From NCBI RefSeq assembly GCF_024734665.1, contig NZ_CP102931.1:1548001-1612000 (forward strand): a DNA stretch of 64,000 nt, given 5' to 3'. Positions within the stretch are counted from its first letter, which is position 1, and the number at the start of each line of letters is the position of its first letter. Positions 1-64,000 of the stretch are shown here, piece after piece. This DNA comes from Variovorax paradoxus (lineage in GTDB: Bacteria > Pseudomonadota > Gammaproteobacteria > Burkholderiales > Burkholderiaceae_C). Made by a program: the position numbers and the translations under genes. A model generated the notes under the pieces. That model saw only the letters and a list, made by a program, of their open reading frames with translations, did not search any database and had not been told where the DNA came from.

Positions 1-388
1 ATTGCGCCGCCTGGAGCTGCGCGGCCATCTTCTGGTGAATCAGGTTCACCGCCTTCAGGGGACGCAGCATCACCTTGAACTCGGTGATCCTGCCTGCGTC
101 GTTCCACTTCATCATGTCGACGCCGTTGATCTGGATGCCGTCCAGCTCCAGCGCGAATTCGAGCACGGCGTCGTTCGCCGACCGCAGCTCGCGCACATAG
201 CGAAAGCTCTCGTTGAAGAAGACCTGGAACGCCGCGGCCAGGTACTTCTGCGTGATGGCTTTCCCGACCTGGGGCTTGTGCACCACCGGCGAGTGGAAGA
301 CGGCCTCGTCGTCGAGCAGGGCGTCGAGCCCCGCCACGTCGCGTTCCTTGACGAGCCGGTGCCAGGTGGCGAGGGTGTCGATGGCCAT
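1..388 (-). CDS. SnoaL-like (NTF2-fold) protein, partial
   Basis: The gene starts at the ATG whose A is at 388, with AGGAG just upstream, and runs off the left edge, so about 129 residues are visible and the C-terminus is missing. The N-terminus MAIDTLATWHRLVKERDV followed by LLDDEAVFHSPVV is the usual opening of the NTF2-like/SnoaL fold, a small cone-shaped barrel used by polyketide cyclases, isomerases and many proteins of unknown role. No signal peptide is seen, so it is probably cytoplasmic. The next gene on the same strand ends 95 bases upstream of this start. Family assignment is by pattern recognition only; no reaction can be named. Confidence 0.75.
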   Translation of the reverse strand, partial: MAIDTLATWHRLVKERDVAGLDALLDDEAVFHSPVVHKPQVGKAITQKYLAAAFQVFFNESFRYVRELRSANDAVLEFALELDGIQINGVDMMKWNDAGRITEFKVMLRPLKAVNLIHQKMAAQLQAAQ

Positions 389-483
389 GGTTCTCCTGAG
401 GCTGTGAGTGAAGATGCCCGGCATTTGACGCACCCGCGTGCGACATGGCAAGGCTTCCCCCGCGCCTTGGCGACTCGGCTCCC

Positions 484-2034
484 TCAGACGGCAGACGCCG
501 CGGCAGCCCTCGTACCGCGACGGTCGAAGACCGGCGGCGTCTTGACGATCGAAGTCAGCGCGGGTTCGGCCATGCGCAACGAGGCCAGGTCGGGCCGGGG
601 GCGGCGCAGCTGCGCGTGGGCCGAGAAGGCTTCTTCCATCGCCCGCGCGGCGCCCAGCACCTGGTGGTCGGCGCGAAAGCCGCCCACCACCTGCAACCCG
701 AAGGGCATGCCCGCGTGGTCGAGCCCGCAGGGCAGCGAGATGGCCGGGTGCGTGGTCAGCGTGACCACGTAGGTCAGCGCCAGCCAGCGGTAGTAGTTGG
801 CCTGCTGCTCGCCGTTGATGTGGCCGGCATACAGCTGCGTCCACGGAAAGGGCGACACCGGCGTGGTTGGCGACAGCACCAGGTCGTAGTCGGCGAAGGT
901 CGTCTGAAAGCGCTTGATGAGCCGCGTCTGCTCGGCCTGCGCCCAGGCGCTGTCGAGCAGGCTCATGCGCGCGCCCATCTCGTAGTTCGCGCGCGGGTTG
1001 GGCCCCAGGCTGGCGGGGTCGCGTTCGTAGGCCGCCTGCATGCCCGCCACGAAGGCTTCGGCACGCAGCACGTCGAAGCAGCGGTGCGCCTCGCCCATGT
1101 CGAACTCGACCTTGTCGCAGCGGCGGAACAGGTGCCGCATGGCTTCGATCTTCTGCCGGAAGGTGGCGCGGATGCCGTCGTCCACGGCGCAGGTGCCGAA
1201 GTCTTCGGTCCACGCCACGCGCAGGCCGGCCAGGTCAACCTGCGCGGGCGCCAGAAAAGACATCGGGTCGAGCGGATAGCTCAGCGGGTCGCCCGCGTGC
1301 ATGCCGGCGGACGCCGCCATCTGCAGGCAGGCGTCTTCCACGGTCCGGCCCATGGGGCCGACGACCGAAATGGGCGTCCAGCCCAATGGCTTGCGCACGC
1401 TGGGCACGATGCCCGGCGACGGCCGGAAGCCCACCACGCCGCACTTGGCCGCCGGAATGCGCAGCGACCCGCCGGTGTCGGAGCCGGTGCATACGGGCAG
1501 CATGTCGCAGGCCAGCGCGGCCGCCGAGCCGCCCGAGGAGCCGCCGGCATTCAGGTTCGGGTTGAAGGGGTTGCCCGTGGCGCCCCACACGTCGTTGCGC
1601 GAGTTGGCGCCCGCGCCCATCTCGGGCACGTTGGTCTTGCCCGCCACGATGGCGCCCGCGCGGCGCAGGCGGGCCACCAGCTCGATGTCTTCCGTGGGCA
1701 CGTGGTCGCGGTAGATCGGCGAGCCCCAGGTCGTGAGCAGGCCTTCGGTGGGCTCCAGGTCTTTCACGCCCAGCGGAAGGCCGTGCAGCAGCCCGAGCGT
1801 GTCGCCGCGCATCACGGCGCTTTCGGCCACCATGGCTTCGTTGCGCGCACGCTCGAAACAGGTTGCGGTCACCGCGTTGACGAAGGGGTTCACGCGCTCG
1901 ATGCGCGCGATGCATGCTTCAAGGAGCTCGACGGGCGAGATGGCCTTGCTGCCGATGAGGTGGCGCAGTTCGACGGCGGATTTTTCGACGAGCTCCGTGC
2001 TGGTGTCGCGGGATGTGTTGTTCGTTGGGTTCAT
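484..2034 (-). CDS. Amidase signature-family amidase
   Basis: 516 residues, the normal size for an amidase-signature enzyme, which hydrolyses an amide to acid plus ammonia or amine. The Ser-cisSer-Lys triad is visible: Lys91 in GVKD, cis-Ser166 in the NAGGSSGGSAAAL stretch and nucleophile Ser190 in SDTGGSLR. No signal peptide, so it should act in the cytoplasm. The start codon overlaps the stop of the upstream Bug-type binding protein gene (TGATG), so the two are translationally coupled; an imported amide or a product linked to the imported acid is the natural substrate guess. The exact substrate cannot be read from sequence; GatA is unlikely because no gatB or gatC lies nearby. Confidence 0.9.
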   Translation of the reverse strand: MNPTNNTSRDTSTELVEKSAVELRHLIGSKAISPVELLEACIARIERVNPFVNAVTATCFERARNEAMVAESAVMRGDTLGLLHGLPLGVKDLEPTEGLLTTWGSPIYRDHVPTEDIELVARLRRAGAIVAGKTNVPEMGAGANSRNDVWGATGNPFNPNLNAGGSSGGSAAALACDMLPVCTGSDTGGSLRIPAAKCGVVGFRPSPGIVPSVRKPLGWTPISVVGPMGRTVEDACLQMAASAGMHAGDPLSYPLDPMSFLAPAQVDLAGLRVAWTEDFGTCAVDDGIRATFRQKIEAMRHLFRRCDKVEFDMGEAHRCFDVLRAEAFVAGMQAAYERDPASLGPNPRANYEMGARMSLLDSAWAQAEQTRLIKRFQTTFADYDLVLSPTTPVSPFPWTQLYAGHINGEQQANYYRWLALTYVVTLTTHPAISLPCGLDHAGMPFGLQVVGGFRADHQVLGAARAMEEAFSAHAQLRRPRPDLASLRMAEPALTSIVKTPPVFDRRGTRAAAASAV

Positions 2035-3023
2035 CAGTCGGCTGTGATGTTTGCGCGAGCCGCAACGGCGCGCATCAAGGGCAGTTCGCGGTTGATCAGC
2101 TCACTCGACGCGGCACTGCTGCTGAACGCCGGCTCCAGCCCCTGGCCCAGCAGCTTGGTACGCGTTTCGGGGTCGGCGATGGTCGTGGCCAGCGCCTTCT
2201 CGAGCTTGGCCTTCACGTCGGCGGGCACGCCCTTCGGGACGGCGATCATCAGCCACGAGTCCATGTCGACGCTGGCATAACCGCTCTCGGCGAAGGTGGG
2301 CACGTCGGGCAGCAGGGCGGAGCGCTTCGCAGTCGTCAGCGCAATGGCCTTGATCTTTCCGCTCTTGAGCTGCGGGATTGCCGCGCTCACCGTGTCGATG
2401 CTGAACGGAATCTGGCCGCCCATCAGGTCGGTCATTGCGGGCGCGCTGCCCTTGTAGGGTATGTGCGTCATCTTCAGGCCGGTGGCATGCAGCATGGTTT
2501 CGCCGGCGAACTGCGCGGTGGTGCCGGTGCCGAAGGAGCCGTACGAATACTTGCCCGGCGAGGCCTTCACGTAATCGACGAACTGCTTCACCGTCTGCAC
2601 CGGCACCTCGCTGTTCGCCAGCAGGATCAGCGCGACGCGACCCGCGATGCCGATGGGGTCGAAGCTCTTCACCGGGTCGTAGGGCAGGGCGGCGCGAATG
2701 GCGGGGTTGACGGTGAACGTCGAGCCCGAGCTGATCAGCAGCGTGTAGCCGTCGGGCGCGGCCTTCGACACATAGCTTGCGCCGACCACCGTGCCGGCGC
2801 CCGCGCGGTTCTCGATGATGACGGGCTGGCCGAGCTCCTTGGCCAGACGCTGAGCGATCACGCGCCCGTTGACGTCCGTCGCTCCGCCAGGCGGGAACGG
2901 AATGACCAGCGTGATCGGGCGCGAGGGAAAGTCCGCCGCGGCGGCAGGCGTGGTCAGCGGCAGGGCGCCAAGTGCGAGGCCACATACCAGTGCCATGCGC
3001 GCCATGAGCGGGAGACGGTTCAT
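2034..3023 (-). CDS. Bug/TctC-family periplasmic substrate-binding protein
   Basis: 329 residues with a cleavable signal peptide (about residues 1-29, ending TPAAAA before DFPSRPITLV). The mature start PSRPITLVIPFPPGGATD is the hallmark of Bug receptors, the very large Burkholderiales family of periplasmic binding proteins that capture carboxylates, amides and other small acids, sometimes for tripartite tricarboxylate transporters. No TctA or TctB membrane genes are present nearby, which is common for this family. It is first in a two-gene unit with the amidase (one-base overlap) and diverges from a LysR gene, so its ligand is probably the amidase substrate or inducer. Ligand identity is unknown. 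Confidence 0.93.
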   Translation of the reverse strand: MNRLPLMARMALVCGLALGALPLTTPAAAADFPSRPITLVIPFPPGGATDVNGRVIAQRLAKELGQPVIIENRAGAGTVVGASYVSKAAPDGYTLLISSGSTFTVNPAIRAALPYDPVKSFDPIGIAGRVALILLANSEVPVQTVKQFVDYVKASPGKYSYGSFGTGTTAQFAGETMLHATGLKMTHIPYKGSAPAMTDLMGGQIPFSIDTVSAAIPQLKSGKIKAIALTTAKRSALLPDVPTFAESGYASVDMDSWLMIAVPKGVPADVKAKLEKALATTIADPETRTKLLGQGLEPAFSSSAASSELINRELPLMRAVAARANITAD

Positions 3024-3127
3024 CGGGAACTCCTGGATTTCGACGGGGGATTTCGATGGGGATCGGGAGAGGGCAGGTTCATCCTAGGAGCGTCATGCCA
3101 GTGTCACAAGCGCAATGTTTAGAATTC

Positions 3128-3155
3128 TGCGTTGCCGAATCGGCAATCCACGCAA
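3128..3155. promoter_or_regulatory. Putative LysR operator (T-N11-A palindrome)
   Basis: The divergent gap between the Bug gene and the LysR gene holds the perfect inverted repeat TTGCCG-AAT-CGGCAA at 3132-3146; its second T (3133) and matching A (3145) are separated by exactly 11 bases, the classical LysR T-N11-A box. Flanking TGCG (3128-3131) and CGCA (3152-3155) extend partial symmetry. Seen directly; assignment to this regulator is inferred from position. Confidence 0.6.
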
Positions 3156-3186
3156 TCCGTTTCAGGCCACGCCACAGGAGAAATTC

Positions 3187-4101
3187 ATGCAGCTTCGTGC
3201 CTTGCAGGAGACCGCGGTGCGCTACTTTCTCGAGGTCGTGAAAACCGGCTCCGTGAAGGAGGCAGCGCTCAAGCTCAATGTGGCGCCCTCGGCGGTGAGC
3301 CGGCAGGTGGCGCGGCTGGAGCGCGAACTCGACACTCTGCTGTTCGAGCGCCATGCGCGCGGCATGGTGCCCAATGCCGCGGGCGAACTGCTGGCGGCGC
3401 ATGCCAAGCGCGCACAACAGGACATCGAGCGGGTCACGAACGACATCGCCGGCCTGCGCGGCCTGCGCAGCGGCCATGTGCGCGTGGCGAGCACCGAGGG
3501 CTTTGCCTTCGACTTCATTCCCAGGCTGATCGCGGACTTCCGCCGCAAGCACGAGGGCATCCGCTTTCACCTGGAGGTGTGCTCGCCCGCCGATATTTCG
3601 AGCCAGGTGCGCGACGGCGAGGCCGACGTGGGCATCACTTTGAGCGCCGCGCCCGAGCCCGGCATCGAGATCCAGCTGCGGTACCCCAGCCCCATCCTGG
3701 CCGTGATGGCCAGGGACCACCCGCTGGCGCAGCAGCGGCAGCTGTCGCTGCGCCAGGTGGTCGCGTATCCGCTGGGGCTGCCGCAGGAAGACAGCTCCAT
3801 ACGCCGCCTGCTCGACGCAAGCTGCGCCCGGCAGGGGCTGCGCTATTCACAGGCCATGTCCAGCAACCACGCGAATGCGCTGCTGAGCTTTGCAGCCGCT
3901 GGTGGCGGCAGCATCGCCTTCTACGGCCCGCTGTCGATACGCACGCTGCTGCAGAGCAAGGCACTGGTCGCCCTCCCCGTGAAAGATCGCGAAATGAACG
4001 AGCGGCACCTGGAGATAGAGACCATGGCCGGCCGCTCGCTGCCCGATGCCGCGAAAGCCTTCGTGCGGCATCTGGTGGAGGCCGTCAAGGCCAGCGGATA
4101 G
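3187..4101 (+). CDS. LysR-family transcriptional regulator
   Basis: 304 residues. The ATG at 3187 is chosen because GGAGA lies a few bases upstream and the protein then begins MQLRALQETAVRYFLEVVKT, the usual LysR start; an in-frame extension to 3115 has no such signal. The winged helix-turn-helix (about 12-70) contains SVKEAALKLNVAPSAVSRQV, followed by a LysR substrate-binding domain. It is divergent from the Bug/amidase pair and the T-N11-A box sits between them, so it most likely controls that pair in response to the Bug ligand or amidase product. The effector is unknown. Confidence 0.9.
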   Translation: MQLRALQETAVRYFLEVVKTGSVKEAALKLNVAPSAVSRQVARLERELDTLLFERHARGMVPNAAGELLAAHAKRAQQDIERVTNDIAGLRGLRSGHVRVASTEGFAFDFIPRLIADFRRKHEGIRFHLEVCSPADISSQVRDGEADVGITLSAAPEPGIEIQLRYPSPILAVMARDHPLAQQRQLSLRQVVAYPLGLPQEDSSIRRLLDASCARQGLRYSQAMSSNHANALLSFAAAGGGSIAFYGPLSIRTLLQSKALVALPVKDREMNERHLEIETMAGRSLPDAAKAFVRHLVEAVKASG

Positions 4102-4146
4102 GCCCTGGGGTTGCGCCGCCTTCAGGGGGCGTCAGGCTGGTTGCAG

Positions 4147-6603
4147 CTATCCGCGCCGTTCGAGCGCAGCCTTGATGAGCGAGGGGTAAGGCGGCCGCGA
4201 TTGCGGCGTGGCTGCAAAGCGCTGGCCGGCAATGTCGATTTCGTACTCGCCGTGCATTGCCTCTTCCCTCGTCAGTGGTTCGGCGCTGCGTACGTAGCCC
4301 ATCACCACCATCCGCTCCAGCACCGCGCTGTAAGCCGTGGAGGTCAGCTCGCCGACGGCCTTGCCGTTGCGCAGGATCGGTTCGCCGCCCCATGCGAAGG
4401 CCTGCGGGTCGTTCAGCGTGAACATCATCAGCCGCTTGGAGAGCCGCTCGGGTGTGATCTTCGCGAGCGCGGCCTGTCCGATGAAGGCGACCGGCTTGTC
4501 CAGCTGGACCGCGAATTCCAGGCCTGCCTCGAACGGGTTTTCGTCCGGCCCAAGTTCGAGGCCGAAGGCTCGGCGCCCGGCCTCGATGCGCAAGGCGTCG
4601 ATCGTGTAGTAGCCGCCGTCGCGAAGGCCCAGGTCGGTGCCCGCGTCGAACAGCGTGTCGTACACATGCACCGCCATCTCAGTCGGGATGTACAGCTCCC
4701 ACCCTGGACCGCCGACGTACGAGACCTTGGCCGCGAGTGCGCGCGCGTAGCCGACGTCGATCTCGATCACTGCCGATTGCGGGAATGCCTCCTTGCCCAG
4801 GTCCTGCGGCGTGACCCGGGACAGCAACTGCTGTGCCTTCGGGCCGGTCACCGTGAGGGTGCAGTAGCTGGAGGTCACATCCGTCACCGTCACATGCTCG
4901 TGCGCATGCAGGTGGCGCCTGATGTGGCCGATGTCGCGGCAGGGCTGCGCGGAGCCGGTGATGATCAGGAAGCAGTCTGCCGCCAGCCGCATCACCGTGA
5001 GGTCGCTCTCGAAGCCGCCGCGTTCGTTGAGCAGCGCGGTGTAGACCATGCTTGCAGGCCGGATCGCCACATCGTTGGCGCACAGGCGCTGCAGCAGCAG
5101 TTCGGCGTCGCGGCCCTGCACCATCAGCTTGCCGAACGAAGTCTGGTCGAAGACGACCACATCTCGCCGCACCGCCATCTGCTCTTCGATGCAGGCATCC
5201 AGCCAGTCGGGGCGGCCGAAGCCGTAGCGGGCATGCGCCTCTTGCCCCGGCAATGCGAACCAGCTCGCGCGCTCCCATCCCAGCTTGCTGCCGAAGGCCG
5301 CGCCCTTGGCCTTGAGCTTGTCGTACAGCGGCGAGCGGCGCAGCGGCCGTCCGGACTCCAGCTCGTGGCGCGGCCAGCGCATTGCGTAGTGCAGCCCGAG
5401 CGCTTCCACCGTGCGGTCCTTCAGCCAGCGCTTGTTGCTGTTGAAGGGTGCGAAGCGGCGGATGTCCACGTCGAGCAGATCGGCCGGCGCAGCGCCACCG
5501 ACGATCCATTCGGCGATCAGCTTGCCCGCGCCGCCCGCGTTGGCGATGCCGGCCGAGTTGAAGCCGGCGGCCACGAAATAGCCGCGCACCTCGGGCGCTT
5601 CGCCGAGGATGAAGTTGCCGTCCGGTGTGAAGCTCTCGGGGCCGTTCAGGAACAGCTTGATCTCGGTGGTCTCCAGTGCCGGCGTACGGTGCACCGCTTC
5701 GTCGAGCAGGATCTGGAACTGGTCCATGTCGTCCGGCAGCAGCTGGAACTCGAACTTCGGCGGGATGCCGTCCATGCCCCAGGGCTTGGCCACCGGCTCG
5801 AAGCCGCCCATCACCAGGCCGCCGACTTCTTCCTTGTAGTAGATGTAGCCGTCGGGGTCGCGCAGCACCGGCAGGTCCCGGTGGACGCCTTCGATCTCCT
5901 TGGTGACCAGGTAGAAGTGCTCGGCCGAGTGCAGCGGGATGTTGACGCCCGACATCTTGCCCAGCTCGCGCGCCCATTGGCCGGCGCAGTTGAGAAAGCT
6001 CTCGCAGCGCACCGTGCCCTGGTTGGTCTCGACGCCGACGATGCGGCCGTTCTCGATGATCGTGCCGGTGATCTGCACGCCCTCGAAAATTTTCGCGCCG
6101 CGGTTGCGCGCGCCCTTGGCCAGCGACTGCGTGAGGTCGGTCGGGTTCGCCTTGCCGTCGCCGGGCAGCCAGACTGCGCCCACGAGATCGTCGATGCGCA
6201 TCAGCGGCCACAACTCCAGCGCTTCGGCCGGCGTGATGAACTCGGCCTCGATGCCGAAGCTGCGGGCCGTGGCGATGGTCCGTCGCAGAAGCGTCATGCG
6301 CTCGGGCGTGCGCGCAACCGTGATGCTGCCGCACTGCTTCCAGCCGGTGGCCAGGCCCGTCTCGGCTTCGAGCGAGGCATACAGGTCGATGCCGTAGCGG
6401 CTCATCTTCGTCATGCTGCGGTTCGCGCGCAGCTGGCCGACCAGCCCGGCGGCATGCCAGGTCGTGCCGCAGGTGAGCTGGCCTTGTTCGAGCACGATCA
6501 CGTCGGTGCAGCCGAGCTGGGTGAGGTGGTAGGCCGCGCTGCAGCCGGCAATGCCGCCGCCCGCGATGACGACCTGCGCATGGGAGGGAAGTGGCGTCGC
6601 CAT
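4147..6603 (-). CDS. Dimethylglycine/sarcosine dehydrogenase-like FAD protein with GcvT domain
   Basis: 818 residues. An N-terminal FAD-binding oxidoreductase (dinucleotide motif GGGIAG at about 15-20) is followed by the FAO_M linker and a C-terminal aminomethyltransferase (GcvT and GcvT_C) half from about residue 430. TTWHAAGL places His50 where mitochondrial dimethylglycine dehydrogenase carries its covalent flavin. Such enzymes oxidise an N-methyl group and pass the carbon to tetrahydrofolate as 5,10-methylene-THF. No targeting signal. It is last in an apparent six-gene run after AEP transport genes, phnW and purU (33 bases after purU), which suggests an N-methylated aminophosphonate or glycine derivative as substrate. 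That substrate is inferred; ordinary sarcosine or dimethylglycine remain possible. Confidence 0.85.
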   Translation of the reverse strand: MATPLPSHAQVVIAGGGIAGCSAAYHLTQLGCTDVIVLEQGQLTCGTTWHAAGLVGQLRANRSMTKMSRYGIDLYASLEAETGLATGWKQCGSITVARTPERMTLLRRTIATARSFGIEAEFITPAEALELWPLMRIDDLVGAVWLPGDGKANPTDLTQSLAKGARNRGAKIFEGVQITGTIIENGRIVGVETNQGTVRCESFLNCAGQWARELGKMSGVNIPLHSAEHFYLVTKEIEGVHRDLPVLRDPDGYIYYKEEVGGLVMGGFEPVAKPWGMDGIPPKFEFQLLPDDMDQFQILLDEAVHRTPALETTEIKLFLNGPESFTPDGNFILGEAPEVRGYFVAAGFNSAGIANAGGAGKLIAEWIVGGAAPADLLDVDIRRFAPFNSNKRWLKDRTVEALGLHYAMRWPRHELESGRPLRRSPLYDKLKAKGAAFGSKLGWERASWFALPGQEAHARYGFGRPDWLDACIEEQMAVRRDVVVFDQTSFGKLMVQGRDAELLLQRLCANDVAIRPASMVYTALLNERGGFESDLTVMRLAADCFLIITGSAQPCRDIGHIRRHLHAHEHVTVTDVTSSYCTLTVTGPKAQQLLSRVTPQDLGKEAFPQSAVIEIDVGYARALAAKVSYVGGPGWELYIPTEMAVHVYDTLFDAGTDLGLRDGGYYTIDALRIEAGRRAFGLELGPDENPFEAGLEFAVQLDKPVAFIGQAALAKITPERLSKRLMMFTLNDPQAFAWGGEPILRNGKAVGELTSTAYSAVLERMVVMGYVRSAEPLTREEAMHGEYEIDIAGQRFAATPQSRPPYPSLIKAALERRG

Positions 6604-6636
6604 GATGTGTCGGAGGACTCGTTGGTTGATGGAGGG

Positions 6637-7503
6637 TTACTTGAAGACCACCGTCTTGTTGCGATGGACCAGGATCCGGTCTTCCAGGTGCAGGCGCACG
6701 CTGCGCGACAGCACGCTCTTTTCGATGTCCTTGCCGAGCCGCACCATTTCTTCGATCGAGTTGCCGTGGTCGATGTCGATCACGCCCTGGTCGATGATCG
6801 GGCCGGCGTCGAGCTCGGCCGTCACGTAGTGGCTGGTTGCGCCGGTCATCTTCACGCCGCGCTCGAAGGCCTGGTGGTAGGGCTTGCCGCCGACGAAGGC
6901 CGGCAGGAAGCTGTGGTGGATGTTGATGATGCGGTTGCGCAGGCGCTGGGTCATGTCGTCCGACAGCACCTGCATGTAGCGCGCGAGCACCATGAAGTCG
7001 CCGCTGAACTCGCGGAACAGCCGCTCCACTTCGGCATAGGCCTGCGTCTTGGTGTCGGGCGTCACCGGCACGTGGAAGAACGGGATGCCGTGCCACTCGA
7101 CGAAGGACCGCAGGTCGTTGTGATTGGAGATCACGCACGGAATTTCGCAGTGCAAGTCCTTGTTGCGCCAGCGGTGCAGCAGGTCGTTCAGGCAGTGGTC
7201 GAGCTTGCTCACCAGCACCAGCATGCGTTTCTTCACCGAGCTGTCGGAAACGCTCCACTCCATGTCGAACTGCTTCGCGACCGGCGCGAAGCGTTCGCGC
7301 AGTTCGTCCAGGTAGAAGGGCAGCGTGTCGGCCTGGATCTCCACCCGCATGTAGAAGCGGTTGTGCAGCGCGTCACCGTGCTGTGCGGCCTGGGTGATCA
7401 GGCCGCCGTGGCTCGCGATGAAGCTGCCCACACCCGCCACGATGCCCGTGCGGTCCGGGCAGGTGAGGGTGAGGATGTAGCGGCGTGGCGTTTCGTCGCT
7501 CAT
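6637..7503 (-). CDS. purU: Formyltetrahydrofolate deformylase
   Basis: 288 residues starting at the ATG at 7503, which follows GAAGG at good spacing; an upstream in-frame ATG at 7524 would overlap phnW. An N-terminal ACT domain (TLTCPDRTGIVAGVGSFIASHGG region) precedes the formyltransferase-fold catalytic domain, with INIHHSFLPAF, KPYHQAFERGVK and the LDAGPII segment carrying the catalytic His and Asp. PurU hydrolyses 10-formyl-THF to formate and THF, and is regularly paired with sarcosine or dimethylglycine demethylation, where it drains one-carbon units and regenerates THF. Here it lies 10 bases after phnW and 33 before the GcvT-containing flavoprotein. Confidence 0.93.
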   Translation of the reverse strand: MSDETPRRYILTLTCPDRTGIVAGVGSFIASHGGLITQAAQHGDALHNRFYMRVEIQADTLPFYLDELRERFAPVAKQFDMEWSVSDSSVKKRMLVLVSKLDHCLNDLLHRWRNKDLHCEIPCVISNHNDLRSFVEWHGIPFFHVPVTPDTKTQAYAEVERLFREFSGDFMVLARYMQVLSDDMTQRLRNRIINIHHSFLPAFVGGKPYHQAFERGVKMTGATSHYVTAELDAGPIIDQGVIDIDHGNSIEEMVRLGKDIEKSVLSRSVRLHLEDRILVHRNKTVVFK

Positions 7504-7513
7504 TGCAATGCCT

Positions 7514-8644
7514 TCAGGCGGCAACGGGTGCGGTGACGCGCCTGATGCCCATGGCCTTGAGCGTCTCGCCGATGGCGGCCACCGCGCCCGGAATGCCTGC
7601 CTCGCCGAAATGCCCCATGCAGCCGACGCGGAAGGTTTCCACCTGCGTGAGCTTGCCGGGGTAGAGGATGTAGCCGCGCTTCTTCACCTCCTGGTAGAAG
7701 GTCTTGAAGTCATAGTTGGCATCGTCGGGCGCGTGGAAGGTGACGATGATCGGCGCCTGGATGGCAGACTCCAGGAAGCTGCGGATGCCCAGCGAAGCCA
7801 GGCCTTCGATCAGCGCCTTGCAGTTGCGCGCATAGCGCCCGCCACGCGCCGCAAGGCCGCCTTCCTCGATGTACTGCGCAATGGCGGCGTCGAGCGCGGC
7901 GACCACGTGCGTGGGCGGCGTGAAGCGCCACTGCGTGGTCTTCTCCATGTACACCCACTGGTCGTACAGGTCCATGCTCAGCGAGTGGCAGTTGCCTTCG
8001 CACTTCTCGAGCGTGCTGCGCTTGATGACGACGAAGCCCATGCCCGGCACGCCTTCGAGGCACTTGCCCGAAGCGGCGACGACGGCATCGAAGGGCGTCT
8101 TGCGCGCATCGATCTCCAGCGCGCCGAAGGAGCTCATGGCGTCGATGATCAGCCCGCGGCCGTGCCTGGCGACAACCACCGCGATCTCGTGCAGGGGGTT
8201 GAGCACGCCGGCGCCGGTTTCGCAGTGCACCACCGCGACATGGGTGATGCTTGGGTCGGCTGCGAGCGCCCGGTCAACGTCGGCCGGCGAGACCTGTTTT
8301 TCTTCCGTGTAGTCGATGGTGGTCAGCTTGCGGCCGAGCACCTTGCAGATCTTGGCGAGCCGCTGGCAATACGCGCCATTGCTCGGCACCAGCACGTGGC
8401 CGGCGCGCGGCACGACGGTGCCGATGGCCGCTTCCACAGAGAAGGTTCCGCTGCCCTGCAGCGGAACGCACTCGTGCGTGTCGGCGCCGTGCACGATCTC
8501 CAGCACATGCTTGCGGATGCGCGCGGTGATCTGGTTGAAGTCGGCGTCCCATGACCCCCAGTCGCGCAGCATCGCCTGGCGCGTGCGGTCCGAAGTGGTC
8601 AGGGGGCCGGGCGTGAGAAGAATGGGGTAGGGGGCTTGACTCAT
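7514..8644 (-). CDS. phnW: 2-aminoethylphosphonate-pyruvate transaminase
   Basis: 376 residues from the ATG at 8644 with GGAG upstream; a much longer open frame continues upstream but lies inside the permease gene. The start [10 protein letters not shown] is characteristic of PhnW, and the PLP lysine is Lys194 in SGKCLEG, at the same number as in the Salmonella enzyme as I recall it. It moves the amino group of AEP to pyruvate, giving phosphonoacetaldehyde and alanine. The product feeds PhnY and PhnA encoded on the other strand at 13568-16270. No phosphonatase (phnX) gene is present, so the oxidative route is the one encoded here. Confidence 0.95.
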
Positions 8645-8700
8645 GATGTCTCCAGGCAGGGAAAGAAATGAGAGGAAGGGGAGGAGAGAGGGGCCGCCGT

Positions 8701-10425
8701 TCAACCGCGGCTCAGGTTGCGCCAGGCCTGCGTGCGCGACAGCAGCACGCGCGTGAGCAGCGAGTAGGCGATGCACACGATGGTCGAGGTGACGACGATC
8801 AGGCTGGCCAGCGCCGCGGCCGGGCCGATGTCGCCAGCGTCGTCCAGATGCATGATCGCGACCGAGGCCAGGATGGTCTCCGGCGTGTAGAGAAAGATGG
8901 CGCACGACAGGCTGGCCATCGACACCACGAAGAAGTAGCGCCCGATATCCAGGATGGCCGGCAGGCACACCGGCACCGTCACGCGCAGGAAGGTCTTGAA
9001 GAACGGCACCTTGAGCGAGGCCGACACGGCCTCGAACTCGTTGTCGATCTGCTTTAGCGCCGTCACGGCCGTGAGATGGCTCGACGTGTAGTAGTGCACC
9101 ACCATCGAGATGATCAGGATCGCCATCGTCTGGTAGAGAAAGTTCAGCGGGTTGGCCGGGTGGTTGAAGAACATCACGTAGCCCAGCCCGAGCACCAGGC
9201 CCGGCACCGCCATCGACAGCACCGCCATCAGGTGCATGCCCTTGCGCATCAGGCCGAGGTTGCGCGTCTTCTCGATCAGGTAGGCGCCCACGAAGACGAT
9301 CAGCGAGCCGGCCACGGCGGTGGCCATGGCAACGATCAGGCTGTTGCCGTAGGCCGCGGCCATGTCGCTTTCGACCAGCACGAAGTGATAGTGCTTGAGC
9401 GTGAGCGAAAGGTCGTAGGGCCACAGCGAGATCAGCGAGGTGTAGATCGCCATGCCGATGGTGGCCAGCAGCAGGCCGCACACCACCGCGCAGAACAGCA
9501 TCAGCAGCGGATCGGCGAGCTTGCGGCGCTTGGGGCTGTAGGGCACCGAGCGGGCCGTGAGCTGCGCCTTCAGCTTGCGCCGCACCACGTAGTCGATCAC
9601 GAAGGAAATGATCGATGGAAGCAGCAGCAGCATGCCCACCACCGCGCCGATGGAGAAGTTGTGCTGCCCCACCACCTGCTTGAACACGTCGACCGACAGC
9701 ACGTTGAAGTTGCCGCCGATCACCTTGGGCGCGCCGAAGTCGCTCACCACGTAGGTGAAGACCACGGTGGCCGCGCTGATGAGGCCGTACTTGCACGAGG
9801 GCAGCGTGATGGTCATGAACTGGCGAAACGGCCGCGTGCGCAGGGCAGTGGCCGCCTCGTACAGCCGGCCGTCGGCGAGCGACAGCGCGGTGACCAGGAT
9901 CATCAGCGCATGCGGAAAGGTGTTGTAGACCTCGGCCAGGATGATGCCGGGCGCGCCGTAGATCGACGTGCCGCCCAGCAGGAACTTGAGCGCGCCCTGG
10001 TTGCCGAACCACTGCACGAAGGAAATGGCCGACAGCAGCGAGGGCGCCAGCAGCGGAATCAGCGCGATGAGGCGGAACACCGCCTTCAGCGGCGCCGGCA
10101 TGCAGCTGCGCGTGAGCGCGTAGGCAAAGACGAAGGCGGTGGGCACCGAGATCATCACCACCGCCGCCGAAACCCAGACCGAGTTCCATGCCGCGCGCAG
10201 CAGGCTCGGCGTCTGGAAGTAGGTGATGAAGTGGGCAAGGCCGACGAAGCGGCCGTCCTTGTCCTGCACCGCGTGGGCCAGGATGGTCGCCAGCGGTGCG
10301 ATCAGGAACACGAAGAGCATCGCCATCACCACGAACAGGATGACCCGGGCAATGGTTTCGTCGCGGCTCCAGCGCATGGCCGGTCGCGCGGCGAACGCAG
10401 GACGGGGGTGTGCCAGCGTGTTCAT
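8701..10425 (-). CDS. AEP-type ABC transporter, fused double permease
   Basis: 574 residues with about twelve hydrophobic segments arranged as two BPD_transp_1 permease domains in one chain. Each half has an EAA-type ATPase docking loop: [15 protein letters not shown] in the first and [15 protein letters not shown] in the second. In Salmonella the equivalent permeases are two proteins (PhnU and PhnV); a fused form is typical of the predicted AEP transporters of Burkholderiales. Its start overlaps the ATPase stop by four bases (ATGA), and phnW follows 56 bases downstream. Inner-membrane AEP import is inferred from operon context. Confidence 0.88.
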
Positions 10426-11558
10426 GGCTTCGGGCTGCGTGCGGAGAAGGCGCGGATGCGATTGGCGCGCAGCGCGATGTCGATGGTGTTGCCTTCGCGG
10501 ATGTCGAGGTCGTGCAGCTGGTTGAGCGAGAAGTGCAGGCCGAGCGTTTGTCCGTGCAGCGCATCAGCCGTCACTTCGGCAATGCACAGGCCACCGAGGA
10601 ATTCGACCTTGGTGACCAGCGCCTGCAGGCGGTTGGCCGTGTCCTCTCCCAGGTGCTCGACCGCGCGGTCTTCGGGGCGCAGGTAGAGGTTGACGGCTTC
10701 GCCGGGCTCGAAGGCGCCGTCGCAGGCGTCGCACTGCAGCTCCATGTCGCCGACCTTGAAGCGGTGGTTGCCCAGCGCCACCGCGCGCAGCACGTTGACC
10801 TTGCCGACGAAATCGGCCACGAAGGGCGTGGCCGGCTGTTCGTAGACTTCCATCGGCGTGCCGACCTGCTCGATCACGCCGTGATTCATGACCACGATGC
10901 GGTCGGCCATCGACAGCGCCTCTTCCTGGTCGTGCGTGACCATGATGGTCGTGATGCCGACCTGCTTCTGCAGCCGGCGGATTTCGCCGCGCAGGCGAAT
11001 GCGCTCCAGCGCATCGAGCGCCGACAGCGGTTCGTCGAGCAGCAGCAGGCCGGGGCGCGTGGCGAGCGCGCGGGCCAGTGCAACGCGTTGCTGCTGGCCA
11101 CCCGAAAGCTGGCTCGGGTACTTGTTGCCCGAGGTCGGCAGGCCGACGAGCTTCAGCAGTTCTTCGACACGTGTCTTGATCTCACCTCGTTTGGCGCGGC
11201 TGTTGACCAGCCCATAGCCGATGTTCTCGGCAATCGACAGGTTGGGAAAGAGCGCATACGACTGGAAGACGATGCCGTAGTCGCGCCGGTCCGGCGGCAG
11301 CCACGAGACATCCTTGCCGTTCTGCAGGATCTGCCCGGCGGTCTGCGTTTCCAGCCCCGCGATGATGCGCAGCAGCGTGGTCTTGCCGCAGCCCGAGGGG
11401 CCCAGAAAACACAGCATCTCGCCCGGGTTCACGCGCAGGTGTACGTCGCGCAGCGCGCTGAAGGATTCGAAGTCCTTGCGAACGCCGACGATCTCGAGCG
11501 CTGCGGGAGCGCTCGCAGGCACCGGGCTGGCAATGAACTTGGTGTCGGTCATATCCAT
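10422..11558 (-). CDS. phnT: AEP-type ABC transporter, ATP-binding protein
   Basis: About 378 residues. Walker A GPSGCGKT near residue 53, signature LSGGQQQ, Walker B LLLLDEP and the switch His of [10 protein letters not shown] are all intact, and a C-terminal TOBE-like region follows, as in CUT1/Fbp-type importers. Three starts are possible: GTG 11567, ATG 11558 and ATG 11552; 11558 is chosen since a weak GAG lies eight bases upstream. The stop overlaps the permease start. It should power AEP uptake with the flanking permease and binding protein; the ligand is inferred from phnW and the rest of the operon. Confidence 0.88.
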
Positions 11559-11636
11559 TTTTCGCACTCGTCGTTGGCGGGCGTCACCACTGCGGCAGCG
11601 CCCGCGGATTGAAAGTCGTGGGGAATGCCGTCGGGC

Positions 11637-12677
11637 CTACTTGGGTTCAGCCTTGCCTTCGTAGCGCTTGCTCCATTCCGCCAGGATGCGCTCGCGGTTC
11701 TTCGCTGCCCAGTTGATGTCGTTCTTGGCGAGCAGCTTTTCGTAGTTGTCCGGAATGCCTTCGAGCTTCGAGGCCACGCCGGGGTAGGCCACCACCGCCC
11801 ACCATGTGGAGGTGATCTGGTTGGCCTCCTTGCTGGCCATCCAGTCGGCGAAGCGCTTGGCCTGTTCCGTCTTCTTGCTCGTCTTCATGATGCTGGTGGC
11901 CTCGATGTCCCAGCCCAGGCCTTCCTTCGGGAAGATCAGGTCGACGGGCGCGCCCGATTTCTTGACTTGGTGCGCGCGGAACTCGAACGAGATGCCGATG
12001 GGGAACTCACCCGCGCCGGCCTGCTTGCAGGGCTTGGAGCCCGAGTGCACGTACTGCGCGATGTTCTGGTGCAGCGCGTCCATGTACTTCCAGCCCTCTG
12101 CATCGCCCATGTTCTGCAGCCATGACGACACGTCGAGATAACCGGTGCCGCTGGAGGCCGGGTGCGGCATCGAGATGGTGCCCTTGTAGACGGGCTTGGC
12201 CAGGTCCTTCCAGCTCTCGGGCTTGGGCAGGCCGAGCTTCTGGGCCTCGACGCGGTTGAAGCAGATGGTGGCGGCCCAGACGTCCATGCCGACCCAGGCC
12301 GGCGGGCGGGCGCTGTCGGAGTAGGCGGGGTTCAGGTCCTTGAAGCCCTTGGGCTCGTAGGGCAGGAGCATGCCTTCCTGCTGCAGCAGCGCGAGGCTGC
12401 TGGCGGCCAGGCCGGCCACCACGTCGGCCTGCGGGTTGGCTTTTTCGGCCAGCAGCTTGGCGGTGACGATGCCGGTGGAGTCGCGCACCCACTTCACTTC
12501 GATGTCGGGGTTGGCTTTTTCGAAGGCGTCCTTGTAGAGCTTCATGGCGTCGGTCTCGAGCGCCGTGTAGACCAGGAGCGGAGTCTTCTGCGCCCAGGCG
12601 GCGCCGCCGGCCATGAGGCCTAGCGCCGCAACGCACAGGGCCGCGGTGAGACGGCGCGTGCTTTGTTTCATCGTCAT
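11637..12677 (-). CDS. phnS: AEP-type ABC transporter, periplasmic binding protein
   Basis: 346 residues. The ATG at 12677 is chosen because AGGAG lies six bases upstream. A signal peptide (about 1-30, ending AGGAAWAQ) leads into TPLLVYTALETDAMKLYKDA, the start of the extracellular solute-binding family 1 fold used by iron and AEP receptors. It is the first gene of the leftward phosphonate run and lies 78 bases upstream of the ATPase. It should capture AEP or a close relative in the periplasm. The strong TTGACA-17-TACATT promoter at 12764-12792 sits about 90 bases upstream. Confidence 0.88.
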   Translation of the reverse strand: MTMKQSTRRLTAALCVAALGLMAGGAAWAQKTPLLVYTALETDAMKLYKDAFEKANPDIEVKWVRDSTGIVTAKLLAEKANPQADVVAGLAASSLALLQQEGMLLPYEPKGFKDLNPAYSDSARPPAWVGMDVWAATICFNRVEAQKLGLPKPESWKDLAKPVYKGTISMPHPASSGTGYLDVSSWLQNMGDAEGWKYMDALHQNIAQYVHSGSKPCKQAGAGEFPIGISFEFRAHQVKKSGAPVDLIFPKEGLGWDIEATSIMKTSKKTEQAKRFADWMASKEANQITSTWWAVVAYPGVASKLEGIPDNYEKLLAKNDINWAAKNRERILAEWSKRYEGKAEPK

Positions 12678-12763
12678 CTGTTTCTCCTGAAATGGCTTGC
12701 TGTCACAGGGGTGAGTGAGTGGCGGGCTCCGGCAGTTGGCATTGCTCAAGCTCCGGTGATCGC

Positions 12764-12792
12764 AATGTAGATTGCTGATTGAAGACTGTCAA
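12764..12792 (-). promoter_or_regulatory. Strong sigma70-type promoter of the leftward phosphonate run
   Basis: On the minus strand TTGACA (12792-12787) is followed by 17 bases and TACATT (12769-12764), a near-consensus promoter reading into the phnS-like gene. The -35 box lies inside the left palindrome of the operator pair, so bound regulator would block RNA polymerase. Boxes and spacing are seen directly; transcription from it is inferred. Confidence 0.65.
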
Positions 12793-12817
12793 TAAAAAAT
12801 TGTTGACAGTTTTCAAT
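12778..12817. promoter_or_regulatory. Double operator between the divergent phosphonate runs
   Basis: ATTGAAGACTGTCAA (12778-12792) and TTGACAGTTTTCAAT (12803-12817) form an inverted repeat matching at 14 of 15 positions around a 10-base AT-rich spacer. Each arm is itself a short palindrome, TTGA-N6-TCAA. This is the size and symmetry expected for two dimers of the adjacent GntR/FCD regulator. A second TTGACA at 12803-12808 could serve the rightward run with a weak AAAATA at 12826-12831. Confidence 0.65.
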
Positions 12818-12837
12818 CCTCGGGGAAAATACGCCCC

Positions 12838-14794
<1,957 letters not shown>

Positions 14795-14821
14795 CGACAA
14801 CGACTTCCGGAGCACTCCCCC

Positions 14822-16270
14822 ATGAGCCAAGCCATCCTGAAGCCAGGCACCGTCCACCGCGAGGCCCTGCGCATTGCCGGCGAGCGGATTCACCGCGACC
14901 GCACGATCGACGTCACCTACCCCTATACCGGCGAAGTGATCGCCACCGTGCCCAAGGCCACGCTCGAAGATGTTCGGGTGGCCTACAAGATCGCACGCGA
15001 CTACAAGCCCACCCTCACGCGCTACGAGCGCTACAAGATCCTGATGCGCGCGGGCGAGATCATCGCCTCGCGCCTGGACGAGATCTCGCGCGTGATCACG
15101 ATGGAGTCGGGCCTGTGCCGCAAGGACTCGCTGTACGAGGTGGGCCGCGCCTCCGACGTGCTGCTGTTCGCGGCCAACCAGGCGCTGGTGGACGACGGCC
15201 AGGTGTTCTCCTGCGACCTCACGCACCACGGCAAGAGCCGCAAGGTCTATACGCTGCGCGAGCCGCTGCAGGGCGTGGTCACGGCCATTACGCCGTTCAA
15301 CCACCCGCTGAACCAGGTGATCCACAAGGTGGCGCCGTCCATTGCCACCAACAACCGCATGGTGCTCAAGCCCAGCGAGAAGACGCCGCTCACCGCCTTC
15401 ATCCTGGCCGACATCCTGTACGAGGCGGGCCTGCCGCCGCCGATGCTGTCGGTGATCACGGGAGACCCGAGGGAGATTGCCGACGAGATGCTCACCAGCG
15501 CCGACGTGGACCTGGTCACCTTCACGGGGGGCGTGGCCATCGGCAAGTACATCGCGGGCAAGGCGGTGTACAAGCGCCAGATCCTGGAGCTGGGGGGCAA
15601 TGATCCGATCATCGTGATGGAAGATGCGGACGTCGAGGAGGCGGCCACGCTGGCGGCCAGCGGCTCGTACAAGAACTCGGGCCAGCGCTGCACGGCGATC
15701 AAGCGCATGCTGGTGCACGAGGCGGTGGCGGACCGGTTCGTGGAGCTGCTGCTGGCCAAGACGAAGGCCCTGAAGTACGGCGACCCGATGGACCCGGCCA
15801 CGGACATGGGCACGGTGATCGACGAGGCGGCGGCGATCCAGTTCGAGGCGGTGGTCAACGAGGCGATCAAGGCGGGTGCGAAGCTGTTGTACGGCAATGT
15901 GCGTAGCGGCGCGCTGTATTCGCCGACGGTGCTCGACCATGTGGACCCCGGGATGACGGTGGCCAAGCACGAGACCTTCGGGCCGGTCTCGCCGGTGATC
16001 CGCTTCAAGACGATCGAAGACGCGATCCGCATCTCCAACGGCACGGCCTACGGGCTGTCTTCTGCGGTGTGCACGAACCGCATGGACTACATCACGCGCT
16101 TCATCCGCGAGCTGAACGTGGGCAGCGTCAATGTGCGCGAGGTGCCGGGCTACCGCCTGGAGCTCACGCCCTTCGGCGGCATCAAGGACTCGGGCCTGGG
16201 GTACAAGGAAGGCGTGCTCGAGGCCATGAAGAGCTTTACCAATACCAAGACTTATTCGTTGCCGTGGTAG
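14822..16270 (+). CDS. phnY: Phosphonoacetaldehyde dehydrogenase
   Basis: 482 residues of the NAD(P)-dependent aldehyde dehydrogenase superfamily. The catalytic Cys is at 290 in NSGQRCTAIKR and the general-base Glu at 256 in LELGGNDP; the Rossmann region includes TFTGGVAIGKYI. It oxidises phosphonoacetaldehyde, made by PhnW or by an FAD amine oxidase, to phosphonoacetate for PhnA. It lies directly between phnA and the PhnZ-type gene. The 3' end overlaps the most probable start of that next gene. Context makes this assignment much stronger than for an isolated aldehyde dehydrogenase. Confidence 0.93.
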   Translation: MSQAILKPGTVHREALRIAGERIHRDRTIDVTYPYTGEVIATVPKATLEDVRVAYKIARDYKPTLTRYERYKILMRAGEIIASRLDEISRVITMESGLCRKDSLYEVGRASDVLLFAANQALVDDGQVFSCDLTHHGKSRKVYTLREPLQGVVTAITPFNHPLNQVIHKVAPSIATNNRMVLKPSEKTPLTAFILADILYEAGLPPPMLSVITGDPREIADEMLTSADVDLVTFTGGVAIGKYIAGKAVYKRQILELGGNDPIIVMEDADVEEAATLAASGSYKNSGQRCTAIKRMLVHEAVADRFVELLLAKTKALKYGDPMDPATDMGTVIDEAAAIQFEAVVNEAIKAGAKLLYGNVRSGALYSPTVLDHVDPGMTVAKHETFGPVSPVIRFKTIEDAIRISNGTAYGLSSAVCTNRMDYITRFIRELNVGSVNVREVPGYRLELTPFGGIKDSGLGYKEGVLEAMKSFTNTKTYSLPW

Positions 16271-16854
16271 TCGCAGCATCGCTCGCTGTGCCGCTGGACG
16301 TGGAGGGCATCGTCGCCCTGTTCGAGGCCAGGGGCCACGCGCAGTACGACGGTGAACCCGTCACGCAGCTCCAGCACGCGCTGCAGTCCGCGCACCTGGC
16401 CGAGCAGGCCGGTGCATCCAGCGAACTCATCACTGCAAGCCTGCTGCACGACTTGGGGCACCTGCTGCACGACATGGACGGCACGCCCACGCAGCAGGGC
16501 CTGGACGACCTGCACCAGTACCGCAGCCGTGCCTTCCTGAAGCACCTGTTCGGCCCGGCCACGCTCGACCCGATCCGGCTGCACGTGGATGCCAAGCGCT
16601 TCCTGTGCGCGCGCGAACCGGGGTATCTCGAAGCGCTGTCGGCCGATTCGCAGCGCAGCCTGGTGCTGCAGGGCGGTGTGTTCGACGAAGCACAGGCAAG
16701 GCAGTTCGAAGCGCTGCCGCATGCGCTCGACGCGGTGCGCCTGCGCCGCTGGGACGACAGTGCCAAGTGCGCCGATGCGAAGACGCCCGACCTGATGCAC
16801 TACGCGCGGCACATGGTGCTCGCGTCGAGGCAGGCTGCCACGCAGCAGCCATAA
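16264..16854 (+). CDS. PhnZ-type HD-domain phosphonate oxygenase homologue
   Basis: 196 residues if translation begins at GTG 16264, overlapping the phnY stop by seven bases; GTG 16288 is an alternative. With the first start, Tyr28, Glu31, His38, His62-Asp63, His84, His107, Lys111 and Asp164 fall at nearly constant offset from the di-iron ligands and substrate residues of PhnZ as I recall them (Tyr24, Glu27, His34, His58-Asp59, His80, His104, Lys108, Asp161). PhnZ cleaves the C-P bond of (R)-2-amino-1-hydroxyethylphosphonate to glycine and phosphate. No gene for the hydroxylase partner PhnY* is in this window, so the natural substrate is uncertain. The family is regularly found in phosphonate operons. 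Confidence 0.8.
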   Translation: MVVAASLAVPLDVEGIVALFEARGHAQYDGEPVTQLQHALQSAHLAEQAGASSELITASLLHDLGHLLHDMDGTPTQQGLDDLHQYRSRAFLKHLFGPATLDPIRLHVDAKRFLCAREPGYLEALSADSQRSLVLQGGVFDEAQARQFEALPHALDAVRLRRWDDSAKCADAKTPDLMHYARHMVLASRQAATQQP

Positions 16855-16877
16855 CCTGAAACCGAGAGCCTTCCGAC

Positions 16878-18266
16878 ATGCGCCCCTTCTGGATCGAACA
16901 GGCCCTCTTCAACGACGGCGACCTCGCACCTGCACTGCAGGGCGCGCAGCGCGCCGACGTCTGCATCGTTGGTGGCGGCTTCACCGGGCTCTGGACCGCC
17001 ATCCAGGCGAAGCAGCGCAACCCGGCGCTCGACATTGCCATCGTCGAGAGCGATCTCTGCGGCTCCGGTGCGAGTGGGCGCAACGGCGGCTGCCTGCTGA
17101 CGTGGTCGACCAAGTTCTTCACGCTGCGCCGACTGTTCGGCGAAGCCGAGGCCATCCGCCTCGTCAGGGCCTCGGAAGATGCGGTGCAACACATCGCCGA
17201 CTTCTGCCGCGCGCACGGCATCGATGCCGAGCTGCGGCAGGACGGCACGCTCTACACCGCAACCTCGCAGGCCCAGGTCGGCGCGCTCGACCCCGTGATG
17301 AAAGGGCTGGAGGACTGCGGCCTTCATTCCTACCGCACGCTGCCGCCCGAAGAAGTCGCGCGCCGCTCGGGCTCCGCGCGCAACCTGGCGGGCGTGTATT
17401 CGCCCATCGCCGCGACCGTGCATCCGGGCAAGCTGGTGCGGGGGCTGAGGCGCGTGGCGCTGCGCATGGGCATCCGCATCTACGAGCGCAGCCCGATGAT
17501 CGACTTCACGCAAGGCCATCCGGTCACGGTGCGCACGCCGGCCGGCAGCATCGAGGCGCCGAAGCTGGTGCTGGCGATGAACGCGTGGATGGCCAGCGCC
17601 TTGCCTCAGTTCGAGCGCACGATCGCCATCGTGTCGAGCGACATGGTCATCACGGAAAAATGCCCCGAGCTGCTGCGCGCGACGGGGCTCGTCGATGGCG
17701 TCTCGGTGCTCGATTCGCGCACCTTCGTCTATTACTACCGCACCACTGTGGACGGTCGCCTGATGCTGGGCAAGGGCGGCAACACCTTCACCTGGGGCGG
17801 CCGCATCGCGCCGGTGTTCGACCAGCGCTCACCTTACGAGGCCGAGCTCACGCGCGCGCTGCATGGCTTCTTTCCTTCGCTGCGCGACGTGCCAGTGACT
17901 GCGAGCTGGAACGGGCCCTCGGACCGCTCCGTGACCGGCTTCCCGTTCTTCGGCAAGCTCAACGGCGCGCCGCACATCTACTACGGCTTCGGCTACTCGG
18001 GCAACGGCGTGGGGCCGACCTACATGGGCGGGCAGATCCTTTCATCGCTTTTGCTGGACGAGGACAACGCCTGGACGCGCAGCCCGCTCATCCAGGGGCC
18101 GCTGGGGCAGTTTCCGCCCGAGCCGATCCGCTACATCGGCTCCATCGTCGTGCGCGACGCGATCCGCCGCAAGGAAGCGGCCGAGGACCGCGACAGCCGG
18201 CCGTGGATGGTCGACCGGCTGCTGAGCAAGTTCGCCGACGCGGCAGGCAAGTCGGACAAGGGCTGA
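16878..18266 (+). CDS. Phosphonate-associated FAD-dependent oxidoreductase
   Basis: 462 residues of the DAO/glycine-oxidase-like flavoprotein family, with the FAD motif VGGGFTG at 31-37 and [10 protein letters not shown] shortly after. Last gene of the rightward phosphonate run, 23 bases after the PhnZ-type gene. Relatives in phosphonate loci have been annotated as aminophosphonate oxidoreductases, and enzymes of this group have been reported to oxidise AEP and N-methyl-AEP to phosphonoacetaldehyde; that would feed PhnY independently of PhnW. The stretch GYSGNGVGPTYMGGQI near the C-terminus is the usual second FAD contact. Substrate is inferred. It ends six bases before a second, convergent flavoprotein gene. 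Confidence 0.83.
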   Translation: MRPFWIEQALFNDGDLAPALQGAQRADVCIVGGGFTGLWTAIQAKQRNPALDIAIVESDLCGSGASGRNGGCLLTWSTKFFTLRRLFGEAEAIRLVRASEDAVQHIADFCRAHGIDAELRQDGTLYTATSQAQVGALDPVMKGLEDCGLHSYRTLPPEEVARRSGSARNLAGVYSPIAATVHPGKLVRGLRRVALRMGIRIYERSPMIDFTQGHPVTVRTPAGSIEAPKLVLAMNAWMASALPQFERTIAIVSSDMVITEKCPELLRATGLVDGVSVLDSRTFVYYYRTTVDGRLMLGKGGNTFTWGGRIAPVFDQRSPYEAELTRALHGFFPSLRDVPVTASWNGPSDRSVTGFPFFGKLNGAPHIYYGFGYSGNGVGPTYMGGQILSSLLLDEDNAWTRSPLIQGPLGQFPPEPIRYIGSIVVRDAIRRKEAAEDRDSRPWMVDRLLSKFADAAGKSDKG

Positions 18267-18272
18267 GCGCGT

Positions 18273-19553
18273 TCAGGCCAGCCGGTCGAGCAGGCTGTAC
18301 CAGGCCACGCCGCCGGCCACGTAGAAGCGCTGCAATCCATGCAGCGGGATCGGTGCGATCGGCGTCACCGGGTATGGAAAATCCGCGCCCGCATCGACCA
18401 GCCGCGCCGCCACGTGCTTGCCCATGCTGGTGGCCAGCGCGATGCCACGCCCGTTGTAGCCCAGTGCCACCGTCACGCCCGGCGCCGGCGTGTGCACGTG
18501 CGGCATGAAGTCGCGCGTGACCGCGATGCGGCCGGCCCAGCGGTACTCGTAGCGCAGCGGCCCCAGTTGGGGAAACAGCAGTTCGAGCGAACGTTCGAGG
18601 TGCGCGAAATCCGCGGGCCCGGCCGGGTCGGCGAAGTGGCCGCGCCCGCCCATCAGCAGGCGGCCCTGCGCGTCCTTGCGGAAGTAGAGCAGCAGGCGCT
18701 GCGAGGTCGATGCGGTTTCGCCGCCCGGCAGGATGGCGTCGGCCGCGGGGCCCTTGAGCGGTTCGGTCGCGACGATGAAGCTGTTGGCGGCCAGCACGGT
18801 GCTCGACAGCTTCGGCCACAGCGCGCCGGTGTAGCCGTTGGTCGCGATGACGACCTGCTCGGCGGTGACGCTTGCACCGGTCGATGTGCTCGCATGCCAG
18901 TGCGTGCCGCGGCGCTCCAGCGCCGTGACTTCGGTGCCGCCGTGCACGGAAGCACCTGCGGCCTGCGCGGCACGCACCAGCCCGCGCGTGTAGGCCAGTG
19001 GCTGGATGCTGCCGGTGCGGCCGTCGAGCCAGCCGCCGGCAAAGGCTTCGGTGCCGAGCCGCGCGCTGACGGCGGCGCGGTCGAGTTGCAGCGTCGTCAC
19101 GCCGCGCTTCGCCCACTGCTCGGCGCGCGCATGCAGCGCGGCCACGTCCTTCTGTGCGTAGGCGGCCTGGATCCAGCCTTTGCGCACCGGCTGGCAGTCG
19201 ATGCGGTGGCGGGCGATCAGGTCGAACACCAGGTCGGCCGAGCGCGAGACCGCATCGATCAAGGGCTCTGCACGCGCTTGGCCATAGAGCTGGACCAGCT
19301 CATCGGGGTCGTGCTTGAGCGAAGGATTCACCTGCCCGCCGTTGCGCCCCGACGCGCCCCAGCCGGGTTCGTGCGCTTCAAGCACGCAGGCCTGCACGCC
19401 GGCCTCGGCCAGATGCAGCGCAGCCGAGAGGCCGGTGAAGCCGCCGCCGACGATCAGCACGTCGGCCTTGCGCGATTCGGTCAGCGGCGGCGTTGGCGGA
19501 GCGGGTGGTGCGGTGTCGGCCCAGAGCGAAGGAGGCAACGCGCGAACACTCAT
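18273..19553 (-). CDS. FAD-dependent amine/amino acid oxidoreductase (DadA/PuuB-like)
   Basis: 426 residues from the ATG at 19553, which overlaps the stop of the upstream ABC ATPase gene (ATGA). FAD motif VGGGFTG is at 35-41, followed by [19 protein letters not shown], the PuuB/YhhO-like pattern; [17 protein letters not shown] near the end is the second FAD contact. It probably oxidises the amine or amino acid carried in by the co-encoded polar amino acid ABC transporter. It is related to, but clearly distinct from, the phosphonate-run flavoprotein that converges on it, with only six bases between their stops. Substrate unknown. Confidence 0.87.
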
Positions 19554-20320
19554 GCACGCACCTCCGCGGACGCCGCAGACGCTACAGCACCAGACGGATG
19601 CAGCACGCGCCGCAAGAAGTCTTGCGTACGTGCCTGGCGCGGCGCGCCCAGCACCTGCGCGGACGGGCCTTCCTCCACGATGCTGCCGCTGTGCAGGAAG
19701 CACACGCGGTCGGCCACTTCGCGCGCGAAGCCCATCTCGTGCGTGACCACGATCATCGTCATGCCCTCGTCGGCCAGTGCGCGCATCACGCCGAGCACGT
19801 CGCCGACCAGCTCGGGGTCGAGCGCCGAAGTGGGCTCGTCGAACAGCATGGCCTCGGGCTTCATCGCGAGCGCGCGGGCGATTGCCACGCGCTGCTGCTG
19901 CCCGCCCGAGAGCTGCGCCGGATACGCCTGCGCCTTCTCGGCAAGCCCTACCTTGGCCAGCAGCGCCAGCGCTTCTTCGCGCGCCTGCGCCGCGTTCTGG
20001 CGCAGTACGTAGATCGGGCCTTCCATCACGTTCTCCAGCACGGTGCGGTGCGGGAACAGGTTGAAGCGCTGGAACACCATGCCCATGCGGCTGCGCAGCC
20101 GGTGGATGTTGGGCCCGTTGCGGTCCACCCGCTCGCCGAAGGCGCGCACTTCGCCGCCTTCGTACGACTCCAGCCCGTTGATGCAGCGAAGCACCGTCGA
20201 CTTGCCCGAGCCCGAAGGGCCGATCAGGCACACGACCTCGCCCTTGTCCACGTTCAGGCTCACGCCCTGCAGCACGCGGTGCGTGCCGAAGCGCTTTTCC
20301 AGTCCTTCGACGTGGATCAT
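19550..20320 (-). CDS. Polar amino acid ABC transporter, ATP-binding protein
   Basis: 256 residues. Walker [10 protein letters not shown] at 34-42, signature [15 protein letters not shown], Walker [14 protein letters not shown] and the switch His in VVTHEMGFA are the GlnQ/HisP pattern of polar amino acid importers. It overlaps the permease start region by four bases and the flavoprotein start by four, so the three genes are tightly coupled. It energises uptake by the permease encoded upstream. The substrate is probably an amine or amino acid, judged by the family and the flavoprotein partner. Confidence 0.92.
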
Positions 20321-20988
20321 GTTTGTTTTCTCCCGGCGGCAAAGCGCTTCTCGAGCCGGCGCAGGCCGTAGACCAGCGGCAGGCTCATCAACAGGTAGAG
20401 CAGGGCGACCAGCGTGTAGACGGTCATGTTCTGGAAGGTCGACGAGGCAATGAGCTGGCCGGCGCGCGTCATCTCGGCCACGGTGATGGTCGAGACCAGC
20501 GAGGAGTCTTTCAGCATCATCACCAGCGTGTTGCCGTACGGCGGCAGCGCGATGCGAAAGGCCTGCGGCAAGATCACGCGCCGCATGATCAGCGCCGAGC
20601 GCATGCCCATGGCCTGCGCGGCCTCGCGCTGGCCCGGATCGACCGCCTCGATGCCGGCGCGGAAGTTCTCGGCCTGGTAGGCCGAGTAGGCGATGCCCAG
20701 GCCGATCACGCCGGCCTGGAAGGCCGTGAGCTGCACGCCGAACTCCGGCAGCACGAAGTAGATATAGAACAGCTGCACGATGATCGGCAGCCCGCGAATC
20801 ACGTTGATCGTCACCGTGGCGGCCCAGGAAAGGGCGCGCACGGGCGACAGCTTCATCAGCGCCAGTGCAAGGCCGAGCGCGCTGCTCAGCAGAAAGGCGA
20901 GCACCGTGACTTGCACGGTGACCACCGCGCCCTGCAGGAGGATCGGCAGGAAGTCCTGCGCGTTCTGGAGAAAGGTGGGAGCAGCCAT
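20317..20988 (-). CDS. Polar amino acid ABC transporter, permease
   Basis: 223 residues with about five membrane segments and the HisM/GlnP-type permease signature, including [18 protein letters not shown] and the EAA loop region [23 protein letters not shown]. Only one permease is encoded, which would work as a homodimer. Its 3' end overlaps the ATPase start by four bases and it lies 14 bases after the binding protein stop. Inner-membrane location. Confidence 0.92.
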
Positions 20989-21002
20989 GGGTCAGCGCGC
21001 GC

Positions 21003-21770
21003 TCAGATGCCCCACTTCTGCACGATCTTGGCGAGCGTGCCGTCTGCCTTCACGGCGGCAATGGCCTTGTTGATGCGGGCCATCGTCTCGGTGTCGCCCT
21101 TGCGCACCACCAGGCACACGTCGCCCACGTTCACGGCCTTGTAGCTGTCGACCAGCTTCACGCCAGGGAAGGTGTTCTGCCGGATCTGGTAGGCCATGAT
21201 GGGTTGGTCGCCCAGCCCTGCCTTGATGCGCCCGAGCGAGAGGTCGCGCGTCATGTCGGCCACCGAGTCGTAGCTGCGCACTTCCTTGAAGATGCCTTTC
21301 TTGTTCAGCATGTCGAGGAACACCGTGCCGACCTGCGCGCCCACCACTTCGCCCTTGAGTTCGTCGAGCGAGACATACGCGCGGGCGTCGTCGGCCTTGA
21401 CGATCAGGCCTTCGCCGTACGAATACACCGGGTCGCTGAAGTCGACCACTTCCTGGCGCGCCGCCGTCTTGAGCATGGCCGCCGAGACGATGTCGATCTT
21501 GCGGGCCGTGAGCGAGGGAATCAGCGCCGAGAACACCGTCTGCTGCACGTTGACGTTGAAGCCGCCCGCCTTGCCCACGGCGGTGACGGTGTCGACCATC
21601 ATTCCCTGGATGGTGTTGGTCTTCACGTCGAGGAAGGTGAAGGGCACGCCGGTGGCGGTGGCGCCCACGTTGTAGGTCGGGGTGGTGCCCTGCGCCACGG
21701 CGAGCGAGGCGCCACCGGCGATGCAAAGACCCAGGGCCAGGCGGTGAAGGCGGCGAACGATGCGATTCAT
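21003..21770 (-). CDS. Polar amino acid ABC transporter, periplasmic binding protein
   Basis: 255 residues starting at the ATG at 21770, which has GAGGAG seven bases upstream; the frame stays open further upstream without a comparable site. Signal peptide about 1-27 (ending GASLAVAQ). The mature part is the family 3 solute-binding fold, with [34 protein letters not shown] and an Arg-rich cleft, typical of amino acid or amine receptors. It is first in the transporter-oxidoreductase operon and diverges from the IclR gene, which probably responds to the same ligand. Confidence 0.9.
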
Positions 21771-21873
21771 GGAAGCACTCCTCGGAGGAAAAGGACGTTG
21801 AAAAGTGGAAGTGAACGGAAAGGGAACGGAAAAGGGTGGTGCACCCTGCGATGCAACATGTATGCCAATAGTC

Positions 21874-21887
21874 GATTCTTTCGAATC
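21874..21887. promoter_or_regulatory. Inverted repeat in divergent IclR/transporter control region
   Basis: The 201-base gap between the binding protein and IclR genes is markedly AT-rich for this genome. It holds GATTC-TTTC-GAATC (21874-21887) and a second near-palindrome, ATCGATATTCGAT, about 50 bases nearer the IclR start. Both are candidates for IclR binding; which one is used is not decided by sequence alone. Confidence 0.4.
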
Positions 21888-21971
21888 TCTAATCAATAAA
21901 TAGAAACCACTAGTCGAGTTTTAAGAATCGATATTCGATATTTCGAAGGACATTAGATATACTCCACCGCC

Positions 21972-22775
21972 ATGGACGCCACACCCGACACAGCCCCCGA
22001 AGACAGCCAGAGCCTGCTTTTCAACCAGTCGCTGGAGAAGGGCCTGGCCGTGCTGCGCGCCTTCAGCGCAAGGCGGCGCACCATGACGCTGGCCGACGTG
22101 GCCGAGGCCACCGACATCACCAAGAGCTCGGCCCAGCGCATGGTCTTCACGCTCGAAAAACTGGGCTACGTGCGCAAGCACCCGAAGACGCGGCGCTACC
22201 AGCTCACGCCGCGGGTGATGGAGATCGGCTTTAACTATCTGGCGGCCCATTCGCTGATCGACATGGCCAACCCCTTCCTGTCGGAGCTGACCAAGGTAAC
22301 GACGGAAACCTCCTGCCTCACCGAGCCCGACGGGCTGGACATGGTCTACGTGGCGCGTTTCGTCAGCGCGCAGTTCGTGCCGGTGCACATGCCCATCGGC
22401 AGCCGCATTCCCATGTACTGCACGGCTTCGGGGCGCGCTTTTTTGAGTGCGCTGCCTGAGGAAGAGGCGCGAGCGCTCATCGAGGCCTCCGACCGTGTGG
22501 CCCACACCATGCACACATGCACCGATGTGGACGCGATCCTCGAAACGCTGCGCCAGGCGCGGCTGCAGGGCTTTGCCACCAATGCCGAGGAGCTGTTCCT
22601 CGGCGACATGACCATCGCGGCGCCCGTGCTGGGCAGCCAGGGACGGCCGGTGGCCTCGGTGCACATCGTGGCGCCGACCAGCCGCTGGACGATCGACGAA
22701 GCCGTGCGCAAGCTGGCGCCCACGCTGCTGCTGTGCGCGCGCTCGCTGACCAGTTCGGCGCGCAGCATCGACTGA
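21972..22775 (+). CDS. IclR-family transcriptional regulator
   Basis: 267 residues with an N-terminal winged helix (about 18-75, containing LEKGLAVLRAFSARRRTMTLADVAEATDI) and a C-terminal IclR effector domain with conserved GSRIPMYCTASGRAFLSALP. It is divergent from the amino acid transporter/flavoprotein operon and most likely controls it; IclR proteins commonly respond to the pathway substrate. The stop codon lies at the start of a short run of four ACTG units (22771-22788). Confidence 0.9.
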   Translation: MDATPDTAPEDSQSLLFNQSLEKGLAVLRAFSARRRTMTLADVAEATDITKSSAQRMVFTLEKLGYVRKHPKTRRYQLTPRVMEIGFNYLAAHSLIDMANPFLSELTKVTTETSCLTEPDGLDMVYVARFVSAQFVPVHMPIGSRIPMYCTASGRAFLSALPEEEARALIEASDRVAHTMHTCTDVDAILETLRQARLQGFATNAEELFLGDMTIAAPVLGSQGRPVASVHIVAPTSRWTIDEAVRKLAPTLLLCARSLTSSARSID

Positions 22776-22787
22776 CTGACTGACTGA

Positions 22788-25195
<2,408 letters not shown>

Positions 25196-25256
25196 GTTGC
25201 GGCGCAGTGTCCGCCGCCGCCAAGGTTTTGAAAATCAGAAAATAATGCGCCAATCG

Positions 25257-25271
25257 TCCTGAAAAACAGGA
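25257..25271. promoter_or_regulatory. Short inverted repeat in MFS/LysR divergent promoter
   Basis: TCCTG-AAAAA-CAGGA lies about 20 bases before the LysR start and between the two divergent genes. It is a plausible LysR contact site or part of the promoter; too short to be conclusive. Confidence 0.3.
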
Positions 25272-25292
25272 TGGTCAAAAAGGAGCCCCGAC

Positions 25293-26321
25293 ATGAGCCA
25301 GGTGATGTTCGATCTCGACGTGCTGCGCACCTTTTCCACCGGCATCGCGCTTGGCAGCTATGCGCGCGCGGCCGACAAGCTGGGTCGCTCGACTTCGGCC
25401 GTGAGCGCGCAACTGAAGAAGCTGGAGTCGCAGGCCGGCACCGTGCTGTTCCGCAAGGCCGGCCGGGGGCTTGAACTCACCGACGCTGGCGAAACGCTGC
25501 TTGCGTACGCCCATCGCATGCTCGAACTGAACGAGGAAGCCAGTGCCGCCATGCGCGGCGCTGATCTGCAAGGCTGGGTGCGGCTGGGCCTGCAGGAAGA
25601 CTTCGGCGAGACGCTGCTGCCGGCCGTGCTCGGCCGCTTCGCACGCGCGCATCCCAAGGTACGCATCGAGGCTTGCGTGGCGCGCAGCGGCGAGTTGCGC
25701 GAGCGGCTCGAACTCGGCCAGCTCGACCTGGCGCTGGCATGGGACGCGGGCGACCAGCCCCTGTCGCCATACGCCGAGCGCGTGGCGCGTCTGCCCCTGC
25801 TGTGGATCGGCCCCAAGGCCCCCGACCGTGTCGAGGCCGACTGGTGGACGCAGCGCGAACACCGCGGTACCGGCACGCGCCAGGCCAAGAGCAAGGAGCC
25901 GTTGCCGCTCATCATGCTCGACGCCCCGTGCCCGCTGCGCGAGATCGTCATCACTGCGCTCGACCGTGCTGGCGTGCCATGGCGCCGCGCCTTTGGCAGT
26001 GCCAGCCTTGCGGCGCTGTGGGCTGCTGCCTCGGCCGGCCTGGGCCTCACGGTGCGCACGCCTTTCGGGCTGCCTTCGCATGTGCGTGTCATCGATCGCA
26101 CGATGCTGTCCCTGCCGGCGCTGCCGCAGATATCGCTCGTGCTCTATCGCGCGCAGGCTCACTCCGAGGCCCCGGCGAGCCGGCTGGCCATGCTGCTGCT
26201 GGAGGCGGTGCGCCAGCATGTGCAGCCCATGGCCGTTCCGATGCAGGAGAATCCGCCGCTGGAGACAAAAACAAAAGTGGCACGGCATGGCAACGCAAAA
26301 CTTCCTGCACCTGTGGGATGA
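25293..26321 (+). CDS. LysR-family transcriptional regulator
   Basis: 342 residues from an ATG preceded by AAGGAG. The N-terminal helix-turn-helix holds GSYARAADKLGRSTSAVSAQLKKLE, followed by a LysR effector domain; the C-terminus is longer than usual by some 30 residues. It is divergent from the MFS gene, its probable target. The 3' end overlaps the following AraC gene by 35 bases in another frame, so the two may be co-transcribed. Confidence 0.9.
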   Translation: MSQVMFDLDVLRTFSTGIALGSYARAADKLGRSTSAVSAQLKKLESQAGTVLFRKAGRGLELTDAGETLLAYAHRMLELNEEASAAMRGADLQGWVRLGLQEDFGETLLPAVLGRFARAHPKVRIEACVARSGELRERLELGQLDLALAWDAGDQPLSPYAERVARLPLLWIGPKAPDRVEADWWTQREHRGTGTRQAKSKEPLPLIMLDAPCPLREIVITALDRAGVPWRRAFGSASLAALWAAASAGLGLTVRTPFGLPSHVRVIDRTMLSLPALPQISLVLYRAQAHSEAPASRLAMLLLEAVRQHVQPMAVPMQENPPLETKTKVARHGNAKLPAPVG

Positions 26322-27099
26322 CCGGTTCCTCTACATCACGCCGGCGATCCAGTCGGGCCTGACGGCCCGCTCGTCGGCCACGCTGCTGGCGTCGGTCAGC
26401 GGGCATCCCTTTGCGCTGGAGGCGGTCGACGGCACGCGCGTGCACTGCACCGCGGCGCTGGTCGCTCCGCACGTGTCGCGCCGGCTTGACGTCGATGGCT
26501 GCGGGCTGCTGTCGCTCAATCTCGATCCGGCGTCTAGTGCCTACCGCATGCTCGCAAAGCGCATGGGCGGCCACGGCATCCTGCCGATCGATGCGCGCCG
26601 CTTCGGCCGGCTGCGCGACGAGTTCGATCCGGCGCAGCACGGCGCGCTTTGCAGTCGCGGGCTGCGGGCGCTGAGCGTGAAGTTGGTCGAGGCTATCAAC
26701 GAGTTTCCCGAGATCGAAGCGGCCGTCGACCCGCGCATCGAACGCGTGCTGCAGGCCATCCGCGCGCATGCGGGGCAGATTCCGCTGCGCGACCTGTCGG
26801 CGGTGGCCTGCCTCTCGCCCGACCGGCTCACGCACCTGTTCGCCCGGCAGGTGGGCGTGTCGGTCAAACGCTATGCGCTGTGGACCAAGGTGCGCCGCAC
26901 GGTGCAGCAGTTCACCGCGCGGCGCCCGCTCACCGATGTGGCGCTGGTCAGCGGCTTTACCGATGCGGCGCACATGAGCCGCACCTTCCAGCGCTACTTC
27001 GGCCTGTCGCCGTCCTTCCTGGCGAGCCAGGTGCGCGTGACTGCCGACGACGGCGCCTCGCACGCCTGGGGCCATCAGCAGGGGCTGGCGTCAATGTAA
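26287..27099 (+). CDS. AraC-family transcriptional regulator
   Basis: 270 residues, starting at ATG 26287 inside the 3' end of the LysR gene. The N-terminal half has no recognisable cupin motif; the C-terminal half (about 160-260) carries two AraC helix-turn-helix units, with RDLSAVACLSPDRLTHLFARQ and the second ending RTFQRYFGLSP. Role and effector unknown. The overlapping start suggests translational coupling with the LysR gene; no strong ribosome site is seen. Downstream is the acylase gene after 114 bases. Confidence 0.85.
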   Translation: MATQNFLHLWDDRFLYITPAIQSGLTARSSATLLASVSGHPFALEAVDGTRVHCTAALVAPHVSRRLDVDGCGLLSLNLDPASSAYRMLAKRMGGHGILPIDARRFGRLRDEFDPAQHGALCSRGLRALSVKLVEAINEFPEIEAAVDPRIERVLQAIRAHAGQIPLRDLSAVACLSPDRLTHLFARQVGVSVKRYALWTKVRRTVQQFTARRPLTDVALVSGFTDAAHMSRTFQRYFGLSPSFLASQVRVTADDGASHAWGHQQGLASM

Positions 27100-27213
27100 A
27101 GAAGGGCACGCGGGCGAGGCGTTCGCGTCGCCCGTCTTAAGATTGGCGCCGAACGCGCCACGCACGCTCGACGCCCACGCAGCTGCGTTCCTCATACACA
27201 ACAGGAACACCGC

Positions 27214-29640
27214 ATGCGCTCGAAATTCACGCGCGGCCTCGGGCCGCTTTTTCTCGTGCCGGTTGCCATGACCCTCGTGGCATGTGCCGGCATCGTCGAC
27301 CGTTCAACGCCGCCGCACGGCAGCTACAAGGCCGAGATCCGCCGCACCGCCATGGGCGTGCCGCACATCAAGGCGGACGACTGGGCCGGTGCCGGCTATG
27401 GCTACGGCTACGCGCAGGCGCAGGACGATCTCTGCACCATGGCCGACAGCTTTCTCACCTACCGCGGCGAGCGTTCGCAGTTCTTCGGCGCCGAAGCGCT
27501 GCTGACGGCCAAGAGCACCATCGGCCAGCCGAAGAACATCGATTCCGACTTCTTCCACAAGCACGTGATTTCAGCCGACGTGGTCGACGCCATGGCCCGC
27601 GCGCAGCCGGCCAGCATCCGCGGCATGGTCGAAGGCTTTGCCGCTGGCTACAACCGCTACGTGCGCGAGCTGAAGGCCGATGCAGGCAACGCGCATGCGG
27701 CCTGCCGCAACGAGGCCTGGGTGCGGCCGGTGAGTCCCGACGACATCTACCGCCGCATGTACGCCACCAACCTGGCGGCGGGCTACAGCAACTTCCTCTC
27801 GAACATTGCCAACGCGGTGCCGCCTGCCGCCAAGGTGTCGTTGCGCAAAGAGCATGACGCGCAGCCGCTGGCGCTGCAGGTCGGCGGCGAAGCGGGCGTG
27901 GGCAGCAACATGATCGGCTTCGGCACAGCGAGCACAGGCGACGCGAGCCCGCTGCTGTTCGGCAACCCGCACTGGTACTGGCGCGGACCCGACCGCTTCT
28001 ATCAGGCGCAGCTCACCATCCCGGGGCAGCTCGACGTCAGTGGCACTTCCTTCCTCGGCGTGCCGGTGATCCTGATCGGCTTCAACAACAGCATTGCGTG
28101 GAGCCATACGGTGTCGGCGGCGCGGCGCTTTGGCCTCTTTCAATTGCAGCTCGCTCCGGGTGACGCCACGAGCTACCTGCGTGACGGCCGCGTGGTGAAG
28201 ATGCAGGCGCGCATCGTCACCGTGAACGTGAAGCAGGCCTCGGGCAAGGTCGAGCCGGTGACACGCACGCTCTACGCCTCGGAGTACGGCCCGCTGGTGA
28301 ACCTGGGCACGATCAACCCGGCGCTGGCCTGGAGCCAGAGCACTGCCTTCGCCATCCGCGACATCAACGCCGACAACTACCGCACCTTCCGCACCTGGCT
28401 GCGCTGGGGGCAGGCGAAGTCGCTCGACGAGCTCGTCGCCATCCAGCGCGAGGAGGCCGCCATTCCCTGGGTCAATACCGTAGCCGTGGGTCGCGGCAGC
28501 GCCAAGGCCTGGTATGCGGACATCGGCGCGGTGCCCAACGTGTCGCCCGAGCAGATGGCTGACTGCACCACGCCCGCCGGCAAGGCGATGGCGGCCACGC
28601 TGCCGCGCGTGCCGGTGTTCGACGGCTCGCGCAGCGCCTGCGACTGGCAGAGCGATGCCGACTCGGTGCAGAAGGGGGCAGTCGGCCCTTCGCGCATGCC
28701 GAGCCTGCTGCGCGACGACTACGTCGCCAACATGAACGACAGCTACTGGCTCGCCAATCCGAAAGCGCCGCTCACGGGCTACCCGGCCATCTTCGGCCCG
28801 GCGGGCAGCAGCGCGCAGACCTTCCGCACGCGGCTCGGCCACCTCATTGCGCAGGGCGCTGGTAGCGGCGCGACGGTCGATGCCGTCGAGCGCGTGACGC
28901 TCGGCAGCCGCGCCTACACCGCAGAGCTGTTCAAGGCCCGCGCGCTGGAGCTGGTGTGCGACGTGCCCCGCATTGCCGTGACGGGCGATGCGCAGACCGG
29001 CGAGGCGTTCTCGCCGCCGCGCAGCGTGGACACCGGCCCCGCCTGCGCGGTGCTGAAGGCGTGGAACAACACCGGCCTGGCCTCGGCGCGCGGCGCCCAC
29101 GTGTGGGACGAGTTCTGGGCGCGTGCCTCGCGGCTGCCCGCGGACAGGCTCTATGAAGTGCCTTTCAGCGCGAACGATCCGATCAACACGCCGAGCGGCC
29201 TCAAGACTTCCGCCGCCGAGGACCTGCGGCAGGCCTTCGGTGCGGCAGTGCTGCGTGTGCAGGCCAGCGGCTATGCACTCGACGCACCGCGCGGCGACAC
29301 GCTGTTCGTGACGCGCAATGGTCAGAAGATCCCGCTGTCGGGCGGCTGCGACGGCCAGGGCTACTTCACGATCCTTTGCTCGGAGAACCGGCTCGACAAG
29401 GGCGGTTACACGATGGACGCCAACCCCAACGGCAACAGCTACATGCAGATCGTGCGTTTCCCCGCAGGAGGCGTCGAGGCTCACACCTTCCTCACCTTCT
29501 CGCTGTCGGACGACCCGGCGTCGCCGCACAACGCCGACTACACACGCGCCTACAGCGCCGGGCAGTGGCTGCGCCTGCCGTTCTCGGAAGCGGAGATCAA
29601 GGCCGACGCCGCCTACAGCAGCGTGACCATCCGCGAGTAA
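27214..29640 (+). CDS. Ntn-hydrolase acylase (penicillin/AHL acylase family), predicted lipoprotein
   Basis: 808 residues of the S45 penicillin-amidase family. A hydrophobic start ends in lipobox LVAC, placing the lipidated Cys at residue 24. The family is made as a precursor that cuts itself to expose an N-terminal Ser; here Gly230-Ser231 in GVGSNMIGFG is the expected cut, giving an alpha chain of about 200 residues and a beta chain of about 578. NNSIAWSHTV holds the usual catalytic-site residues. Relatives cleave acyl-homoserine lactones, aculeacin or beta-lactam side chains. A membrane-anchored form would act in the periplasm. Substrate unknown; no quorum-sensing genes lie nearby. Confidence 0.88.
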   Translation: MRSKFTRGLGPLFLVPVAMTLVACAGIVDRSTPPHGSYKAEIRRTAMGVPHIKADDWAGAGYGYGYAQAQDDLCTMADSFLTYRGERSQFFGAEALLTAKSTIGQPKNIDSDFFHKHVISADVVDAMARAQPASIRGMVEGFAAGYNRYVRELKADAGNAHAACRNEAWVRPVSPDDIYRRMYATNLAAGYSNFLSNIANAVPPAAKVSLRKEHDAQPLALQVGGEAGVGSNMIGFGTASTGDASPLLFGNPHWYWRGPDRFYQAQLTIPGQLDVSGTSFLGVPVILIGFNNSIAWSHTVSAARRFGLFQLQLAPGDATSYLRDGRVVKMQARIVTVNVKQASGKVEPVTRTLYASEYGPLVNLGTINPALAWSQSTAFAIRDINADNYRTFRTWLRWGQAKSLDELVAIQREEAAIPWVNTVAVGRGSAKAWYADIGAVPNVSPEQMADCTTPAGKAMAATLPRVPVFDGSRSACDWQSDADSVQKGAVGPSRMPSLLRDDYVANMNDSYWLANPKAPLTGYPAIFGPAGSSAQTFRTRLGHLIAQGAGSGATVDAVERVTLGSRAYTAELFKARALELVCDVPRIAVTGDAQTGEAFSPPRSVDTGPACAVLKAWNNTGLASARGAHVWDEFWARASRLPADRLYEVPFSANDPINTPSGLKTSAAEDLRQAFGAAVLRVQASGYALDAPRGDTLFVTRNGQKIPLSGGCDGQGYFTILCSENRLDKGGYTMDANPNGNSYMQIVRFPAGGVEAHTFLTFSLSDDPASPHNADYTRAYSAGQWLRLPFSEAEIKADAAYSSVTIRE

Positions 29641-29668
29641 GGAAGGAGGAGGGCGCAGCGGTGCTTCT

Positions 29669-30901
29669 TCAGCGCCGCTTCGCCAACCAGTTCCACCCGG
29701 CGCCCGCGGCCATCAGCACGCAGGTGCCGAGGAACACGGCGCGCATGCCGATGTGCCCGCCCACGAAGCCGCCGAGCAGCGGCCCCGCGACCTGGCCCGT
29801 GTATTGCGCCGAGGTCGAGTAGCCGAGCATGTTGCCCGCCACGCGCTCGGGCACGTTGTGGCGGATCACGCTCGCGATGCAGGGCAGCAGCCCGCCGAGC
29901 GACAGCCCCATCAGAAAGCGAAGCACCACCAGCTGCCAGCCCGAGCTGACGAAGGCCTGCGGCACCAGCAGCAGCGCCGACACCGCAAGGCAGCCGACGA
30001 TCACGTTCCAGTGCCCCACGCGGTCGGCCAGCTTGCCCAGCCACGAGGCCGAGAGAATGCTGCCCAGCGCCGCCGCCGACATCACCAGGCCGGCCATCAT
30101 CGTCACGCGGTTCGGGTCATCGACCAGCGTGGCAACGTAGACGGTGATGATCGGCTCGATCGACATGTTCGCGAGCATCAGCAGCATGCCGGTGAAGAGC
30201 ATCGCGACCAGCGGGCGCTTGTCGGGCACGGCGGCCCAGCCGGTGTCGTCGGAGGCGCCGCGCTGCTTCGATGCGGAAGGCGCCTTCTTTTCTTCACGGA
30301 TGAGGAAGGCCGTCGCGAGAAAAGCCACGAAGATCATCGCGCCCGCCGCGAAGAAGGTGTTGCGAATGCCGACGAGCGGCGGCAGCACGCCACCCACCAG
30401 CGGCCCCACGAGATTGCCCGCCATGATGGCCGACGACATCGTGCCCAGCGCCCAGCCGGTGCGGTCCTTGGGCGTCTGCGTGGCGACCAGCACCATCGAG
30501 CCCGAGGCATAGCCGCCGAGCAGCCCCGCCAGCAGCCGCAGTCCCACGAGCTGCCACACGTTGCCGGCAAGACCGATCAGCGCCATCGCCACAGCCATGC
30601 CGAGGCTCGCGCGAATCAGCATCGGCTTGCGCCCATAGCGGTCGGCCAGCCGGCCCCACAGCGGCGCGACCAGCGCGGCGCTGAAGAAGGTGGCACCGTA
30701 TGCCGCCCCTGACCATTGCACGATGGCCGCATGGTCCTTCACGCCCAACTGCTCGACGTACAGCGGCAGGAAGGGCAGCAGCAGCGTCATCGCGATGATG
30801 GTGGTGAAGGAGCCGAACATGCAGACAGCGAGGTTGCGCTGCCAGTGGATGTGGGCGCCCGACTCGGCTGGCGGGGCGGTTGTTGTCGTCGATTGCGTCA
30901 T
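29669..30901 (-). CDS. MFS efflux transporter (drug:H+ antiporter type)
   Basis: 410 residues from ATG 30901, with twelve membrane segments. The motif-A loop ALVAPLWGRLADRYGRKPML and the antiporter-type GSMVLVATQTP and GNLVGPLVGGVLPP segments match the TetA/MdtG-like DHA1 exporters. It is divergent from the GlxA-type regulator gene 172 bases away. A role in exporting a toxic small molecule is inferred from family only. Confidence 0.87.
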   Translation of the reverse strand: MTQSTTTTAPPAESGAHIHWQRNLAVCMFGSFTTIIAMTLLLPFLPLYVEQLGVKDHAAIVQWSGAAYGATFFSAALVAPLWGRLADRYGRKPMLIRASLGMAVAMALIGLAGNVWQLVGLRLLAGLLGGYASGSMVLVATQTPKDRTGWALGTMSSAIMAGNLVGPLVGGVLPPLVGIRNTFFAAGAMIFVAFLATAFLIREEKKAPSASKQRGASDDTGWAAVPDKRPLVAMLFTGMLLMLANMSIEPIITVYVATLVDDPNRVTMMAGLVMSAAALGSILSASWLGKLADRVGHWNVIVGCLAVSALLLVPQAFVSSGWQLVVLRFLMGLSLGGLLPCIASVIRHNVPERVAGNMLGYSTSAQYTGQVAGPLLGGFVGGHIGMRAVFLGTCVLMAAGAGWNWLAKRR

Positions 30902-31073
30902 GTGGAGCGCCCATTGTGGGACGGCGCGTCCGGGTTGGCGCTTGCCGATTGGCGGCGGCACCCATCGCCGCGTGGGAAGGCCATGCTGCGTATCCCTCAC
31001 GCCAACGCGGTCGGCGCAGGTCGTCTAGCCTCGCGTCCGTCATTCAGTGCAAACCTCTTTTCAGGACATGGCC

Positions 31074-32021
31074 ATGAAACGCATCGGCGTGCTCGTCTTC
31101 CCCGGCTTCCAGATCCTCGACCTGGCCGCGATCGCGGCGTTCGAGCTCGCCAACATCCATGCCGGCAAGGTGGTCTACAAGGTCGAGCTGCTGTCGGAAG
31201 AGGGCGGCCTCGTGGCCAGCTCGTCGGGCGTGACCGCCGACAGCAAGCGCTTCGGCACGGCGAAGTTCGACACGCTGGTGATGAGCGGCGCGCTCTTCAT
31301 CGCGCCCACGTCCGAGAAGATGCGCCGCTTTCTGCGTGCAGGGCTGCGCAATGCGCGTCGCGTGGCCAGCATCTGCACCGGCGCCTTCGGGCTGGCCGAT
31401 GCGGGCCTGCTCGACGGACGCCGGGCGACCACGCACTGGTCCTTTGCGGGAGAGCTGCAGAAGCGCCATCCCTCCGTCAAGGTGCAGCCCGATCGCATCT
31501 TCATCAACGACGGGCCGGTGTGGACCTCGGCCGGCATGACGGCCGGCATCGACCTCGTGCTGGCGCTGGTGGAGGAAGACCTCGGCGTGGAGGCTGCCCG
31601 GTTCGCGGCGAGGAAGCTGGTCGTGTACCACCGCCGCGCGGGTGGGCAATCGCAGTACTCCGCGCTGCTCGAGCTGGAACCCAAGTCCGACCGCATCCAG
31701 AAGGCGCTGGTGCATGCGCGCGCCAACCTGCGCGAGACGCTGTCGGTGGAGGAGCTGGCCGAGGTCGCGCACCTCAGCCCGCGTCAGTTCAGCCGCGCCT
31801 TCAAGGCCGAGACCGGGCAGTCGCCGGCGCATGCGGTCGAGAACCTGCGCGTGGAGGCGGCGCGTGCGCTGATCGACGAGGGCAGCCTTGCGCTCGGCGT
31901 GGTCGCGCGCGAAACGGGCTTCGGCGATCCCGAGCGCATGCGCCGGGCCTTCCTGCGCACGCTGGGGCAACCGCCGCAGAGCGTGCGCCGCGTGGCCCGG
32001 CGGGAGGCTGCGACGGCCTGA
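31074..32021 (+). CDS. GlxA-type regulator: DJ-1/PfpI domain plus AraC DNA-binding domain
   Basis: 315 residues from ATG 31074, chosen because AGGA lies seven bases upstream; ATG 31068 is possible but too close. Residues about 1-180 form a class I glutamine amidotransferase-like DJ-1/PfpI domain, with Cys in SICTGAFGLADAGLLDG and RATTHW. Residues about 205-305 hold two AraC helix-turn-helix units (LSVEELAEVAHLSPRQFSRA and VARETGFGDPERMRRAF). It probably senses a small molecule and acts on the divergent MFS gene or the short-chain dehydrogenase downstream. Confidence 0.9.
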   Translation: MKRIGVLVFPGFQILDLAAIAAFELANIHAGKVVYKVELLSEEGGLVASSSGVTADSKRFGTAKFDTLVMSGALFIAPTSEKMRRFLRAGLRNARRVASICTGAFGLADAGLLDGRRATTHWSFAGELQKRHPSVKVQPDRIFINDGPVWTSAGMTAGIDLVLALVEEDLGVEAARFAARKLVVYHRRAGGQSQYSALLELEPKSDRIQKALVHARANLRETLSVEELAEVAHLSPRQFSRAFKAETGQSPAHAVENLRVEAARALIDEGSLALGVVARETGFGDPERMRRAFLRTLGQPPQSVRRVARREAATA

Positions 32022-32126
32022 AACGCCGGATGTCCTGAAAGGTGGCTTATATGACATTTACGCCATAGCCTTGCAGAAGGAGACTTCCCCCACGGCCACA
32101 ACCCCGTGGCGATCAAAGGAAACTCC

Positions 32127-32933
32127 ATGACTGCAACTTCCAATCCCGGCAAGGGCACAGCCCTCATCACCGGCGCTTCGTCCGGCATCGGCGCCGTGTA
32201 TGCGGACCGCCTCGCGCGGCGCGGCTTCGACCTGATCCTGGTGGCGCGCAACCGCGAGCGCCTCGCCGCACTGGCCGCGAAGCTCGCGAGCGAGACCGGG
32301 CGCAAGGTCGAGGTCCTTTCGGCCGACCTGTCCGACCGAAAGGACATCGCGTCCGTGGAAGCCGTGCTGCGCACTCGCGGCGACATCACCGTGCTGGTGA
32401 ACAACGCTGGCTTCGGCGCCGCCGCACCGCTGCTCGGCTCGGACATCGACAGGATGGAGGAAATGATCGAGCTCAACGTAAGCGCGCTCACGCGGCTCAC
32501 CTATGCGGCCGTGCCCGGTTTCGTCGAACGCGGCGCAGGCACGCTGGTGAACATCGCCTCCATCGTGGCGATCTCGCCCGAGACGCTCAACGGCGTGTAC
32601 GGTGGCACCAAGGCCTTCGTGTTGGCGCTGAGCCAGTCGCTGCAGCACGAGCTGAAGGACAAGGGCGTGCGCGTGCAGGCGGTGCTGCCCGGTGCGACGG
32701 CCACCGAGTTCTGGGGCGTCGCGGGCGTGCCGATCGAGCACCTGCCCAGCGAGATCGTGATGACCGCGCAAGACATGGTCGACGCGGCCCTCGCAGGGCT
32801 CGACCAGGGCGAGCAGGTCACCATTCCCGCGCTGCCCGACCTTGCCGAGTGGGATGCCTTCGATGCGGCGCGGCGTGCGATGTCGGGGCGGTTGTCCAGC
32901 ACCGTGCCCGCGGTGCGCTACCGCGCCGCCTAG
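32127..32933 (+). CDS. Short-chain dehydrogenase/reductase
   Basis: 268 residues from ATG 32127 behind AAAGGAAA. The classical SDR layout is intact: nucleotide motif TGASSGIG near residues 15-22, NNAG, the Ser in NIASIVAISPE and the YxxxK pair in VYGGTK. Arg residues after the second strand suggest NADP(H). Substrate unknown. It lies 105 bases after the GlxA-type gene on the same strand and is followed by a strong intrinsic terminator, which closes the unit. Confidence 0.9.
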   Translation: MTATSNPGKGTALITGASSGIGAVYADRLARRGFDLILVARNRERLAALAAKLASETGRKVEVLSADLSDRKDIASVEAVLRTRGDITVLVNNAGFGAAAPLLGSDIDRMEEMIELNVSALTRLTYAAVPGFVERGAGTLVNIASIVAISPETLNGVYGGTKAFVLALSQSLQHELKDKGVRVQAVLPGATATEFWGVAGVPIEHLPSEIVMTAQDMVDAALAGLDQGEQVTIPALPDLAEWDAFDAARRAMSGRLSSTVPAVRYRAA

Positions 32934-32956
32934 ACGGCTCGGGCATAAAATCCCCA

Positions 32957-32999
32957 CCCCGCAGCAGGACGTCCCGGCCTGCTGCGGGGTTTTGCTTTT
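32957..32999 (+). terminator. Intrinsic terminator after the short-chain dehydrogenase gene
   Basis: A perfect 12-base stem, CCCCGCAGCAGG (32957-32968) and CCTGCTGCGGGG (32978-32989), with a nine-base loop, is followed by TTTTGCTTTT. This is a textbook rho-independent terminator, 24 bases after the stop codon and just upstream of the BMP-protein gene. Confidence 0.85.
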
Positions 33000-33022
33000 C
33001 CGGGGCCATGTAGAGGAACACC

Positions 33023-34123
33023 ATGTACAAAAACCTCGCGGGCCGCGCCGTTCTGGCGCTGGCCGCCGCGTGCTTTTTATCTCCCGCCTTCTCGCAGACG
33101 CAGCCGCCGAAAGCACCGCTGAAGATCGGCTTCGTCTACGTCACGCCCGTCACCGATGCCGGCTGGGTGCGCCAGCACGAGGAGGGCCGCAAGGCCGTCG
33201 ATGCAGCGCTGGGCGACAAGGTCAAGACCACCTACGTCGAGAACGTGGCCGAGGGCGCCGATGCCGAGCGCGTAATTCGCGACCTCGCGCAGCAGGGCAA
33301 CACGCTCATCTTCACGCCGAGCTTCGGCTACATGGAGCCGACGCTGAAAGTGGCGAAGGACTTCCCCGAGGTGAAGTTCGAGTCGATCACCGGTTACAAG
33401 ACCGCGCCCAACGTGGCGACCGCCAACGCGCGCTACTACGAGGGCCGCTACCTCGCGGGCATCGTGGCCGGCCGCATGACCAAGACGAACATCGCGGGCT
33501 ACGTGGCGGGCTTTCCGATTCCCGAGGTGCTGCAGGGCATCAACGCCTTCACGCTCGGCATGCGCTCGGTGAACCCGGCCGCGAAGGTGCACGTGGTGTG
33601 GCTCAACGAGTGGTTCGATCCGCCGAAGGAGCGCGATGCGGCCATGGCGTTGTTCAACCAGAACGCCGACGTCGTCGCCTTCCACACGGGCTCCACCGCC
33701 GTAATGGCCGCGGCGCAGGAGCGCGGCAGGATGGCCATTGCCTACCACTCCGACATGCGCAAGATCGCGCCCGACGCGCAGATCGTCGCGGTCACGCACC
33801 AATGGGGTGGCTACTACACGCAGCGCGCGAAGGCCGTGCTCGACGGCAGCTGGAAGAGTGGCAATCTCTGGGGCGGCGTGAAGGAAGGAATGATCCGCGT
33901 CGGCGACTTCGGCACGAAGGTGCCCAAGGCCGTGCAGGACGAGGTGCTGGCGCGGCAGAAGGACATTGCGGCGGGCAAGCTGCAGCCGTTTCGCGCGGTT
34001 GCCGCTGACGTGCGCGACAACGAAGGCCACGTCGTGATCGTCAAGGGCGTGCAGCTGAGCGACGAGCAGGTCCTGAAGATGAACTGGCTGGTCGAAGGTG
34101 TGCAGGGGCGGGTGACGCGCTGA
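33023..34123 (+). CDS. BMP-family (nucleoside/purine-type) ABC binding protein
   Basis: 366 residues with a signal peptide (about 1-25, ending LSPAFSQ). The mature protein starts LKIGFVYVTPVTDAGWVRQHEEG, the hallmark of BMP/PnrA-like receptors, which bind nucleosides or purines; SITGYKT and RYYEGRYLAGIVAG also fit. Usually such a gene has two permease genes and a double ATPase gene beside it; none is here, so it is either an orphan receptor or works with transporter parts elsewhere. Its start follows the intrinsic terminator directly, so it must have its own promoter in the short gap. Confidence 0.9.
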   Translation: MYKNLAGRAVLALAAACFLSPAFSQTQPPKAPLKIGFVYVTPVTDAGWVRQHEEGRKAVDAALGDKVKTTYVENVAEGADAERVIRDLAQQGNTLIFTPSFGYMEPTLKVAKDFPEVKFESITGYKTAPNVATANARYYEGRYLAGIVAGRMTKTNIAGYVAGFPIPEVLQGINAFTLGMRSVNPAAKVHVVWLNEWFDPPKERDAAMALFNQNADVVAFHTGSTAVMAAAQERGRMAIAYHSDMRKIAPDAQIVAVTHQWGGYYTQRAKAVLDGSWKSGNLWGGVKEGMIRVGDFGTKVPKAVQDEVLARQKDIAAGKLQPFRAVAADVRDNEGHVVIVKGVQLSDEQVLKMNWLVEGVQGRVTR

Positions 34124-34189
34124 TTGCCTGCCCTACGTGGCAATCTTCCCGGTCCCACCTTCTTGATCGCGTTCGCCGGCCACATCTTC

Positions 34190-34462
34190 ATGGCCCATTT
34201 CCGTAGCATCTGCGACGGCTACCTCGATTTCCAGGAGGTATTTCTCGACGAAGACGACGTCGTCATGTTCCAGGCCATTAAGGCCTATCGGCGCGGCGGC
34301 TATGTGGGGCAGCTGTGCCGTGATCACGTGCCCGTGTCGGAGATCGACGAAGGCCGCGAGCGCTTCACGTTGTTCGTGTTGGGATACGCGCGCGGGTTGC
34401 TGCAGGCAACTGGTGCATGGTCGACCACTACTTGCACGCCCGGAGTGGTCGGCCCGCGTTGA
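34190..34462 (+). CDS. Small hypothetical protein (uncertain)
   Basis: About 90 residues from ATG 34190. The first 70 residues look protein-like and acidic (GYLDFQEVFLDEDDVVMFQA), while the last 20 or so are Thr-rich and unlike the rest, which could mean a frameshift near 34410. No family recognised. It opens a stretch of lower GC that runs to about 37120. The region from 34463 to 34642 shows nothing further that I can support. Confidence 0.3.
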   Translation: MAHFRSICDGYLDFQEVFLDEDDVVMFQAIKAYRRGGYVGQLCRDHVPVSEIDEGRERFTLFVLGYARGLLQATGAWSTTTCTPGVVGPR

Positions 34463-34642
34463 TGAAACGTTCGGCGTCGCACCTGCACTGCGGGAGGCTA
34501 CAGTCGTCGACGCGCGGAATGGACGGCGCCCGTGTCGTGCTTCGGACGGGAATATGGGTGGATATTTTCAGAGCGCATCTTCTCCTAAGTTCGTTGAACC
34601 AAGGGTCGACTCAACGTACGGCTGATCCCGCTGAATAAGGCG

Positions 34643-35284
34643 CTAAGGCACACGCCGAGTAATGGAGTGCAATGCCAACTTGATCTGGGGCGAGGATTGG
34701 ATGCACTCCTCTTCGAGTGATCGACAAAATTGCGCGACGTCGTCGAGGACCTCTTCAATGTGCGCAGAGAAAACAAAGATGTTTGTAAAGAATGCCGAAG
34801 GCAGAGACCCGTGCCCGCGCGAAGTAACGGGGTATCGGAAGGAGTAGGAGCCAGCATCGAATTCATCAATTTTCGCTGCGAGGTCGAATATCTTTTTCTT
34901 CAAGTCACCGGACGCCACCAACAATCGGCTCGTGCCGTCAAGAATCGGCTCCGCCATCGATGCGAGCGCAACAAGAGAATGTTCTCTCCATAGTCTCGGA
35001 ATTGCGAGAGCGAGTTCTTCTTCATTGACTGAAAGGAGCGCCGCCCTGAATACGATGGCTTTGATGTACAACTCAAAGGAATGCCGGTAGAGAAACAGAA
35101 TCGGCAATGCAGCATGATCATTTGATCCAAGTCCGCGTTGTTCGCGAAACGCGACGAGGTTCATTGCTGCACCTCGGTAGGTGGCAGCGTAGGAAACTAG
35201 TTCCTTTGTCGGTTGGTTCGCCCAGTTGATGAAAGCGTTGCCCTCAGTTCCCCTTGGGGCTGAGAAAAATTCGAAGAGAGACAT
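34643..35284 (-). CDS. Hypothetical protein, possibly HEPN-like
   Basis: 213 residues, no signal peptide or membrane segment. The helix containing LPILFLYRHSFELYIKAIVF is a pattern often seen in uncharacterised all-helical proteins near defence or toxin genes and resembles HEPN-type helices, but the Rx4-6H ribonuclease motif is not clearly present. GC and codon use are lower and less biased than in neighbours, pointing to recent transfer. No partner nucleotidyltransferase is adjacent, although an AbiEii-type one lies about 600 bases further on the same strand. Function unknown. Confidence 0.6.
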   Translation of the reverse strand: MSLFEFFSAPRGTEGNAFINWANQPTKELVSYAATYRGAAMNLVAFREQRGLGSNDHAALPILFLYRHSFELYIKAIVFRAALLSVNEEELALAIPRLWREHSLVALASMAEPILDGTSRLLVASGDLKKKIFDLAAKIDEFDAGSYSFRYPVTSRGHGSLPSAFFTNIFVFSAHIEEVLDDVAQFCRSLEEECIQSSPQIKLALHSITRRVP

Positions 35285-35356
35285 GATCGGCTCTTGTGCG
35301 TCTACGCAGAAGTGGAGCGGTATCTAATAAAGCCAGAAATTTCGTTTCCACTCATG

Positions 35357-35602
35357 TTAGCCGTCGACCCACGGCACTGCTATATCGACGGTCGCCCGAC
35401 TCATTGCAGTGCTCCTATTCACGAAGTCGGACACGGTTGAGCAGAAGGAGGCGGGGACGCGAATACGCCTAATATCCTCGACTTGTTCAGGAGCCCGCAT
35501 GCTCTTGGGCATCTTGCTCGCGCAGTACAGCGTCACGACCGTCACACGGTTCCCTGTGTCGTGGTTTCCCATGTATCTAGTGAAGGCGCGGCACATGAGC
35601 AC
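35357..35602 (-). CDS. Small hypothetical protein (uncertain)
   Basis: 81 residues on the minus strand, basic (about pI above 9) with a Cys-containing first half, no recognised domain. The opposite strand is also open over much of this stretch, so coding is doubtful. It belongs to the low-GC islet. Confidence 0.25.
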   Translation of the reverse strand: MLMCRAFTRYMGNHDTGNRVTVVTLYCASKMPKSMRAPEQVEDIRRIRVPASFCSTVSDFVNRSTAMSRATVDIAVPWVDG

Positions 35603-35888
35603 CTGACGGCTGGCTTCGCGGTCTCGGTGGTGTGTTCAAGGGGGCTTCGTATCCGATTGACTGCTGAAGCGAACGGGCTCATTCACCATCGTGCGCGAGG
35701 TACCGATTGACATCATGACGCCAGTGATCAGCTGCACCCTGGGCGCCACTGGCTCGTTCCACAAAGTGCTGGTGTTTGTGGGGCTGTACGGCCTGGTGGC
35801 GGTGGCGAGCTACTGGCTGGTGGTAGGGGGATCGAGCGGTTCGGGCCGACGCGCAGGTCTGCGTGCAGCAGTCCGGTGCCTGCGCCGG
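35603..35888. other. Islet stretch without a supportable gene
   Basis: A plus-strand frame from an ATG near 35715 gives one hydrophobic segment, KVLVFVGLYGLVAVASYWLV, and then runs into the antisense of the toxin gene. It looks like a decayed gene end rather than a working gene. No repeats, tRNA or integrase remnant were seen. Confidence 0.4.
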
Positions 35889-36623
35889 TCAAGGGTCGAT
35901 AACAGCGCTCTCGGCCCGCGGAGCACGAGGCAACAGAGCCTTGATGCGTTGGCGAAGCAGCGCGGGCGTCACGGACGGAGTCATTTGCAGCACGGCCATG
36001 CAACGGTCCATGCGACCCGGCCGCGCGAGCAGCGCCTCGGCAGCTTTGGTGAGATCGGCATCGATGCTGTTGCCGTAGGCGCGGCTGGCTTTGATGGTTG
36101 CTCGACGCAACAGTGCCGACCCGGGGTTCATCATGGCCAGGTCGATGATGTCGCGGCTGAAGACGCTGTCGTCGGCCCAACGGTCTGAGTTTGCGAGCAA
36201 CTTGCTCGTTGCCATATCGAGGGGCGTGAGGGTTGCGATGTCGCCGATCCGGTCCTCTGCTCCCGGCAATTCAAGTTCGATGCGCGCTTCGAGAACGATT
36301 TCGAACTTGATCTCGATGTCGCCCACACGAACCGACGATCGAATACCGTATTGATCGGCGCGGAGTTCTGCCGATTGCTGAATCTCGGAGCCCTGCCGTG
36401 CGAGCGCGCCGAGGCCTTGATTCCCTGTCAGCAACTGGCGCAGGTGGCGATAGCCATCGATGTCGGATACGAGGAAGTCGATGTCCACGGACTCGCGGTA
36501 CTCGCCATAGCGAAGCGCAATAGCCGTGCCTCCGCCGAAGAGGCAATGGCTTCGGGCGAGCAGGTTTGCGTCGAGCGAGGCCAGCACCTGAGCGACGCGT
36601 TGATGGTGTGGCCGTTCAAACAT
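35889..36623 (-). CDS. AbiEii-type nucleotidyltransferase toxin
   Basis: 244 residues from ATG 36623. The nucleotidyltransferase signature is clear: FGGGTAIALRYGEYRESVDIDFLVSD, with GGGT at 30-33 and metal-binding Asp47 and Asp49. AbiEii/MenT-type toxins transfer nucleotides to targets such as tRNA ends. The gene overlaps the upstream XRE gene by eight bases, the usual antitoxin-toxin arrangement. Classical AbiE systems use a winged-helix AbiEi antitoxin; here the partner is an XRE protein. Location in a low-GC islet supports horizontal transfer. Confidence 0.85.
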   Translation of the reverse strand: MFERPHHQRVAQVLASLDANLLARSHCLFGGGTAIALRYGEYRESVDIDFLVSDIDGYRHLRQLLTGNQGLGALARQGSEIQQSAELRADQYGIRSSVRVGDIEIKFEIVLEARIELELPGAEDRIGDIATLTPLDMATSKLLANSDRWADDSVFSRDIIDLAMMNPGSALLRRATIKASRAYGNSIDADLTKAAEALLARPGRMDRCMAVLQMTPSVTPALLRQRIKALLPRAPRAESAVIDP

Positions 36624-37098
36624 GCAATGGCTTTCTGCCGAGGCTGCGTGCCAGGTCTTCCAGCAACTCGCGCTCTCTTGCGTCCAGAGCGGATGTGTCG
36701 ACATGGCGCCAGTTGCGCTCGTAGGTTCCCCATGCTTCTTCGGGCGTGAGCTCGGTGGCCGGGGCCAATTGCCAGGCAAGGCGGCGCAACTGGGGGTAAT
36801 CGGCGATCCGAATGCCCCCTGGGAGAGGCGCAAGGGCTGGTGGCTCAGTGGACATCACCACATCGACATCGAGACCCAATGCTCCCAGTGCGTTCATATA
36901 GGCGCCCATCGTGACCGAAGGTTCTCCGCGCTCGATCCTGTACAGCGTCATGCGAGACACGCCCGCTGCCTCTGCGGCGGTGGTGGCGCTGACCTTTATC
37001 GCCTTGCGGCGTGCATGGATGCGGCCGCCGAGCGTTGCGAGGCGCCGGTCTGCTGTGGCAGTGGTTGGCGGGGAGGTAGATGGCATGGTGTCTCTCAT
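36616..37098 (-). CDS. XRE-family antitoxin/repressor
   Basis: About 160 residues from ATG 37098 (ATG 37086 is also possible, TTG 37107 would fall in the operator). The helix-turn-helix is at about 25-80, with TTAAEAAGVSRMTLYRIERGEPSVTM; the C-terminal part, containing LTPEEAWGTYERNWRHVD, probably contacts the toxin. It overlaps the toxin start by eight bases and is preceded by a palindrome at 37103-37122, consistent with autoregulation. Confidence 0.8.
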   Translation of the reverse strand: MRDTMPSTSPPTTATADRRLATLGGRIHARRKAIKVSATTAAEAAGVSRMTLYRIERGEPSVTMGAYMNALGALGLDVDVVMSTEPPALAPLPGGIRIADYPQLRRLAWQLAPATELTPEEAWGTYERNWRHVDTSALDARERELLEDLARSLGRKPLHV

Positions 37099-37102
37099 GT
37101 TA

Positions 37103-37122
37103 GACAAATTTGAGGATTTGTC
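37103..37122. promoter_or_regulatory. Operator of the XRE/nucleotidyltransferase module
   Basis: GACAAAT-TTGAGG-ATTTGTC is a perfect 7-base inverted repeat with a 6-base spacer, ending five bases before the antitoxin ATG at 37098. Position and symmetry fit a site for an XRE dimer that blocks its own transcription. Confidence 0.6.
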
Positions 37123-37155
37123 CAGAATGAGTTATATCCAACGCTAGGAGATCCT

Positions 37156-38037
37156 TCAGCCCAGCCGCTCGACCACGAAGTCCACGAAGGTCCGCAGCTT
37201 CGCACTCGGCCGCGCTTCCGGCAGCCGCATGATGTGCACCTGCCGCGTGGGCAGTTCCCAGTCGGGCAGCAATCGCACCACCTGACCCGACGCCAGGGCG
37301 GGGCCTAGCAGCGCATCGGCCTGCACGATCACGCCCACGCCGCCCATGGCCGCGGTCAGCAGTGCCTGGCCGTTGTTGGTGGTGAGCGGGCCGCGCACCG
37401 GCACGTGCACCGTCTCGCCCTTGCGCGTGAAGCGCCATGAATGGTTCGGCCCCCAGGTCGCGAAGCCCAGCAGCGGAAAGGCCTCCAGGTCGGACGGGTG
37501 CTTCGGCTGCCCGTGGCGCGCGACCCATGCGGGGCTGGCCACGGCGTACATGCGCGCCAGCGCGAGCGGTCTTGCAATGAGCCGCTCGTCGACCGCAGCC
37601 CCCGAGCGGATGCCGCAGTCGAAGCCTTCTTCCGCGAGGTCGACCACGCGGTCGTTGAGGCTCAGGTCCACTTTCACCTGCGGATAGGCGGCGATGTAGT
37701 CGCCGATCACCGGTGTGAGCCGGTGCGCGCCGTAGGCCACGGGCGCAGTGACGCGCAGCACGCCCTGGGGCATGGCGCGTAACGACTCGGCCACACCGTC
37801 GGCGGTGTGCACGCTGGCCAGCACGTCGCGGCAGCGCTCGAGGTAGGCGGCGCCTATCTCAGTGAGCGCGTGGCGGCGCGTGGTGCGTTCCAGCAGGCGC
37901 GCGCCAAGCTGCTCTTCGAGCGCGCGTATGTGCTTGCCGACCATCACGGCAGACAGGTCGAGCGCCTCGGCGGCGGCCGCGAAGCTGCCCGCATCCACCG
38001 TGGCGACGAAGACCTCCATGGCGCGGAGCTTGTCCAT
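37156..38037 (-). CDS. LysR-family transcriptional regulator
   Basis: 293 residues starting MDKLRAMEVFVATVDAGSFA, the CrgA/YhjC-like LysR subgroup. Helix-turn-helix about 15-45 (AAAAEALDLSAVMVGKHIRALE), followed by the effector domain. It is divergent from a short-chain dehydrogenase gene, a very common pairing for this subgroup in proteobacteria, where the regulator controls the dehydrogenase. Confidence 0.9.
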   Translation of the reverse strand: MDKLRAMEVFVATVDAGSFAAAAEALDLSAVMVGKHIRALEEQLGARLLERTTRRHALTEIGAAYLERCRDVLASVHTADGVAESLRAMPQGVLRVTAPVAYGAHRLTPVIGDYIAAYPQVKVDLSLNDRVVDLAEEGFDCGIRSGAAVDERLIARPLALARMYAVASPAWVARHGQPKHPSDLEAFPLLGFATWGPNHSWRFTRKGETVHVPVRGPLTTNNGQALLTAAMGGVGVIVQADALLGPALASGQVVRLLPDWELPTRQVHIMRLPEARPSAKLRTFVDFVVERLG

Positions 38038-38063
38038 ATTGAGAATCCAGAGTTTCGAATGAC

Positions 38064-38098
38064 CGAACCAGATGGCAATTTATCAAATCAATGGTTCG
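38064..38098. promoter_or_regulatory. Inverted repeat between LysR and short-chain dehydrogenase genes
   Basis: CGAACCA (38064-38070) and TGGTTCG (38092-38098) form a perfect 7-base inverted repeat with a 21-base AT-rich spacer, in the middle of the 105-base divergent promoter. It is a candidate LysR site; the wide spacing is compatible with a tetramer contacting two half-sites. Confidence 0.45.
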
Positions 38099-38142
38099 TA
38101 AAACAATCGCCGCTTGTTGATTCACTTTTGGCGAGGTTCTCC

Positions 38143-38748
38143 ATGAAGGTTCTTGTTGTGGGCGCGACGGGCGCGATTGGCAGCGCAGTGGCTCAGACGC
38201 TGGCCGAGCGCGGTCACGAGGTGATTCGCGCAGGACGCACGCGCGGCGATCTCCAGGTCGACATCACGAGCGATGCCAGCGTTGAGGCGCTGTATGCGGC
38301 AGTAGGGCGCGTCGATGCCATCGTGTCGGCGGCGGGCGGGCTGTTCTTCGGGCCATTGAATGAAATGCGGCCGGCCGACTTCAACGTCGGCCTGCAAGAC
38401 AAGCTGCTCGGCCAGGTGCGGCTCGCGTTGCTCGGCCAGCACGTGCTGAATGACGGTGGTTCGATCACGCTGACCACGGGCGTCGCGGCCGCCGACCCGG
38501 TTCGCGGCGGAAGCAATGCGGCCGCCGTGAACTCGGCGGTCGAGGGCTTCGTATTGGGCGCGGCGATCGAGCTGCCACGCGGCCTGCGCATCAACGCGGT
38601 GAGCCCTACGTTGCTGACCGAATCGCTGGCGGCATATGGCGCGCTCTTCCCGGGCGTCGAAACCGTATCGGCCGCGCGCGTGGCGCTGGCTTATGTGCGC
38701 AGTGTCGAAGGACCGCTGACGGGGCGCGTGTTTCGCGTGTGGCAATGA
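38143..38748 (+). CDS. Short-chain dehydrogenase (atypical, NSAxEGFV type)
   Basis: 201 residues from ATG 38143 with GAGG upstream. The N-terminal Rossmann motif VGATGAIGSAVAQTL is intact, but the usual Tyr of the YxxxK site is replaced: the segment reads AAAVNSAVEGFVLGAAIELP. This matches a short SDR group found next to LysR regulators, whose activity is not well defined. Its stop overlaps the ATG of the next gene (ATGA). Probably NAD(P)-binding; substrate unknown. Confidence 0.85.
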   Translation: MKVLVVGATGAIGSAVAQTLAERGHEVIRAGRTRGDLQVDITSDASVEALYAAVGRVDAIVSAAGGLFFGPLNEMRPADFNVGLQDKLLGQVRLALLGQHVLNDGGSITLTTGVAAADPVRGGSNAAAVNSAVEGFVLGAAIELPRGLRINAVSPTLLTESLAAYGALFPGVETVSAARVALAYVRSVEGPLTGRVFRVWQ

Positions 38749-39728
38749 GCAGCCACACACGGCTGGCCGGCGCGCTGCTCGCGCTCGCCACGACAGCAGC
38801 CACCGCCGCACCGCCTCTCGTGCAGGCGTTGCCCGAGGACTGGTATCCGGAAAGCGTCGCCATCGGCCCGGATGGCTCGTTCTACGTCGGCAGTTGGCGC
38901 GAGGGCGCGGTCGCGCGCCTGAAGCCGGGCGTCGCTCCGAAGGCCGAAGTGCTCGTGAAGCCCGGCGCCAACGGGCTGGCGAACGGGCAGGGCGTGCTGG
39001 TCGACGCGAAGCATCGGGCGCTGTGGGTCTGCTCGGGCAGCAGCGGCTTCACCACCGTGCCGCAGACGCCGAGCGCGCTCAAGCGCTACGACCTGGCCAC
39101 GGGCGCGCCGCGCGCGAGCTATGCAATGCCCGACAGCGGCTACTGCAACGACCTCGCGCAGGACGCCCGCGGCAATCTCTACGTGACCGACTCCTACCAC
39201 CCGCGCGTGCTGAGGCTCGCGCCAGGCGCCACCGCGCTCACTGTGTGGAAAGAAGACCCGGCGCTGGCCGGTCCGGGCCCCTACAAGGGCCTGAACGGCA
39301 TCGCGATCGATGGCGGGCGCGATGTCTACGTGAGCCTCGTGGCGGCGGCTCCTTACGTGCTGCGCATCGGCTTGGGCGCCGACGGCAGCGCCAGCGAGGT
39401 CACGCGCATCGATGCACCGCGCGTGCTGAAGAACGTCGACGCAATCCGCGCCTGGAAGCCGGGCCGGCTCGTGCTGTTCGAGAGCAATGCCTTCGGCGAA
39501 GGCCCTTACGGCGGCCAGATCACAGTGGCGCGTGTCGACGGCATGAAGCTCGGCTTGCAGACGGTAGTGACAGGGCTCAACGACCCCTCGTCGGGCGCGG
39601 TGCGGGGCGACCGCGTCTATTTCATCGAATCGAAGTACGCGCTGCTGACAAAGCGCAAGGACGGCGACGGGCCGGTGCCGACCGGCGTGCCCTTCGACAT
39701 CCAGTCGCGTGCGCTGCCGCCGCGGTGA
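38745..39728 (+). CDS. Secreted beta-propeller (SMP-30/NHL-like) protein
   Basis: 327 residues starting at ATG 38745, overlapping the dehydrogenase stop. A signal peptide (about 1-24, ending TAATAA) precedes repeated blades such as PESVAIGPDGSFYVGSWREG, CNDLAQDARGNLYVTDSYHP and LNGIAIDGGRDVYVSL, typical of SMP-30/gluconolactonase or NHL propellers. It is probably periplasmic and may be a lactonase or a binding protein. Coupling to the dehydrogenase suggests a shared substrate. No catalytic assignment is possible. Confidence 0.8.
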   Translation: MSSHTRLAGALLALATTAATAAPPLVQALPEDWYPESVAIGPDGSFYVGSWREGAVARLKPGVAPKAEVLVKPGANGLANGQGVLVDAKHRALWVCSGSSGFTTVPQTPSALKRYDLATGAPRASYAMPDSGYCNDLAQDARGNLYVTDSYHPRVLRLAPGATALTVWKEDPALAGPGPYKGLNGIAIDGGRDVYVSLVAAAPYVLRIGLGADGSASEVTRIDAPRVLKNVDAIRAWKPGRLVLFESNAFGEGPYGGQITVARVDGMKLGLQTVVTGLNDPSSGAVRGDRVYFIESKYALLTKRKDGDGPVPTGVPFDIQSRALPPR

Positions 39729-39804
39729 GTGCGTTCCGCATATAGCACTCATATGCGCATGGAAATTGCGGTGCGGCGGGGCTGGATTACCCTCCGCACC
39801 CACG

Positions 39805-41091
39805 ATGAAAAAAGCCTACCGCGCCTCCCTCCTGCGATTCGACGCCGCCGGCCAGCCCGTTTTCGATGAAGACGGCCTGCTGGTCGTGGCCCCCGACAGC
39901 ACCGGCCGCCAGCGCGTGCTCGATGCCGGCAGCCATGCCGCCGTCGCGCCGCGCCACTCCGGCGCCCATGTGACCCATCTGCCGGGGCGCATCCTCGCGC
40001 CGGGCTTCGTGGACATGCACATCCACTATCCGCAGACCGACATCATCGGTTCGCCCTCGCCGGGCCTGCTGCCCTGGCTCGAGAACTACACCTTCCCTGC
40101 CGAAAGCAAATTCGCAGACCCCGCGCATGCAAACGAAGTGGCCGACGTGTTCTTCGGCGAACTGCTGCGCAACGGCGTCACCACCTCGCTGACCTTCGCG
40201 ACCTCGCACGTGGCCTCGGTCGATGCCTTCTTCGAAGGTGCGCAGCGCCGCGGCCTGCGCATGATCACAGGCAAGGTGCTGCAGGACCGCAATTCGCCCG
40301 ACGGCGTGCGCGATGAAACCGAGCAGAGCCTGATCGACTCCGAGGCACTCATCCGCAAGTGGCACAACGTCGACCGGCTGGGCTATGCCATCACGCCGCG
40401 CTTTGCACCCGCGAGCACCGACGCCCAGATGCGCGGCGCGAGCGAGCTCGCCGCCAAATACGCCGACACCTGGATCCAGTCGCACGTGGCGGAGAACCGC
40501 GACGAAGTGAGCTGGGTGCGCGAGCTGTACCCCAAGGCGCGCTCGTATCTCGACGTGTACGCCGGCTTCGGCCTGATGCGTGAGCGCGCCGTGTACGCCC
40601 ACTGCATCTACCTCGACGACGCCGACCGTGCCCTGCTGCGCGAGACGAAGACGGCCGCGGCCGTGAGCCCCACGAGCAACCTGTTCCTCGGCAGCGGCTT
40701 CTTCGACTTCGGCGCGGCCGACCGCGTGGGCTATCCCTACGGCCTGGCCAGCGACGTGGGTGGCGGCACCAGCTTCAGCCCCTTCCACACCATGATGGCC
40801 GCCTACTACGTCGGCCGTGAAGGCCAGACCAAGACCGGCCTGAGCATCGCGCCTTCCGAGCTCTGGTGGCGCCACACCGGCGGCGCGGCGCGCGCGCTGG
40901 GGCTCGATGGCGTGGTCGGCAACCTGCAGCCGGGCTGCGAGGCCGATTTCCTGGTGCTCAACCCAGCGGCCACGCCGCTGCTGGCGCGCAAGACGAAGCT
41001 GGCGAGCACGCTGGAAGAGATGCTCTTCGCGATGATCGTGCTGGGCGACGACCGGCTGGTCGAGCGCACGGTGATTTCGCAAGCGCTGTAG
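39805..41091 (+). CDS. guaD: Guanine deaminase
   Basis: 428 residues from ATG 39805. An amidohydrolase of the guanine deaminase branch, turning guanine into xanthine. Zinc ligands are in APGFVDMHIHYPQTD, SHVAEN and YAHCIYL, with Asp in SDVGGGTSFS. Length and motifs fit the family. It stands alone here; xanthine-handling genes are not in the window. Adenine deaminase (22872-23933) is the other purine enzyme present but is far away. Confidence 0.94.
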   Translation: MKKAYRASLLRFDAAGQPVFDEDGLLVVAPDSTGRQRVLDAGSHAAVAPRHSGAHVTHLPGRILAPGFVDMHIHYPQTDIIGSPSPGLLPWLENYTFPAESKFADPAHANEVADVFFGELLRNGVTTSLTFATSHVASVDAFFEGAQRRGLRMITGKVLQDRNSPDGVRDETEQSLIDSEALIRKWHNVDRLGYAITPRFAPASTDAQMRGASELAAKYADTWIQSHVAENRDEVSWVRELYPKARSYLDVYAGFGLMRERAVYAHCIYLDDADRALLRETKTAAAVSPTSNLFLGSGFFDFGAADRVGYPYGLASDVGGGTSFSPFHTMMAAYYVGREGQTKTGLSIAPSELWWRHTGGAARALGLDGVVGNLQPGCEADFLVLNPAATPLLARKTKLASTLEEMLFAMIVLGDDRLVERTVISQAL

Positions 41092-41170
41092 CACCCGGGG
41101 CGGCGGGGAGGGCAGTGGCGCATGCCACAATTCGCGCCATCTCCCCCCGCAGCAGCAGTAGCGACCGCAT

Positions 41171-41737
41171 ATGAGCATCAAGAGCGACAAATGGATCCGG
41201 CGCATGGCCGAAAACGAAGGAATGATCGAGCCCTTCGAGCCCGGCCAGGTGCGCGAGAGCGACGGCCACAAGATCATCAGCTACGGCACTTCCAGCTATG
41301 GCTACGACATCCGGTGTGCGCCTGAATTCAAGGTCTTCACCAACATCCACAGCACCGTGGTCGACCCGAAGAATTTCGACGAGAAGAGCTTCGTCGACAT
41401 GCACGGCGACTACTGCATCATTCCGCCCAATAGCTTCGCGTTGGCGCGCACCGTCGAATACTTCCGCATCCCGCGCAACGTGCTCACCATCTGCCTCGGC
41501 AAGAGCACCTATGCGCGCTGCGGCATCATCGTCAACGTCACGCCCTTCGAACCCGAATGGGAAGGCTACGTGACGCTCGAATTCAGCAACACCACGCCGC
41601 TGCCCGCCAAGATCTACGCGGGCGAAGGCTGCGCGCAGGTGCTGTTCTTCGAGAGCGACGAGGTCTGCGAGACCAGCTACAAGGACCGCGGCGGCAAATA
41701 CCAGGGCCAACGCGGCGTCACCCTGCCAAAAACCTGA
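41171..41737 (+). CDS. dcd: dCTP deaminase
   Basis: 188 residues, the standard length. It deaminates dCTP to dUTP as a homotrimer. Diagnostic segments are present: [54 protein letters not shown] with the catalytic Glu, and the C-terminal [10 protein letters not shown] that closes over the nucleotide. A conserved housekeeping gene. Confidence 0.97.
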
Positions 41738-41747
41738 CGAAACACCG

Positions 41748-41788
41748 GGCCGTCTGCTGACGGCCAGTTACCCCGGAGGGCGCCGGGG
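41748..41788. terminator. Two stem-loops after dcd, possible terminator
   Basis: GGCCGTC-TGCT-GACGGCC (41748-41765) and CCCCGG-AGGGCG-CCGGGG (41771-41788) are perfect hairpins in the gap between dcd and the metalloprotease gene. Neither has a T-tract, so they could slow or stop transcription by other means or protect an mRNA end. Confidence 0.4.
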
Positions 41789-41847
41789 CAAGTACCATCC
41801 TGCGACCGCCGGCAAATCCTCCTGCAATGGCCGGCAAGGAGACTGCG

Positions 41848-42738
41848 ATGAGATGGGAAGGCAACGAACAATCGGACAACGTCGAAGACCGCCGCGGTGA
41901 AGGTGGCGGCGGTGGTGGGGGCGGCGGCTTCATCGGAGGCCGCAGCATCGGCATCGGCACCATCGCGGTCGCGCTGATCGCGGGCTGGGTCTTCGGCATC
42001 AACCCGCTCACGGTGCTGAGCCTGCTCAGCGGTGGCGGCGGTCCGGCCCAGGTGCAGCAGCAGCAACAGGGGCCAGCGCAAAAGCCACCATCCGGTGACC
42101 GCGAGGCGGCCTTCGTCTCCACGGTGCTCAAGAACACCGAAGTGGTCTGGACGGGCATCTTCAAGCAGAACGGCGGCACGTACCACGCGCCCCGGCTCGT
42201 GCTGTTCCGCAATGCCACGCCCACGGCCTGCGGCACGGGGCAATCGGCCATGGGCCCGTTCTACTGCCCGGGCGACCAGAAGGTCTACATCGATCTCGGC
42301 TTCTACGACACGCTGAAGAACCAGCTCGGCGCGCCGGGCGAGTTTGCGCAGGCGTACGTCATTGCGCACGAGGTCGGCCATCACGTGCAGGACGAGCTCG
42401 GCATCACCGCCAAGGTCGACGGCATGCGCAGCCGCCTGAGCCAGACGCAGAACAACGCGATGAGCGTGCGCGTCGAGCTGCAGGCCGACTGCTTCGCGGG
42501 CGTGTGGGCACACCATTCGCAAGAGTCGAAGAAGTGGCTCGACCCGGGCGACATCGAGGCCGCGATGAACGCCGCGCAGAAGATCGGCGACGACGCCCTG
42601 CAGCGTTCCGCAGGCCGTGCAGTGGTGCCCGACAGCTTCACCCACGGCACGAGCGCGCAGCGCCAACGGTGGTTCGGCGCGGGGTATCAAAGCGGCGATA
42701 TCAAGTCCTGCGATACCTTCAATGCACGCAGCCTCTGA
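41848..42738 (+). CDS. ypfJ: YpfJ-type neutral zinc metallopeptidase
   Basis: 296 residues from ATG 41848, which has AAGGAG upstream. An acidic start and a run of nine or so glycines lead to one membrane segment (about 35-60), then a Gln-rich linker and the metallopeptidase domain with HEVGHH at 174-179; the third zinc ligand is probably the Glu of VELQADCFAGVW. The catalytic domain would face the periplasm. Physiological substrate unknown for the family. Confidence 0.9.
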   Translation: MRWEGNEQSDNVEDRRGEGGGGGGGGGFIGGRSIGIGTIAVALIAGWVFGINPLTVLSLLSGGGGPAQVQQQQQGPAQKPPSGDREAAFVSTVLKNTEVVWTGIFKQNGGTYHAPRLVLFRNATPTACGTGQSAMGPFYCPGDQKVYIDLGFYDTLKNQLGAPGEFAQAYVIAHEVGHHVQDELGITAKVDGMRSRLSQTQNNAMSVRVELQADCFAGVWAHHSQESKKWLDPGDIEAAMNAAQKIGDDALQRSAGRAVVPDSFTHGTSAQRQRWFGAGYQSGDIKSCDTFNARSL

Positions 42739-42777
42739 GCTGCCTCGTCTTGAAACGCTTGTCGGCGCTGAGTTCAC

Positions 42778-42796
42778 TGCTATCTAATAAATAGCA
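42778..42796. repeat. Short intergenic palindrome TGCTAT-N7-ATAGCA
   Basis: An AT-rich perfect palindrome with 6-base arms and a 7-base loop stands out in the GC-rich gap between ypfJ and the helicase gene. Very similar short palindromes are, from memory, scattered between genes in Comamonadaceae genomes. Only one copy was noticed in this window. Confidence 0.45.
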
Positions 42797-42869
42797 ATTC
42801 CGCTGGCGCGGGCGTTGTCATGCCGCCGTCACTGCCGTTTTTTGCGGCAATGCGACAATAGCGGGCTCA

Positions 42870-44333
42870 ATGACAAGCTCCTTCTCCAATCTATCGCTGG
42901 CGGAACCGCTGGCGCGCGCCGTAGCCGAAATGGGCTACGAGACCATGACACCGATCCAGGAGCAGGCCATTCCGGTCGTGCTCGCGGGCCAGGATGTGAT
43001 GGGCGCCGCCCAGACCGGCACCGGCAAGACGGCGGCGTTTTCGCTCCCGCTGCTGCAGCGCATGCTCAAGCATGAAAACGCCTCGACCTCGCCCGCGCGG
43101 CATCCGGTCCGGGCCCTCGTGCTGCTGCCCACGCGTGAACTGGCCGACCAGGTCGCGCAGCAGGTCAAGCTGTACGCCAAGTACACCAACCTGCGCAGCA
43201 CGGTGGTGTTCGGCGGCATCGACATGAAGCCGCAGACGCTGGAACTGAAGAAGGGCGTTGAAGTGCTGGTCGCCACGCCGGGCCGGCTGCTCGATCACAT
43301 CGAAGCCAAGAACGCGGTGCTCAACCAGGTCGAATACGTCGTGCTCGACGAAGCCGACCGCATGCTCGACATCGGCTTTCTGCCTGACCTGCAGCGCATC
43401 CTGAGCTACCTGCCCAAGCAGCGCACCACGTTGCTGTTCTCGGCCACGTTCTCGCCCGAAATCAAGCGACTGGCCGGCAGCTACCTGCAGAACCCCGTCA
43501 CCATCGAAGTGGCGCGGCCGAACGAAACGGCTTCCACCGTCGAGCAGCACTTCTACAGCGTGGCCGACGACGACAAGCGCCGCGCGCTCAAGCAGATCGT
43601 GCAGCAGCGCGGCATCACGCAGGCTTTCGTGTTCGTCAACAGCAAGCTCGGCTGCGCGCGCCTCGCACGCTCGCTGGAGCGCGATGGCCTGCGTACCACC
43701 GCACTGCATGGCGACAAGAGCCAGGACGAACGCCTGAAGGCGCTCGCTTCGTTCAAGGCCGGCGAAGTCGACCTGCTCGTGTGCACCGACGTCGCGGCCC
43801 GTGGCCTCGACATCAAGGACGTGCCCGCGGTCTTCAACTTCGACATTCCGTTCAACGCCGAAGACTACGTGCACCGCATCGGCCGCACGGGCCGTGCCGG
43901 CGCTTCGGGTCTGGCCGTGAGCTTTGCCAGCGGCGGCAACGATGCGCGCCTGGTGGCCGACATCGAGAAACTGATCAAGAAGAAGATCGAGCTCGAACCC
44001 GTCGAGTTCGAAGAAGACCGCCCGCGCGGCCGCATCAACGACGGACGCCGTCACTGGCGCGAAGAAGGCGAAGCCGGCGACGCACGCGATGTGCTCGACC
44101 AGCCGCGCGAACGCCGCGAGGCCGAAGCCCGCCGCGGCGGTGGCCGACCGCACCGCGCACCGTCGGCGCCGCGCGATCCGTTCTTCGACAAGCCTTACGA
44201 AGCCGGCGAGCCCGATGCCACGCCGGCATGGGAAGCCGCCGCCAAGGCCGCGACGCCCGCACGCGGCATCTCCAGCAACATCAAGACCAAGCGCAAGGTC
44301 GCGGCGCTGTTCAAGAGCGCCGAGCCGAGCTGA
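42870..44333 (+). CDS. rhlE: DEAD-box RNA helicase, RhlE type
   Basis: 487 residues. All helicase motifs are in order: Q motif TPIQEQAIP, Walker A AQTGTGKT at 47-54, PTRELA, TPGR, DEAD, SAT, then in the second domain DVAARGLD and HRIGRTGRAG. The C-terminal tail from about residue 390 is Arg- and Glu-rich, as usual for RhlE proteins binding RNA. Such enzymes act in ribosome maturation and RNA turnover. The A-rich tail repeats of some homologues are absent. Confidence 0.95.
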   Translation: MTSSFSNLSLAEPLARAVAEMGYETMTPIQEQAIPVVLAGQDVMGAAQTGTGKTAAFSLPLLQRMLKHENASTSPARHPVRALVLLPTRELADQVAQQVKLYAKYTNLRSTVVFGGIDMKPQTLELKKGVEVLVATPGRLLDHIEAKNAVLNQVEYVVLDEADRMLDIGFLPDLQRILSYLPKQRTTLLFSATFSPEIKRLAGSYLQNPVTIEVARPNETASTVEQHFYSVADDDKRRALKQIVQQRGITQAFVFVNSKLGCARLARSLERDGLRTTALHGDKSQDERLKALASFKAGEVDLLVCTDVAARGLDIKDVPAVFNFDIPFNAEDYVHRIGRTGRAGASGLAVSFASGGNDARLVADIEKLIKKKIELEPVEFEEDRPRGRINDGRRHWREEGEAGDARDVLDQPRERREAEARRGGGRPHRAPSAPRDPFFDKPYEAGEPDATPAWEAAAKAATPARGISSNIKTKRKVAALFKSAEPS

Positions 44334-44345
44334 TCCAGGCGAATA

Positions 44346-44365
44346 GAGGCGGCATCAGCCGCCTC
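44346..44365. terminator. Stem-loop between convergent helicase and lipoprotein genes
   Basis: GAGGCGGC-ATCA-GCCGCCTC is a perfect 8-base stem with a 4-base loop lying in the 35-base gap between two convergent stop codons. It could end transcription from either side; the T-tract is weak (GGTTC on the right). Confidence 0.5.
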
Positions 44366-44368
44366 GGT

Positions 44369-44590
44369 TCAGCGCCAGCCGCGGTGCCAGCCGTACTGCG
44401 GGTGGTGCCAGCCCCAGCCGTAGCGCGGGTGGTAGGCCCACACGAAGCCGACACCGGGCGACACATACGTGGGTGCCACATAGGCCACGCCCGGAGGCGC
44501 CGAATACACGGGGGCTGCCGGCGCAACCACGCAGCCGGTCAGAGCAGCTGCCAGTGCGGCAGCGGACAAGGCAAGAACAGGGAATCTCAT
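44369..44590 (-). CDS. Small lipoprotein with Trp/His/Tyr-rich tail
   Basis: 73 residues from ATG 44590 behind AGGAG. The signal ends in lipobox LTGC, so Cys20 would be lipidated. The mature part is rich in Pro, Val and aromatic residues and closes with YHPRYGWGWHHPQYGWHRGW, a pattern seen in many small Burkholderiales envelope lipoproteins of unknown role. The gene is convergent with rhlE. Confidence 0.75.
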   Translation of the reverse strand: MRFPVLALSAAALAAALTGCVVAPAAPVYSAPPGVAYVAPTYVSPGVGFVWAYHPRYGWGWHHPQYGWHRGWR

Positions 44591-44721
44591 GATGGCGAAG
44601 CTCCTGGGATGAGTTGTTGTCGGTATGAACAACCAACGTCCCGTGGCATCGCCGGATGACGGCCTTTACCCAGCCTACACAGTGTCACCACCGTGTTGTC
44701 ATCCTTTCAAAACGCTTGCAT

Positions 44722-46344
44722 CTAGATCACGTTGAAATGATGCGTGCCGTCGCGCCCTAGCTGCGCCACCAGGCCGAACTCCCAATCGAGGTAAGCCTGC
44801 ATCGCTTCGGCAGGCGCATCGGTGCCTTCGTACGGCCGGCGGTAGCGGTCGGTGCGCGCAGTTGCAAGGCGCGTCTCGCCGGTCTCCGCATCGAGGCCTG
44901 CGGCGAACCATGCCGCGTTACCACCAGTCAGCACCAGCACTTCGACATCGCCCTTGCCGCGCGCGTCGAGCAGCGAGCGCAGGTCGGCTGCGGCATATCG
45001 GGCGAGCAGGCTGCTGCCGCAGGTCAGCACGTAGCGCTGGGCCGGTGGAATGACAGCATCGATGGCCTGCGCCAGCTGAGCGCGAATCGCATACCAGGCA
45101 CCGGGAATGTGGCGCTTCACATAGTTGGCGCTCGTCGTCACGTCGATCACTGCGGTGCCGGGTTGCTTCAGCAACGCCGCCAGTTCCTTCGGCGTGAGCT
45201 CGCCCACAACGGCCGCAACCGGCGGGTATGAGCTCGGCGGTGCCGAGGTCTCGACGAAGTCCGCAGCCGTTGGCACGAGCTCCGGCAAATAAACCTCCCA
45301 CCCCATCTGCGCAAGCCACGACGCGCTCATCGATGCCCGCACGCCGTCGTCATCGGCCAGCACGATGCGCGCGCCGCGCACGGGCACCTGGTGATCGGTT
45401 TCCTGCACAAGTTGCCCGCCGGGCGCACTGGCAAAGCCGGGCAGATGGCCCGCCGCATATTCCTCGGGCGTGCGCACGTCGAAGCTGTACACGGTGCGTC
45501 CCGGCGCTTCGAGCGTCTGCAGAGCGTCAAGCGCGATGCGGCGCACGCCAGCCAGATCGGCCACGCGTTTTGCATCGGCCTGCGCCTGTGCGCGATGTGC
45601 CTGCGACACCGCAGCGGGCGCCTGCCGATCGGCACCATGGTCTAACACCTGCCCCGCGAGCTTCCAACCGATCGTGCCGTTGCGCAGCGCAGCCACCGGG
45701 TTCGGAATGCCCGCGTTCACCAGCGACTGCGTACCGATGATGCTGCGCGTGCGTCCCGCGCAATTCACGATCACCTGCGTTGAAGGATCGGGTGCCAGCT
45801 CGCGCACCCGCAGCACCAGTTCCGCGCCCGGCACGCTGGTGGCCGAGGGAATGCTCATCGTCTGGTATTCGTCGAAGCGGCGCGCGTCGAGCACCACCAC
45901 GTTGGCCTTCGCATCGACCAGCGCCTTCACCTCGGGCGCGGACAGCGAAGGCGTGTGCCGCTCATGCTCGACCAGCTCGCCGAAGGACTTGCTCGGCACG
46001 TTCACGTCGCGGAACAGTTCACCGCCCGCGCGGCGCCAGCCTTCGAGGCCGCCTTCGAGCAGATGCACGTTCGTGTAGCCCAGCGGGGCCAATGTCTTCG
46101 CGGCCTGCGGCGCAAGGTCGACGCCGCCGTGCTCGCCATACAGCACGATCAGCGTGTCACGCCGCGGAATACGCCGCCACGCCTCTATCTCGATGCGCGA
46201 CAGCGGCAGGTTCGCGGCCCACAGCGGATGCTCCTGTGCGAACGGGTCTTCCTCGCGCACGTCGAGCAGGGCGGTTTCGTCGCGGGCGATGAGGCGCTCG
46301 CGCACGGCGGCAAATGAAAGAACGGGAAAGGAGGCAGTCGTCAT
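44722..46344 (-). CDS. Four-module rhodanese-like sulfurtransferase
   Basis: 540 residues made of four rhodanese modules (about 5-110, 130-235, 260-355 and 380-480) plus a C-terminal tail. Only modules two and four have the catalytic Cys: Cys195 in VNCAGRTRS and Cys442 in LTCGSSLLARY. In module one the loop reads LYGEHGG and in module three LADDDGVR, so these are inactive. It would move sulfane sulfur from a donor such as a persulfide to cyanide or another thiol. Its ATG overlaps the stop of the cysteine dioxygenase-like gene (ATGA), placing it last in a four-gene coupled sulfur operon. Confidence 0.88.
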   Translation of the reverse strand: MTTASFPVLSFAAVRERLIARDETALLDVREEDPFAQEHPLWAANLPLSRIEIEAWRRIPRRDTLIVLYGEHGGVDLAPQAAKTLAPLGYTNVHLLEGGLEGWRRAGGELFRDVNVPSKSFGELVEHERHTPSLSAPEVKALVDAKANVVVLDARRFDEYQTMSIPSATSVPGAELVLRVRELAPDPSTQVIVNCAGRTRSIIGTQSLVNAGIPNPVAALRNGTIGWKLAGQVLDHGADRQAPAAVSQAHRAQAQADAKRVADLAGVRRIALDALQTLEAPGRTVYSFDVRTPEEYAAGHLPGFASAPGGQLVQETDHQVPVRGARIVLADDDGVRASMSASWLAQMGWEVYLPELVPTAADFVETSAPPSSYPPVAAVVGELTPKELAALLKQPGTAVIDVTTSANYVKRHIPGAWYAIRAQLAQAIDAVIPPAQRYVLTCGSSLLARYAAADLRSLLDARGKGDVEVLVLTGGNAAWFAAGLDAETGETRLATARTDRYRRPYEGTDAPAEAMQAYLDWEFGLVAQLGRDGTHHFNVI

Positions 46345-46943
46345 ACGGTGTTCGAGGATGCGAGTTCAGCGGAGCGATCCCACAGATTGGGCAGCAGCGC
46401 GTTGGAGTATCCGGAGACGAAGGGCTTGCGGCCACCCTCCGTCGGGTAAGTATGCCGCCGCACGGCGCCGATGTTCGCGCCGTACACGTGGATGCTGATC
46501 GACACGCGGTCCGCATGCGCGTTGTGCACGCGGTGCAGGTCGCCGATGGTGGGCGACACGGCTTCCACGTCGCCAGCGTCGAGCCGCACCGCCTCGCCCT
46601 GCGACTGCGCATTGCCCTGCGCATCGAGCGCATAGCCCTGGCTGTACTCCGCGCCGCGCAGCATGCCGATCAGCCCCCACACCGTGTGGTCGTGCACCGG
46701 CGTGGCCTGCCCCGGCCCCCACACGAAGCTCACGACCGAGAAGCGCTCGGTGCTGTCCGCGTGCAGCAGAAATTGCCGATAGCGCACAGGGTCTGGCTGG
46801 GCAAAGGCCTCTGGCAGCCAGTCGTCGCGCGCAACCAGCGTGCGCAGCAATGCGCCACCTTCCGAAAGAATGCGGGGCTCGTTGGGCGCGCTGTCGAGCA
46901 GCCGGCCGAAAGCGCCGACGAATTCGCGCAGCGGCGCGATCAC
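46341..46943 (-). CDS. Cysteine dioxygenase-like (cupin thiol dioxygenase) protein
   Basis: 200 residues, starting at GTG 46943 which overlaps the stop of the binding protein gene (GTGA). The cupin iron site is visible: His84 and His86 in TPVHDHTVWG and His137 in DLHRVHN, with an Arg at 55 where cysteine dioxygenases bind the carboxylate. The Cys that crosslinks to Tyr in the mammalian enzyme is absent (Leu91), as in many bacterial homologues. Such enzymes oxidise a thiol to a sulfinate. Substrate could be cysteine, mercaptopropionate or another thiol made by this cluster. Overlap with the rhodanese gene downstream is four bases. Confidence 0.88.
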   Translation of the reverse strand: MIAPLREFVGAFGRLLDSAPNEPRILSEGGALLRTLVARDDWLPEAFAQPDPVRYRQFLLHADSTERFSVVSFVWGPGQATPVHDHTVWGLIGMLRGAEYSQGYALDAQGNAQSQGEAVRLDAGDVEAVSPTIGDLHRVHNAHADRVSISIHVYGANIGAVRRHTYPTEGGRKPFVSGYSNALLPNLWDRSAELASSNTV

Positions 46944-47923
46944 GCCGGGCGCTTCCAGACGCTGGTGTCGGTAATCGCGCGCACGTCCACCCGCACCGGC
47001 AGGATGCCGTCGCGCGCCGAGCGGTCGGCCACGGCCTGCAGCGCGACGATGTCGGCTTCGCTCACCGGCCGGCCCGCCACCGAAGCCCGTTCGGTGATGA
47101 TGCGCGCGGACTCGATCGGCAGCCGCGTGAGCTGGCTGTAGGCCTGTGCGTAGGCCTCGGGGTTGGCCAGCGCCCAGTCGCCCGCACGGCCGAGCCGGTC
47201 GAGAAACTGCACGATGGCTGCGCGCCTGGCCGGGTCGGCCAGCGAATGCTCGCTCGCGGTGATGAAGCCCAGGGCAGTGTTGATGCCGCGCCCGTCGCGC
47301 AGGATGCGACCGCCTTGCTGCAGCGCAATCGTGTAGTACGGATCGAAGATGGCCCACGCGTCGATCTGCTTCGACGCGAAGGCGGCGGCCGCGTCGGTCG
47401 GCAGCACGAACTTCACCGTGACCTCTTCGCGCCGCACGCCGGCCTCTTCGAGCGCGCCGTACAGCTGGTACTGCGAGATGCTGCCGCGCGCCGACGACAC
47501 GATCACCGTCTTGCCGCGCAGGTCCGCCACGCTGCGCAGCGGCGAATCGGCCTGCACCACGATGCCCAGCGAATCGGCCTTGCCGACGCGCGTGGCGACG
47601 ATCTTCAGCGGCGTCTTGCCCACGGCTGCGGCCAGCACGGGCAGGTCGCCGGCCATGGCCGTGTCGACCGCCGCGCTGCGCTGCGCCTCGAACAACGGCG
47701 CCGCCCCCTGGAAGTTGGCCCAGCGGTAGGCGAACGGCGCGCCTTCGAGCGTGCGCGAGGCCTCGAAGAGCGAGCGCAGGCCACCGGCCTGGTCGCCGAG
47801 CACCAGCGTTGTTTGCTGCGGCTGTGCCCACACACGCAGCGAGCCAGCAGCGGCAAGCGAGAGCGCGGCGCCTTGCTTCAGCCAGCTGCGGCGCGAAGCC
47901 TTGGAAAACAGCAGATCGGTCAT
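46940..47923 (-). CDS. SsuA-like sulfonate/organosulfur ABC binding protein
   Basis: 327 residues from ATG 47923, overlapping the flavoprotein stop (ATGA). A Tat-like signal, SRRSWLKQGAALSLAAAG, precedes the NMT1/SsuA periplasmic fold, with LVLGDQAGGLRSLFEAS and GSISQYQLYGALEEAGV. It is closely similar in pattern to the protein at 53270-54250 (both start with a GDQ-GG-R-LFEA/LLEA segment). No permease or ATPase gene accompanies it. Confidence 0.87.
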   Translation of the reverse strand: MTDLLFSKASRRSWLKQGAALSLAAAGSLRVWAQPQQTTLVLGDQAGGLRSLFEASRTLEGAPFAYRWANFQGAAPLFEAQRSAAVDTAMAGDLPVLAAAVGKTPLKIVATRVGKADSLGIVVQADSPLRSVADLRGKTVIVSSARGSISQYQLYGALEEAGVRREEVTVKFVLPTDAAAAFASKQIDAWAIFDPYYTIALQQGGRILRDGRGINTALGFITASEHSLADPARRAAIVQFLDRLGRAGDWALANPEAYAQAYSQLTRLPIESARIITERASVAGRPVSEADIVALQAVADRSARDGILPVRVDVRAITDTSVWKRPA

Positions 47924-49164
47924 GCGGCGGCTCCCGTCGAGAGCAACGCGCGCTTGCCCGCGGCCACCAGGATCGCGTCGTTCTGCGGCGTATGGATGCG
48001 ACTGCACAGCACGTCGCGGTAGTGCCGCTCCAGCGGGTTCTGCCGCGTAAGGCCGTGGTTGCCGCTGAGCTGCAACGCCAACTCGACTGCGCGGATCGCG
48101 TTGCCCGTTACGGTGTACTTGAGCAGGCCGCTGTCGGCGGCCGGTTGCGCATGGCCGCTGTCGACGGCAGCGGTCGCATCGTCGAGCAGCACGCGGTTTG
48201 TTCGCAGCAGCGCCTCTATCTCGCCGACATGCTCCTGCACGCGCGGCAAGCTGGCCAGCGGCGCGCCCAGGCTGCCGGGCGCGCGCTGGTTCAGGAAGCC
48301 GACCAGCCAGTCGCGCGCGGCCGTGGCCACGGCGTCGTAGAGGCTGCCGAGCAGCACCGTCATCCACGCCTGCTGCGTGGCGTGGGCGTCGATGTCGGTC
48401 TGGCTGCCTGCATCGGGCGCCCAGTCGGCCGGCACGCGCAGGTCCACCGCGTGATCGAGGTCGATGGCGACGTCTTCGAACACCACCTCGTGGCTGCCCG
48501 AGGCGCGCAGGCCCAGATGGTCCCAGCTCGCGATCACGCGCACGCCGGGCGCGTTGCGCGGCACCAGGAACACGCCGGTGCGCGGCGTGGTTTCATCAGC
48601 CTCATCGGTACGAGCCCACACGGCGAGCCAGCTCAGGCCCTCGATGCCGGTGGTGTAGAGCTTGTGGCCGTCGATCTTCCAGCCGTTGCCGTCGCGCCGC
48701 GCGACCGTGCCGGGCAGGCCGCCACGGGCCGGCGAGCCTAGCGCGGGCTCCACGCGCAGGGCGTTGATCAGCGCGCCGTTTGCGACCGCATCCCGCGCCA
48801 CGCGTTCGCGCAGATGCGGTGGCCAGCGGCTGTCGGTGCGCGTCAATGCGTGGTGCTGCAGATAGGTCATCGTGAGGATCAGCGCCGTGGCCGGCTCGCC
48901 CCGCGCCACGGCCGAGATCACGCGCCGCGCTGTCGCCAGCGTGGCACCGCCGCCGCCATGCTCGGCGGGAGCGACCAGCCCGATGAGCCCGTGCGCCTGC
49001 AGCGCCTCGAAGTTCTCGCGCGGAAAGGCGCCGCTGCGGTCGTGGTCGGCCGCGGTGGTGGCGAACTGGGCCGACAGGCGCGCCAGCACGGCGGCATCGA
49101 CGGTGGAAGGCGGGGAGGGGTGTTCAGGCGTGGCCGGCGCGCGGCGCAAGGGGAGTGCACTCAT
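47920..49164 (-). CDS. Acyl-CoA dehydrogenase-like flavin monooxygenase (SfnB/DszC type)
   Basis: 414 residues with the acyl-CoA dehydrogenase N-terminal, middle and C-terminal domains (for example GWKIDGHKLYTTGIEG and DHLGLRASGSHEVVFEDV). In sulfur-scavenging loci such proteins act as FMNH2-dependent monooxygenases on sulfur compounds rather than as dehydrogenases; the usual catalytic Glu context of true dehydrogenases is not obvious. First of four overlapping leftward genes: flavoprotein, binding protein, thiol dioxygenase, rhodanese. Divergent from the second sulfur run, with a 110-base shared promoter region. Confidence 0.83.
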   Translation of the reverse strand: MSALPLRRAPATPEHPSPPSTVDAAVLARLSAQFATTAADHDRSGAFPRENFEALQAHGLIGLVAPAEHGGGGATLATARRVISAVARGEPATALILTMTYLQHHALTRTDSRWPPHLRERVARDAVANGALINALRVEPALGSPARGGLPGTVARRDGNGWKIDGHKLYTTGIEGLSWLAVWARTDEADETTPRTGVFLVPRNAPGVRVIASWDHLGLRASGSHEVVFEDVAIDLDHAVDLRVPADWAPDAGSQTDIDAHATQQAWMTVLLGSLYDAVATAARDWLVGFLNQRAPGSLGAPLASLPRVQEHVGEIEALLRTNRVLLDDATAAVDSGHAQPAADSGLLKYTVTGNAIRAVELALQLSGNHGLTRQNPLERHYRDVLCSRIHTPQNDAILVAAGKRALLSTGAAA

Positions 49165-49274
49165 GGTTCCCGCACGGTACCGGGCCGCCCGCAGCCCGAA
49201 AACGACGCATCCCGCATATGCAAACTCGTTTTTCTGCGTTCGCTTCCGTGGAGCGTCTGGTTACGGTTCGGTGC

Positions 49275-50276
49275 ATGAAACCAGACTTTCCTTTGGACCG
49301 GCGCCGCCTGTTGCAAGCCGCTGCCGCGCTGGCCACGGCCGGCACGGCAGGCTGGGCGCAGGCCGCCACCCCCTCGCGCGACCTGTCCGGCGTCACGCTG
49401 CGAGTGGGCACCTACAAGGGCCTCTGGCGCCCGCTGCTCGCTGCTTCGGGCCAGGCCAACACACCTTACAAGATCGACTGGCGCGAGCTCAACAACGGCG
49501 TGCTGCACATCGAGGCCATCAACGGCGACGCGCTCGACCTGGGCTCGGGCAGCGAGATTCCGCCGGTGTTCGCGGCGCGGCAGAAGTCCAGCGTGAAGCT
49601 GGTGGCCGTTACGCACGAAGACCTGAACAACCAGGCCACGCTGGCGCGCAAGGACGCACCCATTCGCTCCATCGCCGACTTCAAGGGCAAGCGCGTGGGC
49701 TACGTGCGCGCCACCACTTCGCACTACTACCTGGCCAAGCAGCTGGCCGAGGTGGGGCTGTCGTTCAGCGACATCCAGGCCGTGAGCCTCACCCCGTCGG
49801 ATGGCCTCTCGGCCTTCGCGCGCGGCGACCTCGATGCCTGGGCCATCTACGGCTACAACGGCCAACTGGCGCGCACGCAGTACGGCGCGCGTGTCATCAA
49901 GACCGGCGTGGGGTATCTATCGGGCAACTTCCCGATCTACGCCAACCCACGCGCGCTTGACGACGCGTTGCGCCGCGCCGCACTGAGCGACCTGCTGCAG
50001 CGCCTGCAACGCTCGTTCGCGTGGATCAACGGAAACTTCCTGGCCTATGCCCGCGCGCAGTCGGCCGAAACGCGCGTGCCCGTCGGCGACATCGTCGAGC
50101 TCTTCAACGGCCGCAGTGGCGATTACAGCCTCGGCCCCGTCAGCGATGCCGTGGTGCGCAGCCACCAGGACGTGGCCGACACCTTCCTGAAGATCGGCGT
50201 GCTCGACGGTCCGGCCGACGTCAAGCCGCTGTGGGACCGCAGCTTCGAGAACGCGCTTCGCCTGCCCGCCGCCTGA
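49275..50276 (+). CDS. SsuA-like ABC binding protein
   Basis: 333 residues from ATG 49275. A Tat signal with RRRLLQAAAALATAG precedes the NMT1/SsuA fold (TLRVGTYKGLWRPLLAAS, GSEIPPVFAARQKSSVKLVA). First gene of the rightward sulfur run and 38 bases before the SsuD-like monooxygenase gene. It would deliver an organosulfur compound to an importer that is not encoded here. Confidence 0.87.
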   Translation: MKPDFPLDRRRLLQAAAALATAGTAGWAQAATPSRDLSGVTLRVGTYKGLWRPLLAASGQANTPYKIDWRELNNGVLHIEAINGDALDLGSGSEIPPVFAARQKSSVKLVAVTHEDLNNQATLARKDAPIRSIADFKGKRVGYVRATTSHYYLAKQLAEVGLSFSDIQAVSLTPSDGLSAFARGDLDAWAIYGYNGQLARTQYGARVIKTGVGYLSGNFPIYANPRALDDALRRAALSDLLQRLQRSFAWINGNFLAYARAQSAETRVPVGDIVELFNGRSGDYSLGPVSDAVVRSHQDVADTFLKIGVLDGPADVKPLWDRSFENALRLPAA

Positions 50277-50314
50277 CATCCACCTCCCATTCATATTCAA
50301 ACAAGGACAACACC

Positions 50315-51433
50315 ATGAGCCAGCAACACCAAGACGGCGTCGAATTCATCGGCATGATCCAGGGCCAGAAGGTCTCGGAGATCCACGCGGCCAAGGGCCC
50401 CTCGCTCGACCGCGACTATGTGCGCGCCTTCGCGCAGGCCCACGAGACGGCCGGCTTCGACCGCGTGCTGGTGCCGCATCATTCGACCAGCCCCGACGCC
50501 ACGCTCACGGTGGCCTACGCCGCCTCGGTGACCGAGCGCATCCACTTCATGCTCGCGCACCGCCCCGGCTTCGTGGCACCCACGCTGGCGGCGCGGCAGT
50601 TCGCTTCGCTCGACCAGTTCAGCGGCGGCCGGCTCGGCGTGCACTACATCTCGGGCGGCTCCGACGAAGAGCAGCGCCGCGACGGCGACTGGCTCGACCA
50701 CGACCAGCGCTACGCCCGCACCGACGAATACCTCGAAGTGCTGCACAAGGTGTGGACGGCCGAGAAGCCCTTCGACCACGAAGGCGCGCACTACCGCTTC
50801 CAGAACGCGTTCTCCGAAGTGAAGCCGCTGCAGACGCGCAACGGCAAGCCGCACGTTCCGGTGTATTTCGGCGGGGCTTCCGAGGCTGCGATTCCGGTCG
50901 CTGGCAAGTACGCCGACGTGTATGCGCTGTGGGGCGAATCGCTCGACCAGGCGCGCGAGCTGACCACACGCGTGCGTGCCGAAGCGGCCAGGCACGGGCG
51001 CAGCGTGCGTTTCTCGGTGTCGTTCCGGCCGATCGTGGCGGAGACCGAAGAGGCCGCATGGGCGCGCGCCGAGAACATCCTGGCGGAGACCAAGCGTCTG
51101 CGCGTGGTGCAGGGCTACAACCGCGGCGGTCCGCAGCAGAGCGAAGGCGCCAAGCGCCTGCTGGCCGCGGCCGAGAAGGGCTCGCGGCTCGACAAGCGGC
51201 TGTGGACCGCTGTCGCGCAGGAAATCGGCGGCCGCTCGAACAGCACCGCGCTGGTCGGCACGCCCGAGCAGGTGGCCGACGCACTGCTCGACTACTACGA
51301 CCTGGGCGTGACGACCTTCCTGATCCGCGGCTTCGACCCGCTGGAAGACGCGCTGGACTATGGGCGCGAGCTGATCCCGCGTACGCGCGAGCTGGTGGCA
51401 CAACGCGTGCAAGCACAACGCAAGGCGGCCTGA
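50315..51433 (+). CDS. SsuD-like LLM-class flavin monooxygenase
   Basis: 372 residues of the luciferase-like FMNH2-dependent monooxygenases. It aligns by eye with alkanesulfonate monooxygenase: TLAARQFASLDQFSGGRLGVHYISGGSDEE, DHDQRYARTDEYLEVL, PVYFGGASEAAIPVAG and the C-terminal TALVGTPEQVADALLDYY. SsuD splits a C-S bond of a sulfonate to an aldehyde and sulfite. A reductase for FMNH2 supply is not in the window. Three bases separate it from the aldolase gene, so the aldehyde product may be passed on. Confidence 0.9.
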   Translation: MSQQHQDGVEFIGMIQGQKVSEIHAAKGPSLDRDYVRAFAQAHETAGFDRVLVPHHSTSPDATLTVAYAASVTERIHFMLAHRPGFVAPTLAARQFASLDQFSGGRLGVHYISGGSDEEQRRDGDWLDHDQRYARTDEYLEVLHKVWTAEKPFDHEGAHYRFQNAFSEVKPLQTRNGKPHVPVYFGGASEAAIPVAGKYADVYALWGESLDQARELTTRVRAEAARHGRSVRFSVSFRPIVAETEEAAWARAENILAETKRLRVVQGYNRGGPQQSEGAKRLLAAAEKGSRLDKRLWTAVAQEIGGRSNSTALVGTPEQVADALLDYYDLGVTTFLIRGFDPLEDALDYGRELIPRTRELVAQRVQAQRKAA

Positions 51434-51436
51434 GTC

Positions 51437-52261
51437 ATGAGCGCCGTTCTCTCCATCGACCGCAACGCGCCCCAGCCGCTGAAGCTCAACCCGAACCCGC
51501 AGCAGAAGTACTGGTTCGACCCCATTCCGCCGCGCACCACCGTGCAGGCCGAGCGCCGCCACCGGCAGGAGCGCCTGGCCGGCGCCTTCCGCCTGTTCGC
51601 GCGCTTCGGTTTCGCGCAGGGCCTGGCCGGCCACATCACGGCGCGCGACCCTGAGCTGAGCGACCACTTCTGGGTCAACCCGCTGGGCATTCATTTCTCG
51701 CGCATCAAGGTATCCGACCTGTTGCTCGTCAACTCGAAGGGCGAGACCGTCATTGGCGACAGGCCGCTCAACAAGGCCGCCTTCGCCATTCACGCTGCCA
51801 TCCACGAGCACAACCCGAAGATCATTGCCGCCGCCCACACACACTCGACCTACGGCAAGGCCTGGTCAACGCTGGGTCGCAAGCTCGACACCATCACGCA
51901 GGACAGCTGCGTGTTCCACGAAGACGTGGCGCTGTTCGACGACTTCACCGGCATGGTGGTCGACACCAGCGAGGGCGACCGCATTGCACACGCGCTGGGT
52001 GACAAGAAGGGCGCCATCCTCAAGAACCACGGCATCCTGACCGCAGGCCCCACGGTGGAGGCCGCCGCGTGGTGGTACATCGCGCTCGACAACGCCTGCC
52101 ACACGCAACTGCTGGCAGAAGCCGCCGGCAAGCCGCAGCCCATCGACGAGGCCACCGCACGCCACACGCACAGCCAGATCGGCGGGCCTGAGGGCGCCAT
52201 CCATTCCTTCGACAGCCTCTATGAAGGCCTGGTCGAAGCCGAGCCCGAACTGCTGCTGTAA
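51437..52261 (+). CDS. Class II aldolase/adducin-family protein
   Basis: 274 residues. The zinc-binding motif AAAHTHSTYGKAWS and a later His in ILKNHGILTAGPTVEAAAWWY mark the class II aldolase/adducin fold, used by fuculose-phosphate aldolase relatives and by dehydratases of methionine salvage. Placed three bases after the SsuD-like gene and ten before a binding protein gene, it probably handles the carbon product released when sulfur is removed. Reaction unknown. Confidence 0.85.
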   Translation: MSAVLSIDRNAPQPLKLNPNPQQKYWFDPIPPRTTVQAERRHRQERLAGAFRLFARFGFAQGLAGHITARDPELSDHFWVNPLGIHFSRIKVSDLLLVNSKGETVIGDRPLNKAAFAIHAAIHEHNPKIIAAAHTHSTYGKAWSTLGRKLDTITQDSCVFHEDVALFDDFTGMVVDTSEGDRIAHALGDKKGAILKNHGILTAGPTVEAAAWWYIALDNACHTQLLAEAAGKPQPIDEATARHTHSQIGGPEGAIHSFDSLYEGLVEAEPELLL

Positions 52262-52271
52262 CGCGACGACG

Positions 52272-53273
52272 ATGACCCCAACTCTTTCCCGCCGCAGCGT
52301 GCTGCGCGCCGGCGGTGCCGCCGCCGTGGTCGCCTCGGGCGGCCTGATCGCCTCGCAGGCCTTCTCGCAGCAGGCGCGCAAGCTCACCTTCGCCTGGAAC
52401 GCAGCAGCCTTCTGCCTCTCGCCCGTGGTGGTGGCGCAGGAGCGCGGCTACTTCGAGCGCAACGGCCTGCAGGTCGACCTCATCAACTACACCGGCTCCA
52501 CCGACCAGCTGCTGGAGTCGCTGGCTACCGCCAAGGCCGATGCGGCCGTGGGCATGATCCACCGCTGGCTCAAGCCGCTCGAATCGGGCTTCGACGTGAA
52601 GATCGTCGGCAGCTCGCACGGCGGCTGCGTGCGGCTGGTGGGCGCGAAGAGCGCGGGCGTTACCAACCTTGCGAGCCTCAAGGGCAAGACCATCGGCGTG
52701 TCCGACATCGCGAGCCCGGGCAAGAATTTCTTCTCGATCCTGCTCACGAAGAACGGCATCGACGCCGACAAGGACGTCACCTGGCGCCAGTACCCGGCCG
52801 ACCTGCTCGACATCGCGGTGAAGAAGGGCGAGATCCAGGCCATTGCCGATGGCGACCCCAATATCTACCTGATCGAGAAGCGCAACCAGGGCGCCTACGT
52901 CGAGGTGGCGAGCAACCTCTCGGGCGAATACAAGGACAAGGTCTGCTGCATCGTCGGCGCGCGCGGCGAGCTCGTGCGCAAAGACAAGGCGACTGTCGCC
53001 TCGCTGGTGCGCGCCATTGCGCAAGCCTCCGACTACGTGGCCGAGAACCCGAACGAATCTGCCAAGCTCTTCGCCAAGTACTCGCCCAACGTTGCGGTGG
53101 AAGACCTGCGCGCCTTGCTCGGCACGCTCACGCACAACCACCATCCGCTCGGCCGCAACCTGCGCGACGAAGTCGAGTTCTATGCGCGCGACTTCCGTGG
53201 CGTGGGCGTGCTCAAGAAGAGCACGGACCCGGTGCGCTTCGCCGAGCACGTTTCTTTCGATCCGCTGGCATGA
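52272..53273 (+). CDS. ABC-type nitrate/sulfonate/taurine binding protein
   Basis: 333 residues from ATG 52272. Tat signal with SRRSVLRAGGAAAVVASGG, then the NMT1 fold starting LTFAWNAAAFCLSPVVVAQERGYFERNGLQV, typical of TauA/SsuA/NrtA-like receptors. Its stop overlaps the ATG of the next binding protein gene (ATGA), so two receptors are coupled, perhaps with different ligands. No transporter core genes nearby. Confidence 0.87.
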   Translation: MTPTLSRRSVLRAGGAAAVVASGGLIASQAFSQQARKLTFAWNAAAFCLSPVVVAQERGYFERNGLQVDLINYTGSTDQLLESLATAKADAAVGMIHRWLKPLESGFDVKIVGSSHGGCVRLVGAKSAGVTNLASLKGKTIGVSDIASPGKNFFSILLTKNGIDADKDVTWRQYPADLLDIAVKKGEIQAIADGDPNIYLIEKRNQGAYVEVASNLSGEYKDKVCCIVGARGELVRKDKATVASLVRAIAQASDYVAENPNESAKLFAKYSPNVAVEDLRALLGTLTHNHHPLGRNLRDEVEFYARDFRGVGVLKKSTDPVRFAEHVSFDPLA

Positions 53274-54250
53274 AGCCCGGCATCAGCAAACCTATGACCC
53301 ACAGTTCACGCCGCCAGTTTCTCGTTCAAGGCACCACCGCCGCTGCCGCCATCGCATTGCCCGGCTGGGCGTCCGCGCAGGGCCGCCCGGTGCTCAAGGC
53401 CGGCGACCAGAAGGGTGGCCTGCGCGCGCTGCTCGAAGCGGCGGGCGGGCTCGAAGGCCTGGGTTACGACATCCAGTGGTCGGAGTTCCCGGCCGCTGCG
53501 CCGTTGGCCGAGGCGCTCAATGCCGCTGCGGTCGATTCCGGCCCCATCGGTGATGCGCCGCTGATCTTCGCGCTGGCCGCGGGCACGCGCGTGAAAGCCA
53601 TCGGCGCGAACCGTTCCGACTCCTATGGCACGGCTGTACTCGTGCGGCCCGATTCACCGCTGAAGACCGCTGCCGACCTCAAGGGGAAAAGCGTCGCGAC
53701 CAATCGCGGCTCCATCGGTCACTACATCACGCTCAAGGCCATCACTGCGGCCGGCCTCAAGCCCGAGGACGTGAACCTGCGCTTCCTTGCGCCGGCCGAT
53801 GCCAAGCTCGCGCTCACGCAGGGCTCCGTCGATGCCTGGGCCACATGGGAGCCCTACACCGCACTGGCCGAGGTCAGCCACCATGCGCGCGTGCTGGTCA
53901 GTGGGCGAGGGCTGCTGCCGGGCCTGAGCTACCTCGCGGCGACCGATAGCGCCATCACGGCCAAGCGGCCGGTGCTGCAAGACTTCCTGCAGCGCGTGGT
54001 GAAGGCCCAGATCTGGTCATACCGCAACGTCGACGCCTACTCGGCCGCGCTGGCGCGCATCATCGGCATTCCGCCTGAGGCGGCGAAGCTGCAGTTCGAA
54101 CGCCGGCAGCAGAAGTGGGTGCCCATCGACGCGCAGGTCATCGCCGATCAGCAGGGCACCGCAGACTTCTACCGGCAGGTCGGGCTCATCAAGCAGCCGC
54201 TTGATGTGAAGGGCACTTTCGACACGGGCTTCGGGGTGGCGGCTGGCTAG
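53270..54250 (+). CDS. SsuA-like ABC binding protein
   Basis: 326 residues. A second in-frame Met at residue 9 would put the Tat motif SSRRQFLVQGTT close to the start and is also possible. Mature fold SsuA-like with LKAGDQKGGLRALLEAAGG and NRGSIGHYITLKAITAAGLKPEDV. It looks like a paralogue of the protein at 46940-47923. Last gene of the rightward sulfur run; its stop overlaps the convergent repeat-protein gene by four bases. Confidence 0.87.
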   Translation: MKPGISKPMTHSSRRQFLVQGTTAAAAIALPGWASAQGRPVLKAGDQKGGLRALLEAAGGLEGLGYDIQWSEFPAAAPLAEALNAAAVDSGPIGDAPLIFALAAGTRVKAIGANRSDSYGTAVLVRPDSPLKTAADLKGKSVATNRGSIGHYITLKAITAAGLKPEDVNLRFLAPADAKLALTQGSVDAWATWEPYTALAEVSHHARVLVSGRGLLPGLSYLAATDSAITAKRPVLQDFLQRVVKAQIWSYRNVDAYSAALARIIGIPPEAAKLQFERRQQKWVPIDAQVIADQQGTADFYRQVGLIKQPLDVKGTFDTGFGVAAG

Positions 54251-54951
54251 TGATGCCCAGGCGCGCCGGCCTTCACCGAGTGCTCTGCCGCGGAGGCAGT
54301 AACGGCCGCGGTGCCCGCCTCCAGCGAACACCATGCTGCCGAAGGTTTGCCTGCTTCCAGCGAACACCACGCTGCTGCAGGTTTACCTGCCTCGAGCGAA
54401 CACCATGCTGCTGAAGCCTTGCCCGTCTCGAGCGAACACCATGCTGCCGAAGGTTTGCCGACCTCCGCCGAACACCATGCTGCTGCAGGCTTGCCCGCCT
54501 CAAGCGAGCACCATGCGGCCACATCCTTGGCCGCCTCGTGTCGGGGCGCGGGCGTAGGCTCGCCGAATTCCTCGACAGTCAGGCGTTGCATCTCCAGGAA
54601 GGCCGCCTGCAGCGCCTGGGCATCTTCCTCGCCGCGCAGGCCGAGGTACGGAAAGTGGTGCAGGAAATAGCCGAAAGTGGTTTCGCAATCAGCTGCGTAC
54701 TTTCTCGTGTCGAGGATGTGCATGTGCCAGAAGCGGTCGACGTCCTGCTCTGGAGCGAGCGTCAGGTCGGGATGCTTGGCGTGCAGTATCAAGTAGCGCT
54801 TGTAGGCCACTTCCATCTGATCCGCGTAGCCTGCCGACCAGCCGTAGCCGTCCTCCTTGCGGCAGGCCTTGAACTTGATCGGTGTGAGGTCGAGCGCATT
54901 GATCGCGGTGATCGTCTGCTCCAGTGTCTTGCCTTGAGTGGAATGAACCAT
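54247..54951 (-). CDS. DUF1399/GRDP-like protein with six Trp-Cys tandem repeats
   Basis: 234 residues. The N-terminal 135 residues match the glycine-rich domain-containing protein family: AYKRYLILHAKHPDLTLAPE, DVDRFWHMHILDTRKYAADC and FGYFLHHFPYLG. Residues 145-216 are six copies of a 12-residue unit AAWCSLEAGKPS/A, each with Trp-Cys. In relatives the C-terminus is often rich in Gly and Cys; this Trp-Cys form is unfamiliar to me. Regular Cys spacing suggests metal or redox chemistry. Intracellular, function unknown. It faces the sulfur cluster tail to tail. Confidence 0.8.
   Translation of the reverse strand: MVHSTQGKTLEQTITAINALDLTPIKFKACRKEDGYGWSAGYADQMEVAYKRYLILHAKHPDLTLAPEQDVDRFWHMHILDTRKYAADCETTFGYFLHHFPYLGLRGEEDAQALQAAFLEMQRLTVEEFGEPTPAPRHEAAKDVAAWCSLEAGKPAAAWCSAEVGKPSAAWCSLETGKASAAWCSLEAGKPAAAWCSLEAGKPSAAWCSLEAGTAAVTASAAEHSVKAGAPGHH
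54304..54519. repeat. Six 36-bp tandem repeats within the Trp-Cys protein gene
   Basis: Anchors of the form GAACACCATGCTGC recur at 54326, 54362, 54398, 54434, 54470 and, changed, near 54506, exactly 36 bases apart. Units differ at synonymous and a few coding positions, so the array is not a recent perfect expansion. The array keeps the reading frame and encodes the 12-residue repeat. Confidence 0.9.
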
Positions 54952-55023
54952 GAATGCTCCTGTTGAGTTGCTGGAAGGTCCGAGCGAACGTGCCCGGTGA
55001 AGATTGCTCCGAAGGCTCGGCCG

Positions 55024-58000
55024 TCAGACCACTACCGATGGGGCAAATTGGTTGCGCAGGTGACGCGCCATGAAATCGCGCGCCTCGTCGGCGGGTACGG
55101 GCTTGCACAGCCAATAGCCCTGGGCCTCGTCGCATCCGTGGCTGCGCAGGTAGTCGAGCTGGGCTGTGGTCTCGATGCCCTCGGCCACCACCTTCATCCG
55201 CAGCCCGTGGGCCAGGGTGATGATTCCGTCGATGAGCGCTCGTGCGTCGGGGTCTTGCGAAAGGTCGTTGATGAAGGAGCGGTCGATCTTGACCGTCGAC
55301 AGCGGGAAGTGCTTCAAGTAGGAGAGCGAGGAATAGCCCGTTCCGAAATCGTCGATGGCGAGCCTGACGCCCATGTCCCGAATCGTGCGGAGCAATTTCG
55401 CCGCATGCTCGGGGTTCGCCATCACCGCGCCTTCGGTGATTTCCAGTTCCAGCAGCGACGGCTCCAGGCCCGAGACTTCCAGGACGGCCCGTATGTCGGC
55501 GATGAGCGTGCGGCTTTCGAATTGGCGCGGCGACAGATTGACGCTCACCAACACCGCGGGCAAACCGTATTTCTGCCACGAACACGAATCGGCGCAGGCC
55601 CTCTCCAGCGCCCACTTGCCCATCGACACGATCAAGCCGATCTCTTCGGCGATCGGAATGAACTGCATCGGCGGAATCATGCCCAGAGCCGGATGGTGCC
55701 AGCGCATCAGCGCCTCGACGCCGACGATGCGCTGGGTCTGCAGATCCATCTTCGGCTGGTAATACATTTCCAGCTCGCCACGTTCCAGGGCATGGCGCAG
55801 CGCGCTTTCCAGCATCAGCTGCTCGGTACTCTGCGCGTTCATCTTCGCTGCGTAGAACCGGTAGGTGTTGCGGCCTTTTTCCTTGGCGCGGTACATCGCC
55901 GTGTCGGCATTTTTCAGGAGCGCTTCGGCATCCGCGCCGTTCTCCGGATAGACGCTCACGCCAACGCTTGCGCTGACGTGCAGTTCGCGCCCCTCGATCA
56001 CGAAAGGCTCGGCGCAACAGGCCAGCACCTTTTCGGCGAGCACCTCGGCATCTTTCGGGCCGGACAGGTTCTCCAGCACCAGCACGAACTCATCGCCGCC
56101 AAAACGCGCCACGACGTCGGTATCGCGCAGCAGCGCCGTGAAGCGCTCGCCGCAGATCTTGATCATCTCGTCGCCCACGCCGTGGCCCAGCGTGTCGTTG
56201 ATGTGCTTGAAGCGATCCAGGTCGACGAACATCACCGCGAACTGCCTCTGATGGCGGTTGCTGCGCCTGATGGCACGGGCAAGCTCGTGCTGCAGCGCGG
56301 CGCGATTGAGCAACCCGGTCAATTCGTCGTGGCTGGCGATGAAGCGAAGACTCCGCTCGGCCCGCTTGCGTTGCTTGTACTGGGCGATCTGCAAGGCGAT
56401 CACACGCAGCGACTCCAGCGTCTCCGTGTCGGCAACATACGGATTGCAGCCAAAGAGTTCCAGCGCAGTGGTCGCATCGGAGGCGACCATCGGCACGATG
56501 AGGCCGACGGTCAGCCCGGCCTGGCGAGCCATCGCATCGCGCGTGAAATGGCTCGGAGCCGCCAGCGTGTCGATTCGCACGACGCCGCCGATCCCCCAGG
56601 CGCGGCCCAGCGAACCTTCGTTGGGCCGGTAGGTGAGCGACCGGCTGGCGCTGACGAATTGCTGCACCGCCGGGTCGTTGTCGGCATGCCAGGCCGCGGC
56701 ACAGCGAGCCAGGCCGTCGTCGCCAACGCTCCACAACGCGCCGCAGTCCCAGCGCAGATCGGTGCATACCGCCTCCAGCGCCAGTGCAATCACCGTCTCG
56801 GTCCTGCCGTCGCCGGCAAGCAGCCGGGCGATCTTGTACTCGAGCTTCTGGCGCAACGCATCCTTGCGCGGCTGCGTGGCGTCGCGCACGGTGCCGCGCA
56901 CCAGTCTCCTGCCTTCATCGTCGGCCGACTGCACGATGACGTGGAGCCAGCGTTCGGTGCCATCGGGCAGGCACAGACGGTGCTCGAATTCGCTGCGTTC
57001 CGTGGACCGGGAGGCCATTGCGATGCGCTGTTCGACCGCGAAACGCTCTGCGGGCGGAATGCGCAAGAGCAGCGTTGGCAGGTCCGGCGGCAAGGGGCCC
57101 GCCTCGAAGCCCAGGATGCGCCGGGCTTCTTCGGAGCATTGCAAGGCTCCGGTTTCAGGATCGAGGATCCAGCTGCCCAGGCTTGCCAGATGCTGGGCCT
57201 CCTCCAGCTGCCGTTCGCTCCTGCGCAGGTGGCTGGTCATCCTGTTCGCCAGGACCTGGGCCCGGCTGCGTGCGGTGGTCAACGAAAAGACGATGCCCGC
57301 AAGCAGCATGCTGGTGGCCAGGCCACCGAGGACGATGAACCACGGGATGGCCTTGTCGAGCGGGCCGAGGACCTGGTTTTCATCCTGTCTGACCTCCACA
57401 AGCCAGGAGTGGCCGCCCAACTCGAAGCCGAGCATGCGCTCGAGGCTGTGCGCCGGTGCGGCAGCGGGCTTCGCCAGGGCCGCGCTGTCGAACAGCAATT
57501 GCCGCTCGCCGAATGGGGTTGGCGTTACAAATCTGGTCTCGATACGCGTCCCGATCGCCGCCTTACCCGGCCCGGCACCGATCAGGCGCAACCGGAACGT
57601 CCTCGCGGCGTCGGCACCGACCACATCGCTCAGCATCCCCGCGATGCTGAAGCCCGCGCCGACCGAACCGATGTAGGCAGTGCGCCGCTGCTCGAGCGTA
57701 TCGAGCGGTTGTCTCGGGCGATAGACCGGCAGCCGCATCGCCAATCCAATGTCGGACTCGCGACCCGGGATGCGGACCTTGCGGCCGGACATGACGAGCC
57801 CGCCGGTGTCGCGCCCCTGCTCCAGCGCGTCTCCTCTGTTGGGCATCGCGCCCAGGTCATTGCCGAGCAGCTTCTCGTTGCCGCCCTGCGGTTCGACGTA
57901 GATCAGCGGGTAGTAGGTGTCTCGCCCACCGGGCGGCTTGATGGCGAAGCTGGAGGCAACGCCGGCGTCGAGGCTGGCATCACCGCGGACTCGTTCCTCG

Positions 58001-58344
58001 AAGGCGTGCTTGTCGTTGGCCGCGATGCGGGGCGCATAGTTGACGGCCTGGAAACCGGGGTAGGCGCTCGCCAGGTTCAGCCCCGCGACGTAGTCCCTGA
58101 AATCGCTTCGCGTCACGGCCTCGGAGGTGTTGAATCGCGCACGCAGGCCGATCAGGACGGCAATGTAGTCGTCGAAGCGGGCTTCGACCTTGCGTGCCAG
58201 ATCGAAGGCGGTTGCGTCGAAGCGCGCCTGGGCACTGCGCCCGATCTCCTGGTGGGCGGAGACACCGAGGGCGATCGACAGTGCCGTGCCGGCCACGAAA
58301 ATTACCAGCGGCAAGCGAATCCTGACCCAGACGGACACTGACAT
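55024..58344 (-). CDS. CHASE-PAS-GAF-GGDEF-EAL signalling protein
   Basis: 1106 residues from ATG 58344 with AGGA upstream. Order: a membrane segment (about 8-28), periplasmic CHASE domain (about 45-270), second membrane segment (about 325-345), PAS with PAC (about 370-490), GAF (about 505-650), GGDEF (about 670-835) and EAL (about 845-1095). The cyclase site is GGDEF and the EAL half has VEALMRWHHP, DDFGTGYSSL and KIDRSFI, so both cyclic-di-GMP synthesis and breakdown look possible. It should sense an external signal through CHASE and internal ones through PAS and GAF. No partner genes nearby. Confidence 0.94.
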   Translation of the reverse strand: MSVSVWVRIRLPLVIFVAGTALSIALGVSAHQEIGRSAQARFDATAFDLARKVEARFDDYIAVLIGLRARFNTSEAVTRSDFRDYVAGLNLASAYPGFQAVNYAPRIAANDKHAFEERVRGDASLDAGVASSFAIKPPGGRDTYYPLIYVEPQGGNEKLLGNDLGAMPNRGDALEQGRDTGGLVMSGRKVRIPGRESDIGLAMRLPVYRPRQPLDTLEQRRTAYIGSVGAGFSIAGMLSDVVGADAARTFRLRLIGAGPGKAAIGTRIETRFVTPTPFGERQLLFDSAALAKPAAAPAHSLERMLGFELGGHSWLVEVRQDENQVLGPLDKAIPWFIVLGGLATSMLLAGIVFSLTTARSRAQVLANRMTSHLRRSERQLEEAQHLASLGSWILDPETGALQCSEEARRILGFEAGPLPPDLPTLLLRIPPAERFAVEQRIAMASRSTERSEFEHRLCLPDGTERWLHVIVQSADDEGRRLVRGTVRDATQPRKDALRQKLEYKIARLLAGDGRTETVIALALEAVCTDLRWDCGALWSVGDDGLARCAAAWHADNDPAVQQFVSASRSLTYRPNEGSLGRAWGIGGVVRIDTLAAPSHFTRDAMARQAGLTVGLIVPMVASDATTALELFGCNPYVADTETLESLRVIALQIAQYKQRKRAERSLRFIASHDELTGLLNRAALQHELARAIRRSNRHQRQFAVMFVDLDRFKHINDTLGHGVGDEMIKICGERFTALLRDTDVVARFGGDEFVLVLENLSGPKDAEVLAEKVLACCAEPFVIEGRELHVSASVGVSVYPENGADAEALLKNADTAMYRAKEKGRNTYRFYAAKMNAQSTEQLMLESALRHALERGELEMYYQPKMDLQTQRIVGVEALMRWHHPALGMIPPMQFIPIAEEIGLIVSMGKWALERACADSCSWQKYGLPAVLVSVNLSPRQFESRTLIADIRAVLEVSGLEPSLLELEITEGAVMANPEHAAKLLRTIRDMGVRLAIDDFGTGYSSLSYLKHFPLSTVKIDRSFINDLSQDPDARALIDGIITLAHGLRMKVVAEGIETTAQLDYLRSHGCDEAQGYWLCKPVPADEARDFMARHLRNQFAPSVVV

Positions 58345-58815
58345 CGGATTTGATCCTGTCGTTGGTACAGGCCGGTTAGCTCTGTATGCGGCGATGCGGC
58401 ACGGCAGAGAACGCAGCAAGTTGCTTCGTTGCCGCAATATATATGGCTGGCGAGAGAGCGTCACGCAATTCGTTACAACAATATCAGGACATGCTCTGGA
58501 CGGCTTGCTCCGAATCAGAATGCTTAAGTTTTAGTTCGAACAAATGTGGAGCCGGCATTCGGGGAAGAGAGAGCGGCTCTTCCGGCAACCGACTGGAAGC
58601 AATGTTGAGCGCCGCCGCACCGGGCGGTGTTGAGATGGATCAAGCGCCGCTTCAACCTGTCGATTCGCAGCGCGGTGGTTGATCGCCCGGCGCAACGACG
58701 ACGCTTCCTGTGCTCGCGCCCCGAAACAGAAGCGCCAAAACGAAAACGTAGCCAAGTCCAAGACTCGCATAGATGCGTCCCCCGGAAGCGGGGCGCCGCT
58801 CGCTAGAGTTGTTAC
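58345..58815. other. Intergenic region between divergent signalling and hydrolase genes
   Basis: About 470 bases with the promoters of both flanking genes; an AT-rich patch (AATATATATGG near 58437) is the best core promoter candidate for the signalling gene. Apart from the possible gene remnant at 58652-58800, no coding frame, repeat or RNA was recognised. Confidence 0.5.
58652..58800 (-). pseudogene. Possible C-terminal remnant of a YnfA-like membrane protein
   Basis: The minus frame ending at a TGA at 58652 reads PASGGRIYASLGLGYVFVLA followed by LL, which resembles the C-terminal part of YnfA (UPF0060) proteins, typically GRVYAAYGGVYVAVALLW. The rest of the protein is missing on both sides: upstream runs into the FAA hydrolase gene and downstream diverges and stops. 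Short match, so tentative. Confidence 0.25.
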
Positions 58816-59520
58816 ATGATTTCTGCCACCGACACCCTCTACGCCATTGCACCCGCGCCCGTTCACTCCCTGCCCATCCAGGGCGAACGCGCACGCTTCC
58901 CGGTCAACCGCATCTTCTGCGTGGGTCGCAACTATTCAGAACACGCCCGCGAAATGGGCCACAACCCCGACCGCGAGCCGCCGTTCTTCTTCATGAAGCC
59001 GGCCAGCGCCATCGTGGCCGACGGCGGCGAGTTCGCCTATCCGACGCTCTCGAACGACGTGCACCACGAGATCGAACTGGTGGTCGCGCTCAAGACCGGC
59101 GGATCGAACATCGCCGCTGCCGATGCGCTCAGTCACGTGTACGGCTATGCCGTCGGCCTCGACATGACCCGCCGCGACCTGCAGGGCGAGGCCAAGAAGA
59201 TGGGCCGCCCCTGGGACACCGGCAAGGCCTTCGACGGCTCCGCGCCCTGCGGCGAGTTGGTGCCCGTGGCCAAGGCCGGCCACCCGGCTACCGGCGAGAT
59301 CCGCCTCGAAGTGAATGGCGCGCAACGCCAGGTCGGCGACCTCGCCGACATGATCTGGAACGTGCCCGACACCATCGCCTACCTGTCGACCCTGTTCACG
59401 CTGCAGCCTGGCGACCTGATCTTCACGGGCACACCGGCCGGCGTGGCGGCCGTGCAGCGCGGCGACCGCATGCGCGGCAAGGTGGCGGGCGTCGGCGCGC
59501 TGGAAGTCGTGGTCGTCTGA
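58816..59520 (+). CDS. Fumarylacetoacetate hydrolase-family protein
   Basis: 234 residues, the short bacterial form of the FAH fold. Conserved parts: INRIFCVGRNY-like NRIFCVGRNYSEHAREMG, FFFMKPASAI, the metal-binding Glu pair in VHHEIELVVAL, the Asp in GYAVGLDMTRRDLQ and the closing LQPGDLIFTGTPAGV. Members hydrolyse acylpyruvates or decarboxylate oxaloacetate. Stands alone, followed after 104 bases by an AraC gene. Substrate not assignable. Confidence 0.92.
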   Translation: MISATDTLYAIAPAPVHSLPIQGERARFPVNRIFCVGRNYSEHAREMGHNPDREPPFFFMKPASAIVADGGEFAYPTLSNDVHHEIELVVALKTGGSNIAAADALSHVYGYAVGLDMTRRDLQGEAKKMGRPWDTGKAFDGSAPCGELVPVAKAGHPATGEIRLEVNGAQRQVGDLADMIWNVPDTIAYLSTLFTLQPGDLIFTGTPAGVAAVQRGDRMRGKVAGVGALEVVVV

Positions 59521-59624
59521 GCCTGAAGACAGTCCGCGCATCGGACCTGCCGGGCCTGGCCGCCTCGCGTGGCCGCAAGTTGGCGTACCCTCGCGGGCAG
59601 ACGCCTGCCGCCACGCCCGTTCCG

Positions 59625-60542
59625 ATGCGCCCCTCTCCCTCCACGTCCGTTCGCACCTACGGCATGCACGAGCGTGCCGACCACCTCGACTTCGACATCC
59701 GCTTTCAGGGTGCGCGCAACGAACTCACGCTGCCGCACCGGCATGCGTACTTCCAGATCCAGATCGGCATCGAAGGCAGCTCTCAGCAGGCCATCGGCGG
59801 CGAGGTGCGTCCCTTCGGGCCGCGCCACCTGAGCTTCGTACTGCCGTACCGGGTGCACGTGATTCCGCATCCGCCCGAGGCGCTGTACTGCATCGTCAAC
59901 TTCGACCAGCGCTTTTTGTGGCCCGAGCTCGAGGTCGATGCGCTCGATCTCGACGACGTGTCGCTCGCGCGCTACCCCGACCTCGCGCCCTTCCTGTTCC
60001 AGGAGTACGTCGACTTCGCCTTCGACGACGCCGACTTCGCGCGCATCCGCGGCTGGCTCGACGAGCTGCATGCATTGAACGCGGGCCGCAACTTCGGCGC
60101 CAAGATCGCGATGCGCGGCATCGTGCAGCAGATCATCGGGCTGGCCTGCATGCGGCAGGAGCAGGCGCTGATGCGCCTTTCACTCCAGCACAACGGCAAG
60201 ACATCGCAGCGCGACGCGTTGCAGCGCGTGGTGCGCTACGTGCGCGACAACCTCGACAAGCCGCTGTCGCTGACCGATGCGGCCGCCGCTGCGTTCCTCT
60301 CGCCCAACTACCTCGCCAACCTGCTGCGCAAGGAAACCGACCGCACCTTCACCGACCTTGTGACCGAGCGGCGCATCGAGCGGGCGAAGGAACTGCTGTC
60401 GTCCACCTCGCTGCTGGTGCGGGAGATTGCGCACCAGTGCGGCTTTACCGACGAGGCGTATTTCAACCGGCGCTTTCGGCAGTGGGTGGGTAGCACGCCG
60501 CGCAACTTCCGGCGCGACCACGTGGTGAATACGCGAGGTTGA
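59625..60542 (+). CDS. AraC-family transcriptional regulator
   Basis: 305 residues from ATG 59625. An N-terminal cupin-like sensing domain (LTLPHRHAYFQIQIGIEGSS) and a C-terminal pair of helix-turn-helix units at about 205-295 (LSLTDAAAAAFLSPNYLANLL and IAHQCGFTDEAYFNRRFRQW). Could control the preceding FAA hydrolase gene; effector unknown. No strong ribosome site is visible, so the start may be slightly different. Confidence 0.88.
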   Translation: MRPSPSTSVRTYGMHERADHLDFDIRFQGARNELTLPHRHAYFQIQIGIEGSSQQAIGGEVRPFGPRHLSFVLPYRVHVIPHPPEALYCIVNFDQRFLWPELEVDALDLDDVSLARYPDLAPFLFQEYVDFAFDDADFARIRGWLDELHALNAGRNFGAKIAMRGIVQQIIGLACMRQEQALMRLSLQHNGKTSQRDALQRVVRYVRDNLDKPLSLTDAAAAAFLSPNYLANLLRKETDRTFTDLVTERRIERAKELLSSTSLLVREIAHQCGFTDEAYFNRRFRQWVGSTPRNFRRDHVVNTRG

Positions 60543-60569
60543 TTTCCCTCGGATCAAGTCCTCGACTGA

Positions 60570-62108
60570 TCAGGCCTGGGTCACGCCGTCGATGGGACTT
60601 ACGTCGCCTACGAACTGCAGCAGGTCCACCATCGTAAAAGTCCCAGGCGTGCGCGAGGGAAGAGTCGGCGTCCAGTCGGGGCCTTTCTTCCAAAGGTAGG
60701 ACTCATGATCGCCGTGGACCAAACCGATGAAGACTTCCGCCACGATACGCGCGCCCACAGGCCCCAATCGCTCGCCGCCCTCTCTGACCGACGCTTCCTT
60801 GAGGATGTAGTACCACAAGGGCGTCTGCTCATGTAGTCCCTGCGCCTTGGCCACCGCGCCGTCCGTGCCGGACGAGATCTCGGCGCTTGTCAAAGGGTTG
60901 GGCACTTCCATTGACTGCGCAACCGATTGGCCTGAAGGCAGTCCGAGCATCACGCCCCGCTTCAGGTTCAGGAACGGCAGGCTGGCACCGCCAGGCAGCG
61001 TATGCAGCGTCTTGACGACGAAAGGATCGATGCGCCGCGCATGATTGAGCGTGACCCCTGGTGGGTTGTTGCCGAAATCGTAGAAGCGCCGCCAGTCGAT
61101 GATCCAGTTGCTGGCGAGCTTGCTTATCGGAGTCGGAGCGGTGAGCGGATTGGGCGCCAGGTCACCCACGATGCCACCTGAGAGGCCGGAGAACGCGAAG
61201 AGAAGTCCCAGCGAGGCGGGTGCGAGCCCGCCCGGGGTGAAGACTCTGTTATGGCTGTAGACCTCCCGAACCATGCTGTGTCCGAGCCGGTAGGCCGCAC
61301 CGGAGAACTCCACGGGCATGTAGGGCGTCTTCTTGAACCGGTAGAACTGGCGGCCCTCGTTGAGAACGCGAGCCACGATGCCGTCTTCGGTGAGCCGTTC
61401 CACGAAGTCGTGCAGCACGAGCCATTGATAGTGCCAAGTCACCTCGCGCCGGGCTTGAAAGAAGAGCTCGGCGGGCGTGGGAGCCGTTGGCGAAGCCATC
61501 AGCAGGTCCACCACCTTGTTGTGGAACTTCATGAAGGCCAGATGAGTTTGTGCGACCAGCAGGTTCTCGTCATTGCGATGGTCGCCGATCAAGGCCTGGC
61601 CCTCGGGGCTTCTCGGAAGGTCGTTGGGGAACACGCCAGGTATGTCGGCCGCATTCTGTTGAAAGCCCAGGGTGGTCTTGCCGATCAGCAGCTTCGCGCT
61701 CGGCGCGTTGTTGGGGCCGCGGGCGTAGAGGTGCGGGCTGCCGTCCGGACCTCGCCCATAGATCGAGTCCAGGTCCAGCGCCGGCGTCCTGAAGTTCTCG
61801 ACCCCGGTCGGGTCCTCCAGCTTGTCGCCGATGGAGGTCAGATCCAGCGTGATGTCGTGGTCGACGAACTGGCCCAGATAGGTGAACCCCGCCGGCACTC
61901 GTGCGTTGTCTGCGCTGCTGTTGTCGTCCAGCATTGCAGCGGCGAGCGCCTTCAACTTGTCGTCGGAAACAGAAAGAGGCGCCAGGTGAGGGAACATCCG
62001 GCCGAACATGCCCGGGTCGCCATGCCCAGCGAGCGCATCCAGCGATCCTTTGGTGGGGTGGCGGCCGGCTCGGCCGTGCTTGGGATCGACACCGATTTCA
62101 TCAGTCAT
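60570..62108 (-). CDS. Animal-type haem peroxidase
   Basis: 512 residues from ATG 62108 with AAGGA upstream. The haem peroxidase fold is recognised by FTYLGQFVDHDITLD, holding the distal His and a calcium- or haem-linked Asp, and by YRLGHSMVREVYSHNRVF, holding the proximal His. No signal peptide, so it is cytoplasmic or leaves by a non-classical path. Bacterial members may make hypohalous acids or take part in defence; role unknown. Convergent with the AraC gene. Confidence 0.88.
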   Translation of the reverse strand: MTDEIGVDPKHGRAGRHPTKGSLDALAGHGDPGMFGRMFPHLAPLSVSDDKLKALAAAMLDDNSSADNARVPAGFTYLGQFVDHDITLDLTSIGDKLEDPTGVENFRTPALDLDSIYGRGPDGSPHLYARGPNNAPSAKLLIGKTTLGFQQNAADIPGVFPNDLPRSPEGQALIGDHRNDENLLVAQTHLAFMKFHNKVVDLLMASPTAPTPAELFFQARREVTWHYQWLVLHDFVERLTEDGIVARVLNEGRQFYRFKKTPYMPVEFSGAAYRLGHSMVREVYSHNRVFTPGGLAPASLGLLFAFSGLSGGIVGDLAPNPLTAPTPISKLASNWIIDWRRFYDFGNNPPGVTLNHARRIDPFVVKTLHTLPGGASLPFLNLKRGVMLGLPSGQSVAQSMEVPNPLTSAEISSGTDGAVAKAQGLHEQTPLWYYILKEASVREGGERLGPVGARIVAEVFIGLVHGDHESYLWKKGPDWTPTLPSRTPGTFTMVDLLQFVGDVSPIDGVTQA

Positions 62109-62268
62109 GACGAATTCCTTTGCTTCGTGTGTGGGGCTTCGAGCAACATGATCGGAGCGGGTTTGCATCCTACGGAGCGGCAGAAGAATTCATATACGCT
62201 GCTCGCGGTAGGCCGGTTGTTTGCGATAGACCGGTTGCGCTAGGAAAGTTCTACAACGAAGAACTCAC

Positions 62269-63801
62269 TCAATAGCCAGGTTCTTTGTTGGGACCGTCCA
62301 ACCTTCCTGCCGCGCGTGCGAGTTGCGACAACTGCTTCACCAGCGGCTCGAATAGCTCCGCCGGCGTGTTGCCATACCCCAGCACCAGCCCGTTGTCCGA
62401 CGGCGTGGGCTGCAGCGCGAAGCCCGATAGCGGTGTGGGCGCAATGCGATGGCGCAGCGCCTTGGCCGCGATAAGTCGATCGTCATAGCGCGCGGGTAGA
62501 CGCACCGTCAGATGTAGGCCGCAGTAGCCACCGTCGATCTCGTGTAGCACTTTGAAATGTTTGTTCAGCGCGAGCCGCAACGCTTGCTGCCGGTCGCGGT
62601 AAAGCCGGCGCATGCGGCCCAGGTGCCGGCTGAACTGCCCGCTCTCGATGAAGTCGGCCATGGCCAGTTGCTCGTGGCGGTGCCCGCCGCGCAGCATCTC
62701 TTCCAACGGCGCCTGCACAGCAGACATCAACTGGGCAGGCAGCACAAGAAAGCCCAGCCGCAGCGACGGAAACATCGTCTTGCTGAAGGTGCCGACGTAG
62801 AGCACGGGTGCGTCGTCCACCAGCCCCTGCATCGCGCCGATGGGCTCGCCCGTGTGGCGGAATTCGCTGTCGTAGTCGTCCTCGATGATCCACGCGCCAT
62901 GCCGGCGGGCCTGCGCGATCAGGTCGAGGCGGCGCGCGATGCTCAGCACGGAACCGACCGGGTACTGGTGCGAGGGCGTGGTGTAGATCAGCCGGGGCGG
63001 GTGCTTCTGCCAGTCGCGTTCGCTCACGCACAGGCCTTCAGCGTCGACCCGTACGGGCACGATGCGCATGTCGCCCGCGTGCATGGCAGCCTTCACGCCG
63101 CGGTAGCCCGGGTCTTCGACCCAGCCGATGTCGCCGGGGTTGGACAGCAGCCGCACGCACAGCGAGATGGCTTCCTGTGCGCCTTCTGCAATGACGACCT
63201 GCTGCGGCTCGCAGCGCACACCGCGTGCCACCGAAAGGTGCCGTGCGATGGCCGCGCGCAGCGCTGATTCGCCCAGCGGATCGCCATAACCCAGCGCGGC
63301 AGAGCCGGCACTGCGGATCGCCCGGTCGAGCGCGCGCCGCCATGCGGCCGACGGAAAGTGCGACAGCGCGGGCACGCCGGGGCGCAGTGCCATGTCTGTC
63401 TCGGCGCGTGACACGCTGGGCTTGATGTTCGAGAGGCGCAGCGCGGTGGTGGGCGTGCCGGCTGGCCTGCCTGCGCGCTTTGGTGGAAGGGCGGGCGACG
63501 AAAGCTCGGTCACGCGCGTGCCCTGTCGGTCGGGCCGCACATAGCCCTCGGCCGCCAGGTGCTCGTAGGTTGCGGTGACGGTGTTGCGCGAGATGGCGAG
63601 CGCCTCGGCGAGCGCGCGCGAACCGGGCAGGCGACTACCCGGCGCAAGGCTGCCGTCGAGGATGGCGCGCTTGAGCCGGTCGTGCAGCTGGCGCTGCATC
63701 GAACCGGCGTCGCGCTCCTTCACGAGCGGAGATTCGAGCAGAGCAGTGGAGGAGGGGATTGGGCGTGGCACCATGGAATAAGGCATGCGTGGCACTTTCA
63801 T
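62269..63801 (-). CDS. MocR/PdxR-family regulator (GntR HTH plus aminotransferase domain)
   Basis: About 510 residues. Start uncertain: GTG 63810, ATG 63801, 63786 and 63774 are in frame and none has a strong ribosome site. An N-terminal GntR winged helix (LKRAILDGSLAPGSRLPGSRALAEAL and NTVTATYEHL) is joined to a fold-type I aminotransferase domain with the PLP Lys in YVGTFSKTMFPSLRLG. Such proteins use PLP to sense vitamin B6 or amino compounds. It is divergent from the GNAT gene at the window edge, its likely target. Confidence 0.9.
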   Translation of the reverse strand: MKVPRMPYSMVPRPIPSSTALLESPLVKERDAGSMQRQLHDRLKRAILDGSLAPGSRLPGSRALAEALAISRNTVTATYEHLAAEGYVRPDRQGTRVTELSSPALPPKRAGRPAGTPTTALRLSNIKPSVSRAETDMALRPGVPALSHFPSAAWRRALDRAIRSAGSAALGYGDPLGESALRAAIARHLSVARGVRCEPQQVVIAEGAQEAISLCVRLLSNPGDIGWVEDPGYRGVKAAMHAGDMRIVPVRVDAEGLCVSERDWQKHPPRLIYTTPSHQYPVGSVLSIARRLDLIAQARRHGAWIIEDDYDSEFRHTGEPIGAMQGLVDDAPVLYVGTFSKTMFPSLRLGFLVLPAQLMSAVQAPLEEMLRGGHRHEQLAMADFIESGQFSRHLGRMRRLYRDRQQALRLALNKHFKVLHEIDGGYCGLHLTVRLPARYDDRLIAAKALRHRIAPTPLSGFALQPTPSDNGLVLGYGNTPAELFEPLVKQLSQLARAAGRLDGPNKEPGY

Positions 63802-63869
63802 TGGAGCCACGATGCGGGTACTTTACGTCCTCCGACCTTGCCGCTCCAGTTTTTCAGAAAGACACCCGC

Positions 63870-64000
63870 ATGCCAGTCCGCCATAACGAATTCGGCCAGT
63901 CCATCGGCCCAGACCTGCCCGAATGGACCCCGCGTTCCCTGCCGCCGCGCCGCCCCCTCGAGGGCCGCTTCTGCACCCTCGAGCCGCTCGATGCAGCAAA
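63870..64000 (+). CDS. GNAT-family N-acetyltransferase, partial
   Basis: The first 43 residues are visible before the right edge. NEFGQSIGPDLPEWTPRSLP followed by RRPLEGRFCTLEPLD is the usual opening of RimJ/RimL-like GNAT proteins of about 230 residues. It is divergent from the MocR gene, a frequent pairing. Acceptor unknown. Confidence 0.8.
   Translation, partial: MPVRHNEFGQSIGPDLPEWTPRSLPPRRPLEGRFCTLEPLDAA

Follow-up and report, generated by a model that had tools for sequence, protein, structure and literature searches.

A GcvT-fused dimethylglycine dehydrogenase-like flavoprotein beside 2-aminoethylphosphonate genes in Variovorax and other bacteria: a candidate tetrahydrofolate-dependent N-demethylase

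The phosphonate locus

The window, meaning the whole stretch of DNA that was analysed, covers 64,000 nucleotides of the Variovorax paradoxus chromosome (NZ_CP102931.1, positions 1,548,001 to 1,612,000). Its minus strand carries an operon of six genes in the order phnS2-phnT2-phnU2-phnW-purU-DMGDH-like, the last encoding a dimethylglycine dehydrogenase (DMGDH)-like protein; from phnS2 onwards the intergenic gaps are 69, -4, 56, 10 and 33 bases. A divergent operon on the plus strand comprises phnR, phnA, phnY, an HD oxygenase gene and the gene of a PbfB-like oxidase. The features are as follows (bit scores are given with the curated cut-off of the family model).

4147..6603, minus strand: DMGDH-like flavoprotein, 818 aa, with DAO, FAO_M, GCV_T and GCV_T_C domains; proposed tetrahydrofolate (THF)-dependent N-methyl-aminophosphonate demethylase
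6637..7503, minus strand: purU, formyltetrahydrofolate deformylase, 288 aa (TIGR00655, 354 bits, cut-off 286)
7514..8644, minus strand: phnW, 2-aminoethylphosphonate (AEP):pyruvate transaminase, 376 aa (NF010006, 596 bits, cut-off 296)
8701..10425, minus strand: phnU2, AEP ABC transporter permease (TIGR03262, 809 bits, cut-off 593)
10422..11567, minus strand: phnT2, AEP ABC transporter ATPase (TIGR03265, 520 bits, cut-off 458)
11637..12677, minus strand: phnS2, AEP-binding protein (TIGR03261, 536 bits, cut-off 393)
12764..12830, no strand assigned: divergent promoter-like sites in the phnS2/phnR interval, consensus matches only
12838..13566, plus strand: phnR, GntR regulator of phosphonate clusters (TIGR03338, 315 bits, cut-off 272)
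13568..14794, plus strand: phnA, phosphonoacetate hydrolase (TIGR02335, 615 bits, cut-off 408)
14822..16270, plus strand: phnY, phosphonoacetaldehyde dehydrogenase (TIGR03250, 875 bits, cut-off 636)
16288..16854, plus strand: HD-domain oxygenase of phosphonate clusters, Phn-HD (TIGR03276, 232 bits, cut-off 215)
16878..18266, plus strand: putative aminophosphonate oxidoreductase, PbfB-like, a DAO-type flavoprotein of 462 aa (TIGR03329, 819 bits, cut-off 633)

The start of phnS2 was set at an internal ATG, the mechanical reading frame reaching 12749. Promoter-like sites number 2 against 0.9 expected in the scanned region, by consensus matching only. With phnW, phnY and phnA all above their curated cut-offs, the PhnWYA hydrolytic AEP pathway is complete in one cluster. 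The HD protein stays under the TmpB and PhnZ1 cut-offs (NF049941, 156 of 300 bits; NF052439, 151 of 300 bits), and the TIGR03329 protein is, judged by its sequence, probably equivalent to PbfB.

A sequence-only reading of this DNA had described a leftward operon of six genes with an AEP importer, PhnW, PurU and the DMGDH-like protein, and coordinates, short gaps and family scores confirm it. Its inventory overlooked the divergent phnR-phnA-phnY-HD-PbfB-like operon and a second purU in the genome, which is 45% identical to the operon copy.

Family, residues and fold of the flavoprotein

The DMGDH-like protein carries the Pfam domains DAO, FAO_M, GCV_T and GCV_T_C on one chain, each above its cut-off. 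Among the best 25 of 30 NCBIfam families it reaches no cut-off; the PbfD1 model TIGR03364 scores 63 bits (cut-off 285), and the PbfB-like model TIGR03329 is absent from these 25. In sequence, its best PDB relatives are DMGDH of human and rat (32-34% identity) and bacterial dimethylglycine oxidase (DMGO, 28-29%). An AF2 model (pLDDT 80, pTM 0.82) superimposes on the DMGDH structures with TM scores of 0.89-0.90 and on DMGO with 0.83-0.86.

Residues were compared over the 90 rows of a clade of relatives. H50, at the position of the FAD-linking histidine, H229 and Y255, corresponding to the DMGO catalytic dyad H225/Y259, and the folate-site residues D534, Y629 and E636, corresponding to DMGO D552, Y651 and E658, each stay the same in all 90 rows. 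DMGO Y651 and E658, the counterparts of Y629 and E636, we take to be folate-site residues; the folate role of D552 is backed by the title of structure 3gsi, a D552A mutant. All tested catalytic and folate residues of the THF-dependent DMGDH class are thus present, and the assignment to that class made by the sequence-only reading is borne out by domain layout, residues and fold. The layout, the FAD-linking histidine, the His/Tyr dyad, the folate-site residues and the fold are shared with human and rat DMGDH (5l46, 4p9s, 4pab) and Arthrobacter DMGO (1pj5), except that an Asp common to DMGO and the DMGDH-like protein is Glu in human DMGDH. The gene differs in setting from those of DMGDH and DMGO, as it sits with AEP catabolism instead of betaine catabolism.

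Five positions (C91, K151, G252, S533 and E683) split most AEP-linked rows from the other rows. As substrate-specific residues C91, K151 and E683 fail in phnW-phnA-phnY-DMGDH operons; given these exceptions, and with the residues not placed in the active site, these positions are given no weight as markers of substrate specificity.

The sarcosine oxidase alpha chain SoxA contains GCV_T_C. A GCV_T_C search of the Variovorax genome gave two matches, the DMGDH-like protein and a GcvT-like protein, so that neither a sarcosine oxidase alpha chain nor a second DMGDH was found by this search.

Linkage to AEP genes across genomes

Among the relatives, 39 loci have flanks of 8.5 kb or more on each side; in 34 of these a core AEP gene lies nearby. 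PhnW is present in 46 of the 49 genomes of loci L028-L076 (E<=1e-60), in 45 of them over the curated cut-off, and the other three gave no PhnW match; the background in the order is 60 of 399 genomes. The DMGDH-like protein itself occurs in 21 of these 399 genomes, that of the window included. PhnW is found in 10 of the 11 order genomes with a best match of at least 51% identity, in 8 of the 10 within 12 kb (Fisher p 3e-8 for co-occurrence, uncorrected for kinship and with the 51% cut chosen after seeing the data). In Alphaproteobacteria PhnW occurs in five of the six members with at least 57% identity, compared with 48 of all 240 genomes. This class also holds tight phnW-phnA-phnY-DMGDH operons, with the DMGDH at 49% identity, and a pbfA-DMGDH gene pair, and the phnWAY loci of Sinorhizobium meliloti and Phyllobacterium carry a DMGDH-like gene. 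As the same association is seen in many other genomes, the operon linkage is not due to chance.

Four close relatives with long flanks (L040, L045, L063, L077) show no phn gene in the stretch examined, and their genomes do have PhnW. In genome G255 the PhnW genes lie on other contigs than the DMGDH-like gene; genome G633 gave no PhnW match.

A single AEP-linked clade, suggested by 90 rows on the first tree, was rejected once Alphaproteobacteria were added. In the wider tree a clade of eight rows without seen AEP linkage falls among AEP-linked clades, and an AEP-linked operon lineage stands apart; each tree comes from a quick search and has no support values other than SH-aLRT. What is claimed is therefore recurrent linkage and not one clean clade: the DMGDH-like gene recurs with AEP genes in two bacterial classes and in two or more lineages of its sequence. 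A lack of conservation beside phnW had been named beforehand as a ground for refuting the proposal; for the flavoprotein the outcome is the opposite, its gene being kept beside phnW, phnA or phnY far outside this genome.

The same does not hold for purU. It adjoins the DMGDH-like gene in 4 of 80 loci and in the window, all of them Variovorax, in the stretches examined; a 29% formyltransferase match at L047 was set apart from this count. The trio phnW-purU-DMGDH of the sequence-only reading is thus not general among the AEP-linked loci examined. Within these stretches PurU was rejected as a defining part of the system, the only further adjacency being at L145, a distant relative for which no AEP linkage was seen. 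THF genes, namely PurU, FolD and MetF-like, stand beside some other family members, which speaks for a THF-using enzyme.

Proposed function and its alternatives

The DMGDH-like protein is probably a THF-dependent N-demethylase that supplies PhnW, acting on N-methyl-AEP, N,N-dimethyl-AEP or both. It would be a DMGDH-type enzyme whose substrate has moved from N-methylated glycine to N-methylated AEP. Covalent FAD, predicted from the conserved histidine, would oxidise a methyl group on the nitrogen of N-methyl-AEP, of N,N-dimethyl-AEP or of both, and the methylene carbon would pass through an internal cavity to THF at the GcvT-like half. The products would be 5,10-methylene-THF and either AEP or N-methyl-AEP. 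As a primary amine, AEP would then be converted by PhnW, PhnY and PhnA to acetate and phosphate; in Variovorax, FolD and then the dedicated PurU would turn the one-carbon unit into formate and free THF. Gene content, domain layout, residue conservation and recurrent linkage are observed; beside them we infer the substrate, the covalent FAD, the use of THF, the direction of flow and the electron acceptor. PhnW needs a primary amine, and the same reasoning extends to PbfA, so that a demethylase is the expected partner. Since the window cluster holds a PbfB-like oxidase, N,N-dimethyl-AEP may be the main substrate there. The DMGDH-type class and the phn linkage of the sequence-only reading are retained, while its purU trio and its omission of the PbfB-like oxidase are corrected. 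Counting against the proposed demethylase are the PbfB-like oxidase already in the cluster, the want of an adjacent purU in most relatives, the eight-row clade set among the AEP-linked ones, the four long-flank relatives away from phn genes, and the genomes with PhnW on other contigs or with no PhnW match.

An ordinary dimethylglycine/sarcosine demethylase downstream of the HD oxygenase is unlikely. The HD oxygenase would split N-methylated 1-hydroxy-AEP, as TmpB does with the trimethyl compound, to betaine, dimethylglycine or sarcosine, and the flavoprotein would lead on to glycine. HD oxygenase genes occur in 38 of 106 loci, in 35 of 80 of one subset and in the window, and the closest characterised relatives of the DMGDH-like protein use dimethylglycine. 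However, the stretch examined lacks an HD gene in 13 of the 34 long-flank loci that carry core AEP genes, and no HD gene turned up in the sequence covered around the S. meliloti and Phyllobacterium genes or the phnW-phnA-phnY-DMGDH operons; nor was a 1-hydroxylase seen among the families assigned to the window cluster. Such a route would also make phnW needless, yet nearly all the genomes searched carry PhnW. TmpA and TmpB likewise handle N-methylated AEP, converting trimethyl-AEP by an oxygenase route to trimethylglycine and phosphate with all methyls kept (PMC10590968); the HD protein of the window is related to TmpB and PhnZ and scores under the TmpB cut-off.

Slightly less likely still is that the substrate is a different N-methylated phosphonate or amine using the same transporter; N-methyl-1-hydroxy-AEP, which would feed PbfA, is one example, and N,N-dimethyl-AEP alone another. 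A pbfA-DMGDH gene pair at L198, pbfA in several clusters, and the PbfB-like oxidase of the window, which would leave N,N-dimethyl-AEP for the DMGDH-like enzyme, speak for it; but pbfA is found in just 5 of the 39 long-flank loci, whereas PhnW is a near-constant partner at genome level. It is moreover a variant of the demethylase reading with the same mechanism.

PbfB, PbfC and PbfD are DAO flavoproteins encoded by accessory genes of phnWX and phnWYA clusters, with presumably the same nutrient as the DMGDH-like protein. PbfC and PbfD convert N-methyl-AEP to phosphonoacetaldehyde and methylamine with non-covalent FAD, bypassing PhnW, and for PbfB extract-level evidence exists for the conversion of N-methyl-AEP to phosphonoacetaldehyde (Zangelmi et al. 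2023, PMC10590968). Unlike these, the DMGDH-like protein has a GcvT half and the FAD-linking histidine, and its predicted output, AEP and methylene-THF, needs PhnW. That it acts in their manner, oxidising the ethyl C-N bond of N-methyl-AEP to phosphonoacetaldehyde and methylamine with the GcvT half a relic, is improbable. It shares the DAO superfamily and the type of gene cluster with them (PMC10590968), and a PbfB-like gene is rare alongside it (4 of 59 genomes), as if one substituted for the other. On the other hand, a relic GcvT half is unexpected with folate-site residues unchanged throughout the clade, the action would make PhnW dispensable, and both genes are kept in three of the four Variovorax genomes searched and, in two separate clusters, in Polaromonas OV174. 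The PbfC locus argues the same way, and the non-covalent FAD of PbfC and PbfD may do so. The plasmid cluster of Azospirillum sp. B510 holds phnS2-T2-U2, phnW, phnX, a DAO gene and pbfA, which begins about 40 bases past the end of the DAO frame. The gene between phnX and pbfA, by PMC10590968 probably PbfC, matches residues 8-401 of the window protein only, at 29% identity. Identity with PbfC was therefore rejected: taken as this gene, which covers the DAO half without a GcvT half, PbfC is a different kind of protein.

An operon position without functional meaning, as of a mobile or drifting neighbour, is very improbable; some relatives are located away from phn genes, but the linkage recurs across the classes and lineages named, with short gaps in places.

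For the demethylase reading a parallel is found in glyA-soxBDAG-purU operons, in which, according to PMC3691474, a heterotetrameric sarcosine oxidase has purU downstream for THF recycling. They share with the window operon a THF-using N-demethylase and purU; by comparison, the window operon has a one-chain DMGDH-type enzyme, no soxBDAG subunits, and AEP genes in place of glyA.

The S. meliloti phnWAY pathway was reportedly described in a JBC paper in 2011. A literature search found no paper on TIGR03329 and none for the S. meliloti locus tags searched. Among the matches listed, only PMC10590968 pairs dimethylglycine dehydrogenase with phnW, as a comparison enzyme; its main text gave 0 matches for GcvT, folate and PurU, and no chain lengths were found there. 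Some of its 260 cluster sequences could be of the DMGDH-like type. On balance we lean towards a widespread, undescribed, phosphonate-specific DMGDH-type family, the S. meliloti phnWAY locus included, which moves methyls of N-methyl-AEP and N,N-dimethyl-AEP to THF, so that AEP is regained for PhnW and the methyl carbon is assimilated or disposed of via folate. This suggests an unreported route to use methylated phosphonates while retaining the methyl carbon. In some sources N-methyl-AEP is reportedly almost as abundant as AEP, and the described enzymes lose its methyl carbon as methylamine (PMC10590968). If true, the route would join PbfB, PbfC and PbfD as a fourth way of dealing with N-methylated AEP; it alone among these would conserve the methyl carbon and yield AEP, and it would be the first to have the dimethyl compound as a main substrate. 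It would tie phosphonate use to one-carbon metabolism and alter what a cell gains from N-methylated phosphonates (P, N and C1). A function would also be given to the protein beside phnWAY in Phyllobacterium, which its record labels generically 'FAD-dependent oxidoreductase'.

The AEP gene cluster and its flavoprotein

The window represents 64 kb out of a single-contig chromosome of 7.29 Mb. Its minus strand carries phnS2, phnT2, phnU2, phnW, purU and the gene of the 818-aa DMGDH-like flavoprotein (4147-6603), separated by 69, -4, 56, 10 and 33 bases. The operon of six minus-strand genes described from the sequence alone is present, with 69 bases as its largest gap, and the transporter genes, PhnW and PurU exceed the curated NCBIfam cut-offs in a profile search. 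A divergent operon, located beyond the stretch first described, contains phnR, phnA, phnY, an HD-domain oxygenase gene and a gene of family TIGR03329, which is named 'putative aminophosphonate oxidoreductase'. The gene content of both operons thus indicates a complete PhnWYA pathway for AEP together with three accessory enzymes, two of which are encoded by:

16288-16854, plus strand, Phn-HD oxygenase, TIGR03276 (profile match)
16878-18266, plus strand, TIGR03329 putative aminophosphonate oxidoreductase (PbfB-like), directly 3' of the HD oxygenase gene; shares its AEP cluster with the DMGDH-like gene

Within the cluster containing this HD oxygenase, no hydroxylase of the TmpA or PhnY* type was noticed. 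The cluster is adjoined by a DAO protein gene (best likeness L-pipecolate oxidase, 281 bits, cut-off 600) followed by what looks in the sequence like an amino-acid-type ABC transporter (18273-21896, minus strand). On the other side lie a LysR regulator gene (3115-4101, plus strand; 94 bits against TIGR03339, the phosphonate LysR family, whose cut-off is 341) and, downstream of the DMGDH-like operon and by appearance, genes for a Bug-type binding protein (2034-3023) and an amidase (484-2034), both on the minus strand.

The flavoprotein contains the Pfam domains DAO, FAO_M, GCV_T and GCV_T_C, all four above cut-offs. Among solved structures, those of DMGDH from human and rat and of DMGO from Arthrobacter are nearest. 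An AlphaFold2 model (23-row alignment; mean pLDDT 80.2, pTM 0.82; low confidence at 45-57, which contains H50, 258-274 and 387-418) gives over its length TM scores of 0.89-0.90 against DMGDH and 0.83-0.86 against DMGO. By alignment, H50 is the FAD-linking histidine, H229 and Y255 form the catalytic pair, and the counterparts of DMGO D552, Y651 and E658 are D534, Y629 and E636. Each of the six residues is invariant in 90/90 clade rows, and of 13 distant rows 12 or all 13 keep it; judging from them, the protein would bind FAD covalently and also bind THF. For human DMGDH, the intermediate is described to reach THF via an internal cavity, with 5,10-methylene-THF as the product (PMC5082570).

Linkage to AEP genes in Burkholderiales and close relatives

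Among 399 Burkholderiales genomes, including that of the window, the flavoprotein was detected at E<=1e-60 in 21 and PhnW in 60 (53 above the curated cut-off). PhnW is present in 10 of the 11 genomes with a best flavoprotein match of at least 51% identity, in 8 of these 10 on the same contig at no more than 12 kb, and in none of the 10 genomes with a match below 51% (Fisher p 3e-8 for the association, with the 51% line set post hoc and relatedness uncorrected).

In a scan of named genomes, from which the best 80 of 290 relatives were kept, the nearest relatives are Variovorax proteins (95% identity). A core AEP gene (phnW, phnA, phnY, phnX or pbfA) occurs within the stretch examined at 52 of the 80 loci, many of them on short contigs, and at 34 of the 39 loci flanked on either side by 8.5 kb or more. 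For PhnW, 50 of the 80 loci were selected and the genomes of all but L027 searched: it was found in 46 of these 49 genomes (45 over the cut-off), with no match in G414, G415 and G442. Three loci (L040, L045, L063) have no phn gene nearby, yet their genomes possess PhnW, as does G625, the genome of a fourth such locus (L077). The observation of a DMGDH-like gene in an AEP operon is confirmed and reaches further than first thought.

Typically, phnW-U2-T2-S2 is divergent from phnR-phnA-phnY, optionally a Na/Pi symporter and an HD gene, a TIGR03340-like permease and the DMGDH-like gene. From locus to locus, the symporter (L055:6875-8533, L042:9146-9988 and equivalents) and the TIGR03340-like membrane protein (268 bits against a cut-off of 288) are encoded repeatedly in the interval from phnY to the DMGDH-like gene; the symporter could export phosphate when AEP serves as N or C source.

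The sequence-only reading had also grouped purU with phnW and the flavoprotein gene. purU adjoins the flavoprotein gene in the window and at L027-L030; at the others of the 80 loci it is not adjacent within the stretches examined. The window genome has a second purU elsewhere, 45% identical to that of the operon.

Alphaproteobacteria and distant relatives

In 240 genomes of Alphaproteobacteria, the class of L040, family members at E<=1e-150 occur in 72 and PhnW in 48 (one DMGDH match, G574, and one PhnW match, G678, are contig-end fragments). PhnW is present in five of the six genomes with members of at least 57% identity, which include the genomes of L040 (G411) and L077; in the sixth, G633, PhnW gave no match and phnA lies about 2.3 kb from the DMGDH-like gene. 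PhnW lies 1 kb from the member in G491, 2.8 kb in G673 and G569, and 5.7 kb in G680. The order phnW-phnA-phnY-DMGDH-like is found in G673 and G569, where the member shares only 49% identity with the window protein; in G673 the last two nearly touch (phnY frame end L192:11810, match start 11801), and in G569 (L193) they are 54 bases apart. Members of 61% identity lie beside phnW, phnA, phnY and transporter genes on plasmid pRmeGR4d of S. meliloti GR4 and on a Phyllobacterium plasmid. In the tree, these AEP-linked members form separate groups, with a group lacking any seen AEP linkage between them.

No core AEP gene matched at the 14 loci of distant relatives (L141-L154). Genes beside members of the wider family include PurU (L145), FolD (L146) and a MetF-like gene (L194; 277 bits, cut-off 294), which fits THF use, and glyA-soxBDAG-purU operons offer a precedent for one-carbon handling with purU (PMC3691474). 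Distant relatives also adjoin a kinase-like gene (L141, L144; at L141 best likeness GntI/thiamine kinase, 164 bits, cut-off 357) or, by appearance, an amidohydrolase-like gene (L142, L151, L153), partly with peptide-type ABC transporter genes.

Proposed demethylation of N-methylated AEP and other oxidoreductases

N-methylated AEP is not usable by PhnW (PMC10590968). PbfA, PLP-dependent like PhnW, should not accept it either; the demethylation hypothesis would place a demethylase next to both phnW and pbfA. In G448 a DMGDH-like gene (53% identity to the window protein) comes directly after a pbfA-like gene (67% identity) at L198:6732-10653, a pair that suggests demethylation of N-methyl-1-hydroxy-AEP. 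THF-dependent demethylation of N-methylated AEP is, with moderate confidence, the most economical explanation of the DMGDH-like genes. The protein family is known, and its occurrence in AEP clusters seems not to have been described: GcvT, folate and PurU gave no hits in the main text of PMC10590968, and no description of a GcvT-fused enzyme in AEP clusters was seen among the open-access papers that the literature search turned up.

Against this role counts the PbfB-like oxidase already present in the window cluster, as PbfB converts N-methyl-AEP to phosphonoacetaldehyde according to extract-level evidence (PMC10590968). TIGR03329 occurs in only 4 of 59 genomes carrying the DMGDH-like gene, and Polaromonas sp. 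OV174 (G404; L033) carries the two genes in AEP clusters on separate contigs, PhnW accompanying the DMGDH-like gene in one cluster and a second PhnW lying about 10 kb from the PbfB-like gene in the other; the two genes therefore usually replace each other. Of four Variovorax genomes searched, three (G000, G399 and G401) carry both, unlike G400; G350, of the same genus, lacks the DMGDH-like gene and possesses PhnW together with a PbfB-like gene. Either N,N-dimethyl-AEP is the substrate of the DMGDH-like enzyme, with PbfB completing the conversion, or N-methyl-AEP is a substrate of both enzymes.

A theoretical source of dimethylglycine or sarcosine is the HD oxygenase acting on hydroxylated substrates; against this, its gene is missing from the stretch examined at 13 of the 34 AEP-linked loci. 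The window genome showed no betaine-to-glycine route via another DMGDH or sarcosine oxidase alpha, as apart from the flavoprotein GCV_T_C is matched there only by a GcvT-like protein.

The PF01266 flavoproteins described from AEP clusters fall into three subgroups, no two of which share a cluster; phosphonoacetaldehyde is the proven product of PbfC and PbfD, whose flavin is not covalently bound, with strong evidence for PbfB (PMC10590968). The PbfC cluster lies on plasmid pAB510a of Azospirillum sp. B510, where a gene between phnX and pbfA aligns with the window protein over residues 8-401 only, at 29% identity.
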